The position numbers were made by a program, and so were the translations under genes. A stretch of DNA of 64,000 nucleotides, taken from Thermotoga sp. SG1. GTDB lineage: Bacteria; Thermotogota; Thermotogae; Thermotogales; Thermotogaceae. The notes beneath the pieces are model-generated. The model was not told the DNA's origin, made no database searches, and saw only the letters and a program-made list of their open reading frames with translations. Within the stretch, counting starts at the first letter, position 1. Every line of letters starts with the position of its first letter. The stretch spans positions 1 to 64,000 of the forward strand of contig NZ_LNDD01000003.1 in NCBI RefSeq assembly GCF_002865985.1, given 5' to 3'. Below are positions 1 to 64,000 of this stretch, piece after piece.

Positions 1-1745
1 TCTATCATGCTGTTGATCTCCTCTATCCTTCCAAGGATCTCTTTGAACCTCTTTGTGATCTCTTCTCCCTTCACCGCTATCTCATCAACACTCTCGAACA
101 TTTCTTTTGACCCTTCCTCCACGTGCCCTATCGTCCCCCTCAAACTGCTCAGCATCTTCGCTATGTCTTCTGTTGCTCTCTGACTTTCTTCTGCAAGTTT
201 TCTGATCTCATCCGCAACCACTGCAAATCCCCTTCCTGCCTCTCCTGCCCTTGCCGCCTCTATCGCTGCGTTCAGTGCAAGAAGGTTTGTCTGCTCTGCT
301 ATCGAGCTGATCGTGTCCACTATCTCCCCTATCGTCTTTGCTGACTCTACAAGTTCTTTCAGGTAGTCCCTCTGTTTCTCCGTTGAACTCTTCAGCTTCT
401 CTATCACACGATTTACCCCTTCTACGCTCTCTGTTCCTTCTCTTGCCGCTTTCGTCACTGCTTCTGACCTTTCCGTCAGATCCTGGGTGATCTTTGAGAT
501 GTTCTGTGCACTCGCTGCCACTTCCTCTACCCCACTCGTCACTTCTGTGAGTGCACTGCTCATGTTGTTCGCCTCGTCCAGTATTTTCTTTGCCTCCTCA
601 TGAAGGTTCTCTGCCGATCTGTGGCTCTCTTCTGAGAGGGTTTTTATCTCTTCTGATGCCTCACTCAACTGTTTCGATGCCTCTATGATGTTTGTGATCA
701 TCTCTTTCAAGGAAGCTGCTGCTTCTTCCAAGCTCTCTTCTACCTGGGTGAGTTCATCTTTTCCTTTCGCCTCAAACTCTACCGTCAGATCCCCTTCTCC
801 AAATCTCTTCACCCTCTCTACCTGCTGTTTCATCCTCTTCACTATCGGCATCATCGAAATAAACAACACCCCAAAAATTACGCCACCAAACACCACGTAC
901 GTCACTATCGTTCCAAAGGTCGCTTTCCTTCCTTCTGAAAGTAGTTCGCTCAGGTATCCTGTCGAGAAGATGTAAAAGTCGTATCCAGGTACTTTTGCCC
1001 AAACTGTGTATTTCTTCTCTCCGTCGTATTCGTACTCTACGTACCTTTCTCCTCCACTCTTTGCTTCATTGAACGCTTTCTCGAATTCCCCAAGTTCTTT
1101 CACGTCTTTCATGAAGTTTCCCATGTCTTTGTGAATCAGTACTTTCCCATCCCCCAACACGAGTATGCCGTAGCCGCTTTTGCTCGCTTTCCCCTCTTCT
1201 ACTATAGTGCGCCAAAGATCAGAATTTTCTGAAAGATTTACACCAAAACCCACGATACCTGTTCTTGTGTTCATCGTTTCTATGGGAACTACCACAACCA
1301 GAACGGGTGTTCCCTGGAAGGTTTCTGGTATTAAAACAATGTCTTTACCCTCAACAGCTTTTATGTATTTTTCGTACTTGGAAAAGTTCTCTCGATTAAC
1401 CAGGTTTCCATCTGTCAGAGCTGCGCTTTTGTTAAAGGACAATGCAGAGAATGCAAAAGAAAAAGTGCTTTTTTCTTTCTCAACGGTTGATTTTAACTGA
1501 TTCGTAATCATAAATGCTTCGAAGAACTGTGAACCAAGATAAACGGCCGCAGATCGTGTCACATTTGACACGTTGTTTAATTTCTCTGAAACAAACTTTG
1601 CCAAAGCGCTAGTTTGATTTTCCACATTGACTCTAACAGAGTTGATAATCGATCTGGATACATCTTTGTAAATGAGAGAAAAACTAATGAGGAATCCCAG
1701 TATTACGACTACAATCAAAAACAACACTTTCGCTTTGAGAGACAC
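1..1745 (-). CDS. Methyl-accepting chemotaxis protein (3' end outside window)
   Basis: Membrane chemoreceptor that signals to CheA/CheW. Translating leftward from the GTG at 1745 (ribosome site GGAGGGAGG) gives an open frame to the window edge, about 581 residues so far. Residues about 5-25 are a membrane segment, then a roughly 245-residue extracytoplasmic sensor region (Cache-like by position, not proved), a second membrane segment near 273-297, a HAMP region, and the cytoplasmic coiled coil. The signalling tip [19 protein letters not shown] is intact near residue 480. It starts 33 bases after the sugar permease stop, so it is probably transcribed with the transporter. The ligand is unknown; a pectin-derived sugar is an inference from context. 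Confidence 0.95.
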
Positions 1746-1778
1746 GTTTTTCGCCTCCCTCCTTCAGAGTTTTCATAA

Positions 1779-2594
1779 TCAGTACTTCAAACCACCTGTC
1801 ATTATTCCTCTCATGAAAAGTCTTTGGAAGAGGAGGAAGATAATCAAGGTTGGGATAATGGTCAAAGTAGAGAAGGCAAGGATGGTGTTCCATTCTGCTC
1901 CCCCATATTCTTCCTGTATCGTAGCAAGTGCCAGCTGTAAGGTGTACAAACTTCTTTTGTTAACAACTAGAAGTGGCAGAACAAAATCATTCCATCTCCA
2001 CGTGAAAGAGAAAATGGAAAGAGCAGCCACCAAAGGCTTTGAAAGTGGAAAGACGATCCTCCAGAAGATCTGCCACTCGTTAGCACCATCTATCTTTGCA
2101 CTTTCCAAAAGTTCGTCGGGTATGTCTTTCATATACTGGACAGCCATGAACATACCAGTTGGAGTGTAAACGGCAGGAATGATCAACCCCCAGAGACTGT
2201 TTATCAAACCCAAGCTCCTGATCACAACGAACAGAGGAACCATTATCACCTGAGCACTTACAAACATGGTCATTGTGAAGAGACGATTCACAGGTCTGTT
2301 ACCCCAGAAAGTTCCCTTTGCAAGGCCGTATCCGGTCATTACACACACGAGGACAGTAATAACTGTTGCTACAGTGGCAACAAACAGGGTATTTCTCAAA
2401 TACGTCAGGAGATCGTAATCTTCCACAACGTTAATGTAACCTTCGAGGGAAGGATTCTTAGGAAAAATGGTGGGTGGATAGTTATAAATCTCTCCCAACG
2501 GCTTGAAGGATGAAACAACAGCGTAGAATACTGGAAGCATGAATACTACTAGCATGAATACTATGAAAATCCATTTTATAATACTTGCAATCAT
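1779..2594 (-). CDS. Sugar ABC transporter permease, MalG/AraQ type
   Basis: Inner-membrane permease of a carbohydrate uptake-1 type importer, 271 residues with about six membrane segments. The coupling loop that contacts the ATPase is visible near residue 170 as ESAKIDGANEWQIFWRIVFP. It lies 19 bases after the partner permease and carries the C-terminal GGLKY end common in MalG-type subunits. No ATPase gene is in the window, so a shared ATPase encoded elsewhere is likely. Linkage to pelA and a shared operator suggest oligogalacturonide import, an inference. Confidence 0.93.
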   Translation of the reverse strand: MIASIIKWIFIVFMLVVFMLPVFYAVVSSFKPLGEIYNYPPTIFPKNPSLEGYINVVEDYDLLTYLRNTLFVATVATVITVLVCVMTGYGLAKGTFWGNRPVNRLFTMTMFVSAQVIMVPLFVVIRSLGLINSLWGLIIPAVYTPTGMFMAVQYMKDIPDELLESAKIDGANEWQIFWRIVFPLSKPLVAALSIFSFTWRWNDFVLPLLVVNKRSLYTLQLALATIQEEYGGAEWNTILAFSTLTIIPTLIIFLLFQRLFMRGIMTGGLKY

Positions 2595-2613
2595 CTTCGT
2601 CCCTCCTGATTGA

Positions 2614-3474
2614 TTATGATCTTGATTCTCTAAATTTGAGGGTTATCATCGCTACAGCGAACGCAATGAAGAAATACACTATGGAAGCAGCATAAGAATA
2701 CCCTATCCTGAATTGCGTAAATGCAGTCTGATATATGTAAAGGGGTATTATGGTTGTGGCGTATCCGGGCCCTCCTGTGGTGAGTACATACACCCCCGCA
2801 AAACTTCTGAGTGTATGAGCAATTGCTGTCATGAGGACTAAAAGATTTGTATTGCTCATGGTAGGAAATACTACGTACCAGAATCTCTGCCATCTGTTTG
2901 CACCGTCTATCATAGCGGCTTCAATATAATCTTGGGGAACGTTTTGAAGGCCAGTGATGAACATAACCATCAAGAGTCCTGTCATACCCCAGGTTCGCAG
3001 CAAAGCAATTGAAAACAGAGCAGGGAAAGGTTTTATCAACCAAGGCACGGGCGAAAGACCTATTGTTCTCAGAATATGATTCAGCAATCCTATGTCGTAG
3101 GATAAAAGCCACTTCCACATGGTTGTTCCAGCTACAGCGGGCATCATGTATGGCCAATAGAAGAAGGCACGGAGTATTTTTGAAGAAGTATTTTCTTTGT
3201 ACAAGCACAGAGCAAGAGCAAGTGATACGAAGAATTGCATAGGAATTGCGAGGAGAAGAAGTTTTATAGAAACCCATACAGAATTCCAGAACCACTTGTC
3301 ACGAAGAAGCATTTTGAAATTTTCCAGTCCAACAAATCTGGGAGGGCTCAAAAGATTCCATTTGAAAAAGCCCATCACAAAAACACTGGCAACAGGTATA
3401 GCGACAAATATTATAAGAAATATCAATCCTGGCAACACGAACACAAATCTTGTTCTAACAAGACTTCGAAGCAT
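2614..3474 (-). CDS. Sugar ABC transporter permease, MalF/UgpA type
   Basis: Partner permease of 286 residues with six predicted membrane segments. An N-terminal segment is followed by the extracytoplasmic stretch, and the EAA coupling loop EAAMIDGANRWQRFWYVVFP lies near residue 187. It follows the binding-protein gene after a 77-base gap that holds a GC hairpin and precedes the MalG-type permease. Three genes in this order form a typical sugar importer lacking its ATPase. Substrate is inferred from context only. Confidence 0.93.
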   Translation of the reverse strand: MLRSLVRTRFVFVLPGLIFLIIFVAIPVASVFVMGFFKWNLLSPPRFVGLENFKMLLRDKWFWNSVWVSIKLLLLAIPMQFFVSLALALCLYKENTSSKILRAFFYWPYMMPAVAGTTMWKWLLSYDIGLLNHILRTIGLSPVPWLIKPFPALFSIALLRTWGMTGLLMVMFITGLQNVPQDYIEAAMIDGANRWQRFWYVVFPTMSNTNLLVLMTAIAHTLRSFAGVYVLTTGGPGYATTIIPLYIYQTAFTQFRIGYSYAASIVYFFIAFAVAMITLKFRESRS

Positions 3475-3523
3475 CTATACTCCTCCTTCAGTTTCTCATT
3501 TCGCTTTCTTTTTTTTAATTGAT

Positions 3524-3542
3524 GCGGGGGATGCCCCCCCGC
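3524..3542. repeat. GC hairpin between binding protein and permease genes
   Basis: Seven-base stem GCGGGGG/CCCCCGC in the 77-base gap after the binding-protein gene. On the transcribed (minus) strand no U-run follows, so it is not a standard terminator. It more likely stabilises the 3' end of the binding-protein mRNA and so keeps that protein in excess over the permeases. Confidence 0.6.
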
Positions 3543-3551
3543 TATGAAGTT

Positions 3552-4835
3552 TTACTTTTTAATACCCAGCTCTTCGATTATTCTTTCGTATTCTGCTCTA
3601 ATGTTCTTCAGAGCTGTCTGAAGATCCTGCTGACCAGCTATTACCAGGGATATCTGTTTCCTCAGAGGATCATAGATCTTGCTCCAAACAGGATTAGCCC
3701 TGACTGTTACGATCCACTCAGGAGCGTTTGCAGCTAGGTATCCAAATACTTTCTGGACATGGTCCATTATTGGTATACCGTAGTCTACTTTGTGACCTTT
3801 GTAAGCGGAGAGATGTAAAGTTGTCTTCAGATAGATGTCGTATCCTTCACCCTTCCAGCCAGCCCAGAGAGCGAATTTTGCTGCTTCTTCTTCCTTCTTC
3901 TTATCTCCTGTCTTGAAGACACCGAAGAATCTTCCACCCTCAACTCCGAAACAATACTCATCCTTTGGAAGGTACGCAGGTTCGAATCTTTTGCCTCCAC
4001 TCTCCGCAGCTTCAAGCGCATCAGCTGTCTCCCAGCTACCAGCCCAGTAAACAGCCGTGACCCCTCCGTAGAAATCGTTGTCAGCTGATTGACCACTGAT
4101 CCATTCAGCGGGTACAAAAAGGTTTTCTTTGAAGAGATTTACAAAATCTTCGAGGGCTTTGATAGCTTTGGGATCCTTGTCGAGAACAAGATTCAAATCC
4201 TCATCCAGAACCTTAGCACCTCTTATTGCCAGGTAGTTGGCTATTCTTTCTGCTGAGTACTGAATGGACATAGCGTAAGGCAGGTTGTTCGCTTCTTTCA
4301 CCTTCCTCAGAACATCAACGAATTCTTCCCATGTCCATGGTTCTTTTCTACCGCCGAACGGTGGAAATGGTATTCCTGCTTTTTCGAAGTAGTCAACGTT
4401 TACCCAAAGCCCCTGTACTGTGAAATGTAGAGGAACGTACTTGATTTTACCGTTTTCATCTTTGATGTAAGGCTTCACAACATCGTAGAGGGCATCTTCG
4501 AACTCTTTTGGTGTGATACCAAGATACTTCTCAATGTAGGGATCCAGATCGATGAGGTACTTTCTGAGATCAGGTGCAAATGGATAGGTGATGGTCATCA
4601 GGTCAGGTACATCACCACTCATGACAGCGAGTGATATCTTTTGCATGTAAGCTGAGTAAGAGATATCGATGAGTTCAAAATCAACATCGGGATTCAGTTT
4701 TTTGTACTCGGCGATAAGTGCTTCTAACCCTTTTCTTTCTGTTCCTCCACCACAATAGATTGTGAGTTTCACAGCACTGACCAGTGCAGGTACTAAGAGA
4801 AGAGCGATCAGGAAAACAACTGCAAACTTCCGCAT
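3552..4835 (-). CDS. Extracellular sugar-binding protein, family 1
   Basis: Periplasmic solute-binding protein of 427 residues that delivers a sugar to the two permeases downstream. A signal peptide (Lys/Arg start, hydrophobic core, cleavage near VSA) precedes the family 1 fold, which opens with a beta strand and the GGGTERKGLEALIAEYKKLN helix. The start ATG has the ribosome site AGGAGGGGAGAG. It is divergent from pelA across a 244-base region with a promoter and operator on each side. An oligogalacturonide ligand is inferred from this pairing; the sequence alone does not give the ligand. Confidence 0.93.
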   Translation of the reverse strand: MRKFAVVFLIALLLVPALVSAVKLTIYCGGGTERKGLEALIAEYKKLNPDVDFELIDISYSAYMQKISLAVMSGDVPDLMTITYPFAPDLRKYLIDLDPYIEKYLGITPKEFEDALYDVVKPYIKDENGKIKYVPLHFTVQGLWVNVDYFEKAGIPFPPFGGRKEPWTWEEFVDVLRKVKEANNLPYAMSIQYSAERIANYLAIRGAKVLDEDLNLVLDKDPKAIKALEDFVNLFKENLFVPAEWISGQSADNDFYGGVTAVYWAGSWETADALEAAESGGKRFEPAYLPKDEYCFGVEGGRFFGVFKTGDKKKEEEAAKFALWAGWKGEGYDIYLKTTLHLSAYKGHKVDYGIPIMDHVQKVFGYLAANAPEWIVTVRANPVWSKIYDPLRKQISLVIAGQQDLQTALKNIRAEYERIIEELGIKK

Positions 4836-4863
4836 AACTCTCCCCTCCTAACATAGGATTTTG

Positions 4864-4883
4864 ATGTCTGATGCTTCAAAGGG
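4864..4883 (-). promoter_or_regulatory. Putative operator for the sugar-ABC operon
   Basis: Read on the minus strand, CCCTTTGAAGCATCAGACAT matches 14 of 20 positions of the perfect inverted repeat in front of pelA. It abuts the -10 box of the transporter promoter, where a repressor would block transcription. The adjacent GntR/FCD gene is the likely binder (inference). Confidence 0.6.
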
Positions 4884-4913
4884 ATTTTATCATCAAGTTT
4901 TCATCCATGTCAA
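4884..4913 (-). promoter_or_regulatory. Promoter of the sugar-ABC/chemoreceptor operon
   Basis: Minus-strand -35 TTGACA (4913-4908), 18-base spacer, -10 TAAAAT (4889-4884). The -35 box is consensus. The operator-like site follows directly. Confidence 0.7.
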
Positions 4914-4999
4914 GTTCGATTAACTTAGAATACAGTCAATTGTGGATGTTTAAGGACAATTATAGGTGATTATTGAGCGTGTTCTTTCGAAACCAAATA

Positions 5000-5029
5000 T
5001 TGACTCAAGTGGAAAAAATGTAGTAACAT
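5000..5029 (+). promoter_or_regulatory. Promoter of pelA
   Basis: -35 TTGACT (5000-5005), 18-base spacer, -10 TAACAT (5024-5029). The inverted-repeat operator begins 12 bases after the -10 box, over the expected early transcribed region. Confidence 0.65.
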
Positions 5030-5040
5030 TACAGACGTGC

Positions 5041-5060
5041 ATATTTGAAACATCAAATAT
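5041..5060. promoter_or_regulatory. Perfect inverted-repeat operator before pelA
   Basis: ATATTTGA-AACA-TCAAATAT: two perfect 8-base arms with a 4-base spacer, typical of a dimeric winged-helix regulator. Related sites occur at 4864-4883 and 7631-7650. The GntR/FCD regulator encoded at 11532 is the natural candidate. Confidence 0.75.
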
Positions 5061-5079
5061 CTAAAGAGGAGGGATGTCC

Positions 5080-6177
5080 ATGAGGATCGTTCGGTTTGTT
5101 TCACTGGTGATGCTTCTTGTTGCTGCGGTAGCACTTTTTGGATCTGTAAAAGCTTCTCTCAGTGACAAACCGGTGGGATTTGCATCTGTTCCGACACCAG
5201 ATTTGCCGGAGGGTACCACGGGAGGATTTGGTGGCGAGATCGTTTTTGTTAAAACGGCGGAAGAACTTGAGAAATACGCAACATCAGAAGGAAAATATGT
5301 CATAGTCATTGATGGAGCGATCGTTTTTGAACCAAAGAGGGAGATCAAAGTTCTTTCAGATAAGACAATCGTTGGTATAAACGACGCAAAAATAATAGGA
5401 GGAGGGCTGGTTATAAAAAATGCACATAATGTAATCATAAGAAACATTCATTTCGAAGGATTTTACATGGAAGACGATCCACGGGGTAAAAAGTACGATT
5501 TTGATTACATCAACGTAGAAAATTCTCATCACGTCTGGATCGATCACTGTACTTTTGTGAATGGAAACGATGGAGCCATAGATATCAAGAAGTTTTCAAA
5601 TTACATAACAGTTTCCTGGAACAAATTCGTGGATCACGACAAGGTATCACTCGTTGGCTCTTCCGACAAGGAAGACCCAGAACAGGCCGGTCAGGCCTAT
5701 AAGGTCACCTATCACCACAACTACTTCAAAAACTGCATTCAGAGAATGCCGAGAATCAGATTTGGAATGGCGCACGTGTTCAACAACTTCTACAGTATGG
5801 GATTGAGAACGGGTGTTTCTGGAAACGTCTTTCCCATTTACGGCGTGGCTTCAGCAATGGGAGCGAAGGTTCATGTTGAAGGAAACTACTTCATGGGATA
5901 TGGTGCTGTCATGGCAGAAGCCGGTATTGCGTTCCTTCCCACCAGAATCATGGGGCCTGTGGAAGGTTATCTGACACTGGGTGAGGGCGACGCGAAGAAT
6001 GAATATTATTACTGCAAAGAACCTGAAGTCCGCCCAGTTGAGGAAGGGAAGCCTGCTTTTGATCCGCACGAATACTACGATTACACACTTGATCCGGTCA
6101 GTGAAGTTCCAAAGATAGTAGTGGAAGGATCAGGAGCAGGGAAACTGGTGTTTGAAGATCTCATGTCTTCTAAATGA
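5080..6177 (+). CDS. pelA: Secreted pectate lyase, polysaccharide lyase family 1
   Basis: Cleaves polygalacturonate by beta-elimination outside the cytoplasm and feeds oligogalacturonides to the importer. The protein has an N-terminal hydrophobic signal peptide and a parallel beta-helix. Family motifs are visible: VWIDHCTF, the Ca-binding DGAIDIKK stretch, VSWNKFVDHDKVSLVG, and QRMPRIRFGMAHVFNN with the catalytic arginine. The ATG at 5080 (365 residues) is preferred over the one at 5074 because GAGGAGG (5066-5072) is one base from 5074 but seven from 5080. It closely resembles my recollection of T. maritima PelA. Confidence 0.96.
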   Translation: MRIVRFVSLVMLLVAAVALFGSVKASLSDKPVGFASVPTPDLPEGTTGGFGGEIVFVKTAEELEKYATSEGKYVIVIDGAIVFEPKREIKVLSDKTIVGINDAKIIGGGLVIKNAHNVIIRNIHFEGFYMEDDPRGKKYDFDYINVENSHHVWIDHCTFVNGNDGAIDIKKFSNYITVSWNKFVDHDKVSLVGSSDKEDPEQAGQAYKVTYHHNYFKNCIQRMPRIRFGMAHVFNNFYSMGLRTGVSGNVFPIYGVASAMGAKVHVEGNYFMGYGAVMAEAGIAFLPTRIMGPVEGYLTLGEGDAKNEYYYCKEPEVRPVEEGKPAFDPHEYYDYTLDPVSEVPKIVVEGSGAGKLVFEDLMSSK

Positions 6178-6181
6178 CTTC

Positions 6182-6205
6182 TCCGGGTGGGAATTCCCAC
6201 CCGGA
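6182..6205. repeat. Perfect 24-base palindrome after pelA
   Basis: TCCGGGTGGGAA followed by its exact reverse complement, starting 5 bases after the pelA stop. No U-run follows on the plus strand, so it looks like an mRNA 3' stabiliser or processing hairpin and not a full terminator. Confidence 0.7.
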
Positions 6206-6233
6206 AATCATCAATTTGAAGGGAGGTTTTCTC

Positions 6234-7617
6234 ATGAAACGGTTCGTGTTCGTCTTTGTTGCACTTCTTGTTCTTCAAATTCTTGTGATGGGTTTTGGTC
6301 TCAAGGAGATCAAACCGGGGGAATATTACAACCTTTCCGACTATGAACGTCTGACAGGGAAGAGGATCACGAAGTTCAACGAGGCTCCCATGTTGAAAGA
6401 GATGGTCGAGAAGGGATTGTTACCACCTGTTGAAGAAAGACTTCCGAAAAACCCCCTTGTTGTGACTCCCGTAAAAGAGATCGGACAGTACGGTGGCACA
6501 TGGAGGAGAGCCTGGTACGGTTTTTCTGACAAATGGGGACCAAACAAGATCTGCTTTGAGTATCCAATATTCAGAAGTAATGCATGGAAGTGAACTTGTG
6601 CCGAATGTCTTTGAAAGTATGATAGTGTCACCAGATGGAAGGTCCTTTACTTTCAAAATTAGAGAAGGGTTGAAGTGGTCTGATGGAGTTCCTGTCACAA
6701 CAGAAGATGTCAGATTCTGGTACGAAGACATACTTTTGAACGAGGAAATAACACCATCTATATCTGCCGATTTGAGATCTGGGGGAGAGGTTTTCAAACT
6801 GGAGATAGTGGACGACTATACTTTCAGAATGATCTTCAAAGAACCAAATATGGTACTGCCCTGGAGGATAACTAAATCCTGGGTGGCCGGAACGAGTTTC
6901 GTCGTTCCTTCTCACTATATCAAGCAGTTTCATCCAAAGTATGTAGGAAAAGAAAAGGCCCAGCAGATAGCAAAAGAAAACGGTTTTGATAACTGGTGGC
7001 AGTTTGTTCAGGCAAGATGTCTGAACAGTGATTCTTGGTTGAGGAACCCTGATCTTCCGGTTCTTTTCCCATGGAAGCTGTCCAGAAGAACCACAGACAC
7101 TATGCTAGTTCTTGAGAGAAATCCGTACTACTTCAAAATCGATCCAGAAGGTAATCAGCTCCCCTACATCGATGAAATAGTTCACTACCTCGTTCAGAAC
7201 TCTCAAATGCTTGTCTTCAAAGCGATAACCGGAGAGGTAGATATGCAGGGCAGGAATCTATCTGTAGCGGATCTTCAACTGTTGCTAGCTAATCAGGAAA
7301 AAGGAGGATACAGAGTCATTTTCGAAAAACAAGGTATAGGAAGTGATGTCACTCTCTGGTTCAACCAGAATTACGAAGAGGATGAAATACTTGCGTCTAT
7401 TCTCAGGGACGTGCGATTCAGGCAGGCTATTTCTCTTGCGATCAACAGGGAAGAAATATGGCAGCTTGTGTACCACGGACTTGGAGAACCGCGTCAGGCA
7501 TCTCTAATCAAAGGAGTGAAATACTACGATCCTGAATGGGAAAAAGCATTCGCAGAGTACGACCCTGAAAGAGCCAATAAACTCCTCGATGAATTAGAGA
7601 AAAAATTAGAAATATGA
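6234..7617 (+). pseudogene. Family 5 ABC substrate-binding protein, frameshifted and truncated
   Basis: Remnant of an oligopeptide/oligosaccharide-type binding protein. From the ATG at 6234 (ribosome site GGGAGG) a signal peptide and the conserved GQYGGTWRRAWYG entry are read, then a stop at 6591-6593. The family sequence resumes in the next frame as GSELVPNVFES and FTFKIREGLKWSDGVPVTTE, and runs to a stop at 7615-7617. The shift maps near 6577-6585 (about one base gained or two lost). The family is usually near 600 residues; here about 460 remain and the C-terminal lobe is missing. No dedicated permeases adjoin. Both lesions argue for true decay over a read error, though the shift alone could be an error. 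Confidence 0.85.
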
Positions 7618-7624
7618 ATTATGG

Positions 7625-7650
7625 TAAACTATACCTGAAACATCAAACAT
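7625..7650 (+). promoter_or_regulatory. Promoter -10 and operator of the sugar-acid operon
   Basis: An extended -10 box, TGG-TAAACT (7625-7630), is followed at once by ATACCTGAAACATCAAACAT (7631-7650), 17 of 20 identical to the pelA operator. No good -35 box is seen. The geometry (operator abutting the -10 box) matches the transporter promoter at 4884. Confidence 0.6.
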
Positions 7651-7668
7651 CTTAGGGGAGTGATGAAT

Positions 7669-8766
7669 TTGAAGGCACACGCCATGGTGCTGGAACGTTT
7701 CAACCATCCCCTTGTTTACAGAGAATTCGAGATAACTGAGATTCCACCTGGATCTGTCTTCGTTGAAATCCTCTCTGCCGGTGTATGTGGCTCGGATGTT
7801 CACATGTTCCACGGAGAAGATCCCAGAATTCCCCTTCCTATCATACTGGGACACGAAGGTGCAGGAAGAGTTGTTGAGGTGAACGGTGAAAAGAAAGACC
7901 TCAACGGAGAGTCGATAAAACCTGGTGATCTGATCGTATGGAACAGAGGAATCACCTGTGGAGAGTGTTTCTGGTGTAAAGTGTCAAAAGAGCCCTACCT
8001 GTGTCCAAACAGGAAGGTTTACGGAATAAACATGGGAAGCTCTGAGTATCCTCACCTCAGAGGGTGTTACAGCTCTCACATAGTACTCGATCCAAAGACG
8101 GATATTTTGAAGGTATCAGAAAAAGATGACCTCGATGTTTTAGCTATGGCTATGTGTTCTGGTGCAACAGCGTACCATGCTTTCGATGAATATCCAGAAA
8201 ACTTTGCTGGGAAGACAGTGGTGATACAGGGTGCAGGACCTCTAGGATTGTTCGCCGTTGTCATAGCACGATCTTTTGGGGCAGAGAAAGTGGTGGTGAT
8301 CGCCGGATCGCCGAACAGATTGAGAATTGCAGAAGAGATCGGAGCAGACATCACGCTGAACAGAAGAGAAACAACTGTTGAAGAGAGAAGAAAAATCGTC
8401 ATGGACATCACACATGGAAGAGGAGCAGATTTTGTTCTGGAGGCAACAGGAGACAGCAGAGCCCTTTTGGAAGGAGCGGAACTTTTGAGAAGAGGGGGAT
8501 ACTACGCCGTGGCAGGTGTTGCCGTTCCGCAGGATCCTGTGCCACTGAAGGTTTACGAATGGCTTGTTTTAAAAAATGCAACGTTCAAGGGTGTGTGGGT
8601 GAGTGACACATCTCACTTTATGAAGACAGTATCGATCGCTTCCAGAAACTACAACCTTCTTTCTAAGCTCATCACTCACAAACTTCCTCTGAAAGAGGCA
8701 AACAGAGCATTGGAACTCATGGAATCGAGGGAAGCATTGAAGGTAATACTCTATCCGGAGGGATGA
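7669..8766 (+). CDS. Zinc-dependent medium-chain alcohol/polyol dehydrogenase
   Basis: NAD(P)-dependent oxidoreductase of 365 residues. The catalytic-zinc Cys lies in VCGSDVHMF and the GHEGAGRV helix follows. A structural-zinc lobe has clustered cysteines (TCGECFWCKVSKEPYLC), and the Rossmann motif is GAGPLGLFAVVIA. I choose the TTG at 7669 because GGGGAG (7655-7660) is 8 bases from it but only 2 from the ATG at 7663. It is the first gene of the operon and overlaps the next by ATGA if that gene's first ATG is used. It may interconvert a sugar acid and a keto-sugar acid, or an alditol; substrate unknown. Confidence 0.9.
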   Translation: MKAHAMVLERFNHPLVYREFEITEIPPGSVFVEILSAGVCGSDVHMFHGEDPRIPLPIILGHEGAGRVVEVNGEKKDLNGESIKPGDLIVWNRGITCGECFWCKVSKEPYLCPNRKVYGINMGSSEYPHLRGCYSSHIVLDPKTDILKVSEKDDLDVLAMAMCSGATAYHAFDEYPENFAGKTVVIQGAGPLGLFAVVIARSFGAEKVVVIAGSPNRLRIAEEIGADITLNRRETTVEERRKIVMDITHGRGADFVLEATGDSRALLEGAELLRRGGYYAVAGVAVPQDPVPLKVYEWLVLKNATFKGVWVSDTSHFMKTVSIASRNYNLLSKLITHKLPLKEANRALELMESREALKVILYPEG

Positions 8767-8768
8767 GA

Positions 8769-10109
8769 ATGCTGGAGAAGGCAAAAAGAGTTGAAGAAGA
8801 AATTTTGAATCACGTGAAGGAACCAGAAATTCCAGACCGAGTGGTTGAAATCACCGAGTTTGGAGCAATCGGTGACGGAAAGGCCGACTGTACTGAGAGT
8901 TTCAGAAAAGCCATAGAATTCCTCTCAGAACAGGGTGGAGGAAGACTCGTGGTTCCCCACGGGGTGTTTCTGACAGGGCCCATTCACCTGAAAAGCAACA
9001 TAGAGCTTCATGTTCTGGGGACGATAAAGTTCATCTCGGATCCGAAAAGATATCTTCCCGTTGTTCTGACACGGTTTGAAGGGATAGAATTGTACAACTA
9101 CTCTCCATTGATTTACGCTCTGGACTGTGAAAACGTTGCGATCACCGGAAGTGGTGTGCTGGATGGTTCTGCAGACAACGAACACTGGTGGCCATGGAAG
9201 GGAAAAAAAGAATTTGGCTGGAAGGAAGGAACTCCCAGTCAAAATGAAGATGTGAAAAAGTTGAAAGAGATGGCAGAAAAAGGAACTCCCGTTGAAGAGA
9301 GGATCTTTGGTGAAGGACATTACCTGAGACCGAGTTTCATCCAGTTTTACAGGTGCAGAAACGTTCTGATGAAGGGTGTAAAAGTCGTCAACTCTCCTAT
9401 GTGGTGTGTACATCCGGTTCTTTCTGAGAATGTGATCATCAGAGGCATAGAGATTTCGAGCACGGGCCCGAACAACGATGGGATCGATCCCGAATCCTGT
9501 AGGTACGTGCTCATAGAGAACTGCAGATTCGATACGGGAGACGACTCTGTGGTCATCAAGTCCGGAAGAGATGCGGATGGAAGGCGTATAAACGTCCCAT
9601 CAGAGTATATCCTTGTTCGAAACAACATCGTACTGAGTCAGGCAAGTCATGGAGGTCTGGTCATAGGAAGCGAGATGTCCGGTGGAGTGAAAAACGTGGT
9701 GGCAAGAAACAACGTTTACATGAACGTGGAAAGAGCACTCAGATTGAAAACAAACTCCAGACGTGGTGGATACATGGAAAACATCTTTTTTGTTGATAAC
9801 GTGGTGATAGACGTTTCAGAGGAAGTGATCAGGATAAACCTCAGGTACGACAACGAAGAGGGTGAGTATCCCCCTGTTGTCAGGAACGTTTTTGTGAAGA
9901 ATTTAAAAGCGACCGGTGGAAAGTACGCGATTCGTGTGGAAGGACTGGAGAACGACTTTGTAAAAGACGTTATGATATCTGATACTATAATAGAGGGAGC
10001 AAAGATTTCTGTTCTTCTGGAATTCGGGCAGATAGGCATGGAAAACGTAACCATAAACGGATCACGGTTCGAAAAACTCTATCTGGAAGGAAAGGCACTG
10101 TTGAAATGA
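8769..10109 (+). CDS. pelB: Exo-poly-alpha-D-galacturonosidase, glycoside hydrolase family 28
   Basis: Releases galacturonate from oligogalacturonides, probably in the cytoplasm since no signal peptide is present. GH28 catalytic blocks are clear: NNDGIDPES, DTGDDSVVIKSG, SHGGLVIGSE and the RLKTN substrate-binding motif, on a beta-helix. The ATG at 8769 (446 residues) is preferred over 8763 because GGAGG (8757-8761) is one base from 8763 and seven from 8769. Very similar to the characterised T. maritima exo-enzyme as I recall it. It turns imported oligomers into monomer for the downstream uronate genes. Confidence 0.95.
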   Translation: MLEKAKRVEEEILNHVKEPEIPDRVVEITEFGAIGDGKADCTESFRKAIEFLSEQGGGRLVVPHGVFLTGPIHLKSNIELHVLGTIKFISDPKRYLPVVLTRFEGIELYNYSPLIYALDCENVAITGSGVLDGSADNEHWWPWKGKKEFGWKEGTPSQNEDVKKLKEMAEKGTPVEERIFGEGHYLRPSFIQFYRCRNVLMKGVKVVNSPMWCVHPVLSENVIIRGIEISSTGPNNDGIDPESCRYVLIENCRFDTGDDSVVIKSGRDADGRRINVPSEYILVRNNIVLSQASHGGLVIGSEMSGGVKNVVARNNVYMNVERALRLKTNSRRGGYMENIFFVDNVVIDVSEEVIRINLRYDNEEGEYPPVVRNVFVKNLKATGGKYAIRVEGLENDFVKDVMISDTIIEGAKISVLLEFGQIGMENVTINGSRFEKLYLEGKALLK

Positions 10110-10125
10110 AATGGAGGTGGTACCT

Positions 10126-11535
10126 GTGAAATCCAGTATTGGCCTTATAGGTCTTGCAGTGATGGGACAGAATCTTGCCTTAAACATCGCAAGAAAAGGT
10201 TATAAAGTCTCTGTCTTCAACAGAACAGCCCAGAGAACAGAAGAGTTCGTGAAAAATCATGTGAAGGACGAAGAAATAGAGCCTCACTACGACATAAAAG
10301 AGTTTGTAGAATCCCTTGAGAGGCCAAGAAAGATCATTCTGATGGTGAAAGCAGGAAAACCCGTCGACGATACTATTTCCCAGCTTCTTTCTTATCTTGA
10401 ACCGGGAGATCTGATTGTAGATGGTGGGAATTCACATTATCTGGACACAGAAAGACGCTTTAAAGATCTCACAGAGAAAGGATTTCTTTTTCTTGGAATG
10501 GGTGTTTCGGGTGGTGAATATGGAGCCCTCCATGGGCCTTCTCTCATGCCTGGTGGAAGTAAAGAAGCGTACAGCCTGGTCGAAGATATTCTCCTGAAGA
10601 TCGCTGCAAAGACGGAAGATGGTCCCTGCTGCACCTACGTTGGGGAAAGATCCGCCGGGCACTTCGTGAAGATGGTTCACAACGGAATAGAATATGCCAT
10701 CATGCAGGCGATAGCAGAGATATATCACATCATGAGAGATGTCCTGAACCTTTCCGCCGATGAGATGGCCAGTATCTTCAAAGAGTGGAACTCTGGAGAA
10801 CTCAATTCCTTCCTTGTGGAGATCACCTACAAGATCCTGAAAAGAAAAGATGAAGAAACAGGAAAACCGATGGTCGATGTGATACTGGACAGGGCAGAAC
10901 AAAAGGGAACTGGAAAATGGACTTCTCAGGCAGCCCTGGATCTTGGAATTCCCACTCCCTCCATAAACATGGCGGTGGTTGAAAGGGTGATTTCCCACTT
11001 CAAAGAGGAAAGAACAAGACTTTCAAAACTGTATAATAAGAGAAGAAGAGTTCTTCAAAAAAGCAAGGAATTTCTGAAAGATCTCAGAGACTCTCTCTTT
11101 TTTGCCATGCTTACAGCCTTTTCTCAGGGTATGTGGTTGATCTCAGAAGCGTCAAAGGAGTTCAACTACAACGTGGACCTTTCTGAAGTACTCAGAATAT
11201 GGAAAGGAGGATGTATCATAAGAGCGAAGTTGATAGACACGCTGAGAAGGTACATATCGGACGAGAATGCATATTTGCTGGAAAACGAGGAAGTAATCTC
11301 TTTGTTGAAGGAACGAATAGATTCTCTGAAAAATGTCTTGAAGGTGTCCATAGAAAATGAAATTCCTGTTCCCGTTTTGAGTTCTGCTTACAGCTACTTC
11401 GTGAGTCTAACGGAGGAAAGGCTCCCAGCGAATCTCATTCAGGCTCAAAGGGATTTCTTCGGAGCACACACGTTTGAGAGAGTGGATAAAGATGGTGTGT
11501 TCCACATCAACTGGGAGGAAGGAGAGATAGAATGA
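10126..11535 (+). CDS. gnd: 6-phosphogluconate dehydrogenase, decarboxylating
   Basis: Oxidises 6-phosphogluconate to ribulose 5-phosphate and CO2 with NADP(H). It starts at GTG 10126 behind GGAGGTGG (10113-10120), giving the usual 469 residues. The Rossmann motif GLAVMGQNLALNIA is followed by the NADP-type NRT signature, LIVDGGNSHY, GVSGGEYGALHGPSLMPGG, the catalytic Lys/Asn segment GHFVKMVHNGIEY and the C-terminal QAQRDFFGAHTFER. It sits with gluconate kinase in one operon, so gluconate enters the pentose phosphate pathway directly. Confidence 0.97.
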   Translation: MKSSIGLIGLAVMGQNLALNIARKGYKVSVFNRTAQRTEEFVKNHVKDEEIEPHYDIKEFVESLERPRKIILMVKAGKPVDDTISQLLSYLEPGDLIVDGGNSHYLDTERRFKDLTEKGFLFLGMGVSGGEYGALHGPSLMPGGSKEAYSLVEDILLKIAAKTEDGPCCTYVGERSAGHFVKMVHNGIEYAIMQAIAEIYHIMRDVLNLSADEMASIFKEWNSGELNSFLVEITYKILKRKDEETGKPMVDVILDRAEQKGTGKWTSQAALDLGIPTPSINMAVVERVISHFKEERTRLSKLYNKRRRVLQKSKEFLKDLRDSLFFAMLTAFSQGMWLISEASKEFNYNVDLSEVLRIWKGGCIIRAKLIDTLRRYISDENAYLLENEEVISLLKERIDSLKNVLKVSIENEIPVPVLSSAYSYFVSLTEERLPANLIQAQRDFFGAHTFERVDKDGVFHINWEEGEIE

Positions 11536-12176
11536 AAAAGATCGAAGTAGACCTTGTGAGAACGAAGGTCTACAGTCTTCTCAAAGAGATGATACTGAAC
11601 CATGAGTTGAAACTCGGAGAAAAACTCAACGTGAGAGAACTCTCTGAGAAACTGGGAATCAGTTTCACACCGGTGAGGGATGCACTCCTTCAACTTGCAA
11701 CGGAAGGTCTTGTGAAGGTGGTGCCGAGGGTTGGTTTCTTTGTTACCGACGTTGACGAGAAATTCATAAGAGAGACGATAGAGACAAGGATCATGATGGA
11801 GGTTTTCTGTCTTGAGAACTACTTCGAAAGAATCGCTTCCTCTGAGGAACTCTTGAAGATAAAAGAAGAGATAGAAAACGTTGAAAGCAGTCTGAAAAGG
11901 GACCTGTTCGACGATTCCGATGAAAGACTTCACAAACTCTTCATTAAAGCCTCCGGGAACGATCTCATCATTTCTCTTTACGAAAAAATATGGGACCGCA
12001 TCGATCTAGTAAGACACCTGAACGAAAGGTACATCGTCTCAAATAGAGAACACAAAGAACTCATAGAGAGTATCCTGCGTGGTGACAAAGAAGAAGCAGT
12101 TGAGAAACTGAAGGAGCATCTGAGAAACGTGGAGGAGGAGACGATAAGAAATCTGTACACGTACGAGAAGGGGTGA
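11532..12176 (+). CDS. GntR-family regulator with FCD ligand domain (UxaR-type)
   Basis: Local transcription regulator of 214 residues, probably a repressor released by a uronate or sugar-acid intermediate. The N-terminal winged helix (residues about 8-75) contains LNVRELSEKLGISFTPVRDA. The C-terminal all-helical FCD domain keeps its metal-site pattern of Asp and His residues (DDSDERLH, VRHL, REHKEL, KEHLRN). It overlaps gnd by ATGA and lies inside the operon it likely controls. The inverted-repeat sites at 4864, 5041 and 7631 are its probable targets (inference). Confidence 0.92.
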   Translation: MKKIEVDLVRTKVYSLLKEMILNHELKLGEKLNVRELSEKLGISFTPVRDALLQLATEGLVKVVPRVGFFVTDVDEKFIRETIETRIMMEVFCLENYFERIASSEELLKIKEEIENVESSLKRDLFDDSDERLHKLFIKASGNDLIISLYEKIWDRIDLVRHLNERYIVSNREHKELIESILRGDKEEAVEKLKEHLRNVEEETIRNLYTYEKG

Positions 12177-12180
12177 GGGT

Positions 12181-13629
12181 ATGTCTTTGAAGGTGTTCAA
12201 AGATCATTTTGGAAGAGGATATGAAGTTTACGAAGGTTCTTATAGAGAAAAAGAAGGATTCTCCTTCTTTCTGGTAAAAGGAGAAGAAGGGAAAGTATTG
12301 GTAATCTCAGGTGAAAAGGTACCGGAAGGTGCTTCGTTCTTCAAAAAGCATCATGTGGATGAAAAGACGTTTTTCTTCTGTGAGAAGAGCCACGAAAATC
12401 TGGAGATCCTGAGAAAACACTTTCCCGATCTGAAACCCACCCGAGCAGGATTGAGGGCGTCCTTTGGAACCGGTGACAGGCTCGGAATCACTACACCTGC
12501 CCATGTGAGGGCACTGAGAGGTTCTGGTCTGTTTCCTGTTTTTGCCCAGCAGTCTGTGAGAGAAAATGAAAGAACAGGAAGAACCTGGAGAGATGTACTC
12601 GATGACGCAACCTGGGGAGTGTTCCAGGAGGGGTACACAGAAGGATTTGGAGCGGATGCAGACCATGTGAAAAATCCTGAAGATCTTGTCGCAGCAGCAA
12701 AAGAAGGCTTTTCCATGTTCACGATCGATCCTTCGGATCACGTGAGGAACCTTTCAAAACTCAGTGAAAGAGAAAAGAACGAGATGTTCGAGGAAATACT
12801 GAAAAAAGAGCGCATAGACAGGATTTACCTTGGGAAGAGGTACACCATCCTTGGTGAAAGACTGGAGTTCGACGAGAAAAGTCTGAGGGATGCTGCCCTG
12901 GTGTACTACGATGCGATCACCCACGTGGATATGATGTATCAAATTTTGAAAGAGGAGATCTCGGACTTCGATTTTGAGGTTTCCGTTGACGAGACAGAAA
13001 CACCTACCAGTCCGCTGTTTCACATATTCGTTGTGGAAGAACTCAGAAGACGGGGTGTGGAATTCACCAACCTCGCTTTGAGGTTCATCGGTGAGTGGGA
13101 AAAAGGTATCGATTACAAAGGAGATCTCGGCTTGTTCGAGAAGGAAATCAAAATGCACGCTGAAATTTCGAGGATGTTCGAGGGCTACAAGTTGTCTTTA
13201 CACTCCGGAAGCGACAAGTTCTCCGTGTATCCAGCCTTCTCTTCTGCGACGGACGGTCTTTTCCATGTGAAGACGGCGGGAACGAGCTATCTTGAGGCGA
13301 TAAAGGTGATCTCGATGGTCAGCCCTGCTCTCTTTCGTGAAATCTACAGATGTGCCCTCGAGCACTTTGAAGAGGACAGAAAGTCCTATCACATATCCGC
13401 CGATCTTTCAAAAGTTCCGGATGTGGAGAAGGTGGAGGATGAAGACCTGCCAGCGCTTTTTGAGGACACCAACGTGAGACAGCTGATTCACGTCACCTAC
13501 GGTTCTGTCCTCAAAGATAAATCCCTGAAGGAAAGGATATTCGAAGCCCTCGATCGAAACGAAAAACTCTTCTACGAAACGGTAGAAAGTCACATAAAAA
13601 GGCACGTGGATCTTTTGAGGGGTGATTGA
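12181..13629 (+). CDS. uxaE: Tagaturonate-fructuronate epimerase
   Basis: Converts D-tagaturonate to D-fructuronate, joining galacturonate and glucuronate catabolism. The 482-residue protein matches the UxaE family described in Thermotoga, by recollection of sequence and of the same gene order. Polar conserved blocks include GADADHVKNPEDL, DETETPTSP, FIGEWEKGIDYKGD and LSLHSGSDKFSVYP, which probably supply metal and substrate ligands. The ATG has a GGGGTGAGGG ribosome site 4 bases after the regulator stop. No uronate isomerase (UxaC) lies in the window. Confidence 0.88.
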   Translation: MSLKVFKDHFGRGYEVYEGSYREKEGFSFFLVKGEEGKVLVISGEKVPEGASFFKKHHVDEKTFFFCEKSHENLEILRKHFPDLKPTRAGLRASFGTGDRLGITTPAHVRALRGSGLFPVFAQQSVRENERTGRTWRDVLDDATWGVFQEGYTEGFGADADHVKNPEDLVAAAKEGFSMFTIDPSDHVRNLSKLSEREKNEMFEEILKKERIDRIYLGKRYTILGERLEFDEKSLRDAALVYYDAITHVDMMYQILKEEISDFDFEVSVDETETPTSPLFHIFVVEELRRRGVEFTNLALRFIGEWEKGIDYKGDLGLFEKEIKMHAEISRMFEGYKLSLHSGSDKFSVYPAFSSATDGLFHVKTAGTSYLEAIKVISMVSPALFREIYRCALEHFEEDRKSYHISADLSKVPDVEKVEDEDLPALFEDTNVRQLIHVTYGSVLKDKSLKERIFEALDRNEKLFYETVESHIKRHVDLLRGD

Positions 13630-13630
13630 G

Positions 13631-14389
13631 GTGTTCGATCTCAAGGGAAGGGTTGCCCTTGTGACTGGCGGTTCTCGGGGTCTTGGATTTGGTATCGCTC
13701 AGGGACTGGCAGAGGCCGGTTGCTCGGTGATCGTTGCAAGCAGAAACTTTTCAGAAGCCTCAGAAGCAGCACAGAGACTGAAGAGGGATTACGAAGTAGA
13801 GGCGATGCCCCTCCGGTGCGACGTGTCAAATTACGAAGAAGTGAAAAACCTGATGAATACCATTGAAAAAGAGTTAGGAAAACTCGATGTGGTGGTCAAC
13901 GCGGCGGGAATAAACAGAAGACACCCGGCGGAGGAGTTTCCCATAGATGAGTTCAGACAGGTGATAGAGGTGAACCTTTTTGGAACCTATTATGTGTGCA
14001 GAGAGGCCTTTCGGCTCCTCAGAAAATCCGATAATCCTTCGATCATAAACATTGGATCCCTCACCGTTGAAGAGGTCACAATGCCAAACATCGCTGCGTA
14101 CGCTGCATCGAAGGGAGGAGTCGCCTCTCTAACGAAGGCCCTGGCGAAAGAGTGGGGAAAGTACGGTATCCGGGTGAACGCCATCGCCCCTGGCTGGTAC
14201 AGAACAAAGATGACAGAGGCGGTCTTCAGCGATCCCGAGAAACTGGACTACATGCTGAGGAGAATTCCTCTCGGCAGAACGGGTGTTCCGGAGGATCTGA
14301 AAGGAGTGGCCGTTTTTCTTGCTTCCGAAGAGGCGCGGTATGTGACGGGACAGATCATCTTCGTGGACGGTGGATGGACCGCAAATTGA
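13631..14389 (+). CDS. Short-chain dehydrogenase/reductase, gluconate 5-dehydrogenase-like
   Basis: Cytoplasmic NAD(P)-dependent oxidoreductase of 252 residues. Family marks: TGGSRGLGFGIA cofactor loop, NAAG, catalytic Ser in NIGSLT, YAASK, and a VTGQIIFVDGG end. I use the GTG at 13631 because GAGGGGTGAT (13617-13626) spaces correctly; the GTG at 13622 is inside that site. Closest in feel to gluconate 5-dehydrogenase or 2-deoxygluconate 3-dehydrogenase. Between uxaE and a sugar-acid epimerase, reduction of fructuronate to mannonate is plausible, but the substrate cannot be read from sequence. Confidence 0.9.
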   Translation: MFDLKGRVALVTGGSRGLGFGIAQGLAEAGCSVIVASRNFSEASEAAQRLKRDYEVEAMPLRCDVSNYEEVKNLMNTIEKELGKLDVVVNAAGINRRHPAEEFPIDEFRQVIEVNLFGTYYVCREAFRLLRKSDNPSIINIGSLTVEEVTMPNIAAYAASKGGVASLTKALAKEWGKYGIRVNAIAPGWYRTKMTEAVFSDPEKLDYMLRRIPLGRTGVPEDLKGVAVFLASEEARYVTGQIIFVDGGWTAN

Positions 14390-14401
14390 AGGAGTGAGAG
14401 C

Positions 14402-15685
14402 ATGACGGTGTATCTGGAAGGAAATCCACTGACCGAGGAAAAGATAAAGGAAGGCCTTGCAAAACTTGTGAGCGACCTTGGAAGGGCGAAAAAGGCCCTG
14501 GTTGTTCACACGGATTATACCCGTGTGGATTTCACCCATCTGATCGCAAAAAATCTCTACAGGTTCCTCCTGGAGAAGGGTTTAGAAGAATTCCATACGC
14601 TCAACGCGAGTGGTACGCACAGGGCGATGAAGGTGGAAGAGTTTGAAAAGAAACTGGGTATCTCAAGAGACGAAAAAGGAGTGTTTTTCCACAACCACGA
14701 GTTCTTCAATCCAGAAGCCCTGGCGTTTGTTGGAACGCTTCCTTCCGATTTTGTCTCCGAGATGACAGAAGGGGATCTGGAAGAGGAGATACCGATAAAA
14801 GTGAACAGAATGCTCTTTGAGGATTTCGATGCGATCTTTTTCATAAACGGCACCGTCCCTCACGAATCAACGGGATTTTCGGGAGGGTTGAAGATCGTCA
14901 TTCCTGGTGTTGCCAGTACGGAGGTGGTGGATACCTTCCACTGGGCGGCGGTACTCATGGGTATTCCAAAGCTCATAGGTACGGTGGATAACCCCGCGCG
15001 GAAGATCATAAACAGGGCGTCGGAGATGATCTTCCAGAAGATCAAAGCAAGATCCTTCACCCTGAACATGGTGTACGAGGAAGAAGAAGAGGTGATTCCA
15101 AGAGCGCTCTACATAGACGAGGGATTCGAGGGTTTTCTGAGGGCGTACGAGAAAGCGTGTGAACTCAGCGCTCAACTCCACGTGAAATACATAGACAGGC
15201 CCCTCAAAAGAGCCGTTCAGGTTATAGGAGAAGAATACGACGAGGTCTGGACCGCCGGAAAGGGTTCTTATAAACTCCAAAGGCCCGGTGTGATGGCAAA
15301 GGGAGGCCAGATAATCATTTACGCACCTCATATAAAGAGATTTCACTCCAATCCTCAGATGGACAGATGGATCAGGGAGATAGGATATCACTGCAAAGAC
15401 TACGTGAAGTGGTATCTGAAAAAGCATCCTGACTTCAACAAAAACGTTGCAGCTCACGTGATCAACGTGAGGGGAGCAGGAACGTTCGATCCAGAAACAG
15501 GAAAGGAGGAGTTCGAGTTCGATGTGATTCTGGCTACCTCCATTCCCGAAGATGCATGCAAGGCGGTGAACCTGGGCTACATGGACCCCTTGAAGATAAG
15601 GAAAGAAGATTTCATGAACGAGGATTCCCTCTGGATAGTTCCCGGTGGAAAATATCTCTACGATCTGAGGGAGAGGAGAAGATGA
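14402..15685 (+). CDS. LarA-family nickel-pincer racemase/epimerase, probable sugar-acid 2-epimerase
   Basis: A 427-residue lactate racemase homologue. The nickel-pincer nucleotide ligands are present with lactate-racemase spacing: Lys164 (SGGLK, the thioamide attachment residue) lies 10 residues after His154 and 16 before His180. A candidate second acid/base His99 is in NHE, and DYTR and SGTHR match N-terminal family motifs. The family epimerises the alpha carbon of 2-hydroxy acids, and a gluconate 2-epimerase subgroup has been reported. Position next to uxaE, gluconate kinase and gnd points to mannonate/gluconate interconversion (inference). It overlaps gntK by ATGA. The cofactor genes larB, larC and larE are not in the window. 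Confidence 0.85.
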   Translation: MTVYLEGNPLTEEKIKEGLAKLVSDLGRAKKALVVHTDYTRVDFTHLIAKNLYRFLLEKGLEEFHTLNASGTHRAMKVEEFEKKLGISRDEKGVFFHNHEFFNPEALAFVGTLPSDFVSEMTEGDLEEEIPIKVNRMLFEDFDAIFFINGTVPHESTGFSGGLKIVIPGVASTEVVDTFHWAAVLMGIPKLIGTVDNPARKIINRASEMIFQKIKARSFTLNMVYEEEEEVIPRALYIDEGFEGFLRAYEKACELSAQLHVKYIDRPLKRAVQVIGEEYDEVWTAGKGSYKLQRPGVMAKGGQIIIYAPHIKRFHSNPQMDRWIREIGYHCKDYVKWYLKKHPDFNKNVAAHVINVRGAGTFDPETGKEEFEFDVILATSIPEDACKAVNLGYMDPLKIRKEDFMNEDSLWIVPGGKYLYDLRERRR

Positions 15686-17112
15686 TAGCGGCCATAGACA
15701 TTGGAACAGAGAGCGCTCGTTTGATGTTCAAAACTGACGGTGAGTGGAAAGTCCTGAAAAAGTCCTACAGGATCTTTTTCCCATCTCTCGAAGCGGTGGA
15801 GCAGGATCCAGAGGAAATCTTGGCAGCCGTCTATGACCTTTTGAAGCAGATTCCAAAAAAGGAAGATGTTCTGTACGTTGGAATGAGTTCTGTGTTTCAC
15901 AGTATAGTGGGTCTCGATGAAGATTTCAACCCGGTAACGCCCCTTCTCAACTGGGCGGATAGGAGGTCCTATCACGAAAAGGAAGAACTCGAAAAGAAAT
16001 ACGGGACCAGGTTCTTCTACGAAAGAACGGCCTGCCCGCTTCATCCGATGTACTGGCCTTCGAAGATCCTATGGATGAAGAAGAACTCAGATTCAAAGAA
16101 GTTCTGTTCCATAAAGGCCTTCATAGTCAACAAACTGACGGGAGAGTTCGTGGAGGAGCTTTCCCTTGCTTCCGGAACTGGAATGATAAACATCCACTCC
16201 CTCGAGTGGGACGACGAAATCCTTGAGATCGTGGGGGTGAAGAAAGAAAACCTGCCAGAACTCATGTCACCCTACACTCAGTTGAAAGCGAAAGAAGATG
16301 TAGCGAAAGAACTCGGTTTCAAGGAAGTCTATCTGGTCCTCGGTGGAGGAGACGGAGTAATGACGAACGTTGGACTGAACGCTATGAGTCCAGATTCTGC
16401 CACCGTAACGATCGGAACAAGCGGTGCGTTTCGTGTGGTTCTGAACAGATCCGTGATAGATCGGGAAGGCATCTCCACGTGGTGCTATCTGATCGATGAG
16501 AAAAACTATGTTCTTGGTGGTGCGATAAACAACGGCGGAATCGTGCTGATGTGGCTGAAAGATGTTATGAAGTTCGACAGTTACGACGAGATCATAGAGG
16601 AGGCAAAGAAGTCTTCGATCGGGGCAAGCGGTCTTGTTTTCCTTCCCTTCCTCAACGGTGAAAGGGCACCACACTGGAGAGAAAGGTACAGGGGTGTTCT
16701 GGTGGGACTTGCTTCATCTCACAGAAGAAGCGATATCGCCAGGGCGGCGCTTGAGGGGATCTGTTTCAGAATAAAAGACATATACAACGCGGTGAAGAGG
16801 GTGGGGAATGTGGATCCTGTTCGGATCGTTGCAACGGGAGGCTTCACCAGTTCGCCTTACTGGGTTCAGCTCCTTGCGGATGTTCTGGGAAAGGATATCG
16901 CGGTCACAAACGTGGAGAATCCTTCCGCCTTCGGTGCCTATGTAATGGCGCTGAAGTCTCTTGGAGAGAGCGTAGAAGAATTCCTTGAAAAGGAAGTACG
17001 TGTGGAGCAGGTTTTTCGCTGTGATCCCGAAAGAAACGAAAAATACGAAAAACTCTACGATGATTACAGACTTCTCTACGAAAAACTTGTGGACTATTTC
17101 TACAGGGAGTAA
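15682..17112 (+). CDS. gntK: FGGY-family gluconate kinase
   Basis: Phosphorylates gluconate with ATP to 6-phosphogluconate, the substrate of Gnd in the same operon. It has 476 residues in the two-domain FGGY fold: phosphate loop IDIGTESARL, second-domain TIGTSGAF, LNGERAPHW and VATGGFTSSPYWVQLLADV. The ATG at 15682 lies within ATGA with the preceding stop and has a GGAGAGGAG ribosome site. It is the last gene of the operon; its end overlaps the convergent aspartase gene by 13 bases, with no terminator between. Other sugar-acid or sugar substrates cannot be excluded by sequence. Confidence 0.9.
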   Translation: MIAAIDIGTESARLMFKTDGEWKVLKKSYRIFFPSLEAVEQDPEEILAAVYDLLKQIPKKEDVLYVGMSSVFHSIVGLDEDFNPVTPLLNWADRRSYHEKEELEKKYGTRFFYERTACPLHPMYWPSKILWMKKNSDSKKFCSIKAFIVNKLTGEFVEELSLASGTGMINIHSLEWDDEILEIVGVKKENLPELMSPYTQLKAKEDVAKELGFKEVYLVLGGGDGVMTNVGLNAMSPDSATVTIGTSGAFRVVLNRSVIDREGISTWCYLIDEKNYVLGGAINNGGIVLMWLKDVMKFDSYDEIIEEAKKSSIGASGLVFLPFLNGERAPHWRERYRGVLVGLASSHRRSDIARAALEGICFRIKDIYNAVKRVGNVDPVRIVATGGFTSSPYWVQLLADVLGKDIAVTNVENPSAFGAYVMALKSLGESVEEFLEKEVRVEQVFRCDPERNEKYEKLYDDYRLLYEKLVDYFYRE

Positions 17113-18476
17113 CCAAGACCGGTCATCTTCTTCAGATCCAGTTTCTTCGCTATCTCATCGATCGGAACGTTCTTTTCCCGAGAGAGAATTTCCAGGGTCT
17201 TTCCGATATCCCAGTTTGCCCTCTTCACCGCTTCTGAGACGGCCTCGTAACCGAACATCTTTATCAGCGGTGTGAGGTTCGACACAGAACGTGAAAGGTT
17301 TTCCTCACAGCGCTTTTCGTTTGCCTTTATGTTCACCATGTATTCTGCTAGGGATCGACAGGCGTTTGCGAGAAGTGTGAGGGACTTGAGTGTGAGATGG
17401 ACTATGAGGGGGGCGAACTGGTTGAGTTCGAGGTTTCCGAGGGCACATGCGTGGTTCAGTACCGTGTCGTGACCGAAGACCATGTGGCAGAGTTGCATCA
17501 CATACTCGGGAACAACCGGATTCACCTTTCCTGGCATAATGGAACTTCCCGCCTGAACAGCCGGCAGAATGAGTTCACCTATCGCCGTGTTTGGCCCACT
17601 TCCAAGGAGCCTGATATCGTTTGAGATCTTGTAGAGATTCACCGCAAGAGATTTTAGAAGGCCGTGAATCTCCGCAAAGACATCCCAGTTTTGGGTTGCG
17701 TCTATGAGGTTTTCCGCCTTGGCGATCTTCACCTTCGTTACTTCTCTCACTTTTTCCACGATCTTCAGGATGTAATCTTTCGGTGCCCCAACTCCCGTTC
17801 CGATGGCCGTCCCCCCGATGTTCACGCTTCTTATTCTCTCTTCGACTTTGTGGAGCCTCCATCTGTCCCTTGCGAGGGCATCGGCGAAGGCGCCGAACTC
17901 CTGCCCAAGCATGATCGGTGGGCCATCCATGAGCTGGGTTCTTCCCGGCTTTCTGATGGAGTAGAACTCCTTCTCTTTCTCCTGGATCTTCTCCTGAAGA
18001 TTTATCACCGTTTCTATGAGTTTTCTCAGTTTCACGATGGTGGCGATCTTCGCACTCGTTGGAAAGGTGTCGTTCGTTGACTGGTGCAGGTTCACGTGAT
18101 CTATAGGATCGACGAGGTACTCTCCTTTCTTTCCACCGAGTATCTCCGTTGCCCTGTTTGCTATCACTTCGTTTATGTTCATGTTTATCGACGTTCCAGC
18201 CCCACCCGAGAGGGGATCCACCAGAACGTGTTCTTTCAACGTTTTCCACTCATCGCACGCCTTTACAATGGCGTTTCCTATTCGTTCGTCCAGGTAGCCG
18301 AGTTCGGTGTTGAGAAGAGCGCAGGCTTTTTTCACCATGAAGTACGCCCAGATGAACGTCTCGTCGAGCCTTTCGCCAGTTGGCGGAAAGTTCATCAAGG
18401 CTCGCCTGGTGTGTATTCCATAGTAAGCGTCGTCTTCTATCTCCAGTTCTCCGAGATAGTCTCTTTCTTTTCTCAA
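17100..18476 (-). CDS. aspA: Aspartate ammonia-lyase-like enzyme (fumarase/aspartase superfamily)
   Basis: Probably releases ammonia from aspartate to give fumarate; fumarase activity is the alternative. The 458-residue protein has the lyase signature [11 protein letters not shown], the [14 protein letters not shown] and [11 protein letters not shown] substrate blocks and [14 protein letters not shown]. The TTG start at 18476-18474 overlaps the hydF stop (TTGA), with GGAGG 10 bases upstream inside hydF, so translation is coupled. Such coupling to an FeFe-hydrogenase maturase suggests a role in supplying nitrogen for cofactor assembly (inference). Confidence 0.88.
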
Positions 18477-19687
18477 ACTCTCACTTCCTCCCTGAAAGGA
18501 CGGATCGCCCGCTCGAGGACTCCGTGAAGGTAAGAGATGGTCACACCGTAGTTCGTCATCGGTATACCGAGCCTTTTTGCCATCCTCACCCTTCTCATCA
18601 TCGCTGAGCGGTTCAGGACACATCCACCACAGTGGATGATGAGTTTTGCGTTTTCTATTTCTTCAAGATCAGGAAAGTCTTTTCCGGCTATGACCTTGAA
18701 GTTGAGCTGCGCTCCCGTGTGGTTCACAAGCCATCTTGGAATCTTCACCCTTCCGATGTCTTCGGTAAGAGGTCTGTGGGTGCAACCTTCCATGATCACA
18801 ACCGTGTCGCCATCTCTCAACTCTTCTATCTTCTTCACACTCTCAACGAAGTAAGAAAGATCGCCACGGTAGCGCGATTCCACGATCGAGAAGGTGGTGA
18901 GTTCCACATCATCCGGGATATCGGAGACGACCTTCATCACGGCTTGAGAATCTGTGATCACAAGTTTCGGTTTCATTCCGATGTTCTCCATCACATACCT
19001 GAGTTCTCTTTCCTTTACAACAAGGGCAATGGCTTCCCTGTCCAGAGTCTCTCTTATTGCGTGTACTTGTGGCATGATGAGCCTTCCCTTGGGTGCTCCA
19101 AGGTCTATGGGAACAACAAGAATCACGAGGTCACCGCCGTCTATCAGATCGCCGAGATATGGAATCTCCTCGTCGTCTGGAAGGATCTCAGAGAGGACTT
19201 TTCCTATACCTTCAAAGCCTTCCTTTCGAAGTGCCGAGACAAGAATCACCCTTGCTTTGTATCGATCCTCGTACAGTCTTTTCAGTTCCATGGCTTTTTC
19301 TTTCAGAACATCGATTTTGTTTATCACGACCACGAAAGGGATTTCCATCTCTTTGAAGAGATTTGCAACGTCGTCTTCATATGGAGTTGGTGCGCTGTCT
19401 GTCACAAGAATCCCACAGTCTGCCCTGTAAAACACCCTTCTTGCTCTTTCTACCCTGAGCCTTCCAAGTTCACCCACGTCGTCGAGCCCGGGGGTGTCCA
19501 CAAGAGTGACGGGACCTATGGGATGAAGTTCCATGGATTTGTAAACGGGATCGGTCGTCGTTCCCGCGTAGTTGCTCACGATGGACACATTCTGGCCGAC
19601 GAGGGCGTTCATGAAAGAGGATTTCCCGACGTTTCTTCTTCCAGCAACAACGATGTATCTTCTAAAGCCGGCATCTGGTAGTCTCAC
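18473..19687 (-). CDS. hydF: [FeFe]-hydrogenase maturation GTPase and scaffold
   Basis: Scaffold on which the binuclear iron subcluster is built with HydE and HydG before transfer to hydrogenase. All domains are present in 404 residues: GTPase motifs [21 protein letters not shown] and NKID; a dimerisation domain; and the [4Fe-4S] site C302-x-H304 with C353 and C356 (CTHRP and HCGGC). The GTG start follows GAGGTGAT. It is preceded by a 118-base leader with competing hairpins and is coupled to the aspartase gene downstream. HydE, HydG and the hydrogenase are not in the window. Confidence 0.97.
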
Positions 19688-19699
19688 ACTATCACCTCA

Positions 19700-19774
19700 T
19701 ATAAAGAAAAATCCCCTTCGCGCGACCGAAGGGGTATTCCCCCTCGGTGTCGGATACCCTCCACCTCAGGTGGA
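19700..19774 (-). promoter_or_regulatory. hydF leader with competing hairpins: candidate attenuator or riboswitch
   Basis: On the minus strand three structures occur in order. The first is a hairpin TCCACC/GGTGGA (19774-19760). The second is a 10-pair hairpin ACCGAGGGGG/CCCCTTCGGT with loop AATA (19748-19725), which competes with a GGGTATCC/GGAATACCC pairing. The third is an intrinsic terminator CCCCTTCG/CGAAGGGG followed by ATTTTTCTTT (19734-19700). The 19734-19727 strand is shared by the second and third, so forming one excludes the other. The hydF ribosome site follows. I could not match it to a known riboswitch class. Confidence 0.7.
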
Positions 19775-19805
19775 ATGGGACTTTTCAAGTTAATTTTATC
19801 ACAAA

Positions 19806-20321
19806 TTAGTCCTTCTGTTCCAGATACTCTCTGTACCCAATTTCTTCGAGTTTTCTTGCCTTTTCCAGAACTTCTTGTTTCATTCTCTCCTTGTATTCCT
19901 TCACCTTCTTTGCGATCTCCGGATACTTGATCCCCAGAATGGACGCTGCGAGTATTCCCGCGTTTTTTGCGTTGTTTATGGCGACGGTGGCAACGGGAAC
20001 TCCCCCCGGCATCTGAACGATGGATAAAAGAGAGTCAAGACCGTTCAGTGTGGAGGTCTTCACGGGAACACCTATCACGGGAAGGTGAGTGATGCTTGCC
20101 ACCATTCCAGGAAGGTGCGCTGCTCCCCCTGCTCCTGCGATGATGATCTCTATACCGCGTTCTTCGGCACTCTTTGCGTACTCGAACATGCGATCTGGAG
20201 TTCTGTGGGCGGAAACGATCGTGACCTCGTAGTCTATCCCGAACTCTTCGAGGATCTCCGCTGCCTGTTTCATCACAGGAAGGTCAGAATCGCTTCCCAT
20301 GATGATTCCTACCTTTGGCAC
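19806..20321 (-). CDS. purE: N5-carboxyaminoimidazole ribonucleotide mutase
   Basis: Purine synthesis enzyme that moves the carboxylate of N5-CAIR to give CAIR; works after PurK. The 171-residue class I PurE has [18 protein letters not shown] and [13 protein letters not shown]. The GTG start (20321) lies inside the end of purK with a 13-base overlap, so the two are translationally coupled. Presence of purK confirms the two-step bacterial route. Confidence 0.97.
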
Positions 20322-21451
20322 ATCGCTCCCTCCTCTGATACAACCCTCAGGATCTTTTTTGCCTTCAGTGCCTTCTCGAGGGCCTTTTCCACGCTGTCAT
20401 CGACCACGGTGAAGTGTCCCATCTTCCTGTACGGCCTTGTCTCTTTTTTTCCATAGAAGTGAAGGGAAAGGCCTTCTATGGCCAGAGCCTCTTCAAGACC
20501 CACAAGAGCAGGCTTTCCGTAATGACCCTTTTCGCCGAGCAGGTTCACCATCACGGCGGGGGCGAGAAGTTTTGTCGAGCCAAGCGGCAGATTCATAATG
20601 GACCTTATGTGCTGTTCGAACTGGCTTGTTACGCACGCTTCTATGGTGTAATGGCCGGAGTTGTGCGGGCGTGGTGCGATCTCGTTGACGAGGATCTCAC
20701 CCTGTTTTGTGAGGAACATCTCGATGCCAAAGATTCCAACACCTTCAAGGGCTTCCACGACACCCACAGCGATGTCTCTTGCGATCCTTGACTCTCTCTC
20801 ATCTATTTTGGCAGGTGCTATCACCGTATCACATATGTTCACATCTTCGTCGAAGTACATCTCCACCACAGGATAGCACGCAATCTCTCCCTTTTCGTTT
20901 CTCGCCACCATGACGGCGAGTTCCTTTTCTATCTCAACGAATTCCTCGAGGTAGGTCTCACCACCCAGGGCGTTTTCGAGATCTCCTTCGTTTTTTATGA
21001 TGAACACACCTCTTCCGTCGTATCCTCCTCTTCTTGCCTTTTGAACAGCGGGAAAACCAAAGTCCCTAACATCGCTTTCTAAATTCCTCACCAGTTTGTA
21101 TCTGGGAACGGGGATGCCTTTTTTTCTCAAAAACTCTTTCTGAGCAAACTTGTCCTGTATGATCTCAAGAATGTATGGAGAAGGGTGTATCCTGTAGCCT
21201 TCATCGTAGAGTCTTTTCAATGTTTGAACGTCTATGTGTTCAAGATCGTAAGTGATGACGTCTGAATTTTTCACCAGTTCTTCTATCTTCTCTGAATCGA
21301 AAAATCCTGCGACTATCTGCTCGTCTGCAACCTGGCCAGCGGGGCTCCCCGGAGTGGGATCGAGCACGATCACATAAAACCCCATATTCTTTGCTTCCAG
21401 GGTCATCATCTTTCCGAGTTGGCCACCGCCGATGATGCCGATCTTTTTCAT
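20309..21451 (-). CDS. purK: N5-carboxyaminoimidazole ribonucleotide synthetase
   Basis: ATP-grasp enzyme that carboxylates AIR with bicarbonate. It has 380 residues with the N-terminal GGGQLGKMM nucleotide-fold motif, an ATP-grasp core with [11 protein letters not shown], and the metal/substrate block [13 protein letters not shown]. The start ATG has GGAGGGAAG upstream and lies 12 bases after the Omp85 gene. It feeds PurE directly. Confidence 0.97.
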
Positions 21452-21463
21452 CGACTTCCCTCC

Positions 21464-23605
21464 TCACCAGCCACCCATAAAGAAGTAGAGTTGCCAGTTC
21501 TTTTCGTTGAATCTGTAAGCACCTCCAACCTCTACACTTCCAAGAAGAGGAATCACAAGATCGAGTTTCACACCGGCAGAGGAGAGAAGTTTCATGTTTC
21601 CATCTTCTTCTATACCACCGTAGTCGAAGAACACACCGGTCACAACCGGCACGTTCTCTCTCTGAAGAATCCAGTTCAGATCGGCAGAGAGTTTGAACAT
21701 CTTTTCGGTTTCAAAGTAATCGTATCCACGGACCGTGTAAGGCCCGGACACTTCAAGAAGTTCCGTTCCAATCTCGTTGTATACCAGCCCCCCCGTTCCT
21801 TTGAAACTCCAGTACAGGCTTTCAAAGATCGGGTAGTACGCCTCACCGGTCAGAATCCCCTTCCAGTATTTCTGGTCGTCCAGTCCGAAGAGACCTGCAC
21901 GTGTTAGATCGAGCGAAAGATAATACCCTTCTGTTGGAAGAACGGCCGAGTTTTTCGTGTTGTACCTGTATTTGAAGAGTGCTGCCAGTGTTCCTTTGCT
22001 GTCTTCAACCAGTTCCTTTTCGTAGAGCGCGCCGACTCCAAAGGAGTGTCCCTTGTACGGAAGGGTGGAAACGATCCCTTTCAGGCTGACTGTGTCTGTT
22101 CCGCTGGAGGTGGCGTAATTTGTGTATCCTGCTCCAAGTTCTAGATTCATGGGAACGTCGAGTTTGATGGGAAGTTTGACCGTTCCTTCAACGCTTCTTT
22201 CGATGAATCCAAGGCTTAGGTCAATCGAGAACGACTCTCCGTACCCGAAAGAGTTCACAGCAGAGAGTTGAACGGTTCCAGAGAATCCCTGCCACCATTC
22301 ACCCTCTTTTGGCATGGTCCAGCCGAGCCCGCCGATGAAGTTTCTTGTCTTCTCCGCTTCCTTCAGATCCACAACAACATCGACTTGAGTTGCGTTCTGA
22401 GAAAGTTGTGGATAGATGTTCACAGAATCAAAGTACCTGCTGTTCTGAAGGTAGGAGTACGTGAGCATGATCTCTTCTTTGTTGAGCGGTTCTCCTTCCT
22501 TTATGGTGATCAGGTTCTCCACCACGTACGGTCTGGTTCTCTTTAGCCCTTCTATTTTGACCGATCGGACGTACTTTTCATAGACATCGAACACGAGCCT
22601 GTCATCTTCCACTCTGGCCTCTATCCAGATGTACGGATAGTTGTTTCTTTCATAAAAATCCACCAGCCTGTTCATGGCAAGAAGAATCTGAGAATTCGTG
22701 TAGGTCTCATTCGGGAAGAGACCGGACGCACGGAGCAGTTCCTGATCCGTGAAGATCGTGTTTCCATGGAAGAGGATCTCTTTGAATTTTTTCTCTCCTT
22801 CGAATATTCTTCTCTGAACCACGTTGACGACCATGATGACGACGTTTTTCTCTTCGATATCCTTCACCGTCGTCTTCTTGAAATCCACGGACGTTTCCCG
22901 GGAGAAGAAGGGATAGGAGTTCAGAACGGAGATGAGTTTGTTCATTTCTGAAAGGGTAGGATAGAAGTCCTTTTTACTCATCGTGAAGAATCTGACAAGA
23001 GGAGAAGAAGCGTAGTAATCTCTCAGGGTCTTTATCTTCGCCTTCGACAGGATGGACACGATGTCCAATCCATCCGTTTCACCGTTGAACACGATGTCCC
23101 AGAGAGCGTACTCCTTTACGACTATTTTGTAAGTTCCATTCTCGAAACTTCCGTTTATCTCCACAAGAAAATACCCTGCTTCCTGGTACCTGTTTCTGAT
23201 CGCCTCGAAAGTCTCCCTCAGGGAGTTCGTGTTCAACGGCTTGTCCTTCTCTATCTTCACGACTTTTTCGATTTCTTTTCGATCGACAAGGCCAGGTCCT
23301 TCCACCTCGAGCTTCCAGTCACTGACCGTGGGATTTTCTTTCAATGTTACAATGAGCCGGTATCCCACATCCGATGGTTCCAGAGACGGAGTGAGTGAGG
23401 AAAAGTAACCAAGATCGAAGATCTTCTTCAGATAATCCTGTATTTCATCCGATGTCACTTCACCAAAGAGTTTCCCGACTTTCTGGGTGATGAAGTCCGG
23501 GGTGAGGACGTTCAGCCCTTCGAATTTCACATCGGATATGTAGACTGCCATGGAAGAAACGGCAAGAAACACTATAACCAGTACTACCATGGTTTTTCTT
23601 TTCAT
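21464..23605 (-). CDS. Omp85/BamA-family outer membrane assembly protein
   Basis: Outer-membrane beta-barrel protein that inserts other barrels into the toga. It has 713 residues: a signal peptide ending near SSMA, several POTRA-like repeats (residues about 20-360, opening VYISDVKFEGLNVL), and a C-terminal 16-strand-type barrel with LRVRGY-like VRGYDYFETE. The ATG at 23605 is preferred over 23611, since GAGGGAGGT abuts the latter and spaces well with the former. The gene sits between thyX and purK, unrelated in function, and probably shares their mRNA. Confidence 0.93.
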   Translation of the reverse strand: MKRKTMVVLVIVFLAVSSMAVYISDVKFEGLNVLTPDFITQKVGKLFGEVTSDEIQDYLKKIFDLGYFSSLTPSLEPSDVGYRLIVTLKENPTVSDWKLEVEGPGLVDRKEIEKVVKIEKDKPLNTNSLRETFEAIRNRYQEAGYFLVEINGSFENGTYKIVVKEYALWDIVFNGETDGLDIVSILSKAKIKTLRDYYASSPLVRFFTMSKKDFYPTLSEMNKLISVLNSYPFFSRETSVDFKKTTVKDIEEKNVVIMVVNVVQRRIFEGEKKFKEILFHGNTIFTDQELLRASGLFPNETYTNSQILLAMNRLVDFYERNNYPYIWIEARVEDDRLVFDVYEKYVRSVKIEGLKRTRPYVVENLITIKEGEPLNKEEIMLTYSYLQNSRYFDSVNIYPQLSQNATQVDVVVDLKEAEKTRNFIGGLGWTMPKEGEWWQGFSGTVQLSAVNSFGYGESFSIDLSLGFIERSVEGTVKLPIKLDVPMNLELGAGYTNYATSSGTDTVSLKGIVSTLPYKGHSFGVGALYEKELVEDSKGTLAALFKYRYNTKNSAVLPTEGYYLSLDLTRAGLFGLDDQKYWKGILTGEAYYPIFESLYWSFKGTGGLVYNEIGTELLEVSGPYTVRGYDYFETEKMFKLSADLNWILQRENVPVVTGVFFDYGGIEEDGNMKLLSSAGVKLDLVIPLLGSVEVGGAYRFNEKNWQLYFFMGGW

Positions 23606-23607
23606 GC

Positions 23608-24258
23608 TCATACCTCCCTCAGGAGATCTCCTTTGTAGGCGTGTTTGATGAAGGCTTCGTACGTCCAGGGACATTTCTCTCTGAAGATCTTTGCTATGGC
23701 AACGGCGTACTGCTGAATTTCCCACTGTGCATGTGAATCTGCCCTCAGATTCAGAAAGTTCATGAGACTTCTTGCGTTCACGGTCCAGTAAAAGCGTGTG
23801 TAGAGGTTCAGAGGGAGTATTATTCTAGCAACTTCCCTGGGAACTCCAGCTTCAATCAGTTCCATGTAAGTCTGGTAAGACTCGTTCACTACGTGCGATA
23901 TTTTCTCGATGACCTTTTCGGGGTCAATTCTGGTCTGCCCAAAACGCTGTAGAGGAGGAATGTAGAACTCGTAGGTGAGCTTCGAGTATCTCCCACTCAA
24001 TTCGTTGTAAGAAGCGATTCTATGCCTGAACCACTGTCTTGCAACGAATATAGGGGCTTTCACGTGAAAGGTGAAGACGATGTGTTCGAAGGGGGACTCG
24101 TGGCCGTGTCTCATGAGGTATTCAACAAGGCGCCTGTCTTTTTCTTCGTCTTTCAGTTCCATGTTGAAAGAGACTCTGGCGGCTCGAACTGCCGAAAGAT
24201 CGTTTCCCAGGACGTCTATCAGTTCGACGAATCCCTTGTCGAGAACGGGTATTTTCAT
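23608..24258 (-). CDS. thyX: Flavin-dependent thymidylate synthase
   Basis: Makes dTMP from dUMP using methylene-tetrahydrofolate and FAD; replaces ThyA. The 216-residue protein has the defining motif [15 protein letters not shown] at residues 78-92, containing Ser88, and the C-terminal DSHAQWEIQ segment. It starts at ATG 24258 behind GAGGAGGATC. Its stop overlaps the region of the Omp85 start. Near-identical in layout to the well-studied T. maritima enzyme. Confidence 0.98.
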
Positions 24259-24307
24259 GACTGATCCTCCTCGATTGAAGGGTTCCTCTGATAAATACTA
24301 TCATAAA

Positions 24308-24329
24308 AGGGCTGAGTTTCCTCAGCCCT
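24308..24329. terminator. Hairpin AGGGCTGAG/CTCAGCCCT, possible two-way terminator
   Basis: Nine-pair stem with loop TTTC. The plus-strand side is followed by CTTTTTT, the minus-strand side by TTTTATG. It contains the stop codon of the 50-residue gene, so on the minus strand it may terminate or attenuate transcription into thyX. Confidence 0.65.
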
Positions 24330-24474
24330 CTTTTTTCGTCATGATTTTGACAATGGTCTTTTCAATCCGCTCCCTGTCAATCTTGTTGCCATCTTTCAGG
24401 ATCTTCAAAGCAGCCTTTATCACAAGGATCCTCGGGTATTTTCCGAGCATTTCTTTGACAGGATCTTTCTTCAT
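24322..24474 (-). CDS. Small basic conserved-type protein, 50 residues
   Basis: I do not recognise a function. ATG 24474 has a strong ribosome site, AAGGAGTGTGATC. The protein is Lys/Arg-rich with a predicted helical body (MLGKYPRILVIKAALKIL, then NKIDRERIEKTIVKIM). Codon use and the ribosome site look genuine. It lies 63 bases before thyX, and its stop codon is inside a terminator-like hairpin, so it may act as a leader gene for thyX expression or as a small nucleic-acid-binding protein; both are guesses. Confidence 0.75.
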   Translation of the reverse strand: MKKDPVKEMLGKYPRILVIKAALKILKDGNKIDRERIEKTIVKIMTKKEG

Positions 24475-24488
24475 ACTGATCACACTCC

Positions 24489-24517
24489 TTGACAAGAGGG
24501 ATGTGTTAGAATATAAT
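24489..24517 (+). promoter_or_regulatory. Consensus promoter of the first tRNA
   Basis: TTGACA (24489-24494), exactly 17 bases, TATAAT (24512-24517): a perfect sigma-A-type promoter, 12 bases before the tRNA. Confidence 0.92.
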
Positions 24518-24529
24518 CTAGTGCGGTAT

Positions 24530-24605
24530 GGGCTCGTAGCTCAGCTGGCAGAGCGCCCGGCTCATAACCGGGTGGTCGGGGGTTCGAATCCTCCCGAGCC
24601 CACCA
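24530..24605 (+). tRNA. tRNA with CAT anticodon (Met or Ile2)
   Basis: Full cloverleaf: acceptor GGGCTCG/CGAGCCC, discriminator A, encoded CCA. Anticodon loop CTCATAA gives CAT. The first pair is G-C, so it is not the initiator. The G-rich acceptor and stem resemble the isoleucine tRNA whose CAT is modified to read AUA, while the next tRNA resembles elongator Met; assignment is tentative. Confidence 0.93.
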
Positions 24606-24613
24606 GATTCAAA

Positions 24614-24640
24614 AAGGAGAGCACCGCTCTCCTTATTATT
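24614..24640 (+). terminator. Intrinsic terminator after the first tRNA
   Basis: AAGGAGAGC/GCTCTCCTT stem, loop ACC, then ATTATTTTA. It separates the first tRNA from the next transcription unit. Confidence 0.8.
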
Positions 24641-24677
24641 TTAACACACTTTTCAAAATTCTCAAGTGTGAACCAGG

Positions 24678-24706
24678 TTGACAAGAAAGAAGTGTGATAG
24701 TAAAAT
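24678..24706 (+). promoter_or_regulatory. Promoter of the tRNA-rpmG-secE-nusG unit
   Basis: TTGACA (24678-24683), 17 bases, TAAAAT (24701-24706), 15 bases before tRNA-Met. No terminator is seen between here and the L10 leader, so it may drive the whole tRNA/ribosomal run. Confidence 0.8.
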
Positions 24707-24721
24707 TATTGAACGGTCCTG

Positions 24722-24794
24722 GGCGGCGTAGCTCAGCGGCGAGAGCGGGTGATTCATAATCACCGTGTCGTGGGTTCGAGTCCCACCGCCGCCA
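24722..24794 (+). tRNA. tRNA-Met (CAT), probable elongator, no encoded CCA
   Basis: Acceptor GGCGGCG/CGCCGCC with discriminator A794, anticodon CAT in loop TTCATAA, T-arm GTGGGTTCGAGTCCCAC. The bases after the discriminator are TAA, so CCA must be added by enzyme, unlike the other tRNAs here. Closely resembles bacterial elongator tRNA-Met. Confidence 0.92.
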
Positions 24795-24816
24795 TAAAGG
24801 TCTTCGAAAAAATAGG

Positions 24817-24892
24817 GCCAGCGTAGCTCAACTGGTAGAGCGACTGATTTGTAATCAGTAGGTTGTGGGTTCGAGTCCCACCGCTGGCTCCA
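24817..24892 (+). tRNA. tRNA-Thr (TGT)
   Basis: Acceptor GCCAGCG/CGCTGGC, discriminator T, encoded CCA. Anticodon TGT at 24850-24852 in loop TTTGTAA. Confidence 0.96.
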
Positions 24893-24906
24893 AAGGAATT
24901 CTCAGT

Positions 24907-24993
24907 GGTGGGGTGCCCGAGTGGCCAAAGGGGGCGGACTGTAAATCCGCTGGCAGAATGCCTTCGGAGGTTCAAATCCTCCCCCCACCACCA
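24907..24993 (+). tRNA. tRNA-Tyr (GTA)
   Basis: Class II tRNA with a long variable arm; acceptor GGTGGGG/CCCCACC, discriminator A, encoded CCA, anticodon GTA at 24941-24943. Confidence 0.97.
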
Positions 24994-25020
24994 GATTTCT
25001 TCGAGAAAGGGTGAAACAAC

Positions 25021-25170
25021 ATGCGAGTGCTGGTAGCTTTGAAATGTTCCAAATGTGGAAACAAAAATTACTACACCACCAAGAACAAGGACAAGAGGGC
25101 AAAACTCGAACTGAGAAAGTACTGTCCGAAATGTAACTCTCACACGATTCATAACGAAACAAAAGCATAA
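25021..25170 (+). CDS. rpmG: 50S ribosomal protein L33
   Basis: Small ribosomal subunit-bridge protein of 49 residues near the tRNA exit site. It is the zinc-binding form, with two CxxC pairs (CSKC and CPKC). It lies between tRNA-Tyr and tRNA-Trp, a common bacterial order before secE-nusG. The ATG follows AAAGGGTG. Confidence 0.97.
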   Translation: MRVLVALKCSKCGNKNYYTTKNKDKRAKLELRKYCPKCNSHTIHNETKA

Positions 25171-25174
25171 TTGC

Positions 25175-25250
25175 AGGGCCGTAGCTCAACTGGTAGAGCG
25201 CCGGTCTCCAAAACCGGTGGTTGCGGGTTCGAGTCCTGCCGGCCCTGCCA
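25175..25250 (+). tRNA. tRNA-Trp (CCA)
   Basis: Acceptor AGGGCCG/CGGCCCT, discriminator G, encoded CCA. Anticodon CCA at 25208-25210 in loop CTCCAAA. Four bases after rpmG. Confidence 0.97.
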
Positions 25251-25276
25251 TTTTGTGATCTGAGGGGGCATGAAAA

Positions 25277-25474
25277 GTGGAAAAACTTCGAAGATTCTTC
25301 AGAGAAGTGATCGCCGAGGCAAAGAAGGTTTCTTGGCCCTCCCGAAAGGAACTCCTGACTTCTTTCAGTGTTGTTCTCGTAATTCTGATAGTCACAGGGC
25401 TTTATTTTTTTGTGCTGGATTTCATATTCTCTGGTGTGGTTAGCGCCATCTTCAAAGCACTGGGCATAGGATAA
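25277..25474 (+). CDS. secE: Preprotein translocase subunit SecE
   Basis: Essential clamp of the SecYEG channel. The 65-residue single-span form has an amphipathic N-terminal helix with the conserved EAKKVSWPSRKEL block and one C-terminal membrane segment. It starts at GTG 25277 behind GAGGGGG. Directly upstream of nusG. Confidence 0.97.
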   Translation: MEKLRRFFREVIAEAKKVSWPSRKELLTSFSVVLVILIVTGLYFFVLDFIFSGVVSAIFKALGIG

Positions 25475-25485
25475 GGTGATGAGTG

Positions 25486-26547
25486 ATGAAAAAGAATTGG
25501 TACATAATAGTCACCATGTCAGGGTATGAGGAAAAGGTTAAGGAAAACATCGAAAGAAAAATAGAGGCCACAGGTATCAGGAATTTTGTTGGCCGGATAG
25601 TGGTTCCTGAAGAAGTGGTTTTGGATGCTACCAGCCCTTCTGAAAGGATCATTCTCTCCCCCAAAGCCAGGTTGCACGTTAGCAACGGCAAGGATGTGAA
25701 CAAGGGAGATCTCATAGCCGAAGAACCTCCCATCTATGCGAGACGAAACGGTGTAATCATCGAAGTGAAAAACGTGAGAAAGATGGTGATAGAAACCATC
25801 GACAAAAAATACACAAAAACCTATTACATACTCGAGTCGGCCGGTATCGAAACAGGTTTGAAAGTTGGTACAAAAGTCAAACAGGGACTACCTCTCTCAA
25901 AGAACGAAGAGTACATCTGCGAACTCGATGGAAGGATAGTTGAGATAGAACGCATGAAGAAGGTGGTCGTTCAAACAGCGGAGGGAGAACAGGATGTTTA
26001 CTATATTCCAAAAGATGTCTTTGACAGGACAAGAATAAAAAAAGGAAAAGAAGTGAAACAAGGAGAAATGCTTGCAGAGGCAAGAAAATTCTTTGCAAAG
26101 GTTTCTGGAAGGGTCGAAGTCGTCGATTATCCAACGAGAAAGGAGATCAGGATCTACAAAACAAAGAAGAGAAAACTCTTTCCAGGATACGTTTTCGTGG
26201 AGATGATCATGAACGATGAAGCGTACAACTTTGTCCGTTCTGTGCCTTACGTCATGGGATTTGTCAGTTCTGGGGGACAACCCATTCCCGTCAAGGATAA
26301 AGAGATAAGACCTATTCTGAGACTTGCTGGTCTTGAGGAGTACGAAGAGAAAAAGAAGCCTGTCAAGGTGGAAATGGGCTTCAAAGTAGGGGATACGGTG
26401 AAAATCATAAGCGGCCCGTTCGAAGATTTCGCTGGTGTTATCAAAGAAATAGATCCGGAAAGACAGGAACTGAAGGTCAACGTTACCATCTTTGGAAGAG
26501 AAACGCCCGTTGTACTCCACATCTCCGAAGTGGAGAAGATCGAGTGA
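25486..26547 (+). CDS. nusG: Transcription factor NusG with large internal insertion
   Basis: Binds the RNA polymerase clamp and affects pausing, termination and coupling. The protein has 353 residues against about 180 in most bacteria. The N-terminal domain is split near residue 48 by roughly 165 residues and resumes at KRKLFPGYVFVEMIMND; the KOW domain (VGDTVKIISGPFEDFAGVI) ends it. The insertion holds three copies of a V-x2-G-x2-V-x-(K/Q)-G-x2-L pattern typical of barrel-sandwich hybrids. ATG 25486 follows AAGGTGAT by five bases. An insertion of this kind is known for Thermotoga NusG. Confidence 0.97.
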   Translation: MKKNWYIIVTMSGYEEKVKENIERKIEATGIRNFVGRIVVPEEVVLDATSPSERIILSPKARLHVSNGKDVNKGDLIAEEPPIYARRNGVIIEVKNVRKMVIETIDKKYTKTYYILESAGIETGLKVGTKVKQGLPLSKNEEYICELDGRIVEIERMKKVVVQTAEGEQDVYYIPKDVFDRTRIKKGKEVKQGEMLAEARKFFAKVSGRVEVVDYPTRKEIRIYKTKKRKLFPGYVFVEMIMNDEAYNFVRSVPYVMGFVSSGGQPIPVKDKEIRPILRLAGLEEYEEKKKPVKVEMGFKVGDTVKIISGPFEDFAGVIKEIDPERQELKVNVTIFGRETPVVLHISEVEKIE

Positions 26548-26598
26548 GAGAAAACGTGGGAGGAGAGTTCCGTACCACGCATAAGGAGGTTCGGAAAC

Positions 26599-27024
26599 AT
26601 GGCGAAGAAAGTAGCGGCTCAGATCAAGTTGCAGTTACCGGCGGGGAAGGCTACGCCTGCGCCACCGGTTGGACCCGCTCTGGGACAGCACGGTGTGAAC
26701 ATCATGGAGTTCTGTAAGAGATTCAACGCAGAAACAGCGGACAAGGCAGGAATGATTCTTCCTGTCGTTATCACTGTGTACGAAGACAAATCGTTCACCT
26801 TCATCATCAAAACACCCCCTGCGTCTTTCCTCTTGAAGAAAGCCGCGGGCATAGAGAGTGGTTCTTCTGAGCCGAAGAGAAAAATCGTTGGTAAAGTCAC
26901 CAGAAAACAGATCGAAGAGATCGCAAAAATAAAGATGCCGGACCTGAACGCCAACGACCTTGAGGCGGCCATGAGGATCATAGAAGGAACGGCTAAAAGT
27001 ATGGGAATAGAAGTGGTAGACTGA
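26599..27024 (+). CDS. rplK: 50S ribosomal protein L11
   Basis: Stalk-base protein binding 23S rRNA at the GTPase centre. It has 141 residues with the Pro-rich N-terminal [19 protein letters not shown] and the C-terminal RNA-binding domain ([13 protein letters not shown]). ATG follows GGAGGTTC. Gene order nusG-rplK-rplA is standard. Confidence 0.98.
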
Positions 27025-27047
27025 TGTAACGGAAAGGAGGAGGCGTA

Positions 27048-27749
27048 ATGCCGAAGCACTCCAAAAGATATCTGGAAGCAAAAAAGCTGGTGGATCGTAC
27101 AAAGTACTATGGTCTGGACGAAGCGGTGGAGCTCGTCAAGAAAACGGCCACTGCGAAATTCGATGAAACGATAGAACTTCACATCCAGACGGGAATAGAT
27201 TACAGAAAGCCCGACCAGCACATAAGAGGAACCATCGTTCTTCCACACGGGACGGGAAAAGAGGTCAGGGTTCTCGTGTTTGCAAAGGGAGAAAACGCCA
27301 AAGAAGCACAGGAAGCAGGAGCAGATTACGTGGGAGCGGAAGATCTTGTGGAGAAGATAGAAAAAGAAGGATTCCTTGATTTTGATGTCGCGATAGCAAC
27401 TCCAGACATGATGAGGGTGATTGGAAGACTCGGAAAGATACTCGGACCCAGGGGACTGATGCCTTCGCCAAAATCCGGGACCGTTACGAACGAGGTGGCG
27501 GAGGCTGTTAAAGAGTTCAAAAAAGGAAGGATCGAGGTCAGAACAGACAAAACAGGGAACGTTCATATACCTGTAGGAAAAAGGAGTTTCGACAATGAAA
27601 AGATCAAAGAAAACGTCATATCTGCCATCAAGCAGATTATGCAGATGAAACCGGCGGGAGTGAAGGGACAGTTTATAAGGAAAGCAGTTCTCGCTTCTAC
27701 AATGGGACCAGGGATAAAATTGGATCTTCAAAGCATTTTGAAGGAGTAA
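27048..27749 (+). CDS. rplA: 50S ribosomal protein L1
   Basis: Binds 23S rRNA at the L1 stalk and in many bacteria represses its own mRNA. The 233-residue protein contains the signature [20 protein letters not shown] and [12 protein letters not shown] follows AAAGGAGGAGG. The L10 leader and terminator begin 16 bases after its stop. Confidence 0.98.
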
Positions 27750-27765
27750 GTATAAGAAGTCGATC

Positions 27766-27875
27766 GACGCCGTAGATGGCAGGTCCCTTTTTGGGTTAAA
27801 GATCCTGCCGGAGGCGTCCCAAAAGGGCAGAGTATGGCCTTTTTGTGGACCCTCCGGGGTCCACAAATTTTTTTT
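27766..27875 (+). promoter_or_regulatory. L10 leader with terminal intrinsic terminator before rplJ
   Basis: The rplA-rplJ gap folds into an outer stem GACGCC/GGCGTC (27766-27771 with 27813-27818) with an asymmetric internal loop, GTAGAT opposite GGA, and an inner stem GGCAGG/CCTGCC. This is the architecture of the L10(L12)4-binding leader with a kink-turn-like loop. It ends in an 11-pair terminator TTTGTGGACCC/GGGTCCACAAA (27842-27867, loop TCCG) followed by eight T. L10-L12 binding probably decides read-through into rplJ-rplL-rpoBC; the terminator just before rplJ makes transcription attenuation likely. Confidence 0.85.
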
Positions 27876-27889
27876 GGGAGGTGAACTCG

Positions 27890-28429
27890 TTGCTGACCAG
27901 ACAACAAAAAGAAGCAATAGTAAAAGAGATGACCGAGATGTTCAAGAGATCATCCCTGGCACTGTTCGCAGATTTTGCAGGGTTCACCGTAGCGGATCTC
28001 ACAGAGCTTCGTTCCAGGTTGAGGGAGAAGTACAACAATGGTGCCAGATTCAGAGTTGTAAAAAACACACTTCTCAACCTTTCACTGAAAGGAGCTGGGT
28101 ACGAAGAATACGAGGAATTTCTCAAGGGTCCCACTGCTGTTCTCTACGTCACCGATGGTGATCCAGTAGAAGCGGTAAGGATCATCTACAACTTCTACAA
28201 GGAAAAGAACGCGGATCTCTCAAAGCTCAAAGGTGGTTTCCTTGAGGGAAGGAAGTTCTCTTCGGAAGAAGTGGAGAAGATAGCGAAGCTTCCGTCCAAA
28301 GAGGAACTCTACGCTATGCTCGTTGGTCGCGTGAAGGCGCCGATATCCGGCCTTGTCTTCGTGTTGAGTGGAATTCTGAGGAACCTTGTGCTTGTGCTCA
28401 ATGCCGTTAAAGAGAAAAAATCTGAATGA
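27890..28429 (+). CDS. rplJ: 50S ribosomal protein L10
   Basis: Base of the ribosomal stalk; its C-terminal helix binds L7/L12 dimers. I start it at TTG 27890, six bases after GGGAGGTG, giving [14 protein letters not shown] and 179 residues. Longer frames back to 27845 run through the terminator and are not credible. Conserved blocks include [20 protein letters not shown] and the RVVKNTL RNA-binding helix. Likely represses its own operon through the leader. Confidence 0.96.
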
Positions 28430-28445
28430 GTGGAGGTGTGTAGAG

Positions 28446-28829
28446 ATGACGATTGATGAAATCGTTGAAGCTATCGAGAAACTGACGGTTTCAGAGCTGG
28501 CAGAACTCGTTAAAAAGCTGGAGGACAAATTCGGTGTGACGGCGGCTGCTCCCGTGGCGGTTGCTGCTGCACCTGTGGCAGGTACTGCTGGAGCCGCTCA
28601 GGAAGAGAAGACAGAATTCGATGTGATCCTGAAGAGCTTCGGCCAGAACAAGGTTCAGGTGATCAAAGTTGTGAGGGAGATCACGGGTCTTGGTTTGAAA
28701 GAGGCAAAGGACCTCGTCGAAAAGGCAGGAACACCAGATGCCGTCATCAAGAGCGGTGTTTCCAAGGAAGAGGCCGAAGAGATCAAGAAGAAGCTCGAAG
28801 AAGCTGGTGCTGAGGTGGAATTGAAGTAA
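28446..28829 (+). CDS. rplL: 50S ribosomal protein L7/L12
   Basis: Multicopy stalk protein that recruits translation factors. It has 127 residues: N-terminal dimerisation helices, an Ala/Pro-rich hinge ([14 protein letters not shown]), and the factor-binding domain with [20 protein letters not shown] 28446 follows GGAGGTG. Two terminators follow before rpoB, consistent with making more L12 than polymerase. Confidence 0.98.
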
Positions 28830-28857
28830 ATTTTCGTTTGTGAAAAAAGTATGTTGC

Positions 28858-28900
28858 AACCCTGTACCGGGTCTTGCCGGTACAGGGTTTTTGTGTTTTA
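28858..28900 (+). terminator. Terminator 1 between rplL and rpoB
   Basis: Thirteen-pair stem AACCCTGTACCGG/CCGGTACAGGGTT with loop GTCTTG, then TTTGTGTTTTA. Strong intrinsic terminator, presumably partial because rpoBC must be read. Confidence 0.88.
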
Positions 28901-28967
28901 ATAAAAAAAGTGCGGTACGAGTGTCTCTTCTCGCCCAACTTGCTTCTCTCTTCTCCAGCAACTGAAA

Positions 28968-28998
28968 CCCAGGAGAAAAGACATCCTGGGGGTTTTTT
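28968..28998 (+). terminator. Terminator 2 between rplL and rpoB
   Basis: Stem CCCAGGA/TCCTGGG around a nine-base loop, then GG and six T (28993-28998). It lies 23 bases before the rpoB start, a second attenuation point. Confidence 0.75.
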
Positions 28999-29021
28999 AC
29001 TCCACAATGAGAGGTGAGAAA

Positions 29022-32000
29022 ATGAAAGAGATTTCCTGTGGTAGGAGAACGAGGGTTTCCTTCGGCAAAACTCATGAACCCCTACCAGTACCTGACCTTG
29101 TGGAAATTCAGAAAAGCTCCTACCAGAAGTTCCTCGAAGAAGGTCTTCTCGAGGTTCTCAAAAAGTTCTCCCCCATTTACTCACAATCGACCCGTTCAGA
29201 TTTGAAAAGATCCGACAAGGGATTCGCCCTCGAGTTTGTTTCCACAAGAGTGGGAGATCCTACCGTTGATCCCCTGGAATGCAAGGCCAAGGGTTTGACC
29301 TACAGCGTTCCCGTGTACGCAACTGCTCGGCTCACAGACCTGAAAAGCGGTGAAATGAAGGAAGAAGAAGTGTTCCTGGGGTACATTCCCTACATGACGG
29401 AAAGAGGTACCTTCATAATAAACGGTGCTGAAAGGGTCGTTGTCAATCAAATAGTGGTCTCTCCAGGTCTGTACTTCTCCTCCGAATACATAGACAGAGA
29501 AGAGTACGGTGGATACTTCCTCCCCTCCCGGGGAGCATGGCTCGAGGTTATTCTCGATCCGTACGATGGTGTTCTTTACGCTGGTTTGGATGGGAAAAAG
29601 GTCAATCTCTTTCTGTTTCTGAAGACCATAGGATACGAGAAAGACGAGGATATTCTTTCACTCTATCCCACATTCCTGGATGCGGACGATGAGGATAGTC
29701 TCCTTTTACACGTTGGTTCTATCATCCTCGAAGACATCTACGACGGTGACAGAAAAATAGCGGAAAAGTGGGATATCCTCACCAAAGATCTGGCAGAAAG
29801 AATTCTGATGTCGTCCAACATAGAGCAGATCAAGATAGTTCATCCAATCGCTCAGAACACGTTCGAGAAAATGCTTGAGATTCTTTCCACCGGCGAGGAA
29901 AGTGAAACCGAGGAGGAAAGGACCAAGGTTTACGGTTTGAACGAAGTAACGGTTGTGGACGCCTACCTTGAGATCTTCAGAAGATTGAGGCCAGAAGAAC
30001 TCCCAAGGATCAACGCTGCGAAAAGATATTTGCACGACCTGTTTTTCAATTCGGAAAGGTACGATCTCTCGGAAGTGGGAAGGTACAAGGTGAACGAAAG
30101 GCTGAAGAACGCTTACATACGGTACCTGATAGAGGTCGAAGGTGAAGATCCAGAAGAGGCCAGGAAGAAAACCTACAACGAAACAGCCACCATTCTGAAG
30201 CCTCTCGATGTTGTTCTCGCCTCAAGAATACTCTTCGATTACTTCGAAAGAAGATACATCAACGACTTTGAAATAGATTCCTACGAGTTGAAGAGTCTGA
30301 TGAGGATATTCAAAGAGGAATATCTTTCAAAAAGAAAAACTGCGCCGTACGATCTGAGAAAGCTCATTACCACGTTCAGAAGGAATTATGATGTCACCTC
30401 GGACATAGGTGTTTTTGCAGCCATCAGATACGTTTCCAACATAAACAAAGAACTTCCATCGATCCCCTTCGACACGAAGGATCATCTCGGAAATAAGCGA
30501 GTCAGATCGGTGGGAGAACTTGTGCAGAGGGAGTTTGAAAGACTCTTTGCTCGAGCGCAAAAGGCCATACAGGAAAGACTCACCCTGATAAATTCTCTGA
30601 GTAAGGTCTCCATACAGAGTTTGATAAACATCAAGTCCATCATTTCAACGGTCAACCAGTTTTTCGCCATGAATCAGCTCTCCCAGTTCATGGACCAGGT
30701 GAACCCACTCTCAGAACTCACCCACAAGAGAAGGGTGTCAGCAGTCGGCCCAGGTGGCCTGAGAAGAGAATCGAAAGTTTTCGAAGCAAGAAACGTTCAC
30801 TACTCACAGTACGGAAGGTTGTGTCCCATTGAAACTCCTGAAGGCGCGAACATAGGATTCATCACATCACTTGCGATATATGCCAAAGTGGACGAATACG
30901 GTTTCTTGATGACACCTTACAGAAAAGTGGTCAACGGTAAGGTGACAGACGAGATAGTCTATCTGAGAGCGAACGAGGAGGAAGAGTACAAGATAGTTCC
31001 TGCCACTACACCTGTGGACGAAGAAGGTAACATCGTTCCTGAAAGAGTTGTGGCACGTATGGGTGAAGACATCAGGCTTGTTCCCAGAGAAGAAGTGGAC
31101 CTTATGGACGTTTCCACGAAGCAACCGTTCAGCGTTTCCGCTTCTCTCATACCCTTCCTCGAACACGATGATGCCAGCAGGGCTCTCATGGGTTCCAACA
31201 TGCAGAGGCAGGCCGTTCCCCTTTTGAAAACGGAAGCACCACTCGTTGGAACAGGTATGGAATGGGAGGCGGCGAAGAACTCTGGTTATGTTGTTCTGGC
31301 ACGGCACGATGGGATCGTAAAAGAAGTGGATGCGTCCAAAATCGTCATTCATCGAACCGACGAAAACGGAAATCCCATGTACGATGAAGATGGAAAACCC
31401 GTTTTGGACGAGTACAGGTTGTTGAAGTTCGTGAGGTCCAACCAGGATACAACCATAAACCAGAAACCCATTGTGAACGAGGGGGATCTCATCAAAAAGG
31501 GTGATCCAATAGCCGATGGTCCTGCAACGGATATGGGTGAACTCGCCCTTGGAAGGAACATACTCGTTGCTTTCATGCCGTGGGAAGGTTACAACTACGA
31601 GGACGCCATTCTGGTCAGCCAGGAACTCCTCGAAGAGGATGTCTTCACATCTGTTCACATAGAGGTCTATGAGACACAGGCTAGAGAAACGAGGTTGGGA
31701 CCTGAGGAGATCACTGCAGACATTCCGAACGTGAGCAAAGAACTCCTCAAGAATCTCGACGAGAACGGAATCATAAGAGTGGGAGCCTACGTTGTGAGTG
31801 ACTACGGGGTGGGTTCTCAGGCCATTCTAGTTGGAAAGGTGACTCCCAAGGGAGAGGGAGACACCACCCCAGAGGAGAAGATCATCAGATCGGTCTTTGG
31901 AGAGAGGGGTCGAGATGTCAAAGATACTTCCCTGAGGCTTCCACACGGTGTTGAAGGAAGAGTCATAAGGGTGGACGTGTACGATCAGAACGATATAGCG

Positions 32001-32810
32001 GACTTGGGATCCGGTGTTTTGAAACTGGTCAGGGTTTATGTGGCAACCAGAAAAACTCTGGACATAGGTGACAAACTAGCAGGACGTCACGGAAACAAGG
32101 GAGTTGTTTCCAACATTCTTCCAAAGGAAGACATGCCGTTTCTGCCCGATGGGACACCGGTTCAGATGGTTTTGAACCCGCTTGGTATTCCATCCCGTAT
32201 GAACGTTGGTCAGATCCTCGAAACACACCTTGGATGGCTTGCAAAACTGACGGGCAAGTGGTTCGCAACACCCGTTTTCGAAGGTGCAAAAGAAGATGAA
32301 ATTCTGAAACCACTGTTCGAAGAAAGGAAGAAGAGAGGACTCCACCTTGGAGACGACGAAAACAACCCGACTGGAAAGGTGATTCTCAGAGACGGAAGAA
32401 CAGGAGAGCCCTTCGACAATCCCGTTGTGGTCGGTTACATGTACATGTTGAAACTCGTTCACATAGCAAAGGAAAAGATACATGCAAGATCCACAGGGCC
32501 CTACTCTCTGATCCATCAGCAACCCCTCGGAGGAAAATCCCACTTTGGTGGTCAGAGGCTTGGAGAGATGGAGGTCTGGGCTCTGGAGGCATATGGAGCA
32601 GCACACACCCTTGCGGAGATGCTCACGATAAAGTCCGATGATATCAAGGGAAGGAACGAAACCTACAAGGCCATACTCAAAAACATGAACATACCCGAAC
32701 CGGGTGTTCCTGAGAGTTTCAGGGTTCTCATCAAAGAACTCAGAGGGCTCGCCCTTGATGTGAGGCTCTACGATGAGAATGGTAACGAGATAGATATCGA
32801 TAAGTACTGA
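29022..32810 (+). CDS. rpoB: RNA polymerase beta subunit
   Basis: Forms half of the polymerase active cleft. The protein has 1,262 residues, starting at ATG 29022 behind GAGAGGTGAG. The rifampicin-pocket segment [19 protein letters not shown] carries the sensitive-type residues; other hallmarks are [29 protein letters not shown] and the C-terminal [18 protein letters not shown]. It ends 16 bases before rpoC. Confidence 0.99.
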
Positions 32811-32826
32811 TCGGGAGGGTGATAGG

Positions 32827-37899
<5,073 letters not shown>

Positions 37900-37905
37900 A
37901 AAAAG

Positions 37906-37933
37906 AAGGGGCTCCGAACGGAGCCCCTTTTTA
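37906..37933. terminator. Bidirectional terminator between rpoC and the orphan binding protein
   Basis: AAGGGGCTCC/GGAGCCCCTT stem with loop GAAC. T-runs flank both sides (TTTTTATTTATT on plus; CTTTTTTTTATG on minus), so it can end both convergent transcripts. Confidence 0.93.
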
Positions 37934-37934
37934 T

Positions 37935-39779
37935 TTATTCTTCTGATTTCCAGAGGATGTAGTAGTCGTCTCCTGGTCTCATCGGATTGTGGTACCATCC
38001 CTTGACCCAGCTTCTCTGGACCCTCACGCCGAGCGGCTGATAGAGAGGCATACCGAGGGCGTACTTCATGGCAAATCTCTGAATCTGTTCATAGAGAGCC
38101 TGTCTTTCGGCGGGATCTGTCTTTGCGATGGCTTCTTCTATGAGTTCGTCGAGGCTTCTTCCGCCAAGATCAGGATGCGGTGTGGAGACGAATTTTCTGA
38201 AGTTTTCACCCTGTCTTCCGGAGTACACACCGGCACTGTGATAGTAGGTGAATATGAAGTTGTGAGGATCTGGATAGTCCGCAAGCCATCCTATGATGAA
38301 GACGGGTACTTCTCCTCTCTTGGTCGCGTCAAGGTACGTTGGCCACTGAACACCCCTTACTTCGACTTTGAATTTCGGGTTGATCGTTTCTATATAGGAT
38401 TTCAGCATCTCCGCGGCTACTCTTCGCACTTCGTTACCCGTGTTGTAGAGTATTGTGAGTTTGAATCCTTTCTTCCAGACTTCACCGTTCCATGCCTTTT
38501 TGAAGTACTCCGTTGCCTTCACGATGTCGAAGCGAGGAGCGTTCGGATCGTTGAGGAGTTCTTCGTTGAAGCCAAGAAGCCCCTCAGGAAGATCTGTTGG
38601 TATCTTTCTACCAAGGCCCTTCAGAACTTCATTTATAAAGGTGTCGTAGTCGAAGGCGTAAATGAAGGCCTTTCTCACGTTCACATCGCTGAAGAAGTCG
38701 GGTGGTATTCCGTTTCCATCGAGTTTTCCAGAGCCTATGTACTTGCTATTTTCGGGCACATTCCATGCGAAGTGAAGGGAAGTGACAGCAAGTTCAGGAA
38801 GGCCCTTTATCACGGTGATACCGGGTTTTCCTTCCACCTGCTCGAGGTACTGCGTTGGAACAGCACAGATATCTGCGTCTCCCTGAAGGAGCATCTCTCT
38901 TCTCGTGCTCCACTCGTCGATTCCCCAGATGATGACTCTCTGGACCTTTGCAGGTTCTCTCCAGTAGTTGTCGTTTCTTTCGAGGATGACCTTCTGCTGC
39001 GTTCTGTCCCATTCCACGAACCTGAACGGTCCTGTTCCGTTCATCCTTGCATAGAGTGGAGAGTCTTCTTTTCTTATATCGTGGTATTTCCACCATCCAT
39101 CAGCTTTTCCATCCCAACATCCTATCTCTATACTCCATTCTTTATCGAGTACAGCACTCCAGCTGGCGCTCTGGGCGAGTATGTACATGAAGGGTGCAAA
39201 GGGCCTCACAAGGTGGAACACAACGGCGTCACCTTCAACTTCGATGGCGGGGTCGATGTAGTCCGTGTAGATCTTTATCAGGGCGTCCCTGTACTCTGGA
39301 AGTGGTTCTCCGTTTTCATCGAAGAGTTCACTGTAAGACTTCCCAATCTTTTCCTCGACGAAGGTTTCGAGAGAATCAACTCCAAAGAGCGCTTCCCAGA
39401 GCATCCACATGGGACCAGCCGTTGGATCGAAGATGAGACCTCTTTCGAAGCTGTATTCCACGTCTTCGGGTGTGAGATCTCCACCTTCGTGGAACTTCAC
39501 GCCCTTTCTGATGTAAAACTTGTAGGTCTTCCCATCGTCCAGTATCTCCCACTTTTCTGCAAGACGCGGTTCAAACTCGGTGAGGCTTTCACCTTTGTAG
39601 GCAATCAAGTTCTCGTAGACGTTGTAGATGACCTCACCGCTGGCTGTGTCGTACGCGTAGTGTGGGTCGAGAGTGTCAGGTTCTCCGATGGTGACGTCGA
39701 TGATGGTGTCGGGATTCTTCACCGCAGCCCATGCCACGACGGCAACCACCGCTAAAAGGACCGCAAGCAACTTTCGCAT
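37935..39779 (-). CDS. Orphan family 5 ABC substrate-binding protein
   Basis: Exported solute-binding protein of the peptide/nickel/oligosaccharide class, 614 residues. A signal peptide ends near AWA. The family pattern EPDTLDPHYAYDTASG and a KWEILDDGKTYKFYIRKGVKF strand-turn region follow, and the C-terminal lobe is complete. No permease or ATPase genes adjoin, so it must share a transporter encoded elsewhere. It has its own promoter and a terminator at its end, so it is monocistronic. Ligand unknown; in Thermotoga many such proteins bind sugars. Confidence 0.93.
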   Translation of the reverse strand: MRKLLAVLLAVVAVVAWAAVKNPDTIIDVTIGEPDTLDPHYAYDTASGEVIYNVYENLIAYKGESLTEFEPRLAEKWEILDDGKTYKFYIRKGVKFHEGGDLTPEDVEYSFERGLIFDPTAGPMWMLWEALFGVDSLETFVEEKIGKSYSELFDENGEPLPEYRDALIKIYTDYIDPAIEVEGDAVVFHLVRPFAPFMYILAQSASWSAVLDKEWSIEIGCWDGKADGWWKYHDIRKEDSPLYARMNGTGPFRFVEWDRTQQKVILERNDNYWREPAKVQRVIIWGIDEWSTRREMLLQGDADICAVPTQYLEQVEGKPGITVIKGLPELAVTSLHFAWNVPENSKYIGSGKLDGNGIPPDFFSDVNVRKAFIYAFDYDTFINEVLKGLGRKIPTDLPEGLLGFNEELLNDPNAPRFDIVKATEYFKKAWNGEVWKKGFKLTILYNTGNEVRRVAAEMLKSYIETINPKFKVEVRGVQWPTYLDATKRGEVPVFIIGWLADYPDPHNFIFTYYHSAGVYSGRQGENFRKFVSTPHPDLGGRSLDELIEEAIAKTDPAERQALYEQIQRFAMKYALGMPLYQPLGVRVQRSWVKGWYHNPMRPGDDYYILWKSEE

Positions 39780-39825
39780 ACACGAACCCCCTTTCCTAAA
39801 ATGTGGTTATCCTTACTATATTTGA

Positions 39826-39831
39826 ATTATA
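39826..39831 (-). promoter_or_regulatory. -10 box of the orphan binding-protein promoter
   Basis: TATAAT on the minus strand, preceded by an extended TATGC context. The -35 region 17 bases upstream (GTGAAC) is weak and lies inside the dnaE end. The 5' leader would be about 40 bases with the ribosome site AGGAAAGGGGG. Confidence 0.65.
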
Positions 39832-39850
39832 GCATACTAAAAGGGTGTGT

Positions 39851-42346
39851 TCACCTCAAAATCCTGTATCGATATTCATCACTAGAAGGTCGATAACCTT
39901 CGTATCGTTTCAACTGGCCATCTTTCAGAATCTCTGTGATCTCGTATTTTCCGGCCTTTTCGAGTTTTACGGGGTGGTTCACCCTGTAGACGAACCTTGT
40001 GTTTTCATTGAAAGACCACACTTTCAAGATGCGGTGAAGTGGTAAAAGAAGAGCAAGGTGCAGTCCTTCCGGAATCTTCTCTTTCACACGACAGACGGAA
40101 ACACCATCTGTTATCACATTCTCTGAGATCTTCTTTACCAGAACCGGAAGGACTCTACCGTAGGTGAAAACATCCGCTATGCTACCAAAGAGTCCCGTTG
40201 GAACATCCTTTTGAGGTGTCAGGGGAAATCCCAGACTCTTTTCTTCGAGTTCGCACAGATCAGCCGGTTTCACCTCTGATTTTTGTTCTATCTTTTCACC
40301 GAACAGTTCCCGGATCTTCAGGATATCACTATCCACTTTCCTGTTGAGTTCTTCAAAAGCCTGAGCTCTGCTTTCGTACAGTTCATCGAAGGCACCAGCC
40401 GATATCATGTTTTCCAGTACGTTCCTTGGGATTCCTTTCACCTCCTGAAGTTTTCGAACACTGTCTATGGGCCGGCTTTTCTCTATCTCTTCAACCATCG
40501 ATTCTCCCACGCCTTTCACAGCCGTGAGGGGCAGGTAAACTCTGTTTTCACGAAATACAGGATATTTCCCGGAAACGTTCACATTTGGAGGGAGCACTTC
40601 GTATCCTTCGCTCCGTAGCTCCTGAACCGCGAGGAACATCTTCTCTGAATTTCCAATGTTGTACTCGAAGTACCTCTTGAAGAACTCTTCGAAGAAATGA
40701 GCCTTCAGATAGGCCGTCTGAAACGACAGACGCGCGTAGGCAATACTGTGAGATTTGTTAAAGGCATATGATGAAAAGTTCAGCAGAATCTTCAGAATGA
40801 GTTCCACGTCCTCCACACCTTTTTCAACAAGCCCTTTTCTCAATTTTTCCAGGAGAGGTTCCATCTTTTCTTTTTCCTTCTTTGCGATCGCTCTTCTCAG
40901 AACGTCCGCTTCGGCACCGGAAAGACCTGCAATCATGGCAAGGTGCATGATTTGCTCCTGGTAGATCACAACACCTCTTGTTTCCGGGAAGAGTTTTTTC
41001 AGAGACTCAGGCACGTTCTTTGAAGATGCGTACATGCTGTCGATACCAGATTTCAAAGGCCCCGGCCTGTTGAGTGCAAGGAGTACGGAGAGTTCTTCAA
41101 GATTGCCAGGGGAAATCTTTCTGCAGAGCCTTCTTGCCTGAAGACCTTCCAACTGGAAAACCCCCAGCGTTTTTCCTTTCGATATGATGTGGTATGTTTT
41201 TTCATCTGAGTAATCAAAAGTCTTTCTGTTGAAATCTTTCACAAAAGACAGGGTTTTCAATCCCAGGATGTCTATCTTCACAACTCCTATCCTGTCCAGG
41301 TCGTACATGTCATAGTCTGTTACGGGAATCCCTTCTTCCAGTCTGAAGGGGATCAGAAGAGGACGTTCAGAGATCACAACACCTGCTGCATGAACACTTG
41401 GATGGTGCGGAAGACCGTAGAGGATTTCATACATTCTCCGAGAAGTTGAACCGATGAGGTTTTTCAGAGATTTCTCAGCCAGATTTCCGAAGGTGGAAAC
41501 CTGATAGACGTAAAATCTCTTCGAAAGCTCTTTGAGCAGTTCCTTCCTTCTTCTGTCCTCCACGTCCACGTCGATGTCGGGAGACTCCACTCTTTCTTCG
41601 TTTATGAACCTCTCGAACAAAAGATCGTACTTCAGTGGATCGATCTCCGTTATCCCACAGAGAAAAACAACCAGAGATCCAACAGCACTCCCTCTTCCAG
41701 GTCCCACCTTTATACCGAGTTTTCTTGCTGTTTTCACGATTTCCTCTACCAGGTAAATGTAGGAAGAAAATCCCTTTTTCTCTATCGTTTCGAGTTCCTT
41801 TTCCAGACGCTCCAGGTATTCTTTTCCCATTTTCGAAGCTCTTTCTCTGAGATTTCTGTACCAGTCTTCTGGAGGATCGGGGAACTTTTGTTCGACCTTG
41901 AGGTCGTAGGGCTTAGCCTTCACGATCTCAAAGACATCTTCACACTTTTCTGGAAAGCCGTGGATATCTTCATCCAAACCGAAGATCTTTCTCATAAAGA
42001 GGCTGGCCGCTTTCTCTTCAACTTCGAGGTACCTTACAGGAACCAGTTCTTCTGTCTTGAAACTTGGAAGTTCACTTATATCGATCTTTTCTCCGTTGTA
42101 GAACCTCACCAGAAGATCGTACTCTTTTCTGTTTCGTGCAATGAAGACCCTGTCCTTCCACCACAGACCGTGGACGGGTATCAACCCGTGCTCTCTCATG
42201 ATGGTGTTGAACTTCACAGCGGCATGGAAGTTTCTGTCGGCAAGAAGAACAGATTTCAAGCCTCTTTTTTTTAGCACAGAGATCAGTTTTTCGAATCTGA
42301 CCACGGAACCGTCGAATGAATAGGGTGATATGATCCAGGGTATCAT
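39851..42346 (-). CDS. dnaE: Short DnaE-type DNA polymerase III alpha subunit with degenerate PHP domain
   Basis: C-family DNA polymerase of 831 residues, shorter than replicative DnaE (about 1,160). Catalytic acids are in PDIDVD and KIDILGL, and the GPGRGSAVGSLV and helix-hairpin-helix regions are present. The N-terminal PHP domain lacks the usual HxH and TDH metal motifs (ISPYSFDG and LLADRNFHAA occupy their places), so it should have no PHP phosphatase/exonuclease activity. A C-terminal replisome-binding tail seems reduced. ATG 42346 overlaps the rluD stop by ATGA. Probably an accessory or repair polymerase beside a PolC elsewhere (inference). Confidence 0.9.
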   Translation of the reverse strand: MIPWIISPYSFDGSVVRFEKLISVLKKRGLKSVLLADRNFHAAVKFNTIMREHGLIPVHGLWWKDRVFIARNRKEYDLLVRFYNGEKIDISELPSFKTEELVPVRYLEVEEKAASLFMRKIFGLDEDIHGFPEKCEDVFEIVKAKPYDLKVEQKFPDPPEDWYRNLRERASKMGKEYLERLEKELETIEKKGFSSYIYLVEEIVKTARKLGIKVGPGRGSAVGSLVVFLCGITEIDPLKYDLLFERFINEERVESPDIDVDVEDRRRKELLKELSKRFYVYQVSTFGNLAEKSLKNLIGSTSRRMYEILYGLPHHPSVHAAGVVISERPLLIPFRLEEGIPVTDYDMYDLDRIGVVKIDILGLKTLSFVKDFNRKTFDYSDEKTYHIISKGKTLGVFQLEGLQARRLCRKISPGNLEELSVLLALNRPGPLKSGIDSMYASSKNVPESLKKLFPETRGVVIYQEQIMHLAMIAGLSGAEADVLRRAIAKKEKEKMEPLLEKLRKGLVEKGVEDVELILKILLNFSSYAFNKSHSIAYARLSFQTAYLKAHFFEEFFKRYFEYNIGNSEKMFLAVQELRSEGYEVLPPNVNVSGKYPVFRENRVYLPLTAVKGVGESMVEEIEKSRPIDSVRKLQEVKGIPRNVLENMISAGAFDELYESRAQAFEELNRKVDSDILKIRELFGEKIEQKSEVKPADLCELEEKSLGFPLTPQKDVPTGLFGSIADVFTYGRVLPVLVKKISENVITDGVSVCRVKEKIPEGLHLALLLPLHRILKVWSFNENTRFVYRVNHPVKLEKAGKYEITEILKDGQLKRYEGYRPSSDEYRYRILR

Positions 42347-43278
42347 GTTCTTTCCCTCACGTACGCTGCTATTTTCCTGATGGCCTCCTTGAAATCTTCC
42401 GGAATTGGTGAAACAAACTCCATCCACTCACCCGTTCGAGGGTGAAAGAATCCAAGTTTCAGGGCATGAAGCATCTGCCTTTTTATCCCGAACATCTCGT
42501 CTTCTTTGTACTTTCCGTATATCTTGTCACCCATTATGGGATGTCCGAGACTTTTCATGTGAACCCTGATTTGGTGTGTTCTTCCCGTCTGAGGGAAGGC
42601 AAGAACGAGAGTGGCGACGTCATTTAATCTTTTGAGAACTCTGTAGTGTGTGACCGCTTCTTTTCCACCTTCGCTCACGGTCATCTTCACTCTCAAAACA
42701 GGATGTCTTGCGAGTGGAAGTTCCACGGTTCCCTCGTCTTCTTTGATACGTCCCTTTGCAAGAAGGATGTAAGTTTTCTTCACCTTGCGATCTTTGAACT
42801 GCCTGGAGAGGTTCTGATGGGCAAGATCGTTTTTGGCAACCACGATAACACCTGATGTTTCCTTGTCGAGCCGATGAACTATTCCCGGTCTCAGCTTTCC
42901 CCCAACTCCCTGAAGATCAGAGCAATGATAGAGGATAGCGTTGACGAGAGTTCCGCTGAGTTTGGAAGGAACAGGATGTACGATCATGTCACCAGGTTTA
43001 TCTATCACGATGATGTCTCTGTCCTCGTACAATATCTTCAAATCTATCTTTTCAGGCTGAACGGTTGGTTCCTTTGGCTCCTCCGGAAGTTCCACCTCCA
43101 CGATTTCTCCCTCTTTGAGTTTGTAACTTGGCTTTTTAATCTGGCCGTTGACCCTCACCTTTCCTTCCTTTATCGCCTTCTGTATCATCGACCTGGATAT
43201 CCACGATGGAGTCTTCTCTTTCAGAAACTGATCGAGTCTCCAGCCTTCTTCCCTTTTTTCCACTCTCCAGCTTCTCAT
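42343..43278 (-). CDS. rluD: Ribosomal large-subunit pseudouridine synthase, RluD family
   Basis: Converts uridines in 23S rRNA to pseudouridine. The 311-residue protein has an S4 RNA-binding domain (WRLDQFLKEK to about residue 60), catalytic HRLDKETSGVIVVAKN with the active Asp, and GRTHQIRVHM. ATG 43278 follows GAGGTGTGAG; the S4 domain needs this start. It overlaps the lspA frame by 143 bases upstream and dnaE by 4 downstream. Exact rRNA target is not assignable by sequence alone. Confidence 0.93.
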   Translation of the reverse strand: MRSWRVEKREEGWRLDQFLKEKTPSWISRSMIQKAIKEGKVRVNGQIKKPSYKLKEGEIVEVELPEEPKEPTVQPEKIDLKILYEDRDIIVIDKPGDMIVHPVPSKLSGTLVNAILYHCSDLQGVGGKLRPGIVHRLDKETSGVIVVAKNDLAHQNLSRQFKDRKVKKTYILLAKGRIKEDEGTVELPLARHPVLRVKMTVSEGGKEAVTHYRVLKRLNDVATLVLAFPQTGRTHQIRVHMKSLGHPIMGDKIYGKYKEDEMFGIKRQMLHALKLGFFHPRTGEWMEFVSPIPEDFKEAIRKIAAYVRERT

Positions 43279-43696
43279 CGCTCACACCTCTGAAGGCACC
43301 GAGGATCATCAATCCACCGCCCACTATTATGAACACGTCTGCGAGGTTGAAGATCGTTGGGAGAAAGACAAGGTTCAGAAAATCAAGGACGTAACCGAAT
43401 CTGATTCGATCGAGAAGATTTCCCAAAGCACCTCCCAGAATGAATCCCATGGCAATCCTTTCGAGCCTGTTGAACTTGAATATATATGGGAAAAGAGAGA
43501 GTGCTACCACTACGAGAAGAATGATCCACAAAACCTGTTCTGAAAGACTGCTGAACAGCCCCAGAGCGATTCCTCTGTTTGTGGCTTTGACGAATTTCAA
43601 AAAACCTGGAACAAGATAAAAAGTCCCGTGAAGAGCGCTCGCTATCTTTTTTGTGAGCTGATCCAGAACCAGTGTCAAAACGATCACGAAGCTCAT
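43136..43696 (-). CDS. lspA: Lipoprotein signal peptidase with overprinted C-terminal tail
   Basis: Membrane aspartyl protease that removes lipoprotein signal peptides. Residues 1-138 hold the four-span core with NRGIALG, the catalytic Asp in GNLLDRIRFGYVLD and the second Asp in NLADVF. Residues about 140-186 form a charged tail encoded entirely within the start of rluD in another frame; typical family length is 150-170. ATG follows the cheR stop directly with AAAGGTGAAG upstream. The tail may be functionless read-on. Confidence 0.92.
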   Translation of the reverse strand: MSFVIVLTLVLDQLTKKIASALHGTFYLVPGFLKFVKATNRGIALGLFSSLSEQVLWIILLVVVALSLFPYIFKFNRLERIAMGFILGGALGNLLDRIRFGYVLDFLNLVFLPTIFNLADVFIIVGGGLMILGAFRGVSDEKLESGKKGRRLETRSVSEREDSIVDIQVDDTEGDKGRKGEGQRPD

Positions 43697-44545
43697 CTAC
43701 TTCACCTTTCTGTAGATGAATGGCCTATAGATTTCAAATCCCAGCTCTTTGTAGTTGAAGATTCTTTCGGTGTTTCCAACGAACAGGAATCCACCCACCT
43801 TGAGTGACTCGGCGAATTTTCTGTAGAGTTCGTTCTTTGCTTCCGGTTCGAAGTATATGACCACGTTTCGACACACTATGAGATCCAGGTTCTTTTCAAA
43901 GGGATCCTTCAAAAGATCGTGTCTTCTGAACTCCACCGTCTTCTTCACAAAGTCTTTGATCCTGTACCTTCCATCTGGAAGCCTTTCGAAGTATTTCTCC
44001 ACATACTCCTGAGGAGTACTTACAAGCGATCTTTCTTCGTAGATACCCTCCCGGGCTTTTCTCAAAACACCGATATCTATATCCGTTGCCAGTATCCATG
44101 CCTTGTGAGAAAGTTTCAGTTCATGAACGAGTATAGCAAGAGAGTAAGGTTCTTCCCCGGAGGAACATCCTGCGCTCCAGAATCTCATTCTCAGGGTGTT
44201 CTGGGAAATCAATGGAATCACGTCGTTTCTGAGTTCCCACCACTTTTCTGGATTTCTAAAAAATTCCGTTACGTTTATCGTCATCTTGTCAAGAAATTCG
44301 TCCAGATGCTTTTTACTCTGAACGAGCATTTCCAGATATTTTCTGTAGTCCACATTGTACTTTCTCAATAGAAGTTCTGTTCTACGTTTTACCCTCTGTG
44401 GTTTGTAAGAAGAGAGGTTCAGCCCGAACCTCTTTTCCACCTCTTTTACAAACCACTCGAATTCTTCCTGAGGAAATTCCTTCCATTCAAAATTCGATGG
44501 TAAACTGAATGGACCAATCTTCCTTTCCGATCTTTCCTCCGACAT
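43697..44545 (-). CDS. cheR: Chemotaxis protein methyltransferase CheR
   Basis: Uses S-adenosylmethionine to methylate glutamates of chemoreceptors such as the one at 1-1745. It has 282 residues: the all-helical N-terminal domain with [10 protein letters not shown], then the methyltransferase fold with [25 protein letters not shown] and [11 protein letters not shown] 44545 is the best start (GGGTGGGAAAGG upstream) and overlaps the preceding gene by 59 bases. No other chemotaxis kinase genes adjoin. Confidence 0.93.
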
Positions 44546-45209
44546 GTACCTTTCCCACCCTCCAGCAAGCTTCCACATGGTTTTCATCGATAAAGACCCA
44601 GCCATTTTCACTGATGAAGGCAAATCCAAGTTTCAGTTTTTCGCTGTAGATGACACGAAAGATCATCTTTTCGCGCCTGAAAATCAAGCCGATCCAGTTT
44701 GACACACCCACACTTAAATCGCCAGAACCTATCCAGACACCCGGTTTTCCATTTTCAATGAAGGGTTCCACGCTCAGATCGAAAAGATTTGTCTTCATCC
44801 CAAGGTAGTAGTCGCCCCCGGTTGATATGGCAAAGTCCAGTGGTGTCTCTGTGTAGGCGAAAATTTCCTCTCCGTTCCACATCGCACCTACAAACCCAAG
44901 TTGTGCGTTCCAGGTCTTTTTAAAACGAACGAAACTCGCTTTCAAAAACACTGGGGTGTGGTACTCAAGAGAAAAATCTTCCACACCAAATCTGAAGTAC
45001 ACGGGATTGTCAAAAACAGGAAGGAGAAGCGATGGCTCTCCTTCCTGGAAACTGACAAAAAAGTCGAACCGAAACATTCCCTCGAAGAAATCCGTCTTCA
45101 ACTCTGGTGACAAAATAAAACCCACTGTGGGCGTTTCGCTGTAGCCCACTCCAATTTCGAAGAATCCAGAAAAGAGAAGAGCAGGTAATAAGAGAAAAAG
45201 AATCGTCAG
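44487..45209 (-). CDS. Exported beta-rich protein of unknown function, probable CTG start
   Basis: Not recognised. From the nearest ordinary start (GTG 45149) 220 residues are read, but the same frame extends upstream as [20 protein letters not shown], a clear signal peptide. No ATG, GTG or TTG is available in that extension. The CTG at 45209-45207 overlaps the yebC stop (CTGA), mimicking the ATGA junctions around it, and would give 240 residues. The body alternates hydrophobic and polar residues with many aromatics and ends FTIEF, suggesting an outer-membrane or periplasmic beta structure. It overlaps cheR by 59 bases. Confidence 0.7.
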
Positions 45210-45966
45210 CCTTCCAGCCTGGAAAGTATCTCCTCCATTTCCTTGTCGTCCATTTCGAAGTTCGAGTACACTTCCTGTACATCGTCCATGTCTTCCAGTG
45301 CGTTGAGGAGTTCCAACACCTTTTCAGCGTCTTTTCCGGTGACTCTCACCGTGTTCTTCGGTATAAAAGTGACTTTGGCATCCACTTCGTAGCCGGCTTC
45401 TTCCAGCTGTCTTTTCACCTCGGAGAGATCCTCCGGAGCCGTGATTATCTGAATGGGGTCTTCGGTGTCTTTTATATCCTCCGCTCCGGCATCGATGGCC
45501 AGCATCATGAGTTCTTCCAGGTCTTTCACTCTGTCCTTTGCGATCTCAATGACTCCTTTCCTTTCGAATATCCAGCTGACGGATCCACTCTCTGCAAGAC
45601 TTCCGCCGTGCTTGCTGAACAGATGTCTCAGCTCTTGTGCGGTTCTGTTTTTGTTATCCGTGAGAGCCCTGATGTAGACGGCCACACCTCCAGGGGCATA
45701 ACCTTCGTAAACTATTTCCTGGTAATCCACACCTTCGAGTTCTCCTGTACCTCTCTTTATGGCTCTTTCGATGTTCTCTTTGGGCATGTTTTCGGCTCTT
45801 GCCCTTTCGATTGCTGCCCTCAACCTCGGGTTCGTCTCAGGGTTTCCTCCTCCTTCCCTCGCTGCAACTATGATCTCTCTGATCAGTTTTGTGAAGATCT
45901 TCGATCTCTTCGCATCCTGGGCCATCTTCCTGTGCTTTATGTTGGCCCACTTGTTGTGACCCGACA

Positions 45967-45967
<1 letters not shown>
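45206..45967 (-). CDS. yebC: YebC/PmpR-family translation/transcription regulator
   Basis: Cytoplasmic three-domain protein of 253 residues; family members help translate polyproline-rich sequences or act as regulators. The N-terminal [14 protein letters not shown] and the [17 protein letters not shown] and YEGYAPGG blocks are diagnostic. ATG 45967 is preferred over 45970 by the spacing from GGAGGTG and by family alignment. Its start overlaps the phosphatase stop. Confidence 0.96.
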
Positions 45968-48247
<2,280 letters not shown>

Positions 48248-48251
<4 letters not shown>

Positions 48252-49282
48252 TTTTTCACTTCCTCTGGGTATCTGTAGAATACCAGGAAGAGAAGACCTA
48301 TGAATATGGGGAAGTAATAGGTGGACAGTCTCCAAGTCAATACCGATGCGAGGGTCTTGCCAGCTGATCCAAGTATCTTGCTGAAGACGATCTGGTAGAC
48401 GGCTTCCACACCGCCACTTGCCCCCGGTGTCGGTACGTAGAACACAACCATACTGAGAAAGAAGAGAAGTCCTGTTGCATCGATAAAGCCGATGTTTCCA
48501 AAGTTGAATCGAATCGCAAGATAGAAGACAAGACTTTGAACGAGAAGTGAAAGCAATGTGAGAGGAAAGTCAAGTATCATGAAACCACTCTTCCAGAGGA
48601 TTTTTACGCTCTCTTTCAGATCATGGGTCCATTTCAAAAAACGACTGTCCCAGTCTTCTTTCTTTGTGAATTTTTTTATCACCGAATCCATCCATCTTGA
48701 TCTTTTCAGCAAACCGAACAAATGGGCGATGAAAGGAGGATGAATGAGTGCGAGTATCACAATTCCAATGAAAGACACGCTCACAAGATAGGCAAAAAAG
48801 ATCAACTTCGGTGCCATCAGTGTTCCTGACAAAAAAAGATCTCTGTACCTCCAGAGTCCAATCACAGAGAGAATTGAGATGGAGATGAGGTATTCCACAA
48901 ATCTCGAGAGGATCACATTGACGTTGTGTTCAGACTCAAAGCCGAGCTTTGAAAGATGGTACGTTTGAAAGACCTGTCCACCGAAATAAAAGGGAGTGAG
49001 CATACTGAAAAGAAAACTCATGTAGTTGTTGAAAAAGGCATCGTAGAGTGTAAGGTGTTTCCTCCACACAAAAGAAAACAGCCATTTCATCCTCGCAGAG
49101 TCTATCAGTATAGAAAAAAGAAATATCCCACACAGAAGAAGAATGTGAAGCAGTGATTGTGGGCGGAAGTATTCAAAGAATTCTCTGGGATCGATTCCTT
49201 TGAATATGAAAAAAACCGCAACAAAACCCAACACCAGTGCAAGGATGATGTTTACCCACTCTTTTTTACTCAGATTCCTCAC
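48248..49282 (-). CDS. UPF0104 / LPG-synthase-TM-type membrane protein (flippase-like)
   Basis: Integral membrane protein of 344 residues with about eight membrane segments. It carries the family hallmark VPTPGASGGVEAVYQ near residue 285 and belongs with the flippase-like membrane half of lysyl-phosphatidylglycerol synthases. No transferase domain is attached, so lipid aminoacylation is unlikely. GTG 49282 overlaps the previous stop by GTGA and has GAGGAGG upstream. A lipid-translocation role is inferred from the family. Confidence 0.85.
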
Positions 49283-49908
49283 AACCTCCTCATGGAAATC
49301 TCTAAAGACGCGAACAGATCATCAACGGTTTCCATCCAGTCTTCAACCTGTGCTATCCCGTACTCGAAGAAGGTTTGTTTTGTCCAGTCGAGCCTGAGAA
49401 GTTTCCGTTTCAGCCTTTTGAGGAGTCGCTCAGCTCCCTCTTTTGCGGTTCCTGGAAGGACAATCATCAGTTCGTTCTTTCTCACAAAATCGATCCTGTC
49501 AGACGACCTTAAAATCTCCTGAATACTCTCATAGACGCGCTCTGCTGTTTTCTCGTCTTCAAAGAACAAGTATATAGCCGAGAGAGGGAAATCGTATCTT
49601 TTGGCTTTTTCAAACTCTTCTTCGAGGTAGCTGAGAATACCCCGTGGAAACTTCAAATACGTCTTTATCATCTCAAAGCTTTTTCTCAGAAGAAAATCTG
49701 GAAGATCAGGATCGATCACATCCAGAACGTTCTCCGGAATTTCGTCTGGAAGAGATCTTGCAATCAGAACTGTTTGTTTTTCATTGTTTTTCGTCTTGTC
49801 GGTGACGATCAGATCGGCCGCTTCGTTTATCAGAAATCCTGCTTCCTGAACGATTTTTTCAAGTCTTCTTCTGAGTGTTTCGTCTTCCAGTTCGATCCTG
49901 ACCTTCAT
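49279..49908 (-). CDS. Degenerate receiver-GGDEF-like protein
   Basis: Protein of 209 residues. Its second half follows the diguanylate cyclase pattern: an entry helix EEEFEKAKRYDFPLSAIYLF, then DRIDFVRKNELMIVLPGTAKEGAERLL. RKNEL stands where GGDEF should be, and the metal-binding Asp loop is shortened, so it cannot make cyclic di-GMP. The first 80 residues resemble a worn receiver domain (DLIVTD, then TVLIA). Probably a binding or scaffolding protein, perhaps tied to the receiver-phosphatase pair three genes on. Remote similarity is my reading and needs a profile search. Confidence 0.65.
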   Translation of the reverse strand: MKVRIELEDETLRRRLEKIVQEAGFLINEAADLIVTDKTKNNEKQTVLIARSLPDEIPENVLDVIDPDLPDFLLRKSFEMIKTYLKFPRGILSYLEEEFEKAKRYDFPLSAIYLFFEDEKTAERVYESIQEILRSSDRIDFVRKNELMIVLPGTAKEGAERLLKRLKRKLLRLDWTKQTFFEYGIAQVEDWMETVDDLFASLEISMRRL

Positions 49909-49909
49909 A

Positions 49910-50476
49910 TCATTTCACCGTCTCCAGGAAGTATCTGTGAAGTCTTAGATCGTCGGTGAGTTCAGGATGGAACGTGCTTGCCAGAATCTTTCCTTCTTTC
50001 ACAAGAACAGGGTCACCTTCGTGGTATGCGAGGATTTCCACGCTCTGACCAGTTTCCACGATCTTTGGTGCTCTTATGAAGATCGCCCTGAACGGGTCTT
50101 TCCCTATCGCAGGTATTTCGATGAAGGTTTCGAAACTCTCCACCTGTCTTCCGTATGCGTTTCTTTCCACGGTGACGTCCAGAACACCTAGTTTTTCCTG
50201 TTTGTAATTGTTGATGCGTCTTGCAAGAAGTATCACTCCAGCACACGTTGCAAAGACGGGAAGACCATCGTTTATCTTCTCCACCAGCTTTTCGTCCATG
50301 TTCATCTCTTTCAGAATACGAATCATGGTGGTGGACTCTCCACCTGGAAGTATCAACCCATCGACCATGTCAAGATGCTCTGGAAGCTTTACAATCAGCG
50401 TTTCGACACCGAGTTTATGCAGTGCTTCAACATGTTCTCTAACATCTCCCTGAACCCCAAGGACACCGATTTTCAT
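49910..50476 (-). CDS. pdxT: Pyridoxal 5'-phosphate synthase glutaminase subunit
   Basis: Hydrolyses glutamine and channels ammonia to PdxS. It has 188 residues in the class I amidotransferase fold: LPGGEST oxyanion region, nucleophile Cys78 in FATCAGV, and the His/Glu pair in [10 protein letters not shown]. It follows pdxS by three bases; the pair makes vitamin B6 by the DXP-independent route. Confidence 0.97.
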
Positions 50477-50479
50477 CCC

Positions 50480-51361
50480 TTACCACCCTCTCTCCTGCAT
50501 TCTCACTTCGAGTTCTTCCACGTCGAGACCTCTCATAGGCTCTCCTATGTCCTCAGAGATCTTGAGGAGTATCTTCGGGTTGTCCCAGTAGGTCACAGCA
50601 AGAACCATCGCCTTTGCCATCTTTCTGGGATCCTTCGATTTAAAAATTCCAGATCCGACAAAAACACCATCTGCTCCAAGCATCATCATGAGAGCAGCAT
50701 CTGCCGGTGTTGCCACACCTCCCGCTGCAAAGTTCACAACGGGAAGTCTTCCGAGTCTTTTTACTTCCCTCAGAAGTTCTACGGGAGCACCTATTTCTTT
50801 TCCGTAGGCGACGAGTTCTTCGTCTTCCATTTTCGTTACTTGTTTTATCTGTTCCATCATCCTTCTCATGTGTTTGACCGCCTCTACGACATTACCAGTT
50901 CCCGCTTCTCCTTTCGTTCTGATCATTGCAGCACCTTCTGCTATTCTTCTCAGTGCCTCTCCCAGGTCCCTTGCACCACAGACGAACGGGACTTTGAACT
51001 CGTGTTTGTTTATGTGGAACCTGTCATCGGCAGGTGTGAGAACCTCGGATTCATCGATGAAGTCCACTCCGAGTTCCTCAAGGATCTTTGCCTCTGCGAT
51101 GTGTCCGATTCTCACCTTCGCCATGACAGGGATGGAAACTGCTTCCATGATCTCTCTGATCTTTGCGATGCTGGCCATCCTTGCAACTCCGCCCTCTTTT
51201 CTGATGTCTGCTGGCACTCTCTCAAGTGCCATGACAGCGACCGCTCCTGCTTCCTCTGCTATCTTCGCCTGCTCGGCAGTGGTGACATCCATGATGACGC
51301 CACCTTTGAACATCTCCGCAAAACCTTTCTTTATTATCCATGTTCCCTTTTTGATTTCCAT
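50480..51361 (-). CDS. pdxS: Pyridoxal 5'-phosphate synthase lyase subunit
   Basis: Builds PLP from ribose 5-phosphate, glyceraldehyde 3-phosphate and ammonia in a dodecamer capped by PdxT. The 293-residue TIM barrel has the catalytic lysines (VMAKVRIGH and GEAGTGNV contexts), GGVIMDVTT, and [20 protein letters not shown] near the phosphate site. ATG 51361 follows GGAGGTG; a GTG at 51370 lies in the ribosome site and is less likely. Confidence 0.98.
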
Positions 51362-51374
51362 TCTGCTCACCTCC

Positions 51375-52673
51375 TCATTTTTCTTCCCAGTACCTCTTTT
51401 CCACTTTCTTGAGTCTTGGATTTTCTATCTTGTACCTTCCCACTTTGGCGCAGGGTTTTCCGTTCACTTCCACGATGTCTGCCGTGATGTCCACCTTCTC
51501 TCTCAGAAGGCGTGAACCAACACCGTAGGCGTCCGCGGGAACTCCCAGCCTTTCGAAAAGATCTATTTTCTTTTCATCGAAACCACCCGAAACAACAATC
51601 TTTAGATCTTTAAGGCCTACTTTATCGAACTCCTGTCTTGCCCTCCAGACAAGTTCCGGACACACTCCAAAGGAAGACTCATCCTTTGGAACCACCGATC
51701 TATCTCTCAGATTACCCGACGTGTCGAACCTCACTCCCCAGATCTTGTTCTTTCCAGAACCTATGATCGGTGATGGATCCGTAACTCCCAGTTTGAACGG
51801 CTTTTTCATCACGTACTCGTAAAACGCCTTTATCACTCGAAAGGTCGTTCCAATCACGTCATTATCCCAGTCCACTAGAATAATTCTGTTCACATCTTCT
51901 TCCATGTGTTTATCAAAAGCGATGGCGGCATCTTCTGTTTTTCCGTTGTAACATGCGATCAGTGCGTGGGGCATCGTTCCCATGGATTTTACTCCCCAGT
52001 AATCTGCGTTCGCATCCGTCGAGACGCCAAAAGCCCCCGCTTTGAGAGCGGCGTATCCATCTGTTGCCTGAACCCAGTAGTGATCGAAGCGAGCGCTGAA
52101 GAAGAGGATGGGTTTTCCTCTGGCAGCTTTTACCACCTTTTTGACAGCCGTTGCTGTGCTGGTGGCTCTTGCGATCACACCGAGAAGAACCGTCTCAAGA
52201 TATCCAAAGTAAGTTGGATCTCCCTCTATCGTCATGATCGGCTCTCCCTCTTTTGCTTCTTCTCCATCGTAGAGGGCGTGCACTTCTATTTCATCCCATT
52301 TGTCCACCCACAGATCGTTCAGTTTGAGCCTGAGATCCCACTTTTTTCGGGTGAGTTCAACGATCTTTTGAACGTCCATTTCAACCGAAGCTGCCTGCAT
52401 TTCTCGGTCTATTCTGAGTATCTCTTCGAAGAGCTCCCTTGCTCTGCCTTCATCCTTGTAGTATCCTGTGCAGAACTTCAAGATGGCGAGAGCCTCATCT
52501 ATACCACAGATAGTAGCATCCTTTCTTGGAAAGAACTGGTAGTACACCCGTGGGTGGTGGTTGTCTCTCTTTAAGACCTTCACGTAGTTCATGAAGTATA
52601 TATCCGAGTAATAGCCGTTTCTGATTCGATCGATGGGGACCTTGAAAACCTCTGGACTGAGTCTTTTCACCAC
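51375..52673 (-). CDS. pncB: Nicotinate phosphoribosyltransferase
   Basis: Converts nicotinate and PRPP to nicotinate mononucleotide in NAD salvage. About 432 residues in the NAPRTase fold: GNYYSD-like [10 protein letters not shown] at the start, [18 protein letters not shown], and the phosphate-binding KIVVSGGFD and GVGSRLL turns. The start is GTG 52673 or 52670; the GTG at 52679 lies inside GAGGTGATC. It follows the nicotinamidase gene by 7 bases, which supports the function. Confidence 0.92.
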
Positions 52674-52680
52674 GATCACC

Positions 52681-53205
52681 TCAGATGAGTTCTGCTCCCA
52701 GGATCTCTTTCATTTCCCTCAGAGCAAAACGGTGAAGTTCTTCATCGTAAGACGCTACACCTTCTGTGATTATTTTAACAGTGATATCTCTGTTTCTCAA
52801 CTCTTCCACGGTGAAGAGAACACATATGTGTGTTACAACACCACAAACGTAAACTTCGTCTATGTGTTTTTCCTTTATTATCTTCTCCAGATCTGTGTTG
52901 TAGAAAGCGCTGTAGCGATTTTTCTTCACAGAGAAATGCTGTGGATAGCCTTCCAGGAGTTTTTCCAGTTTCTCAGTGAGTCTTGCACCGTCTGTTTCTG
53001 CAACGCAGTGTTTTGGCCAGATGTTGAACTCTTTATCGTCTGGATCGTGCCAGTCTTGGGTTGTGATGATGGGAAAGCTTTCTTTCTTGAAGTCTTCAAC
53101 CCACTTCAAAACGGGTTCTATGACTTTTTCGGCACCCTCGAAATAGAGAGCACCGTCTTTGTCTACAAAATCTCTCTGAACGTCTATCACAAGAAGACCT
53201 TTCAC
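52681..53205 (-). CDS. pncA: Nicotinamidase (isochorismatase-like)
   Basis: Hydrolyses nicotinamide to nicotinate and ammonia, feeding the next gene. It has 174 residues with catalytic Asp in VIDVQRDF, metal-site region TTQDWHDPDDKEF, WPKHCV, and catalytic Cys in CGVVTHICV. GTG 53205 lies downstream of GGGGGTG. First gene of the long leftward run, with no promoter of its own apparent after the tRNA-Ser terminator-like hairpin. Confidence 0.94.
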   Translation of the reverse strand: MKGLLVIDVQRDFVDKDGALYFEGAEKVIEPVLKWVEDFKKESFPIITTQDWHDPDDKEFNIWPKHCVAETDGARLTEKLEKLLEGYPQHFSVKKNRYSAFYNTDLEKIIKEKHIDEVYVCGVVTHICVLFTVEELRNRDITVKIITEGVASYDEELHRFALREMKEILGAELI

Positions 53206-53227
53206 GTTCACACCCCCTAAAAAGAAA

Positions 53228-53243
53228 AGCCCCGAGTGGGGCT
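53228..53243 (-). terminator. Hairpin after tRNA-Ser
   Basis: AGCCCC/GGGGCT stem with loop ACTC, then TTTCTTTTT on the minus strand. It shares one base with the tRNA end and sits just before the pncA ribosome site, so partial read-through into the pncA run is likely. Confidence 0.75.
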
Positions 53244-53331
53244 GGCGGAGGCGGTGGGACTCGAACCCACACGGGCCTTCCGGCCCACCGGTTTTCAAGA
53301 CCGGCTCCTTAGCCAGTTCGGACACGCCTCC
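53243..53331 (-). tRNA. tRNA-Ser (TGA)
   Basis: Class II tRNA with a long variable arm (GGGCCGGAAGGCCC); acceptor GGAGGCG/CGCCTCC, discriminator G, encoded CCA. Anticodon TGA (complement of 53295-53297). Confidence 0.97.
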
Positions 53332-53339
53332 GATTTTAA

Positions 53340-53368
53340 ATTATACAACAAAACAAAACCCCCGGCAA
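53340..53368 (-). promoter_or_regulatory. tRNA-Ser promoter overlapping the ompB terminator
   Basis: Minus-strand -35 TTGCCG (53368-53363), 17 bases, -10 TATAAT (53345-53340), 8 bases before the tRNA. The -35 box is formed by the loop and stem of the terminator at 53359-53378. Confidence 0.78.
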
Positions 53369-53378
53369 GTGCCGGGGG
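53346..53378 (-). terminator. Intrinsic terminator of ompB
   Basis: CCCCCGGC/GCCGGGGG stem with loop ACTT, followed by TTTTGTTTTGTTG on the minus strand; 20 bases after the ompB stop. Confidence 0.93.
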
Positions 53379-53398
53379 CTGATTCGTGATGGTGGGGA

Positions 53399-54631
53399 TT
53401 AGAAGGCAACTTCTGCTTTCATGTAGAGGTACCAGGTGAAGTAGTCGTGAATTGTATCGTCAAACAGTGTTCCAAAGAAGAATCCTGTTGTGAGAGGACC
53501 GTAGACGTAGCTGGTGTCAACGTTGTAGCCGAGTTCGTTGGTGGCAACCAGGTATCTTGCCGCTGCCTTGACAGTGAGATTTTCAACAGCGGTGACTGTC
53601 AAATCAGCGTCGATCGTCACATCGGTGGCAGCTGCCACAGCATCGCTCCAGGAAGCTTTCACATTCGCGCTTGCGATGTCAGAAGAGTAAGCGAGTGCGA
53701 GAGTAACAGGCAGACTGAAGGAGTTGGCGGCAAGATCGTAGGTTGGAGTGAGCTCTGCGCTGAACGTCACTTCATCGGTGACACCAGCTTCCGCCTTGAG
53801 TCCTACTTTTGCAAGTTTGGAACCCCATGGTGCTGTCCAGCCATCGCCATCAATAGAGTCATCATCGTAGTACGTTGGAGTTTCTTCAGAGTAGACAAAG
53901 TATGGGGACACAGTCAGAGTAACAGGATCCATTTCGAAGGACTTGCTGTAGGCTGCCTCAACCAGATAGGAAGCTGTTGCCTCGTAAGCGTAGGCAAGGT
54001 TCACACTGAGATTTTCAAGAATGTCTTTTCCGGTGAGGTTCAGGTGAGCTGCATAGCCGTAAGCGCTTGTTGCAGGATTTGTGTCAGTGTCATAGAACGC
54101 ACCGAAGAGTGTTGCATCGAGAAGGTCAAGGTTTGTGACGCCAACTTTCAAAGCAACGGCATCGTCGAAGTAGTTGTTTGTGTCGTTTGTGGCGTTGCCA
54201 GTGTCTGTTTCAGAAACGATGTCAGCAAAGTAAGCGGTCAGAGAGATTCCTTCAAGACCAAGGTTCGGTGTGAATTCAAGTGTTCTGTCACCCACGTAGT
54301 AGAACACGTAACCGTCCCCGTAGATATCGCTGTTGTAGTAGGTCAAGTCGAACAGATCAGTTTCAACAATGATCTTGCTGAGAGAAGCAGTTGTGCCAAG
54401 AATATCAATGGAAAACTCAGCCGTGATAGTAGCAGGTGCTGTCACACTGCCAGAGGTTGGAGAAAGGCTAACACTGAGATCGCTGATTCCACCTTCGAGG
54501 TCGATGCCTTCTTCGTCCAGAATTGCTTTGAAGTAGCCAGTACCAGAGACGTTAACCTTTACAACGTCTTCGTAGGCAAACGCTGCTGCGAAAAGGCCCA
54601 ACACCAGGAAAAGAGCGAGCAACTTCTTCAT
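53399..54631 (-). CDS. ompB: Toga outer-membrane beta-barrel protein OmpB
   Basis: Major barrel protein of the toga, the outer sheath of Thermotogales. It has 410 residues: a signal peptide ending AFA, then alternating strands rich in Thr, Ala, Tyr and Asp, with no cysteine, and a C-terminal Phe (MKAEVAF) as required for barrel insertion. Preceded by GGGGAGGTAAG. Pairing with the Omp-alpha gene just upstream matches the known arrangement. A porin role is plausible but unproved. Confidence 0.92.
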   Translation of the reverse strand: MKKLLALFLVLGLFAAAFAYEDVVKVNVSGTGYFKAILDEEGIDLEGGISDLSVSLSPTSGSVTAPATITAEFSIDILGTTASLSKIIVETDLFDLTYYNSDIYGDGYVFYYVGDRTLEFTPNLGLEGISLTAYFADIVSETDTGNATNDTNNYFDDAVALKVGVTNLDLLDATLFGAFYDTDTNPATSAYGYAAHLNLTGKDILENLSVNLAYAYEATASYLVEAAYSKSFEMDPVTLTVSPYFVYSEETPTYYDDDSIDGDGWTAPWGSKLAKVGLKAEAGVTDEVTFSAELTPTYDLAANSFSLPVTLALAYSSDIASANVKASWSDAVAAATDVTIDADLTVTAVENLTVKAAARYLVATNELGYNVDTSYVYGPLTTGFFFGTLFDDTIHDYFTWYLYMKAEVAF

Positions 54632-54665
54632 AACATCTTACCTCCCCTCAGAATGAAATTTTGAG

Positions 54666-55868
54666 TTATTTACCACTGATTGCAAGCAGGATGAGACCAA
54701 GGATTCCAAAGAACGCACCCGTGAGTATACTGAGATTTCTGTTGTATGCCTTCACGCTTTCGATCTTGCTTTCGAGTTCCGCCTTCACCTGATCGATCTT
54801 CTCGTTTGTCTCGTTGTACTTCAGATTGAGATCTTCTTCAAGAGAAGATGTTTTGCCGTACAGATTGATGATGTCCTGTTCGTGAAGGTCGACTGTTCTT
54901 TGGAGCTCTGCGTCTTTTTCTTTGAGAGCCTCGATTTCACCGCTGAGTTTGCTTTCTACGTCGAGGAGTTTTGTGTAGACCATGTTCAATGTCTTTTCCT
55001 GTGACTCTATTTTAGCAGAAAGTTCGGCCTTCGTGTCAAGTATTTTTTTGTTGAGATCTTCGTTGAGTGCGGAGATCTTGTTGTAGATGTTTATGATGTC
55101 TTTTTCATGAAGTTCCACCATAGCAGAGATCTCTTCGTCTTTTCTGGAGAGTTTCTCTTCGGTTGCGGCGATCTTTTTGTTGAGTTCTTCGTTCACGGAG
55201 GAGATCTTGTTGTAGATGTTTATGATGTCTTTTTCGTGAAGATCAACCATTGCCTTGAGGTCGGCGAGTTTGTTCCCGAGGTCCTTCTCAAGGGCGGCAA
55301 GTTTGTCGTTCACTTCGGCTATCCTTGTGTCAACGCTTTCCTTGTACCTCTCATAGTCTCTTGCGAGATTTCCGAGTCTGAGACCCACGTTGTTCACAAC
55401 TTCCCTGTTCAGAGAGATCTCTTCTTCGAACTTTGCCTCGAGTTCTTCCTTCACGGAGTCGATCTTTGTGAGGATCTCTCTCTCTGTTTCTGTTATGTTG
55501 ACCTGAGTGGTACCTATCTGTGCTGCGAGTGTGTCAAGGACATCTTCCAGGCTTTTCACTCTTTCTTCGAGAACCATGTACTTGTCTGAGAGGTTTCCAA
55601 CGACCTGGGTGAGGTTTCCAGAGACTCCTGAGAGCATTTTCTGTTCAATGAAATCGAGGAGTCTGCTCGCGGCCGTGGCGGCTTCGTACCTGGTGATGTA
55701 CCTGTCCCCTTTGAACTCACCATCGGGATAGCCTATGAAGATACCCCTCTGCCAGAGTTTCCAGACGTACTCGTAGGCCCAGTGATCCTTTGGAACATCA
55801 GGGAAGAATGCAAACGCCGCTGAGAAGAAAACTGATATCACGGCGATGGCAAGAAGAACTCTCTTCAT
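54666..55868 (-). CDS. Omp-alpha, coiled-coil spacer anchoring toga to cell wall
   Basis: Rod-shaped protein spanning the periplasm. It has 400 residues: signal peptide, one SLH wall-binding domain (FPDVPKDHWAYEYVWKL through residue about 75), a long coiled coil to about 375 and a C-terminal hydrophobic anchor (LSILTGAFFGILGLILLAI). The coil contains repeats of the LHEKDIINIYNKIS unit. Own promoter upstream. Together with OmpB it forms the major toga structure; the Omp85 protein at 21464 would insert the barrel partner. Confidence 0.95.
   Translation of the reverse strand: MKRVLLAIAVISVFFSAAFAFFPDVPKDHWAYEYVWKLWQRGIFIGYPDGEFKGDRYITRYEAATAASRLLDFIEQKMLSGVSGNLTQVVGNLSDKYMVLEERVKSLEDVLDTLAAQIGTTQVNITETEREILTKIDSVKEELEAKFEEEISLNREVVNNVGLRLGNLARDYERYKESVDTRIAEVNDKLAALEKDLGNKLADLKAMVDLHEKDIINIYNKISSVNEELNKKIAATEEKLSRKDEEISAMVELHEKDIINIYNKISALNEDLNKKILDTKAELSAKIESQEKTLNMVYTKLLDVESKLSGEIEALKEKDAELQRTVDLHEQDIINLYGKTSSLEEDLNLKYNETNEKIDQVKAELESKIESVKAYNRNLSILTGAFFGILGLILLAISGK
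55071..55235. repeat. Internal 36-base exact repeat in the Omp-alpha gene
   Basis: A 36-base block is identical at 55071-55106 and 55200-55235, 129 bases (43 residues) apart, encoding the LHEKDIINIYNKIS unit. A third, diverged copy (LHEQDIINLYGK) is near 54860-54895. Identity at the DNA level suggests recent duplication or conversion and a route to length variation of the rod. Confidence 0.85.
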
Positions 55869-55912
55869 GGGACAAACCTCCCTTCACATTGATTACGTTA
55901 AATCCTGTGGTG

Positions 55913-55942
55913 ATTATACCATCATGACCAAAGCAAATTCAA
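55913..55942 (-). promoter_or_regulatory. Promoter of the toga genes
   Basis: Minus-strand -35 TTGAAT (55942-55937), 18 bases, -10 TATAAT (55918-55913). The leader of about 40 bases has AAGGGAGG. It would drive Omp-alpha and, across a 34-base gap, ompB. Confidence 0.85.
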
Positions 55943-55971
55943 GGGTTTTCTAAAGTTTTTTTGTCTCTGTT

Positions 55972-57156
55972 TCAGGAAATCCTGTAGAATTTCTTCTTTC
56001 CGACCCTCAAAACCCTCTCGCCATCAGGCTTTACGGTGAACTTTATGTCCTCCACCCTCTTGCCGTCCAGGTAAACGCCGCCCTGAGAGATGAGCCTTTT
56101 CGCTTCACTTCTACTGGAGACCACTCCTATCTTCATCAGAAGATCAACTATGTTCATCTCCTGGGAAAGCTCAACAACGGGCATCTCATCTGGAAGCTCT
56201 TTTCTCTGAAAGACCTTCACGAAGTGATCCTGAGCCTTTTTTGCGTTCTCCTCACCATGGAAAAAGCGTGTGATCTCGTAGGCAAGAACCATCTTCACAT
56301 CCCGTGGGTTGATCTTTCCTTCTTTCATCCTTCTTTCGTAGTCTTCGACCTGTTCTTCGGGGATATCCGTTAAAAGTCGCATGTACTTTATTATGAGTTC
56401 ATCCGGTATGGACATGAGTTTTCCGTACATGTCTTCTGGTGAATCGTTGAACGCGATGTAGTTTCCGTAACTTTTGCTCATCTTCAGTTTTCCATCCGTT
56501 CCCTCGATGATCGGCATCGTCATGACGATCTGCGGCTCCTGACCGTACTCTTCTTGGATCTTCCTTCCGACCAGGAGGTTGAAGAGCTGATCGGTTCCTC
56601 CAAGTTCTACGTCTGCCTGAATCGCAACAGAGTCGTAGGCCTGTGCTAGGGGGTACAAAAATTCGGATATGGTGATTGGGATACCCTCTTTGAACCTCTT
56701 GGCAAAGTCGTCTCTTTCCAGCATCCTCGCCACCGTGTATTTAGAGGCGAGAACGATCACATCGGCAAACGTCATCCGATCGAGCCATTCGCCGTTGAAA
56801 CGAAGTTCTGTTCTTTCAGGATCGAGTATCTTGAAGGCCTGTTCCTGGTAGGTCTTTGCGTTCTCGATCACTTCTTCCTTCGTCAGCATGGGTCGTGTTT
56901 CGTTTCTTCCAGATGGGTCTCCGATTCTGGCCGTGAAGTCTCCTATGATGAGAACGACCGTGTGACCCAGATCCTGGAATTCCCTCAGTTTTCTGAGCAC
57001 AACAGCGTGGCCAAGGTGAAGATCGGGCCTCGAGGGATCAACACCGAGTTTTACTCGAAGTTTCCCTTTTCTCTTTATTCTGTCCAGAAGTTCCTCTTCA
57101 CTCACAAGATCAACCACGTTTCTTTTGAGGATCTTCACCTGTTCCTCCGGTGTCAT
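55972..57156 (-). CDS. tyrS: Tyrosyl-tRNA synthetase
   Basis: Charges tRNA-Tyr (one is at 24907). It has 394 residues: class I fold with HLGH in place of HIGH (RPDLHLGHAVVL), tyrosine-pocket VELGGTDQLFNLLVGR, KMSKS (LKMSKSYGN), and a C-terminal S4 domain (SRSEAKRLISQGGVYLDGK). ATG 57156 follows GAGGTGATGGG and lies 4 bases after secG. Confidence 0.98.
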   Translation of the reverse strand: MTPEEQVKILKRNVVDLVSEEELLDRIKRKGKLRVKLGVDPSRPDLHLGHAVVLRKLREFQDLGHTVVLIIGDFTARIGDPSGRNETRPMLTKEEVIENAKTYQEQAFKILDPERTELRFNGEWLDRMTFADVIVLASKYTVARMLERDDFAKRFKEGIPITISEFLYPLAQAYDSVAIQADVELGGTDQLFNLLVGRKIQEEYGQEPQIVMTMPIIEGTDGKLKMSKSYGNYIAFNDSPEDMYGKLMSIPDELIIKYMRLLTDIPEEQVEDYERRMKEGKINPRDVKMVLAYEITRFFHGEENAKKAQDHFVKVFQRKELPDEMPVVELSQEMNIVDLLMKIGVVSSRSEAKRLISQGGVYLDGKRVEDIKFTVKPDGERVLRVGKKKFYRIS

Positions 57157-57160
57157 CCCA

Positions 57161-57391
57161 TCACCTCGTCAGGACGAACGCTGTTACTACGCAGGAGATA
57201 AAAAAGAGCACAGAGAGAGCGAGTGTGATCTTTCCTCCGGTGTCGAGGCCTCTCTTTCTTCCAAAAACGGTGTGAAGTCCACCGCTTCCAAAGGCTCCTC
57301 CGAGTTCCGAAAACTTCGACATCTGCACCTGGACCATGTAGATTAGGGCTACACTTATGATGGTGTGAACGATGAGGAAAAACGTCTTCAT
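57161..57391 (-). CDS. secG: Preprotein translocase subunit SecG
   Basis: Accessory membrane subunit of SecYEG, 76 residues with two membrane segments around the conserved GGAFGSGG loop. ATG 57391 is supported by GGGAGGTG; an ATG at 57412 touching the uvrA stop would add seven residues but lacks a good ribosome site. Confidence 0.93.
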   Translation of the reverse strand: MKTFFLIVHTIISVALIYMVQVQMSKFSELGGAFGSGGLHTVFGRKRGLDTGGKITLALSVLFFISCVVTAFVLTR

Positions 57392-57411
57392 CCACAGCAC
57401 CTCCCCAGGCA

Positions 57412-60162
57412 TTATAACACAGCTTTCAGGAATCTTCCGGTGTGGGAAGAAGGATTTTTCGAAACCTCTTCAGGTGTTCCAGCTGCCACGATGCGTCCTC
57501 CTTCTTTTCCTCCCTCAGGCCCGAGATCTATGATGTAGTCTGCGTTCTTTATGACATCGAGATTGTGTTCTATGACCACAACGGTGTTACCCCTGTCAAC
57601 GAGTCTGTGAAGGACTTCCACAAGTTTTCGCACGTCTTCAAAATGGAGTCCCACCGTTGGCTCGTCGAGTATGTAGAGCGTTCTTCCTGTGTCTTTTTTT
57701 CTCAACTCAGACGCAAGTTTTATCCTCTGTGCTTCCCCGCCCGATAGCGTTGTTGCGGGCTGGCCGAGTTTTATGTAACCGAGCCCCACATCATGGAGAA
57801 CCTGCAACGTTCTTCTTATAGAAGGAACGTTCTTGAAAAACTCCAGCGCTTCATCCACCGTCATATCGAGTATATCAGAAATGTTCTTTCCCCTGTAAGT
57901 CACCTCCAGGGTCTCTTTGTTGTATCTTTTTCCCTTACAGACATCGCACTCTACATAAACGTCTGGAAGAAAGAGCATCTCTATCTTCACATAACCCTGA
58001 CCCTGGCAGGCTTCACACCTTCCACCCTTCAGGTTGAAACTGAACCTGCTCTTCGTGTAGCCACGGGCTTTTGCGGCGGGCGTCATTGCAAAGAGGGCGC
58101 GTATCTCATCGAACACCTTCGTGTAGGTCGCAGGGTTGCTTCTTGGAGTCCTTCCGATCGGTGATTGATCTATCGCGATCACCTTGTCTATGTTCTCAAC
58201 GCCCTCCAGGGAGTCGAACTCACCGACCGGGAGCTTTGCTCCGTGAAGAACGTTCATGAGGGCAGGATAAAGCGTTTCCATGATGAGTGAGGACTTTCCC
58301 GATCCAGAAACTCCTGTCACGCAGACAAAGACTCCAAGAGGAATCTCAACGTCTATGTTCTTCAGGTTGTTGTGGCGAACACCTCTCAGTTTGAGAAATC
58401 CGTAGGGACGTCGTCTCACTCCCCAGTGGGGGATTTTCCTTTTTCCGGAGAGGTACTCTCCGGTCAGGGATCCATCCGGGTTTTTGATCAGTTCCTCAAC
58501 ACTGCCCTGAAACACCACACGTCCCCCGTTTGCGCCTCCACCTGGTCCTATGTCTATGATGTAGTCAGCGCTTCTGATGACTTCTTCATCGTGTTCCACA
58601 ACGATCACTGTGTTGCCAAGGTCCCTGAGTTTCTTCAAAGTCTTCACCAGTTTTTCTGTATCTCTGGGGTGAAGCCCGATCGTGGGTTCGTCGAGGACGT
58701 ATATGACCCCCGTAAGACCGGATCCTATCTGCGTTGCGAGTCTTATTCTCTGGGACTCTCCACCCGAAAGAGTGGTGGCGGATCTTGAGAGGTTCAGATA
58801 CCCAAGGCCAACGTCCATGAGGAACTCAAGTCTCTTTTCGATCTCGTTCAAAAGTTCCCCAGCGATCTTTCGCTCTCTTTCTGTGAGTTTCAGGTTCCTC
58901 AGGAATTCAAGTTCCTCTTCTATGGAAAGCTCGGTGAACTCGTGTATGTTCAGGTCGTTTATCCTAACAGAGAGAGCCTCTCTGTTCAGTCTTTTTCCAT
59001 CACAGAGAGAACACGTTCTCTGAACGACGAAGTTCTTCTCCAGCCACTCTTTCATCTCGGAAGACTCGGTTTCCCTGTGCCACCTTTCAACCTTCGGGAC
59101 CACTCCTTCGAAACGGTCATCGCCGTAAAGTACAAACCTTTTTGCTTCTTCCGGAAGGTTTTTGAAAGGAACCTCGGCAGAAAATCCTCTTTTTTCCAGC
59201 TCTCTTGCCACCCACCTTGAGAGTCTTCTGTCCCACCTGTAGGGGATGATCGCACCATCCAACACACTTTTTTCTTCGTCCACCACAAGCGACGGGTCCA
59301 CCTCGAAGGTGAAACCGAGTCCATGGCAGTTGGGACACGCTCCGTACGGACTGTTGAACGAAAACAGTTTCGGTGTGATCTCGGGAAAACCGATTCCACA
59401 CACGGGGCACATGAGGTTTTCGCTGAAGGTTCTGCTCTCTCCGGTGTCCGCGTTTCTGACCTCCACAAATCCCTTTCCTTCTCTCATCGCAAGTTCCAAA
59501 CTGTCCAGTATTCTGTGCTCGTTTTTCCCCTCCAGGATCAACCTGTCGACCACCAGTTTCACCGTGTGCCTTCTGTTCTTGTCCAGTTCGGGCACCTCTT
59601 CGAGCCTGTACATTTCCCCGTCTATCTCGATCCTCGTGAATCCCTTTGAGATGAACTCTTCGATCTCTTTTTTGAAGGTTCCCTTCTTCTCCGTTGCGAT
59701 GGGGGCGAGGATGTAGATTCGACTTCCCTCTCTGAACGAGTTGAACAGATCTTGAAGGATTTCGTCGACACTTTTCTTCTCGAGCGGCCTGCCGCACTCA
59801 GGGCAGTGTGCTTTTCCTATCCTGGCGTAGAGAACCCTCAAGTAATCGTAGATCTCCGTCACCGTTCCCACCGTGGATCTGGGGTTGTGCGAGACCGTCT
59901 TCTGATCTATGGCGATGGAGGGGGAGAGCCCTTCTATTTCGTCTACATCCGGTCTTTTGAGTTCTCCAAGGAACTGTCTTGCGTACGTGGAAAGGGACTC
60001 CAGATACCTCCTTTGTCCCTCTGCATATATGGTGTCCATCGCAAGAGATGACTTTCCCGAACCCGAAAGTCCCGTTATGACAACGAGTTTGTTCTTCGGT
60101 ATTCTCACCGTTATATTCTTCAGGTTGTGCACCCTTGCCCCTCTCACGACGATCTCGTTCAT
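57412..60162 (-). CDS. uvrA: Excinuclease ABC subunit A
   Basis: Damage-recognition ATPase of nucleotide excision repair, 916 residues. Two ABC modules are complete: Walker [10 protein letters not shown] and [12 protein letters not shown] signatures LSGGESQRI and LSGGEAQRI, and Walker B DEPT motifs. Zinc modules occur at [13 protein letters not shown]...CPNC, CSLC and CEAC...CDVC. The start overlaps the DUF401 stop by ATGA. UvrB and UvrC are not in the window. Confidence 0.99.
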
Positions 60163-61313
60163 GTGACCACCCCCAGGATGAGGGCGCCGAAGACCAGTGT
60201 GAGTGCCAGTGGGAAAAAGACTTTTCTGAGAATCTCAAACACCTCTACTCCAAAGAACTTTGCGGAAAGAACCACACAGAGATGAACCGGAGACAGTATA
60301 ACACCGCCCACGGCAAACATATAGGTATATATGGCGTACTCTTTGCTGAACATACTGAGAACAACGGGCAAAGATATACCGACCGCCGCCTGTGTTATCC
60401 CCGTGGAGACACCGGATACGAAGGGAAGAAAAAAGAGAAGAAGAAGCGGAGAGATGTGCCATTCCAGAAACTCGTGGGCGATTCCTTCTCCCACATTCAG
60501 GGTGTCGATTGCGACTTTGTAGCAGTAAACAAGAAAAAGCACAACAAGAATATCCCACTTCATGAAGGTGCTCTTCAGGGCGCTCAGGAAGAACTTCCTT
60601 CTGAAGATGGTGTACCCTGCTGTGTTCAAAAGAAGGGCAAGCCAGCCCGGCATACGGAACGCCAGGATCATAAGACCCGTTCCGATGATGGGAAAGAGCA
60701 CAAAAAGATTGGAAATGGAACCTGGACTCGACAGACGGGGAATCTGCATTCCGTTGAAAAACAGCCATCCCGTTATGAAGGCGAGGGCAAAAACGGGAAA
60801 CAGTTTTAAAGAAACGCTGCTCACATGGACACCGGAAAGTTCCGATACGAGCACCACTGCGGGGTATATGGGCCAGAAGAATTCTATCGTGTGTCTGAAC
60901 CAGTAGTTTTTGACGGCAAGTCTCAGGGGATTCTCATCTGGAAGGGAGTTTTTCACCATTGGAGCGGTGAAAAGTGCACCACCTGGCATCGGCATGAGTC
61001 CGATGAGAGCGGGAACGAACGAATCCACGTTTTTGGAGAAGATGTTTCTCATCTCTTCAGAGAATTTCCTGTAGTCACCGGATGATTCCATCATACCGGA
61101 AAGAAGATAGATCAGAAACACGGTTGACAGAAGAGACCAGAACGAAGAAGATGTCAGAACACGCAGTGCAATTTCTGTCACGCTGGAAATTCTCAGTATG
61201 AGAAACAGGACAGCCACTCCGGACAAGAGAGAAAGTGAAAGTTTCTTCAGGATTCTCTGTGTGATAACGATCGTTATCAGAGAGGTCACCACGGAGAGGG
61301 TGTACAACTGCAT
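60159..61313 (-). CDS. DUF401 integral membrane protein
   Basis: Membrane protein of 384 residues with about 10 predicted spans. The family motif [15 protein letters not shown] lies near residue 107, with a second conserved region, [15 protein letters not shown], near residue 300; the two half-repeats resemble ion-transporter superfamily folds. Substrate unknown. It is the first gene of the uvrA-secG-tyrS run and overlaps uvrA by ATGA; a functional link to uvrA is not evident. Confidence 0.82.
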
Positions 61314-61335
61314 CGACCTCCATCAAAGAAAAAGA

Positions 61336-61356
61336 AGAAGGGGATATCCCCCTTCT
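61336..61356 (-). terminator. Terminator after tRNA-Gly
   Basis: AGAAGGGG/CCCCTTCT stem, then TCTTTTTCTTTG on the minus strand. It lies just before the DUF401 start, so that operon may depend on read-through. Confidence 0.8.
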
Positions 61357-61361
61357 CTTTT

Positions 61362-61436
61362 TGGAGCGGGCGACGGGATTCGAACCCGCGACCCCCAGCT
61401 TGGCAAGCTGGTGCTCTACCACTGAGCTACACCCGC
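61362..61436 (-). tRNA. tRNA-Gly (GCC)
   Basis: Acceptor GCGGGTG/CGCCCGC with one G-U pair, discriminator T, encoded CCA. Anticodon GCC (complement of 61402-61404). Confidence 0.97.
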
Positions 61437-61447
61437 CTACTCTATCT

Positions 61448-61534
61448 TGGTGCGAGAGGTGGGACTTGAACCCACACGGGCTTCAGCCCACTGGATTCTA
61501 AGTCCAGCGCGTCTGCCAGTTCCGCCACTCTCGC
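61448..61534 (-). tRNA. tRNA-Leu (TAG)
   Basis: Class II tRNA: acceptor GCGAGAG/CTCTCGC, TGGCGGAACTGGCAGACGC D-region, long variable arm, discriminator A, encoded CCA. Anticodon TAG (complement of 61498-61500). Confidence 0.96.
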
Positions 61535-61539
61535 ACCGC

Positions 61540-61615
61540 TGGTGACCCGGGTGGGATTCGAACCCACGACCCCCTGATTAAAAGTCAGGTGCTCTGCCTG
61601 CTGAGCTACCGGGTC
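61540..61615 (-). tRNA. tRNA-Lys (TTT)
   Basis: Acceptor GACCCGG/CCGGGTC, discriminator A, encoded CCA, anticodon TTT in loop CTTTTAA (complement of 61580-61582). First of three tRNAs in the cluster. Confidence 0.96.
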
Positions 61616-61625
61616 GCCGGTACAA

Positions 61626-61654
61626 ATGATATCACAGACTGCAGAGGATTTCAA
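61626..61654 (-). promoter_or_regulatory. Promoter of the tRNA-Lys/Leu/Gly cluster
   Basis: Minus-strand -35 TTGAAA (61654-61649), 17 bases, -10 TATCAT (61631-61626), 10 bases before tRNA-Lys. Confidence 0.82.
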
Positions 61655-61664
61655 GGGGGAAAAG

Positions 61665-61693
61665 TTGAGGATGAAATCTTTTGGTGTTAAAAT
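61665..61693 (+). promoter_or_regulatory. Promoter of the activator-ATPase gene
   Basis: TTGAGG (61665-61670), 17 bases, TAAAAT (61688-61693). The leader is about 15 bases with AAAGAGGTGAT. Divergent from the tRNA promoter, with 10 bases between the two -35 boxes. Confidence 0.72.
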
Positions 61694-61715
61694 ATCCAAC
61701 AAAGAGGTGATGTCA

Positions 61716-64000
61716 ATGACCGGTGTGTGCGTTGGATCCTCGAGCGTCTCTTTCTACAGTAAAAGCGAGAAGGGTAATCTTCCCCACAACGGAGATCCAC
61801 TTGCACTCCTTTCTTCTATGATACCCACTTTTCTTGAAAAAGGCCCTGTTGTCCTCACAGGGCGAAAAACAAGAGAAGTGATAGACCTTCCTCAGATCTC
61901 CGAGGCCGAAGCAACGGAGGTTGCCTACAGACACCTTATGGAGAAATACGGTCGGGTGGAGGCCATAGTCAGTGCGGGCGGGGAAAACACTGTACTCTAC
62001 AGGGTGAATGAGAAAGGAATCATAACGGGTATATACACGGGTAGCAAGTGTGCCTCGGGTACGGGTGAGTTTTTTCTGCAACAACTTCAGAGAATGGGAA
62101 TCTCCCTCGAGGAAGCAAACAGGGTGAACGTGGAAGACTATTACGAACTCTCCTCCAGATGTACGGTTTTCTGCAAAAGTGATTGCACACACGCACTGAA
62201 CAAGGGTGTGCCAAAAGAATTGGTTCTGAACGGTCTTGGAAAGGTGATGGCCGACAAAATCGTTGAACTCGCACACAAAGCGAACGTGAGAAAGATCCTG
62301 CTTGTTGGAGGTACGACCAGGAACAGACTGATGCTGAAGCACCTGAGAAAATTTCTCGACGTCGTTGTTCCTGAGGAAGCTCTGTTCTTCGAAGCCTTCG
62401 GGGCATATCTCTGGGGGATCGCAAACAGGATCGAAACAAAACGCACTTTCGTGATAAAGGAGGAAAAAAGATCCAGCTTTCCCACACATGAACCCCTGAG
62501 AAAGTACACTCATCTGGTGGAGTTCAAGGAGATGCCCTTTCAGGAAGCGAAAGATGGTGACGTGTGTATTCTGGGAATAGATGTTGGATCGACCACCACG
62601 AAGGCTGTTCTGATGAGATACGAAGACAACGCCATTCTGGCCGGTGTGTATTTGAGAACCCTAGGTGATCCCATAAGGGCGGCACGACAGTGTTACACTT
62701 CGATTCTTGAACAGTTGAACGGAACCAGGGTGAGGATAATCGGTCTTGGTGTTACAGGTTCTGGAAGAAAGATCGTGGGACTTTACTCCCAGACCGATGC
62801 CGTCTACAACGAGATCATGGCCCATGCCAGAGCGGCGGCCCACTTCGATCCGGAAGTGGACACCATCTTCGAAATAGGCGGCCAGGATGCAAAATACACC
62901 TACCTGGTGAACGGTGTGCCCACCGATTACGCCATGAACGAGGCGTGCTCTGCCGGAACGGGATCCTTCCTCGAGGAGGCCGCAGGAGAATCTTTGAGGG
63001 TTCATTACACGGAGATCGGTGATCTTGCCATGAGAGGTGAAAACCCGCCGAACTTCAGCGACCAGTGTGCCGCTTTCATAGGAAGTGATGTCAAAACCGC
63101 TGTGAACGAAGGAATTTCCAAAGAAGACATCTGTGCGGGACTTGTGTATTCCATTTGTATGAACTATCTGAACAGGGTAAAAGGAAACAGACCCGTTGGG
63201 AAGAAGATCTTCATGCAGGGTGGTGTCTGTTACAACAGGGCCGTTCCCATTGCCATGGCTGCCCTCGTCGGAAAAAAGATCGTGGTTCCCCCACATCCCG
63301 GCCTGATGGGTGCCTACGGTGTAGCACTCCTCACCAAAGAGAACCTGGCACTCGGATTTTTGAAAGAGAAAGAATTCGATCTGAAAGAGTTGATATCCAG
63401 AGAGGTCAGATACAGAGGAACGTTCATCTGTCCTGGTGGAAAGGAAAGGTGTGACAGAAAGTGTGAAATCAGGATCATAGAGATCGATGGAAAGAGATTT
63501 CCCTTCGGTGGTGCCTGCAACAAGTACGAAAACGTGGTAAGACATCTGAACGTCGACAGCACGAAGTACAACTTCGTGAAGAAAAGAGAAAGGTACATCT
63601 TCGATTTCGAGCGTGCAAAAGGTTCATCGAAGACGATCGGTCTGAGCAAGTCCCTTGCGATGAACAACCTGTTTCCTCTGTTCTACACGTTTTTGGAGGA
63701 ACTGGGATTCGAGGTGATCGTTCCTGAAAGATCCGACAGACGCGGCTGGGAAATGAAGAACTCCGAGTTCTGTTTCCCGGTGGAACTTTCCCATGGATAC
63801 ATGTACGACCTTCTTTCGAAAAATCCGGATTTGATCTTCGTTCCCAGAATACGTGGAATAAAAGTGGAAAATTCCGAGAACTACAACGTCTTCTGTCCCT
63901 TCGTCCAGAGTGAAGCGGACTGGCTCTCATCGGCCTTTCCGTCTTTGAAAGAAAAACTCGTGACGGAGTACTTCGACTTTTCACGTGGAGATGAGAGAGA
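61716..64000 (+). CDS. Tandem BadF/HgdC-type activator ATPase with DUF2229 region (3' end outside window)
   Basis: Large protein, 761 residues seen and still open at the edge. Two ASKHA ATPase modules are fused: residues about 1-270 (VSAGGENTVLY, KCASGTGEFF) and about 283-560 (LGIDVGSTTTKAVLM, EIGGQDAKYTY, ACSAGTGSFLEEAA). Each keeps cysteines that in HgdC hold a bridging [4Fe-4S] cluster (in the second, Cys of ACSAGTG and SDQCAAF). A DUF2229-like part follows from about 590 with its own cysteine cluster (CPGGKERCDRKC). Known relatives drive electrons into 2-hydroxyacyl-CoA dehydratases or double-cubane reductases. ATG 61716 spaces better from GAGGTGAT than ATG 61710. Confidence 0.92.
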   Translation, partial: MTGVCVGSSSVSFYSKSEKGNLPHNGDPLALLSSMIPTFLEKGPVVLTGRKTREVIDLPQISEAEATEVAYRHLMEKYGRVEAIVSAGGENTVLYRVNEKGIITGIYTGSKCASGTGEFFLQQLQRMGISLEEANRVNVEDYYELSSRCTVFCKSDCTHALNKGVPKELVLNGLGKVMADKIVELAHKANVRKILLVGGTTRNRLMLKHLRKFLDVVVPEEALFFEAFGAYLWGIANRIETKRTFVIKEEKRSSFPTHEPLRKYTHLVEFKEMPFQEAKDGDVCILGIDVGSTTTKAVLMRYEDNAILAGVYLRTLGDPIRAARQCYTSILEQLNGTRVRIIGLGVTGSGRKIVGLYSQTDAVYNEIMAHARAAAHFDPEVDTIFEIGGQDAKYTYLVNGVPTDYAMNEACSAGTGSFLEEAAGESLRVHYTEIGDLAMRGENPPNFSDQCAAFIGSDVKTAVNEGISKEDICAGLVYSICMNYLNRVKGNRPVGKKIFMQGGVCYNRAVPIAMAALVGKKIVVPPHPGLMGAYGVALLTKENLALGFLKEKEFDLKELISREVRYRGTFICPGGKERCDRKCEIRIIEIDGKRFPFGGACNKYENVVRHLNVDSTKYNFVKKRERYIFDFERAKGSSKTIGLSKSLAMNNLFPLFYTFLEELGFEVIVPERSDRRGWEMKNSEFCFPVELSHGYMYDLLSKNPDLIFVPRIRGIKVENSENYNVFCPFVQSEADWLSSAFPSLKEKLVTEYFDFSRGDER

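Follow-up and report, generated by a model that had tools for sequence, protein, structure and literature searches.

The pectin/galacturonate operon of this Thermotoga, predicted to be under UxaR control, most probably encodes a shunt to ribulose 5-phosphate that runs beside the KDG branch, a reading to which we assign a probability of about 0.87; what we infer is how the proteins of this genome act, how flux divides between the two branches and that the shunt is redox-neutral. The route itself, from fructuronate through mannonate, gluconate and 6-phosphogluconate to ribulose 5-phosphate, is already published, since Rodionova et al. 2012 (doi 10.1111/j.1462-2920.2012.02856.x), as cited in later papers, proposed it for T. 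maritima and the nickel epimerase was shown to be active in vitro in 2020. The initial annotation had presented a galacturonate route via gluconate as possibly new; its biochemistry is well supported, but its novelty is not. Only the suggestion that a phosphofructokinase (PFK)-family protein of related gntE clusters may be a hexonate kinase looks novel.

Gene content and regulation of the operon

The operon occupies positions 7660-17112 of the window (the whole stretch of DNA analysed, 64,000 nucleotides) and consists of eight adjacent or overlapping genes, all in the same direction on the + strand. The first, aldH (7660..8766, alternative start 7669), encodes a Zn-dependent alcohol dehydrogenase (PF00107/PF08240; best PDB match 1vj0, 762 bits) and is followed by pelB (8763..10109), encoding an exo-polygalacturonase of family GH28 (PF00295; 3jur, Exo-poly-alpha-D-galacturonosidase, 907 bits). 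The product of gnd (10111..11535) is an NADP-type decarboxylating 6-phosphogluconate dehydrogenase (TIGR00873, 625 bits; cut-off, 427); PF00393 has a single match genome-wide, and no second gnd was found in the genome. Next come uxaR (11532..12176), for a GntR/FCD regulator (PF00392 and PF07729; 3sxy, 399 bits), uxaE (12181..13629), for a tagaturonate/fructuronate 3-epimerase (PF16257, 637 bits; 9lhw, 487 bits), and uxaD (13622..14389), for a short-chain dehydrogenase (SDR) that is a proposed fructuronate reductase (mannonate dehydrogenase; 1vl8, 501 bits). The T. maritima counterpart of this SDR carries the name uxaD (PMC3750489). A predicted LarA-family nickel-pincer D-mannonate/D-gluconate 2-epimerase is encoded by gntE (14402..15685; 4nar, T. 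maritima GntE2, 930 bits over 426 residues), and a predicted FGGY gluconate kinase by gntK (15682..17112; PF00370/PF02782), whose best PDB match is the gluconate kinase 3gbt and whose best named NCBIfam model is the gluconokinase TIGR01314, at 358 bits under an equivalog cut-off of 649. The gntK start is likely at 15682, overlapping the gntE stop. The genes that the initial annotation had joined in one operon are all present as described, except that it did not list the GntR/FCD regulator and placed the start of the SDR reading frame at 13631 instead of 13622.

Gene for gene, this content and order are the same as in the T. maritima UxaR operon aldH-pelB-gnd-uxaRED-gntEK, whose regulation as an operon has been described (PMC3750489). 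The host is a Thermotoga close to T. maritima, of a different strain or species, and differs from it in carrying a broken solute-binding-protein gene between pelA and aldH, at the place of agu4A-TM0435.

Pairwise comparison of three upstream regions yielded a putative 17-nt operator common to those of pelA, the operon and kdgA. The UxaR-like operator TGAAACATCAAATATCT (5046..5062, + strand) lies upstream of pelA (5074..6177, + strand), which encodes a pectate lyase (PF00544, 122 bits) and is a predicted member of the UxaR regulon with its own transcription unit, apart from the operon; TGAAACATCAAACATCT (7636..7652, + strand) precedes the operon. With two mismatches or fewer allowed, the 17-mer had three matches in the window compared with 0.13 expected from shuffles. 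The published UxaR motif is likewise 17 nt long (PMC3750489). The T. maritima literature shows UxaR binding and induction on pectin, the induction of gntE, gntK and gnd being only 2- to 5-fold (PMC3750489).

The proposed shunt and its nickel-pincer epimerase

In the proposed route, galacturonate released by PelB would be converted to tagaturonate by UxaC, which is encoded outside the operon, and tagaturonate to fructuronate by UxaE. UxaD would then reduce fructuronate to D-mannonate, GntE, the nickel-pincer LarA homologue, would invert C2 to give D-gluconate, GntK would phosphorylate this to 6-phosphogluconate, and Gnd would decarboxylate the latter to ribulose 5-phosphate. With a Gnd of the NADP type and an SDR that has Arg at its cofactor site, the route could be redox-neutral.

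GntE is more than 90% identical over its whole length to T. maritima GntE2 (PDB 4nar), a LarA group 20 enzyme that epimerises D-mannonate to D-gluconate with a kcat of 197 per s and a high KM of 17 mM (Desguin et al. 2020; PMC7583248). All 11 GntE2 residues discussed in the literature are unchanged in GntE here. The nickel-pincer-binding R41, K164 and H180 (GntE2 numbering) are present and invariant in eight homologues; the catalytic D38, H73, H154 and K287, corresponding to D72, H108, H174 and K298 of LarA, are present as well, with H73 placed via a motif alignment; and the substrate-side E155, S156, G286 and N348 are all kept. We saw no functional difference from GntE2 in the sequence of GntE. 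The search for larB, larC and larE that the initial annotation had suggested found all three in the genome, in one operon and above the NCBIfam cut-offs.

Activity has been shown in vitro for the T. maritima orthologues of both UxaE and GntE, and no in vivo flux data for the shunt were found in the literature. We counted against the route the high KM of GntE2, the failure of T. maritima to grow on galacturonate alone or gluconate alone (PMC3750489), the weak induction and the sub-cut-off gntK score.

The classical branch and alternative readings

The initial annotation had argued from missing genes for mannonate dehydratase, KDG kinase and KDPG aldolase. They are indeed missing from the operon but not from the genome, where a cluster around C1:388-394 kb comprises uxuA, uxuB, kdgK, kdgA and a kdgR-like gene and is adjoined by uxaC; the kdgK assignment is under the named equivalog cut-offs. 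Because this branch is encoded elsewhere, behind a putative UxaR-like operator similar to that of the galacturonate operon, the argument fails, and the shunt would instead run beside the classical route. The classical isomerase (Ashwell-type) galacturonate/glucuronate pathway, which this genome also encodes, is identical as far as mannonate; there, mannonate is dehydrated to KDG and the pathway ends in pyruvate and glyceraldehyde 3-phosphate, not pentose phosphate. Mannonate would thus be where the paths to pyruvate and to pentose phosphate diverge. No Edd gene was found in the genome, and its single ILVD/EDD gene comes after ilvC and is most likely ilvD.

Among relatives, the linkage of uxaE, the SDR gene, gnd and gntE persists from family to family and from phylum to phylum; the Gnd is of two kinds and the kinase of several. 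UxuA is missing in 12 of the 24 gntE-bearing Thermotogota genomes, and five of the 24 lack KDPG aldolase in addition to UxuA. This gene linkage and these losses support the shunt. A rule that KDPG aldolase is missing wherever UxuA is was rejected on the same counts.

It is very unlikely that GntE chiefly runs in the other direction, from gluconate to mannonate. Such a role would suit a genome that has a complete KDG branch behind a similar operator and whose sole ILVD/EDD gene is most likely ilvD, and epimerases are reversible in principle; against it stand the operon that gntE shares with gntK and gnd, the UxuA and KDPG aldolase losses among gntE-bearing relatives, and the absence of growth of T. 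maritima on gluconate.

We consider a swapped order of steps equally improbable. Fructuronate (5-keto-mannonate) and 5-ketogluconate are C2 epimers, so GntE could turn the former into the latter and the SDR could then produce gluconate, giving the same end product without mannonate as an intermediate. This order is consistent with the high KM of GntE2 for mannonate and with the nearest solved relative of UxaD, 1vl8, which was deposited as a gluconate 5-dehydrogenase, also the best NCBIfam match of UxaD, below its cut-off. It is opposed by the rapid turnover of mannonate by GntE2, by the equivalent SDR of relatives, which best matches the D-mannonate oxidoreductase model above its cut-off, and by later papers, in which UxaD is the fructuronate reductase.

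Least probable of all is a kinase-first order as in the galacturonate-phosphoketolase route of Lactobacillus suebicus, which likewise joins mannonate to 6-phosphogluconate and Gnd but, unlike the order proposed here, phosphorylates mannonate to 6-phosphomannonate before epimerisation; extracts of L. suebicus showed such activities (PMC6978723). The substrate of GntE2, however, is mannonate without a phosphate (PMC7583248), and its described pocket residues are unchanged here.

A PFK-family kinase beside gntE in relatives

Thermotogota, Aerophobetes and Atribacterota together provide 16 loci at which gntE is followed by a divergent 6-phosphofructokinase-family gene at the place of the gluconate kinase. 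One gntE-linked protein of this family is encoded at L105:10257-11570. We tentatively suggest, while leaning against it, that in the gntE clusters of Thermotogota beyond Thermotoga, Aerophobetes and Atribacterota, and rearranged in Spirochaetes, a PfkA-superfamily hexonate kinase acting on gluconate or mannonate replaces gluconate kinase, perhaps with pyrophosphate as donor. The gntE-linked kinase matches the pyrophosphate-dependent 6-phosphofructokinase model PRK14072 (353 bits; cut-off, 273), and its predicted structure, from a 15-sequence alignment, has a PFK fold (pLDDT 84; nearest solved structure, 3hno) that does not settle the substrate. In E. coli numbering, Asp at 104 and Lys at 124 are presumably the PPi-type donor sites, and all gntE-linked sequences have these residues within GG(E/G/N)DS and PKTIDND. 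We take R162, R243, H249 and R252 of E. coli PFK to hold the 6-phosphate of fructose 6-phosphate; in the gntE-linked kinases, 162 is Pro or Thr in nearly all and 249 is Thr, 243 and 252 being kept, and a housekeeping paralogue (L167) likewise has Pro at 162.

Strict exclusion between UxuA and this kinase in Thermotogota was rejected, as one genome (G065) has both. In another (G058), which has no kinase beside gntE, a kinase was sought next to gnd, where only transporter genes were found. The literature searched, which covered few subscription journals, yielded no PFK-family gluconate kinase.

The published route is an exit from pectin sugars to the pentose phosphate pathway by way of a nickel-pincer enzyme, and flux through the shunt in cells is directly testable in the relatives without UxuA, some of which also lack KDPG aldolase. 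If the kinase proposal is true, a clade that is spread over several phyla with few cultured members and matches a phosphofructokinase model would be misnamed, and the PfkA superfamily would extend to sugar acids.

Operon content and its published counterpart

The eight genes aldH-pelB-gnd-uxaR-uxaE-uxaD-gntE-gntK (7660-17112, + strand) run in one direction, with ends that overlap or almost touch. Pfam and NCBIfam assigned the first four as a zinc alcohol dehydrogenase, a GH28 polygalacturonase, an NADP-type 6-phosphogluconate dehydrogenase and a GntR/FCD regulator, and the last four as UxaE, a short-chain dehydrogenase (SDR), a LarA homologue and an FGGY kinase. The genes listed in the initial annotation are thereby confirmed. 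The top PDB matches (399 to 930 bits) were 1vj0 for aldH, 3jur for pelB, 3sxy for uxaR, 1vl8 for uxaD and 4nar, the apoprotein of T. maritima GntE2 (PMC7583248), for gntE, which marks the organism as a Thermotoga near T. maritima but distinct from it.

The route from fructuronate via mannonate and gluconate to the pentose phosphate pathway, initially presented as new, had already been proposed for T. maritima in 2012. PMC7583248 credits the role of GntE2 to that proposal by Rodionova et al., and PMC6978723 summarizes it as epimerization of mannonate to gluconate followed by gluconokinase and 6-phosphogluconate dehydrogenase. The T. maritima operon aldH-pelB-gnd-uxaRED-gntEK, its regulator UxaR, the binding of UxaR to its sites and induction on pectin have also been described (PMC3750489). 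GntE2 epimerizes D-mannonate with a kcat of 197 per s, a KM of 17 mM and an optimum of 80-90 C, probably giving mannonate entry to the pentose phosphate pathway (PMC7583248). Apart from one wrong premise, the initial annotation correctly read a system that was already known.

The GntE encoded here retains the GntE2 cofactor residues R41, K164 and H180, the catalytic residues D38, H73 (located by alignment), H154 and K287, and the substrate-side residues E155, S156, G286 and N348; all except S156 are invariant across a set of eight GntE sequences that spans several families of Thermotogota. In addition, a suggested genome check for larB, larC and larE found all three, in a single operon at about 37.5-40.2 kb of contig C4, each above curated cut-offs.

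Step order and the mannonate branch point

The most likely order of action would be PelB, UxaC, UxaE, UxaD, GntE, GntK and Gnd. In UxaD, the second strand is followed by an Arg (VASRN), a feature typical of NADP(H)-dependent SDRs, and Gnd is assigned to the NADP type by its family model; UxaD reductase and Gnd could thus balance each other's cofactor use. Since fructuronate can be viewed as 5-ketomannonate, with 5-ketogluconate as its C2 epimer, the two central steps might be swapped, with GntE acting on fructuronate and UxaD, as a gluconate 5-dehydrogenase, reducing the resulting 5-ketogluconate. The solved structure nearest UxaD was indeed deposited as a gluconate 5-dehydrogenase. However, GntE2 turns over mannonate (PMC7583248) and the equivalent SDR in relatives matches the D-mannonate oxidoreductase model, which favors the standard order; the swap seems very improbable.

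The wrong premise was that genes for mannonate dehydratase, KDG kinase and KDPG aldolase are lacking. This does not extend to the genome, where contig C1 carries a run of uxuA, uxuB, kdgK, kdgA and a KdgR-like regulator gene, adjoined by uxaC. A 17-base putative operator, TGAAACATCAAAYATCT, lies upstream of pelA (5046-5062) and of the operon (7636-7652), and recurs with two or three changes upstream of kdgA. When up to two mismatches are allowed, it occurs three times in the window, where shuffled sequence predicts 0.13 occurrences, although the pattern itself was derived from two of these sites. Because this sequence is common to their upstream regions, both branches are probably under UxaR control, with mannonate as the branch point; in T. 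maritima, a UxaR site precedes kdgA-kdgK-uxuB-uxuA (PMC3750489). The sole ILVD/EDD gene of the genome follows ilvC, so Edd is probably absent. The genome has no 6-phosphogluconate dehydrogenase gene other than the gnd of this pectin operon (10111-11535), so the oxidative pentose phosphate pathway may be coupled to pectin regulation.

Where T. maritima has agu4A-TM0435 (PMC3750489), the window has, between pelA and aldH, a broken family-5 solute-binding-protein gene (6234-7617, + strand); its signal-peptide frame ends after about 119 codons, the remainder is in a different reading frame, and the gene lacks its C-terminal portion. Just 3′ of pelA, the perfect GC-rich palindrome CCGGGTGGGAATTCCCACCCGG (about 6182-6203) perhaps belongs to a terminator like that reported after T. 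maritima pelA (PMC3750489).

Composition of the route across Thermotogota

A GntE-type protein was found in 24 of 103 Thermotogota genomes. Half of these (12/24) lack UxuA above the cut-off, including G095 (same genus) as well as G063, G064, G066 and G020, each 99% complete, and five of the 24 (G001, G002, G004, G020 and G100) also lack KDPG aldolase. Where both enzymes are missing, mannonate would have no known outlet other than the gluconate shunt. G020 has no UxaE either and thus may take in glucuronate instead. A short-type gnd adjoins gntE in G001, G020 and G100-G102, that of G100 matching the NAD-type model TIGR00872 (399 bits; cut-off 297); the short NAD-type gene, not the long NADP-type one, lies beside gntE at loci L044 (8404-9387, - strand; TIGR00872) and L043 (near 9069-9896, - strand). 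One Gnd has been swapped for another yet stays beside gntE, which argues that Gnd is part of the route. No recognized kinase or gnd adjoins uxaE-SDR-gntE in G058, G059, G061 (L036, L051, L050) or G063 (L037), the last lacking UxuA too. GntE homologues with 47-51% identity also occur in Bdellovibrionales, Gemmataceae, Pirellulales and other MAGs (L099-L102 and L109), with no pathway gene nearby.

Kinases linked to gntE in relatives

Beyond Thermotoga and its closest relative, gntE is often followed by a gene for something other than an FGGY kinase. In Thermotogota, Aerophobetes and Atribacterota, the following gene encodes a 6-phosphofructokinase (PFK)-family protein of ~437 residues at 16 distinct loci. 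Such a gene directly follows gntE at L105 (10257-11570), L085, L086, L087, L089-L096, L108 and L116, and is present at L043 (6292-7611, - strand) and L038 (9494-10816) and in the same cluster or nearby at L137, L145, L161 and L160. The same parts occur in another order in three Spirochaetes clusters and, more loosely, at one Phycisphaerales locus. In most of the 16 loci, the next gene encodes a HAD-like protein (L044:4733-5887, - strand, and L161:8052-8939, + strand, beside the kinase) that matches no NCBIfam model and, while conserved in these clusters, is missing from the Thermotoga operon. In Actinomycetota, a PfkB-family protein, encoded between gnd and gntE (L097, 4860-5939; L098, near 7921), adds a third kinase type to those seen in the gntE cluster.

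Sixteen of the linked proteins group in a single, fully supported clade on a long stem, and most examined Thermotogota genomes encoding one also have canonical PFK genes. Their donor residues, GG(E/G/N)DS and PKTIDND, are of the pyrophosphate type, and a predicted model has the PFK fold, with the PPi-PFK 3hno as nearest structure. At positions 162, 243, 249 and 252, the four that bind the 6-phosphate in the E. coli enzyme, they have Pro or Thr (nearly all), Arg, Thr and Arg, respectively, a placement backed by the secondary structure of the predicted model. We conjecture that the two retained arginines could suit a carboxylate where the phosphate was. Possibly, the protein is instead a kinase of sedoheptulose 7-phosphate or fructose 6-phosphate. 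A literature search covering few subscription journals found no PFK-family gluconate kinase. The gntE-linked PFK-family protein is a candidate new hexonate kinase that would replace the FGGY gluconate kinase, and this replacement in relatives is the part of the system worth following.

Follow-up and report, generated by a model that had tools for sequence, protein, structure and literature searches.

A gene of the Thermotoga pectin operon that probably encodes a nickel-pincer-dependent hexonate 2-epimerase, and LarA homologues without LarB, LarC and LarE in Thermotogota

What does a homologue of lactate racemase (LarA) do among genes for sugar acids? The question is raised by an open reading frame of 427 codons, whose boundaries lie at exactly 14402-15685 on the forward strand of the window, the stretch of 64,000 nucleotides from Thermotoga sp. 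SG1 analysed here. Judged from its sequence relatives and neighbours, the gene is very probably gntE, and its 427-residue product would be a hexonate 2-epimerase that depends on the nickel-pincer cofactor (NPN) and interconverts D-mannonate and D-gluconate in pectin catabolism. Such an enzyme is an ordinary member of an already characterised kind, and the nickel-pincer finding has been known since 2020; the reliance of the Thermotoga pectin operon on a nickel organometallic cofactor, published in that year, is confirmed here by an independent search. The lead worth passing on, rather than gntE itself, is a mismatch between LarA homologues and the LarB, LarC and LarE proteins in the Thermotogota.

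The comparison with gluconate 2-epimerases that the preliminary description had proposed gives a direct answer as to identity. The gntE product is identical over its full length to GntE2/LarAH20 of T. maritima (PDB 4NAR, UniProt Q9WYS3) at 397 of 426 residues (93%; phmmer E = 1.1e-279), and the phmmer match to LarA of Thermoanaerobacterium has E = 3.9e-10. According to the accessible text of PMC7583248, the purified T. maritima enzyme is a D-gluconate 2-epimerase with none of six other tested activities; it requires NPN, converts D-mannonate to D-gluconate and does not racemise lactate. With D-mannonate its KM is 17 mM, its kcat of 197 per s is the highest among the seven homologues in that report, and its optimum is 80-90 C. 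The orthology to an assayed enzyme is thus seen in identity, E-value and shared neighbours. The 4NAR chain is still labelled 'Putative uronate isomerase' despite this assay.

Membership in the LarA superfamily is indicated by Pfam Lar_N (67.7 bits, cut-off 23.3), of which gntE is the only match in the SG1 genome, and by a profile built with 12 GntE relatives, for which all 10 PDB chains listed are LarA-family chains. The whole-protein LarA fold, the set of NPN-binding and catalytic residues and the larB, larC and larE genes are all found. Among NCBIfam models the best is LarAH18, 'putative hexonate epimerase' (NF052594); its 193.4 bits fall below the cut-off of 500, and an identity as LarAH18 was rejected. 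The model for lactate racemase sensu stricto (NF033504) reaches 62.0 bits, below its cut-off of 460. A model for LarA homologue group 20 is not listed in NCBIfam as searched.

The active-site residues can be placed by a phmmer alignment to holo-LarA of Lactiplantibacillus plantarum (5huq), counting along the row. His154, Lys164 and His180, which had been equated with LarA His174, Lys184 and His200, pair with exactly these residues; Lys164 falls on the cofactor lysine and not elsewhere. On the forward strand, with roles from PMC7583248, the codons are those of H154 (14861-14863; LarA H174, acid/base), K164 (14891-14893; LarA K184, NPN-binding lysine) and H180 (14939-14941; LarA H200, nickel ligand). 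The DYTR motif, residues 38-41 (14513-14524), supplies D38 and R41, the equivalents of LarA D72 and R75, and SGTHR, residues 70-74, contains H73 (14618-14620; LarA H108, acid/base). The catalytic lysine is probably K287 (15260-15262; LarA K298), a pairing drawn from the correspondence of G286 to LarA V297 in PMC7583248. The same report names R41, K164 and H180 as the NPN residues of 4NAR and E155, S156, G286 and N348 as residues of its substrate region, and the gntE product is identical to 4NAR at every one of them. R41, K164, H180, D38, H73, H154 and K287 are invariant in 12 of 12 GntE relatives, as is H99, which lies outside the residue set assigned to catalysis or NPN binding in the accessible text of PMC7583248. 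H73 and H154, rather than H99, form the acid/base pair. The preliminary description was therefore right that His99, DYTR and SGTHR are present, but the second catalytic histidine is the one within SGTHR. Its prediction of an active, nickel-dependent enzyme is supported by the complete NPN-binding and catalytic set, together with the NPN dependence of the 93%-identical orthologue.

The 10- and 16-residue spacing, to which the preliminary description drew attention, is real but weak when taken alone. The pattern H-x9-K-x15-H arises in 666 of 20,000 shuffles of the gntE product (3.3%) and occurs twice in the protein itself, as H154-K164-H180 and as H73-K83-H99, so that by itself it is weak evidence. 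The relationship to LarA rests on family-level homology, which is strong where the bare spacing is weak. The second copy of the pattern spans window positions 14618-14698, and the accessible parts of the literature consulted assign no role to K83 or H99.

The fold agrees with the alignment. An AlphaFold model of the gntE product has a mean pLDDT of 88.5 and is weak at the cofactor loop 156-162, where pLDDT is under 50. It superposes on 4NAR with Z 54.7 (rmsd 2.5, 419 residues aligned), and the modelling against a LarA structure that had been suggested earlier gives Z 27.8 to holo-LarA 5HUQ (rmsd 3.5, 377 aligned, with about 17% of the structurally matched residues identical), consistent with a predicted LarA fold. 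The best twelve rows of the structure search are all of the LarA family, including the single-histidine LarA-like proteins 9Q3K (Z 25.1) and 9Q3J (Z 22.2); the next row, unrelated, is at Z 7.0.

The neighbourhood agrees with this reading. By Pfam and NCBIfam the forward-strand genes are, in order, a pectate lyase (pelA, 5074-6177, PF00544), a family-5 binding protein, a Zn-type dehydrogenase (7660-8766, the first gene of the operon, at the 'aldH' position in PMC3750489), a GH28 exo-polygalacturonase (pelB, 8763-10109), an NADP-dependent 6-phosphogluconate dehydrogenase (gnd, 10111-11535; 673.8 bits, cut-off 413), a GntR/FCD regulator (uxaR, 11532-12176, named with PMC3750489), the tagaturonate epimerase UxaE (12181-13629; PF16257, 636.6 bits), an SDR-family oxidoreductase (uxaD, 13622-14389, named also by its position in the published operon), the LarA-type gntE and an FGGY gluconate kinase (gntK, 15682-17112), whose start overlaps the gntE stop as ATGA. 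The part that starts with the dehydrogenase at 7660 and ends with the kinase has the gene order of the UxaR-regulated T. maritima operon aldH-pelB-gnd-uxaRED-gntEK, as given in the accessible text of PMC3750489. A sugar ABC transporter with two permeases and one binding protein (1779-4835, reverse strand) is divergent to pelA and the operon, where aguEFG would be expected; it has the position and type of aguEFG, a name taken from the same text. The family-5 solute-binding protein at 6493-7617 (forward strand) has only 374 residues, and its best PDB match spans residues 90-422 of 633; what lies between pelA and the operon here is thus, to judge by the sequence, probably the truncated leftover of a gene for a transporter.

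Regulation may be shared as well. T. maritima UxaR binds its operators, and the operon genes are mostly 2-5-fold up on pectin (PMC3750489, accessible text). Two candidate UxaR operators, 17-mers on the forward strand with one difference between them, lie upstream of the operon (7636-7652) and of pelA (5046-5062). A search with the operator pattern gives four matches, a test with some circularity, since two of the four had supplied the pattern; the other two have 3 mismatches each, one upstream of pelA and one within a gene elsewhere. Of the ten genes that begin with pelA and end with gntK, none is assigned to lactate by Pfam or NCBIfam. The earlier remark that nothing nearby concerns lactate thus holds for these ten genes, but it is expected rather than puzzling, because the enzyme is the orthologue of the published gluconate epimerase of the UxaR pectin operon.

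In the proposed pathway, galacturonate would be converted to tagaturonate, and UxaE would epimerise this to fructuronate. UxaD, by its place in the published gene order the putative fructuronate reductase, would then yield mannonate. GntE would turn mannonate into gluconate, GntK would phosphorylate this to 6-phosphogluconate, and Gnd would form ribulose 5-phosphate. By analogy with the LarA-type mechanism (PMC7583248, PMC11770544; accessible text), NPN bound by R41, K164 and H180 would accept a hydride from C2 as the hydroxyl proton goes to H73 or H154, and the transient 2-keto acid would be reduced from the opposite face by the returned hydride; for the gntE product this is suggested by the 93%-identical enzyme and the shared active site. 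K164 might in addition tether NPN covalently. The presumed source of the NPN is larC-larB-larE, which lie apart from gntE and are contiguous at about 37,500-40,240 of G000:C4 (G000 is Thermotoga sp. SG1). Their products are found once each, with 243.8 bits for LarB (cut-off 175), 208.7 for LarC (90) and 303.5 for LarE (150). Since there is a single Lar_N gene beside this larCBE set, the NPN pathway here would serve GntE alone among known LarA-type users.

Could the same enzyme and mechanism have another physiological substrate? Its main role might lie with some other C2-hexonate pair in hexuronate metabolism, mannonate/gluconate being a side reaction. This idea is favoured by the KM of 17 mM for D-mannonate, a value so high that a different hexonate might suit the enzyme better, and by the view of the authors of PMC7583248 that the sister group GntE1 has a different native substrate. 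Set against this are the kcat of 197 per s, the largest of the seven homologues, and the position of the gene. The gntE gene is translationally coupled to gntK and grouped with gnd, uxaE and uxaD; the gap among the steps of these genes is the one between mannonate and gluconate, and we regard another main substrate as improbable.

That a lactate racemase has been placed by chance in a sugar-acid operon is far less credible still. The Pfam name, 'Lactate racemase N-terminal domain', and the pincer residues shared with LarA would fit such an enzyme, but the score with the lactate racemase model (62 bits) falls well short of its cut-off (460), the substrate loop reads E155-S156 and not F175-F176, the T. 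maritima orthologue lacks the activity (PMC7583248, accessible text), and there are zero lactate genes nearby. Almost no weight can be given either to a uronate isomerase that works without metal, although the PDB names the 4NAR molecule 'Putative uronate isomerase': sequence and fold are those of LarA, and the name is older than the assay, PMC7583248 describing 4NAR as solved with unknown function. The preferred reading remains the D-mannonate/D-gluconate 2-epimerase GntE.

The wider distribution of the family raises a second question, that of cofactor supply. Within the order, for which alone LarB and LarE were counted, 19 of 45 genomes have a LarA homologue. LarC, LarE (above cut-off) and LarB are confined to the same seven genomes of Thermotoga, the genus of gntE, LarB being above cut-off in six and in pieces in the seventh. 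The other 12 LarA-bearing genomes, eleven of family f2 and G035, lack LarB, LarC and LarE and have 1 to 4 LarA homologues each (loci L002-L011, L015, L020-L028 and L050-L054; genomes G001-G011 and G035). Their GntE orthologues are 57-60% identical to the gntE product in f2 and 86% in G035; a LarA homologue is present, and a GntE orthologue absent, in G001 and G002, which count among the eleven. As evidence against the preferred reading of gntE stands the 86%-identical homologue in a genome that has no larB, larC or larE, which puts the supply of NPN across the family in question. A second, full LarC model, run on 13 genomes at E up to 1 so as to catch divergent LarC, is above cut-off in G000 alone; it gives two matches below threshold, of 13.2 and 11.0 bits, which we attribute to chance. 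The same models match distant archaea among the control genomes, so mere divergence is unlikely to be the cause of the absence of LarC. Weak LarB hits elsewhere probably reflect PurE, and weak LarE hits other ATP-pyrophosphatases.

The pattern extends to the phylum. Among 103 genomes of Thermotogota, 51 have a LarA homologue above cut-off (53 at E up to 0.001), 15 have LarC and 12 have both, which leaves LarC missing from 39 of the 51. When the count is limited to genomes with a completeness of 90% or more and a contamination of 5% or less, LarA (E up to 0.001) is found in 42 and LarC in 11 of those, and several LarC-less, LarA-bearing genomes are single-contig. In Atribacterota, a LarC match is absent from five of ten GntE-bearing genomes (L071-L075, G054-G058), which are MAGs without completeness figures. 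Conversely, three Thermotogota genomes (G070, G071 and G075) have LarC and no Lar_N match; NPN may there be used by a protein of another kind than LarA, an idea put forward for cyanobacteria in PMC11796402.

The LarC-less proteins conserve the active site. D38, R41, H73, H154, K164 and H180 are kept in all of 50 aligned LarA homologues, picked from a subset of the matched loci (10 from 8 LarC-bearing and 40 from 27 LarC-less genomes); K287 is retained by all 10 of the former and by 35 of the 40 latter. Left out of this count were near-identical or repeated loci (L001, L016-L019, L029, L030, L043, L045, L046 and L048), the fragment L021, and L103, whose GGG in place of SGG caused the pattern to miss the frame and in which H, K and H are retained. 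A search for a recurrent larBCE substitute beside LarA homologues, over 16 stretches none longer than 19 kb, gave no gene resembling a cofactor enzyme. LarA itself is in 15 of them, the sixteenth being the larCBE stretch of Thermotoga sp. SG1; the most widespread neighbour is an ABC-ATPase-like protein (10 of 16), followed by the transporter components TctC and TctA, each in 7 stretches, and by components of altronate/galactarate dehydratase, in 6 and 5. These neighbourhoods, with malic enzyme, tricarboxylate transporters and altronate/galactarate dehydratases, suggest substrates and not cofactor genes. Six stretches, two from Thermotoga (L095 in G037, L096 in G040) and four from f2 (L084, L087, L091 and L094, in Pseudothermotoga-like genomes), contain a second LarA homologue, which the SG1 genome lacks, next to split altronate/galactarate dehydratase genes, a position that suggests an aldarate or altronate-type substrate; L013 (G041) is a homologue of the same kind.

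It is conceivable, and we put it forward tentatively, that LarA-type enzymes of Thermotogota, GntE included, obtain the nickel-pincer cofactor without LarB, LarC and LarE, which form the sole pathway known for it, through another biosynthesis or by uptake of the finished cofactor; a different cofactor in the same pocket of the LarC-less proteins is the other possibility. An earlier report of LarA without LarBCE was not found in the literature searched, an incomplete set, and may exist. If the proposal is true, Thermotoga with its larC-larB-larE would be the minority case in its phylum, and if the LarC-less enzymes are active, there would be a second route to a nickel-carbon cofactor, or a cofactor passed between organisms.

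Compared with known systems, the gntE product differs from the single-histidine LarA-like enzymes (9Q3K, 9Q3J), in which the H174 equivalent is Asn (PMC12611868, accessible text) whereas the gntE product has H154. LarAH18 is its best NCBIfam model, yet the score lies far below the cut-off. With L. plantarum LarA (5HUQ) it shares the fold and the equivalents of H174, K184, H200, R75, D72 and H108, but LarA has F175-F176 in the loop where the gntE product has E155-S156, and LarA is encoded in a lar operon, whereas gntE lies in a sugar-acid operon with larCBE unlinked. It differs from GntE2/LarAH20 (4NAR) by 29 substitutions, zero of them at the named residues, and by its origin in a different Thermotoga species; it matches that enzyme in full length, in all named active-site residues and their numbering, and in operon order.

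Follow-up and report, generated by a model that had tools for sequence, protein, structure and literature searches.

A covarying dyad-symmetric leader RNA before hydF and other hydrogenase maturation genes, with TM1266 as its proposed partner

The leader of hydF in Thermotoga sp. SG1 carries a hairpin of about 39 nucleotides built of two CUGA/RAGG modules in dyad symmetry, and the same hairpin with covarying helices is found before hydE, hydF, hydG, hydA, TM1266 and transporter genes in Thermotogota and, mainly ahead of TM1266, hydG and hydE, on the Bacillota side. That this is a real conserved RNA class can hardly be doubted. The more specific proposal, a cis-regulatory RNA class that controls the [FeFe]-hydrogenase maturation genes and shuts them off in feedback when TM1266 binds, is put forward with belief and doubt in equal measure.

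The element is apparently undescribed. No description of it was found in a full-text literature search, and its absence from print is not proved, since most subscription journals and all preprints lay outside that search. Searched with the covariance models of Rfam 15, the window (the 64,000 nucleotides of contig NZ_LNDD01000003.1 that were analysed) had no hit over the element; ten loci gave none with E as high as 5, and in a further twelve loci, drawn from both phyla, no riboswitch or attenuator family covered the element at E values up to 3. Of functional RNAs, PMC3636130 gives merely a count, 10 non-coding RNAs beside tRNA, rRNA and CRISPR as predicted with Rfam 10, and the words 'hydrogenase' and 'TM1266' are absent from its main text. 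The tungsten-cofactor riboswitches before hydrogenase genes in PMC9481103 are a different RNA; PMC2864571 makes no mention of hydG, hydF or Thermotog, and in PMC3543383 HydF and riboswitches are mentioned separately.

The hydF leader and its switch

In the window, purK, purE, hydF and aspA are all encoded on the minus strand, with a gap of 118 bases between the stop codon of purE (19806) and the GTG start codon of hydF (19687). Of 200 dinucleotide shuffles, 199 fold less well than the whole leader (Table 1; z -2.98). From the promoter-like TGATAAAAT, retained by eye in the seven Thermotoga hydF leaders, a transcript start would be expected at about 19786, a position for which no start-site data were seen; a promoter scan gave little result. 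As a side observation, an aspartate ammonia-lyase gene directly follows hydF (window 17100-19687), as in hyd clusters of Bacillota (L077, L083, L133); in Pelobacter carbinolicus, aspA is located between hydG and hydF (PMC3543383).

Table 1. Parts of the leader and the controlled gene, in window coordinates
Feature	Position	Strand	Basis or remark
Extended -10 promoter-like TGATAAAAT, end of purE	19793..19801	-	Read from sequence
Conserved dyad-symmetric hairpin, ~39 nt	19737..19775	-	Two CUGA/RAGG modules around covarying 4-bp helix
P1 5' strand UUCC(A)CCU	19768..19775	-	Alignment and folding
Outer module, GA of CUGA	19766..19767	-	CUGA in 59/65 rows
P2 5' strand GGUG	19762..19765	-	4/4 P2 pairs change on both sides across alignment A4
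Inner module GAGG = P3 5' strand	19758..19761	-	RAGG in 62/65 rows
Apical loop GUAU	19754..19757	-	Folding
Inner module CCGA including P3 3' strand CC	19750..19753	-	CUGA in 61/65 rows, CCGA in 2
P2 3' strand CACC	19746..19749	-	Covariation
Outer module GA and P1 3' strand GGGGGAA	19737..19745	-	Overlaps antiterminator 5' arm
Antiterminator 5' arm ACCGAGGGGG	19739..19748	-	Folding, arm-pairing script
Antiterminator 3' arm CCCCUUCGGU	19725..19734	-	Folding, arm-pairing script
Intrinsic terminator hairpin CCCCUUCG-GUCGCG-CGAAGGGG	19713..19734	-	Terminator scan
Terminator U-rich tail AUUUUUCUUU	19703..19712	-	Terminator scan
hydF ribosome site GAGGUGAU	19691..19698	-	By eye
hydF (HydF GTPase, TIGR03918), controlled gene	18473..19687	-	534 bits, cut-off 325.55

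The terminator with its T-run and the 10-pair hairpin ACCGAGGGGG/CCCCUUCGGU, whose 3' arm is also the 5' arm of the terminator, are present in the gap as the earlier note had read them. A terminator scan alone stays at chance level, with 11 terminator-like sites in 7 kb versus 7.7 +/- 2.9 in shuffles. The third pairing of that note, GGGTATCC/GGAATACCC, can be formed in the window (-9.9 kcal/mol at 37 C) but does not stand as a conserved competitor, as it is not kept: of its six outer positions, all 6 are paired in the hydF leaders of G000 and G010, 5 in those of G006 and G004, 4 in that of G009 and 3 in those of G005, G007 and G008. The conserved competitor is the hairpin 19775-19737, which had not been listed; the site given in the note, 19700-19774, has to be extended to 19775 and, with the likely promoter, to 19801. 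Folding of the single sequence also yields an outer GAAAAGUCCC/GGGGAUUUUUC stem, which was discarded, as by eye, without formal test, it is not seen in all relatives.

The 3' strand of P1 (19743-19737) overlaps the 5' arm of the antiterminator (19748-19739), the 3' arm of which (19734-19725) in turn contains the 5' arm of the terminator (19734-19727); therefore the dyad hairpin and the terminator are compatible with each other and the antiterminator excludes both, giving a three-stage switch of hairpin, antiterminator and terminator. By script, a terminator is located within 190 nt in 61 of 69 Thermotogota elements, and in 54 of these 61 it is accompanied by an antiterminator with 9 or more contiguous pairs, a length reached by 7.3% of shuffled strands; the terminator script missed some loci and made spurious calls in some Mesoaciditogales coding regions. 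The arrangement required of an attenuator, with a terminator and an antiterminator that exclude each other in the stretch from promoter to gene, is therefore present in these 54.

With respect to polarity, the antiterminator fold of the window's own leader is favoured at 80 C (-11.4 versus -6.9 kcal/mol for hairpin plus terminator), and of the transcript lengths that were folded, only that of 50 nt has the dyad hairpin as its minimum, with the antiterminator in its place by 60 nt. At 37 C, hairpin plus terminator (-36.0) and the global minimum (-37.5) are about equal, so that the polarity rests on the calculation for the growth temperature and on the logic of the expression platforms; the energies are nearest-neighbour values extrapolated in temperature and constitute no proof. 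As the antiterminator is favoured at 80 C and the hairpin is the minimum early, a factor catching the hairpin early would switch the gene off. Free RNA would be expected to refold into the antiterminator, upon which hydF would be transcribed; held by a factor during transcription, the dyad hairpin would preclude the antiterminator and permit the terminator to form.

A second platform is found in Mesoaciditogales (L216, L218, L219, L228, L231), where the 3' strand of P1, GAGGAGG, is itself the ribosome site a few bases before the ATG; the hairpin would therefore block translation. Both platforms say that the gene is off when the hairpin is formed, and that the bound state is the off state is considered probable, in the absence of binding or termination data. 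At four Mesoaciditogales loci before hydG (L223, L224, L230, L233), the 3' strand of P1 is followed, by eye, by the ATG of a short frame and a terminator-like hairpin, possibly a leader-peptide variant. An element with its ribosome site in P1 also lies directly before hydF in a record named Thermotoga sp. SulCav (L073:77-119); it resembles the Mesoaciditogales copies and differs from those of Thermotoga, and the genus name of the record may be wrong.

Covariation and distribution of the element

The conserved core is arranged in the order P1, a 5' CUGA facing RAGG, the 4-bp P2, RAGG facing CUGA, P3 and a variable loop, the second module being the first turned by 180 degrees. Letter conservation is restricted to the two modules, which are nearly invariant across 65 rows (Table 1; the outer RAGG in 59), and the helices covary. 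In an alignment of 65 distinct Thermotogota rows, 92.0% of the cells are paired and 9 of 14 pairs are doubly changed, with 105 doubly changed cells where shuffles average 40.1 and not one in 500 attains 105, and shifting the pairing partner abolishes the covariation signal. This alignment is biased towards the model, as it was fitted to one holding 7 of the 14 pairs (the P1 pairs lie outside it). The alignment of both phyla, A4, equally of 65 rows (38 of a 69-place Thermotogota set, 6 from the scan with covariance model R2 and 21 from the Bacillota side), gives 87.4% paired cells, 10 of 14 doubly changed pairs and 182 doubly changed cells versus 55.8 in shuffles, a number reached by 0 of 500. 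Its P2 counts are somewhat inflated, since 7 of the 21 Bacillota-side rows (L337, L338, L339, L343, L346, L347, L348) were chosen for a fully paired P2. RNAalifold recovers the identical hairpin unprompted.

With the leader alone as query against 14 genomes of the family, the hydF leaders and a second site of about 78-80% identity were found in all seven genomes of the window's genus, and both copies are present in G004, which belongs to another genus of the family. The second copy in the window's genome directly precedes a TM1266-like gene and hydG and possesses a TATAAT-type promoter of its own (by eye), an antiterminator of 12-14 pairs and a terminator, the 3' arm of which by eye also resembles a ribosome site; at the promoter of these TM1266-hydG leaders, TGGTATAAT or TGATATAAT is read by eye in seven Thermotoga and TGTTATAAT in G004. 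The pattern GAGGTGGAGGN{2,14}GACACC has 24 matches in 17 of 103 Thermotogota genomes (2 matches in the backward control), and covariance model R1, made of 22 copies, finds 71 places in 58 of the 103 at E<=0.05. Without the near-identical hydF leaders of G005 and G008, these places form the 69-place set from which R2 was made, and R2 added six more genomes among 28 rescanned and one new place in a known genome, to a Thermotogota total of 78 places in 64 of 103 genomes.

According to curated families, the next gene is TM1266 at 52 of the 78 places (30-174 nt downstream) and hydF at 13 (7-88 nt downstream). The remaining 13 comprise hydG at eight (G021, G022, G023, G024, G032, G033, G034, G101), hydA at three (G080, G082, G084), hydE in G003 and an SsuA-like ABC transporter gene in G030; hydA of G082, hydE of G003, hydG of G034 and the G030 transporter were checked with NCBIfam, and the others are named by likeness.

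On the Bacillota side, weak and divergent likenesses to the element are found at five hydF loci (L083, L077, L093, L101, L133). Strict R2 on Bacillota genomes gave matches with E<=1 in 9 of 19, one of them below 0.01, and was replaced by a general pattern and then by covariance model R3. Near the TM1266 genes of 299 genomes of the phylum of the L083 genome, the exact architecture occurs with a wholly different P2, CUUA/UAAG. The general pattern with free P2 was run on 398 genomes and gave 149 usable rows among the matches listed (one with N bases was omitted); among these listed matches, all four P2 pairs are formed in 12 of the 17 rows within 1 kb of TM1266 and in 22 of the 132 rows elsewhere, 11 of the 22 being simple repeats, and the backward control of the pattern matches too. 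Eight of the 22 were fetched. One of them lies at a contig end and one in an unrelated place (L349); the other six precede TM1266, hydG or hydF. Cumulatively, the fetched Bacillota-side copies precede TM1266, hydG, hydF or TM1266-hydE.

R3 finds 51 places in 42 of the 299 Bacillota-side genomes (E<=0.02), 38 of them directly before hyd-related genes (TM1266 26, hydG 10, hydE 2). The others precede transporter genes (4), lie at a contig end (1) or inside coding sequence (5; L381, L385, L386, L389, L390) or are unresolved (3; L383, L387, L391). NCBIfam confirmed nine of the hydG and hydE genes linked to R3 places as well as hydG of L347. Upstream of TM1266 in L077, L082, L087, L095, L102, L106, L118 and L127, two tandem hairpins with CU-GA ... 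RA-GG closings and a terminator are seen by eye, likely a divergent, doubled form of the element.

One requirement of a metabolite riboswitch, a conserved domain of aptamer type that covaries and lies ahead of genes related in function, is fulfilled. The conserved pairing in relatives, the lack of which would have spoken against an attenuator or riboswitch-like leader for hydF as suggested in the earlier note, was looked for and found, and this suggestion is now strongly supported, on computational evidence and without transcript-end data; the attribution to hydF alone has given way to a regulon.

TM1266 and competing explanations

TM1266 (TIGR03959, PF21699; solved structure 2nzc) is a stand-alone ACT-like, regulator-like domain, and its family, 'iron-only hydrogenase system putative regulator', was named for the hyd gene neighbourhood. 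In Thermotogota, TM1266 scores over the cut-off in 64 of 64 genomes with the RNA, and three of the 67 genomes with TM1266 (G017, G035, G102) are without the RNA. Among HydF-containing genomes, 63 of the 65 that have TM1266 also have the RNA, and none of the 6 without TM1266 has it (two-sided Fisher 2e-7, without correction for kinship). All 36 Thermotogota genomes in which TM1266 does not reach the cut-off were scanned with R1, and only 12 of them also with the laxer R2 (best E 0.0185). Within genus g34, G065 possesses RNA and TM1266, both of which are missing at the same place in G060, G061 and G062, where hydG-hydE-hydF is present without TM1266 and without leader (G063 and G064 stand outside the comparison); this contrast amounts to one or two events. 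As TM1266 is usually the next gene, RNA and gene could be lost in a single deletion. In G021, where the RNA precedes hydG and hydF, TM1266 is encoded elsewhere, at C1:650107. On the Bacillota side, a TM1266 match is found in 40 of the 42 genomes with RNA, the hits in the other two (G242, G280) being inside coding sequence; of the 153 genomes that match TM1266, only 40 have an R3 match at E<=0.02. The RNA is found only where TM1266 is present, which meets the criterion for the proposed regulon.

Since the element tracks the TM1266 gene, a TM1266-RNA switch is the leading model, and co-occurrence together with dyad symmetry makes a TM1266 homodimer the first choice for the factor, the symmetry of the modules being inferred to fit a homodimer. 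As its own gene usually carries the same leader, the homodimer would shut off the maturation genes in feedback, a step that is inferred with less assurance. Whether TM1266 is the binder of the dyad hairpin is, without binding data, a question on which the scales stand level: no RNA target or mechanism for TM1266 was found in the literature searched, we know of no RNA-binding ACT protein of its kind, and a metabolite ligand would go well with the presence of transporter genes in the regulon.

The main rival is a small-molecule riboswitch, tenable if rather doubtful, in which the dyad hairpin binds a metabolite or metal directly, one per CUGA/RAGG module (for instance ferrous iron, a precursor or product of the H-cluster, or whatever substrate the linked transporters carry), and TM1266 is merely co-regulated. 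The restriction of conserved letters to the modules between covarying helices, the existence of two expression platforms, termination and hiding of the ribosome site, and the ABC or ECF-type transporter genes downstream in a few genomes (L227; L371, L372; L380, L384) would all be in line with a riboswitch, against which it counts that the RNA follows TM1266 rather than HydF, to the point of its absence from the six Thermotogota genomes with HydF but without TM1266. By inference, an irregular hairpin of about 39 nt with neither junction nor pseudoknot is also small for a metabolite aptamer, and the dyad symmetry is better suited to a protein dimer.

That another trans-acting factor uses the dyad hairpin, be it some other protein that binds RNA or factors of RNA polymerase in conjunction with temperature or redox state, is improbable: the element does stand before genes other than TM1266, and TM1266 can be located elsewhere, as in G021, but no gene was seen to track the element as closely, although others were not searched for systematically. 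Hardly anything speaks for an ordinary purK-purE terminator with hairpins that overlap by chance and regulate nothing; the chance-level terminator scan and the position of the hairpin just behind purE would be compatible with it, but the same covarying element occurs before TM1266-hydG, hydE, hydA and transporter genes, and Mesoaciditogales copies overlap a ribosome site instead of a terminator, so that as a complete account it is refuted by covariation and the other gene contexts. The set of pairings in the earlier note, terminator, 10-pair hairpin and GGGTATCC/GGAATACCC, can as an explanation practically be dismissed; all three exist in the window sequence, but GGGTATCC/GGAATACCC, kept at 3 to 6 of 6 positions in six types of hydF leader, is weak and declines to -0.1 kcal/mol at 80 C.

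Retaining TM1266 as the preferred partner, the model can be extended, tentatively and with slightly more doubt than belief, to TM1266 as founder of stand-alone ACT-type RNA-binding regulators: its homodimer would read the CUGA/RAGG dyad in nascent leaders and, gated by an effector with a tie to H-cluster assembly, would switch termination or translation on and off in Thermotogota and Bacillota, both for hydE, hydF, hydG and hydA and for its own gene and the linked transporters.

Linked genes and known regulatory systems

In both phyla an NMT1/SsuA-like ABC transporter, with PF13379/PF09084 in its scanned members, is found in linkage with genes for hydrogenase maturation, at L227:705-2377 (G030), L270 minus strand 6424-8806 (G080), L380 and L384, and behind TM1266 at L344, L345 and L367; in some genomes the RNA element stands directly before it. 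An ECF-type substrate-binding membrane protein of about 165 aa (PF12822, over the cut-off in L371 and below it in L377) accompanies TM1266 and the element, which is directly before the gene in L371 and L372, and the gene adjoins TM1266 in L377 and L267. Behind hydG, a small protein of about 84-105 aa is encoded in many genomes (L223, L226, L263, L270, L333); two members scanned matched no NCBIfam or Pfam family, and in G060-G062 it is absent along with TM1266 and the RNA. A Guanidine-I riboswitch-like match at L366:2868-2966 (+) reaches 50.4 bits, where the gathering score is 63.

To our knowledge, there is no published account of the way in which bacteria adjust the costly radical-SAM machinery for building the H-cluster. 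For this question as well as for TM1266, so far a 'putative regulator' without target, the element offers a concrete molecular handle, an RNA of about 39 nt with two identical modules and a list of controlled genes, hydE, hydF, hydG, hydA and TM1266, and a direct test is feasible with short RNAs and a single protein that is small and thermostable. The substrates of the two uncharacterised transporter types could point to a signal or a precursor in the assembly of the H-cluster.

Among known systems, LicT/SacY (CAT-domain) antiterminators are protein dimers that read the RAT, a pseudo-symmetric hairpin with two internal loops in the mRNA leader; the RAT itself is the antiterminator, so that the bound state is on. 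The element shares with the RAT the pseudo-symmetric leader hairpin and the switching between terminator and antiterminator, but not the criterion that the bound hairpin be the antiterminator, as its dyad hairpin shares bases with the antiterminator and excludes it (bound is proposed to be off); the loop sequences also differ, and no CAT protein is known to be involved. In the pyr attenuators governed by PyrR, an anti-antiterminator, an antiterminator and a terminator follow each other, the regulator gene belongs to its own regulon and the bound state is off. The criterion of this three-stage order is met by the element, and in the proposed model the regulator gene is likewise within its own regulon with bound as off, whereas RNA, protein family and pathway (hyd instead of pyr genes) are different and no nucleotide ligand is implied. 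Like metabolite riboswitches with terminator or ribosome-site platforms, the element combines a conserved aptamer-like domain with a variable platform and a coherent regulon; unlike them, it is without an Rfam family and its aptamer would be very small. With respect to the TM1266 family, the regulon of the element is the very one for which the family was named.
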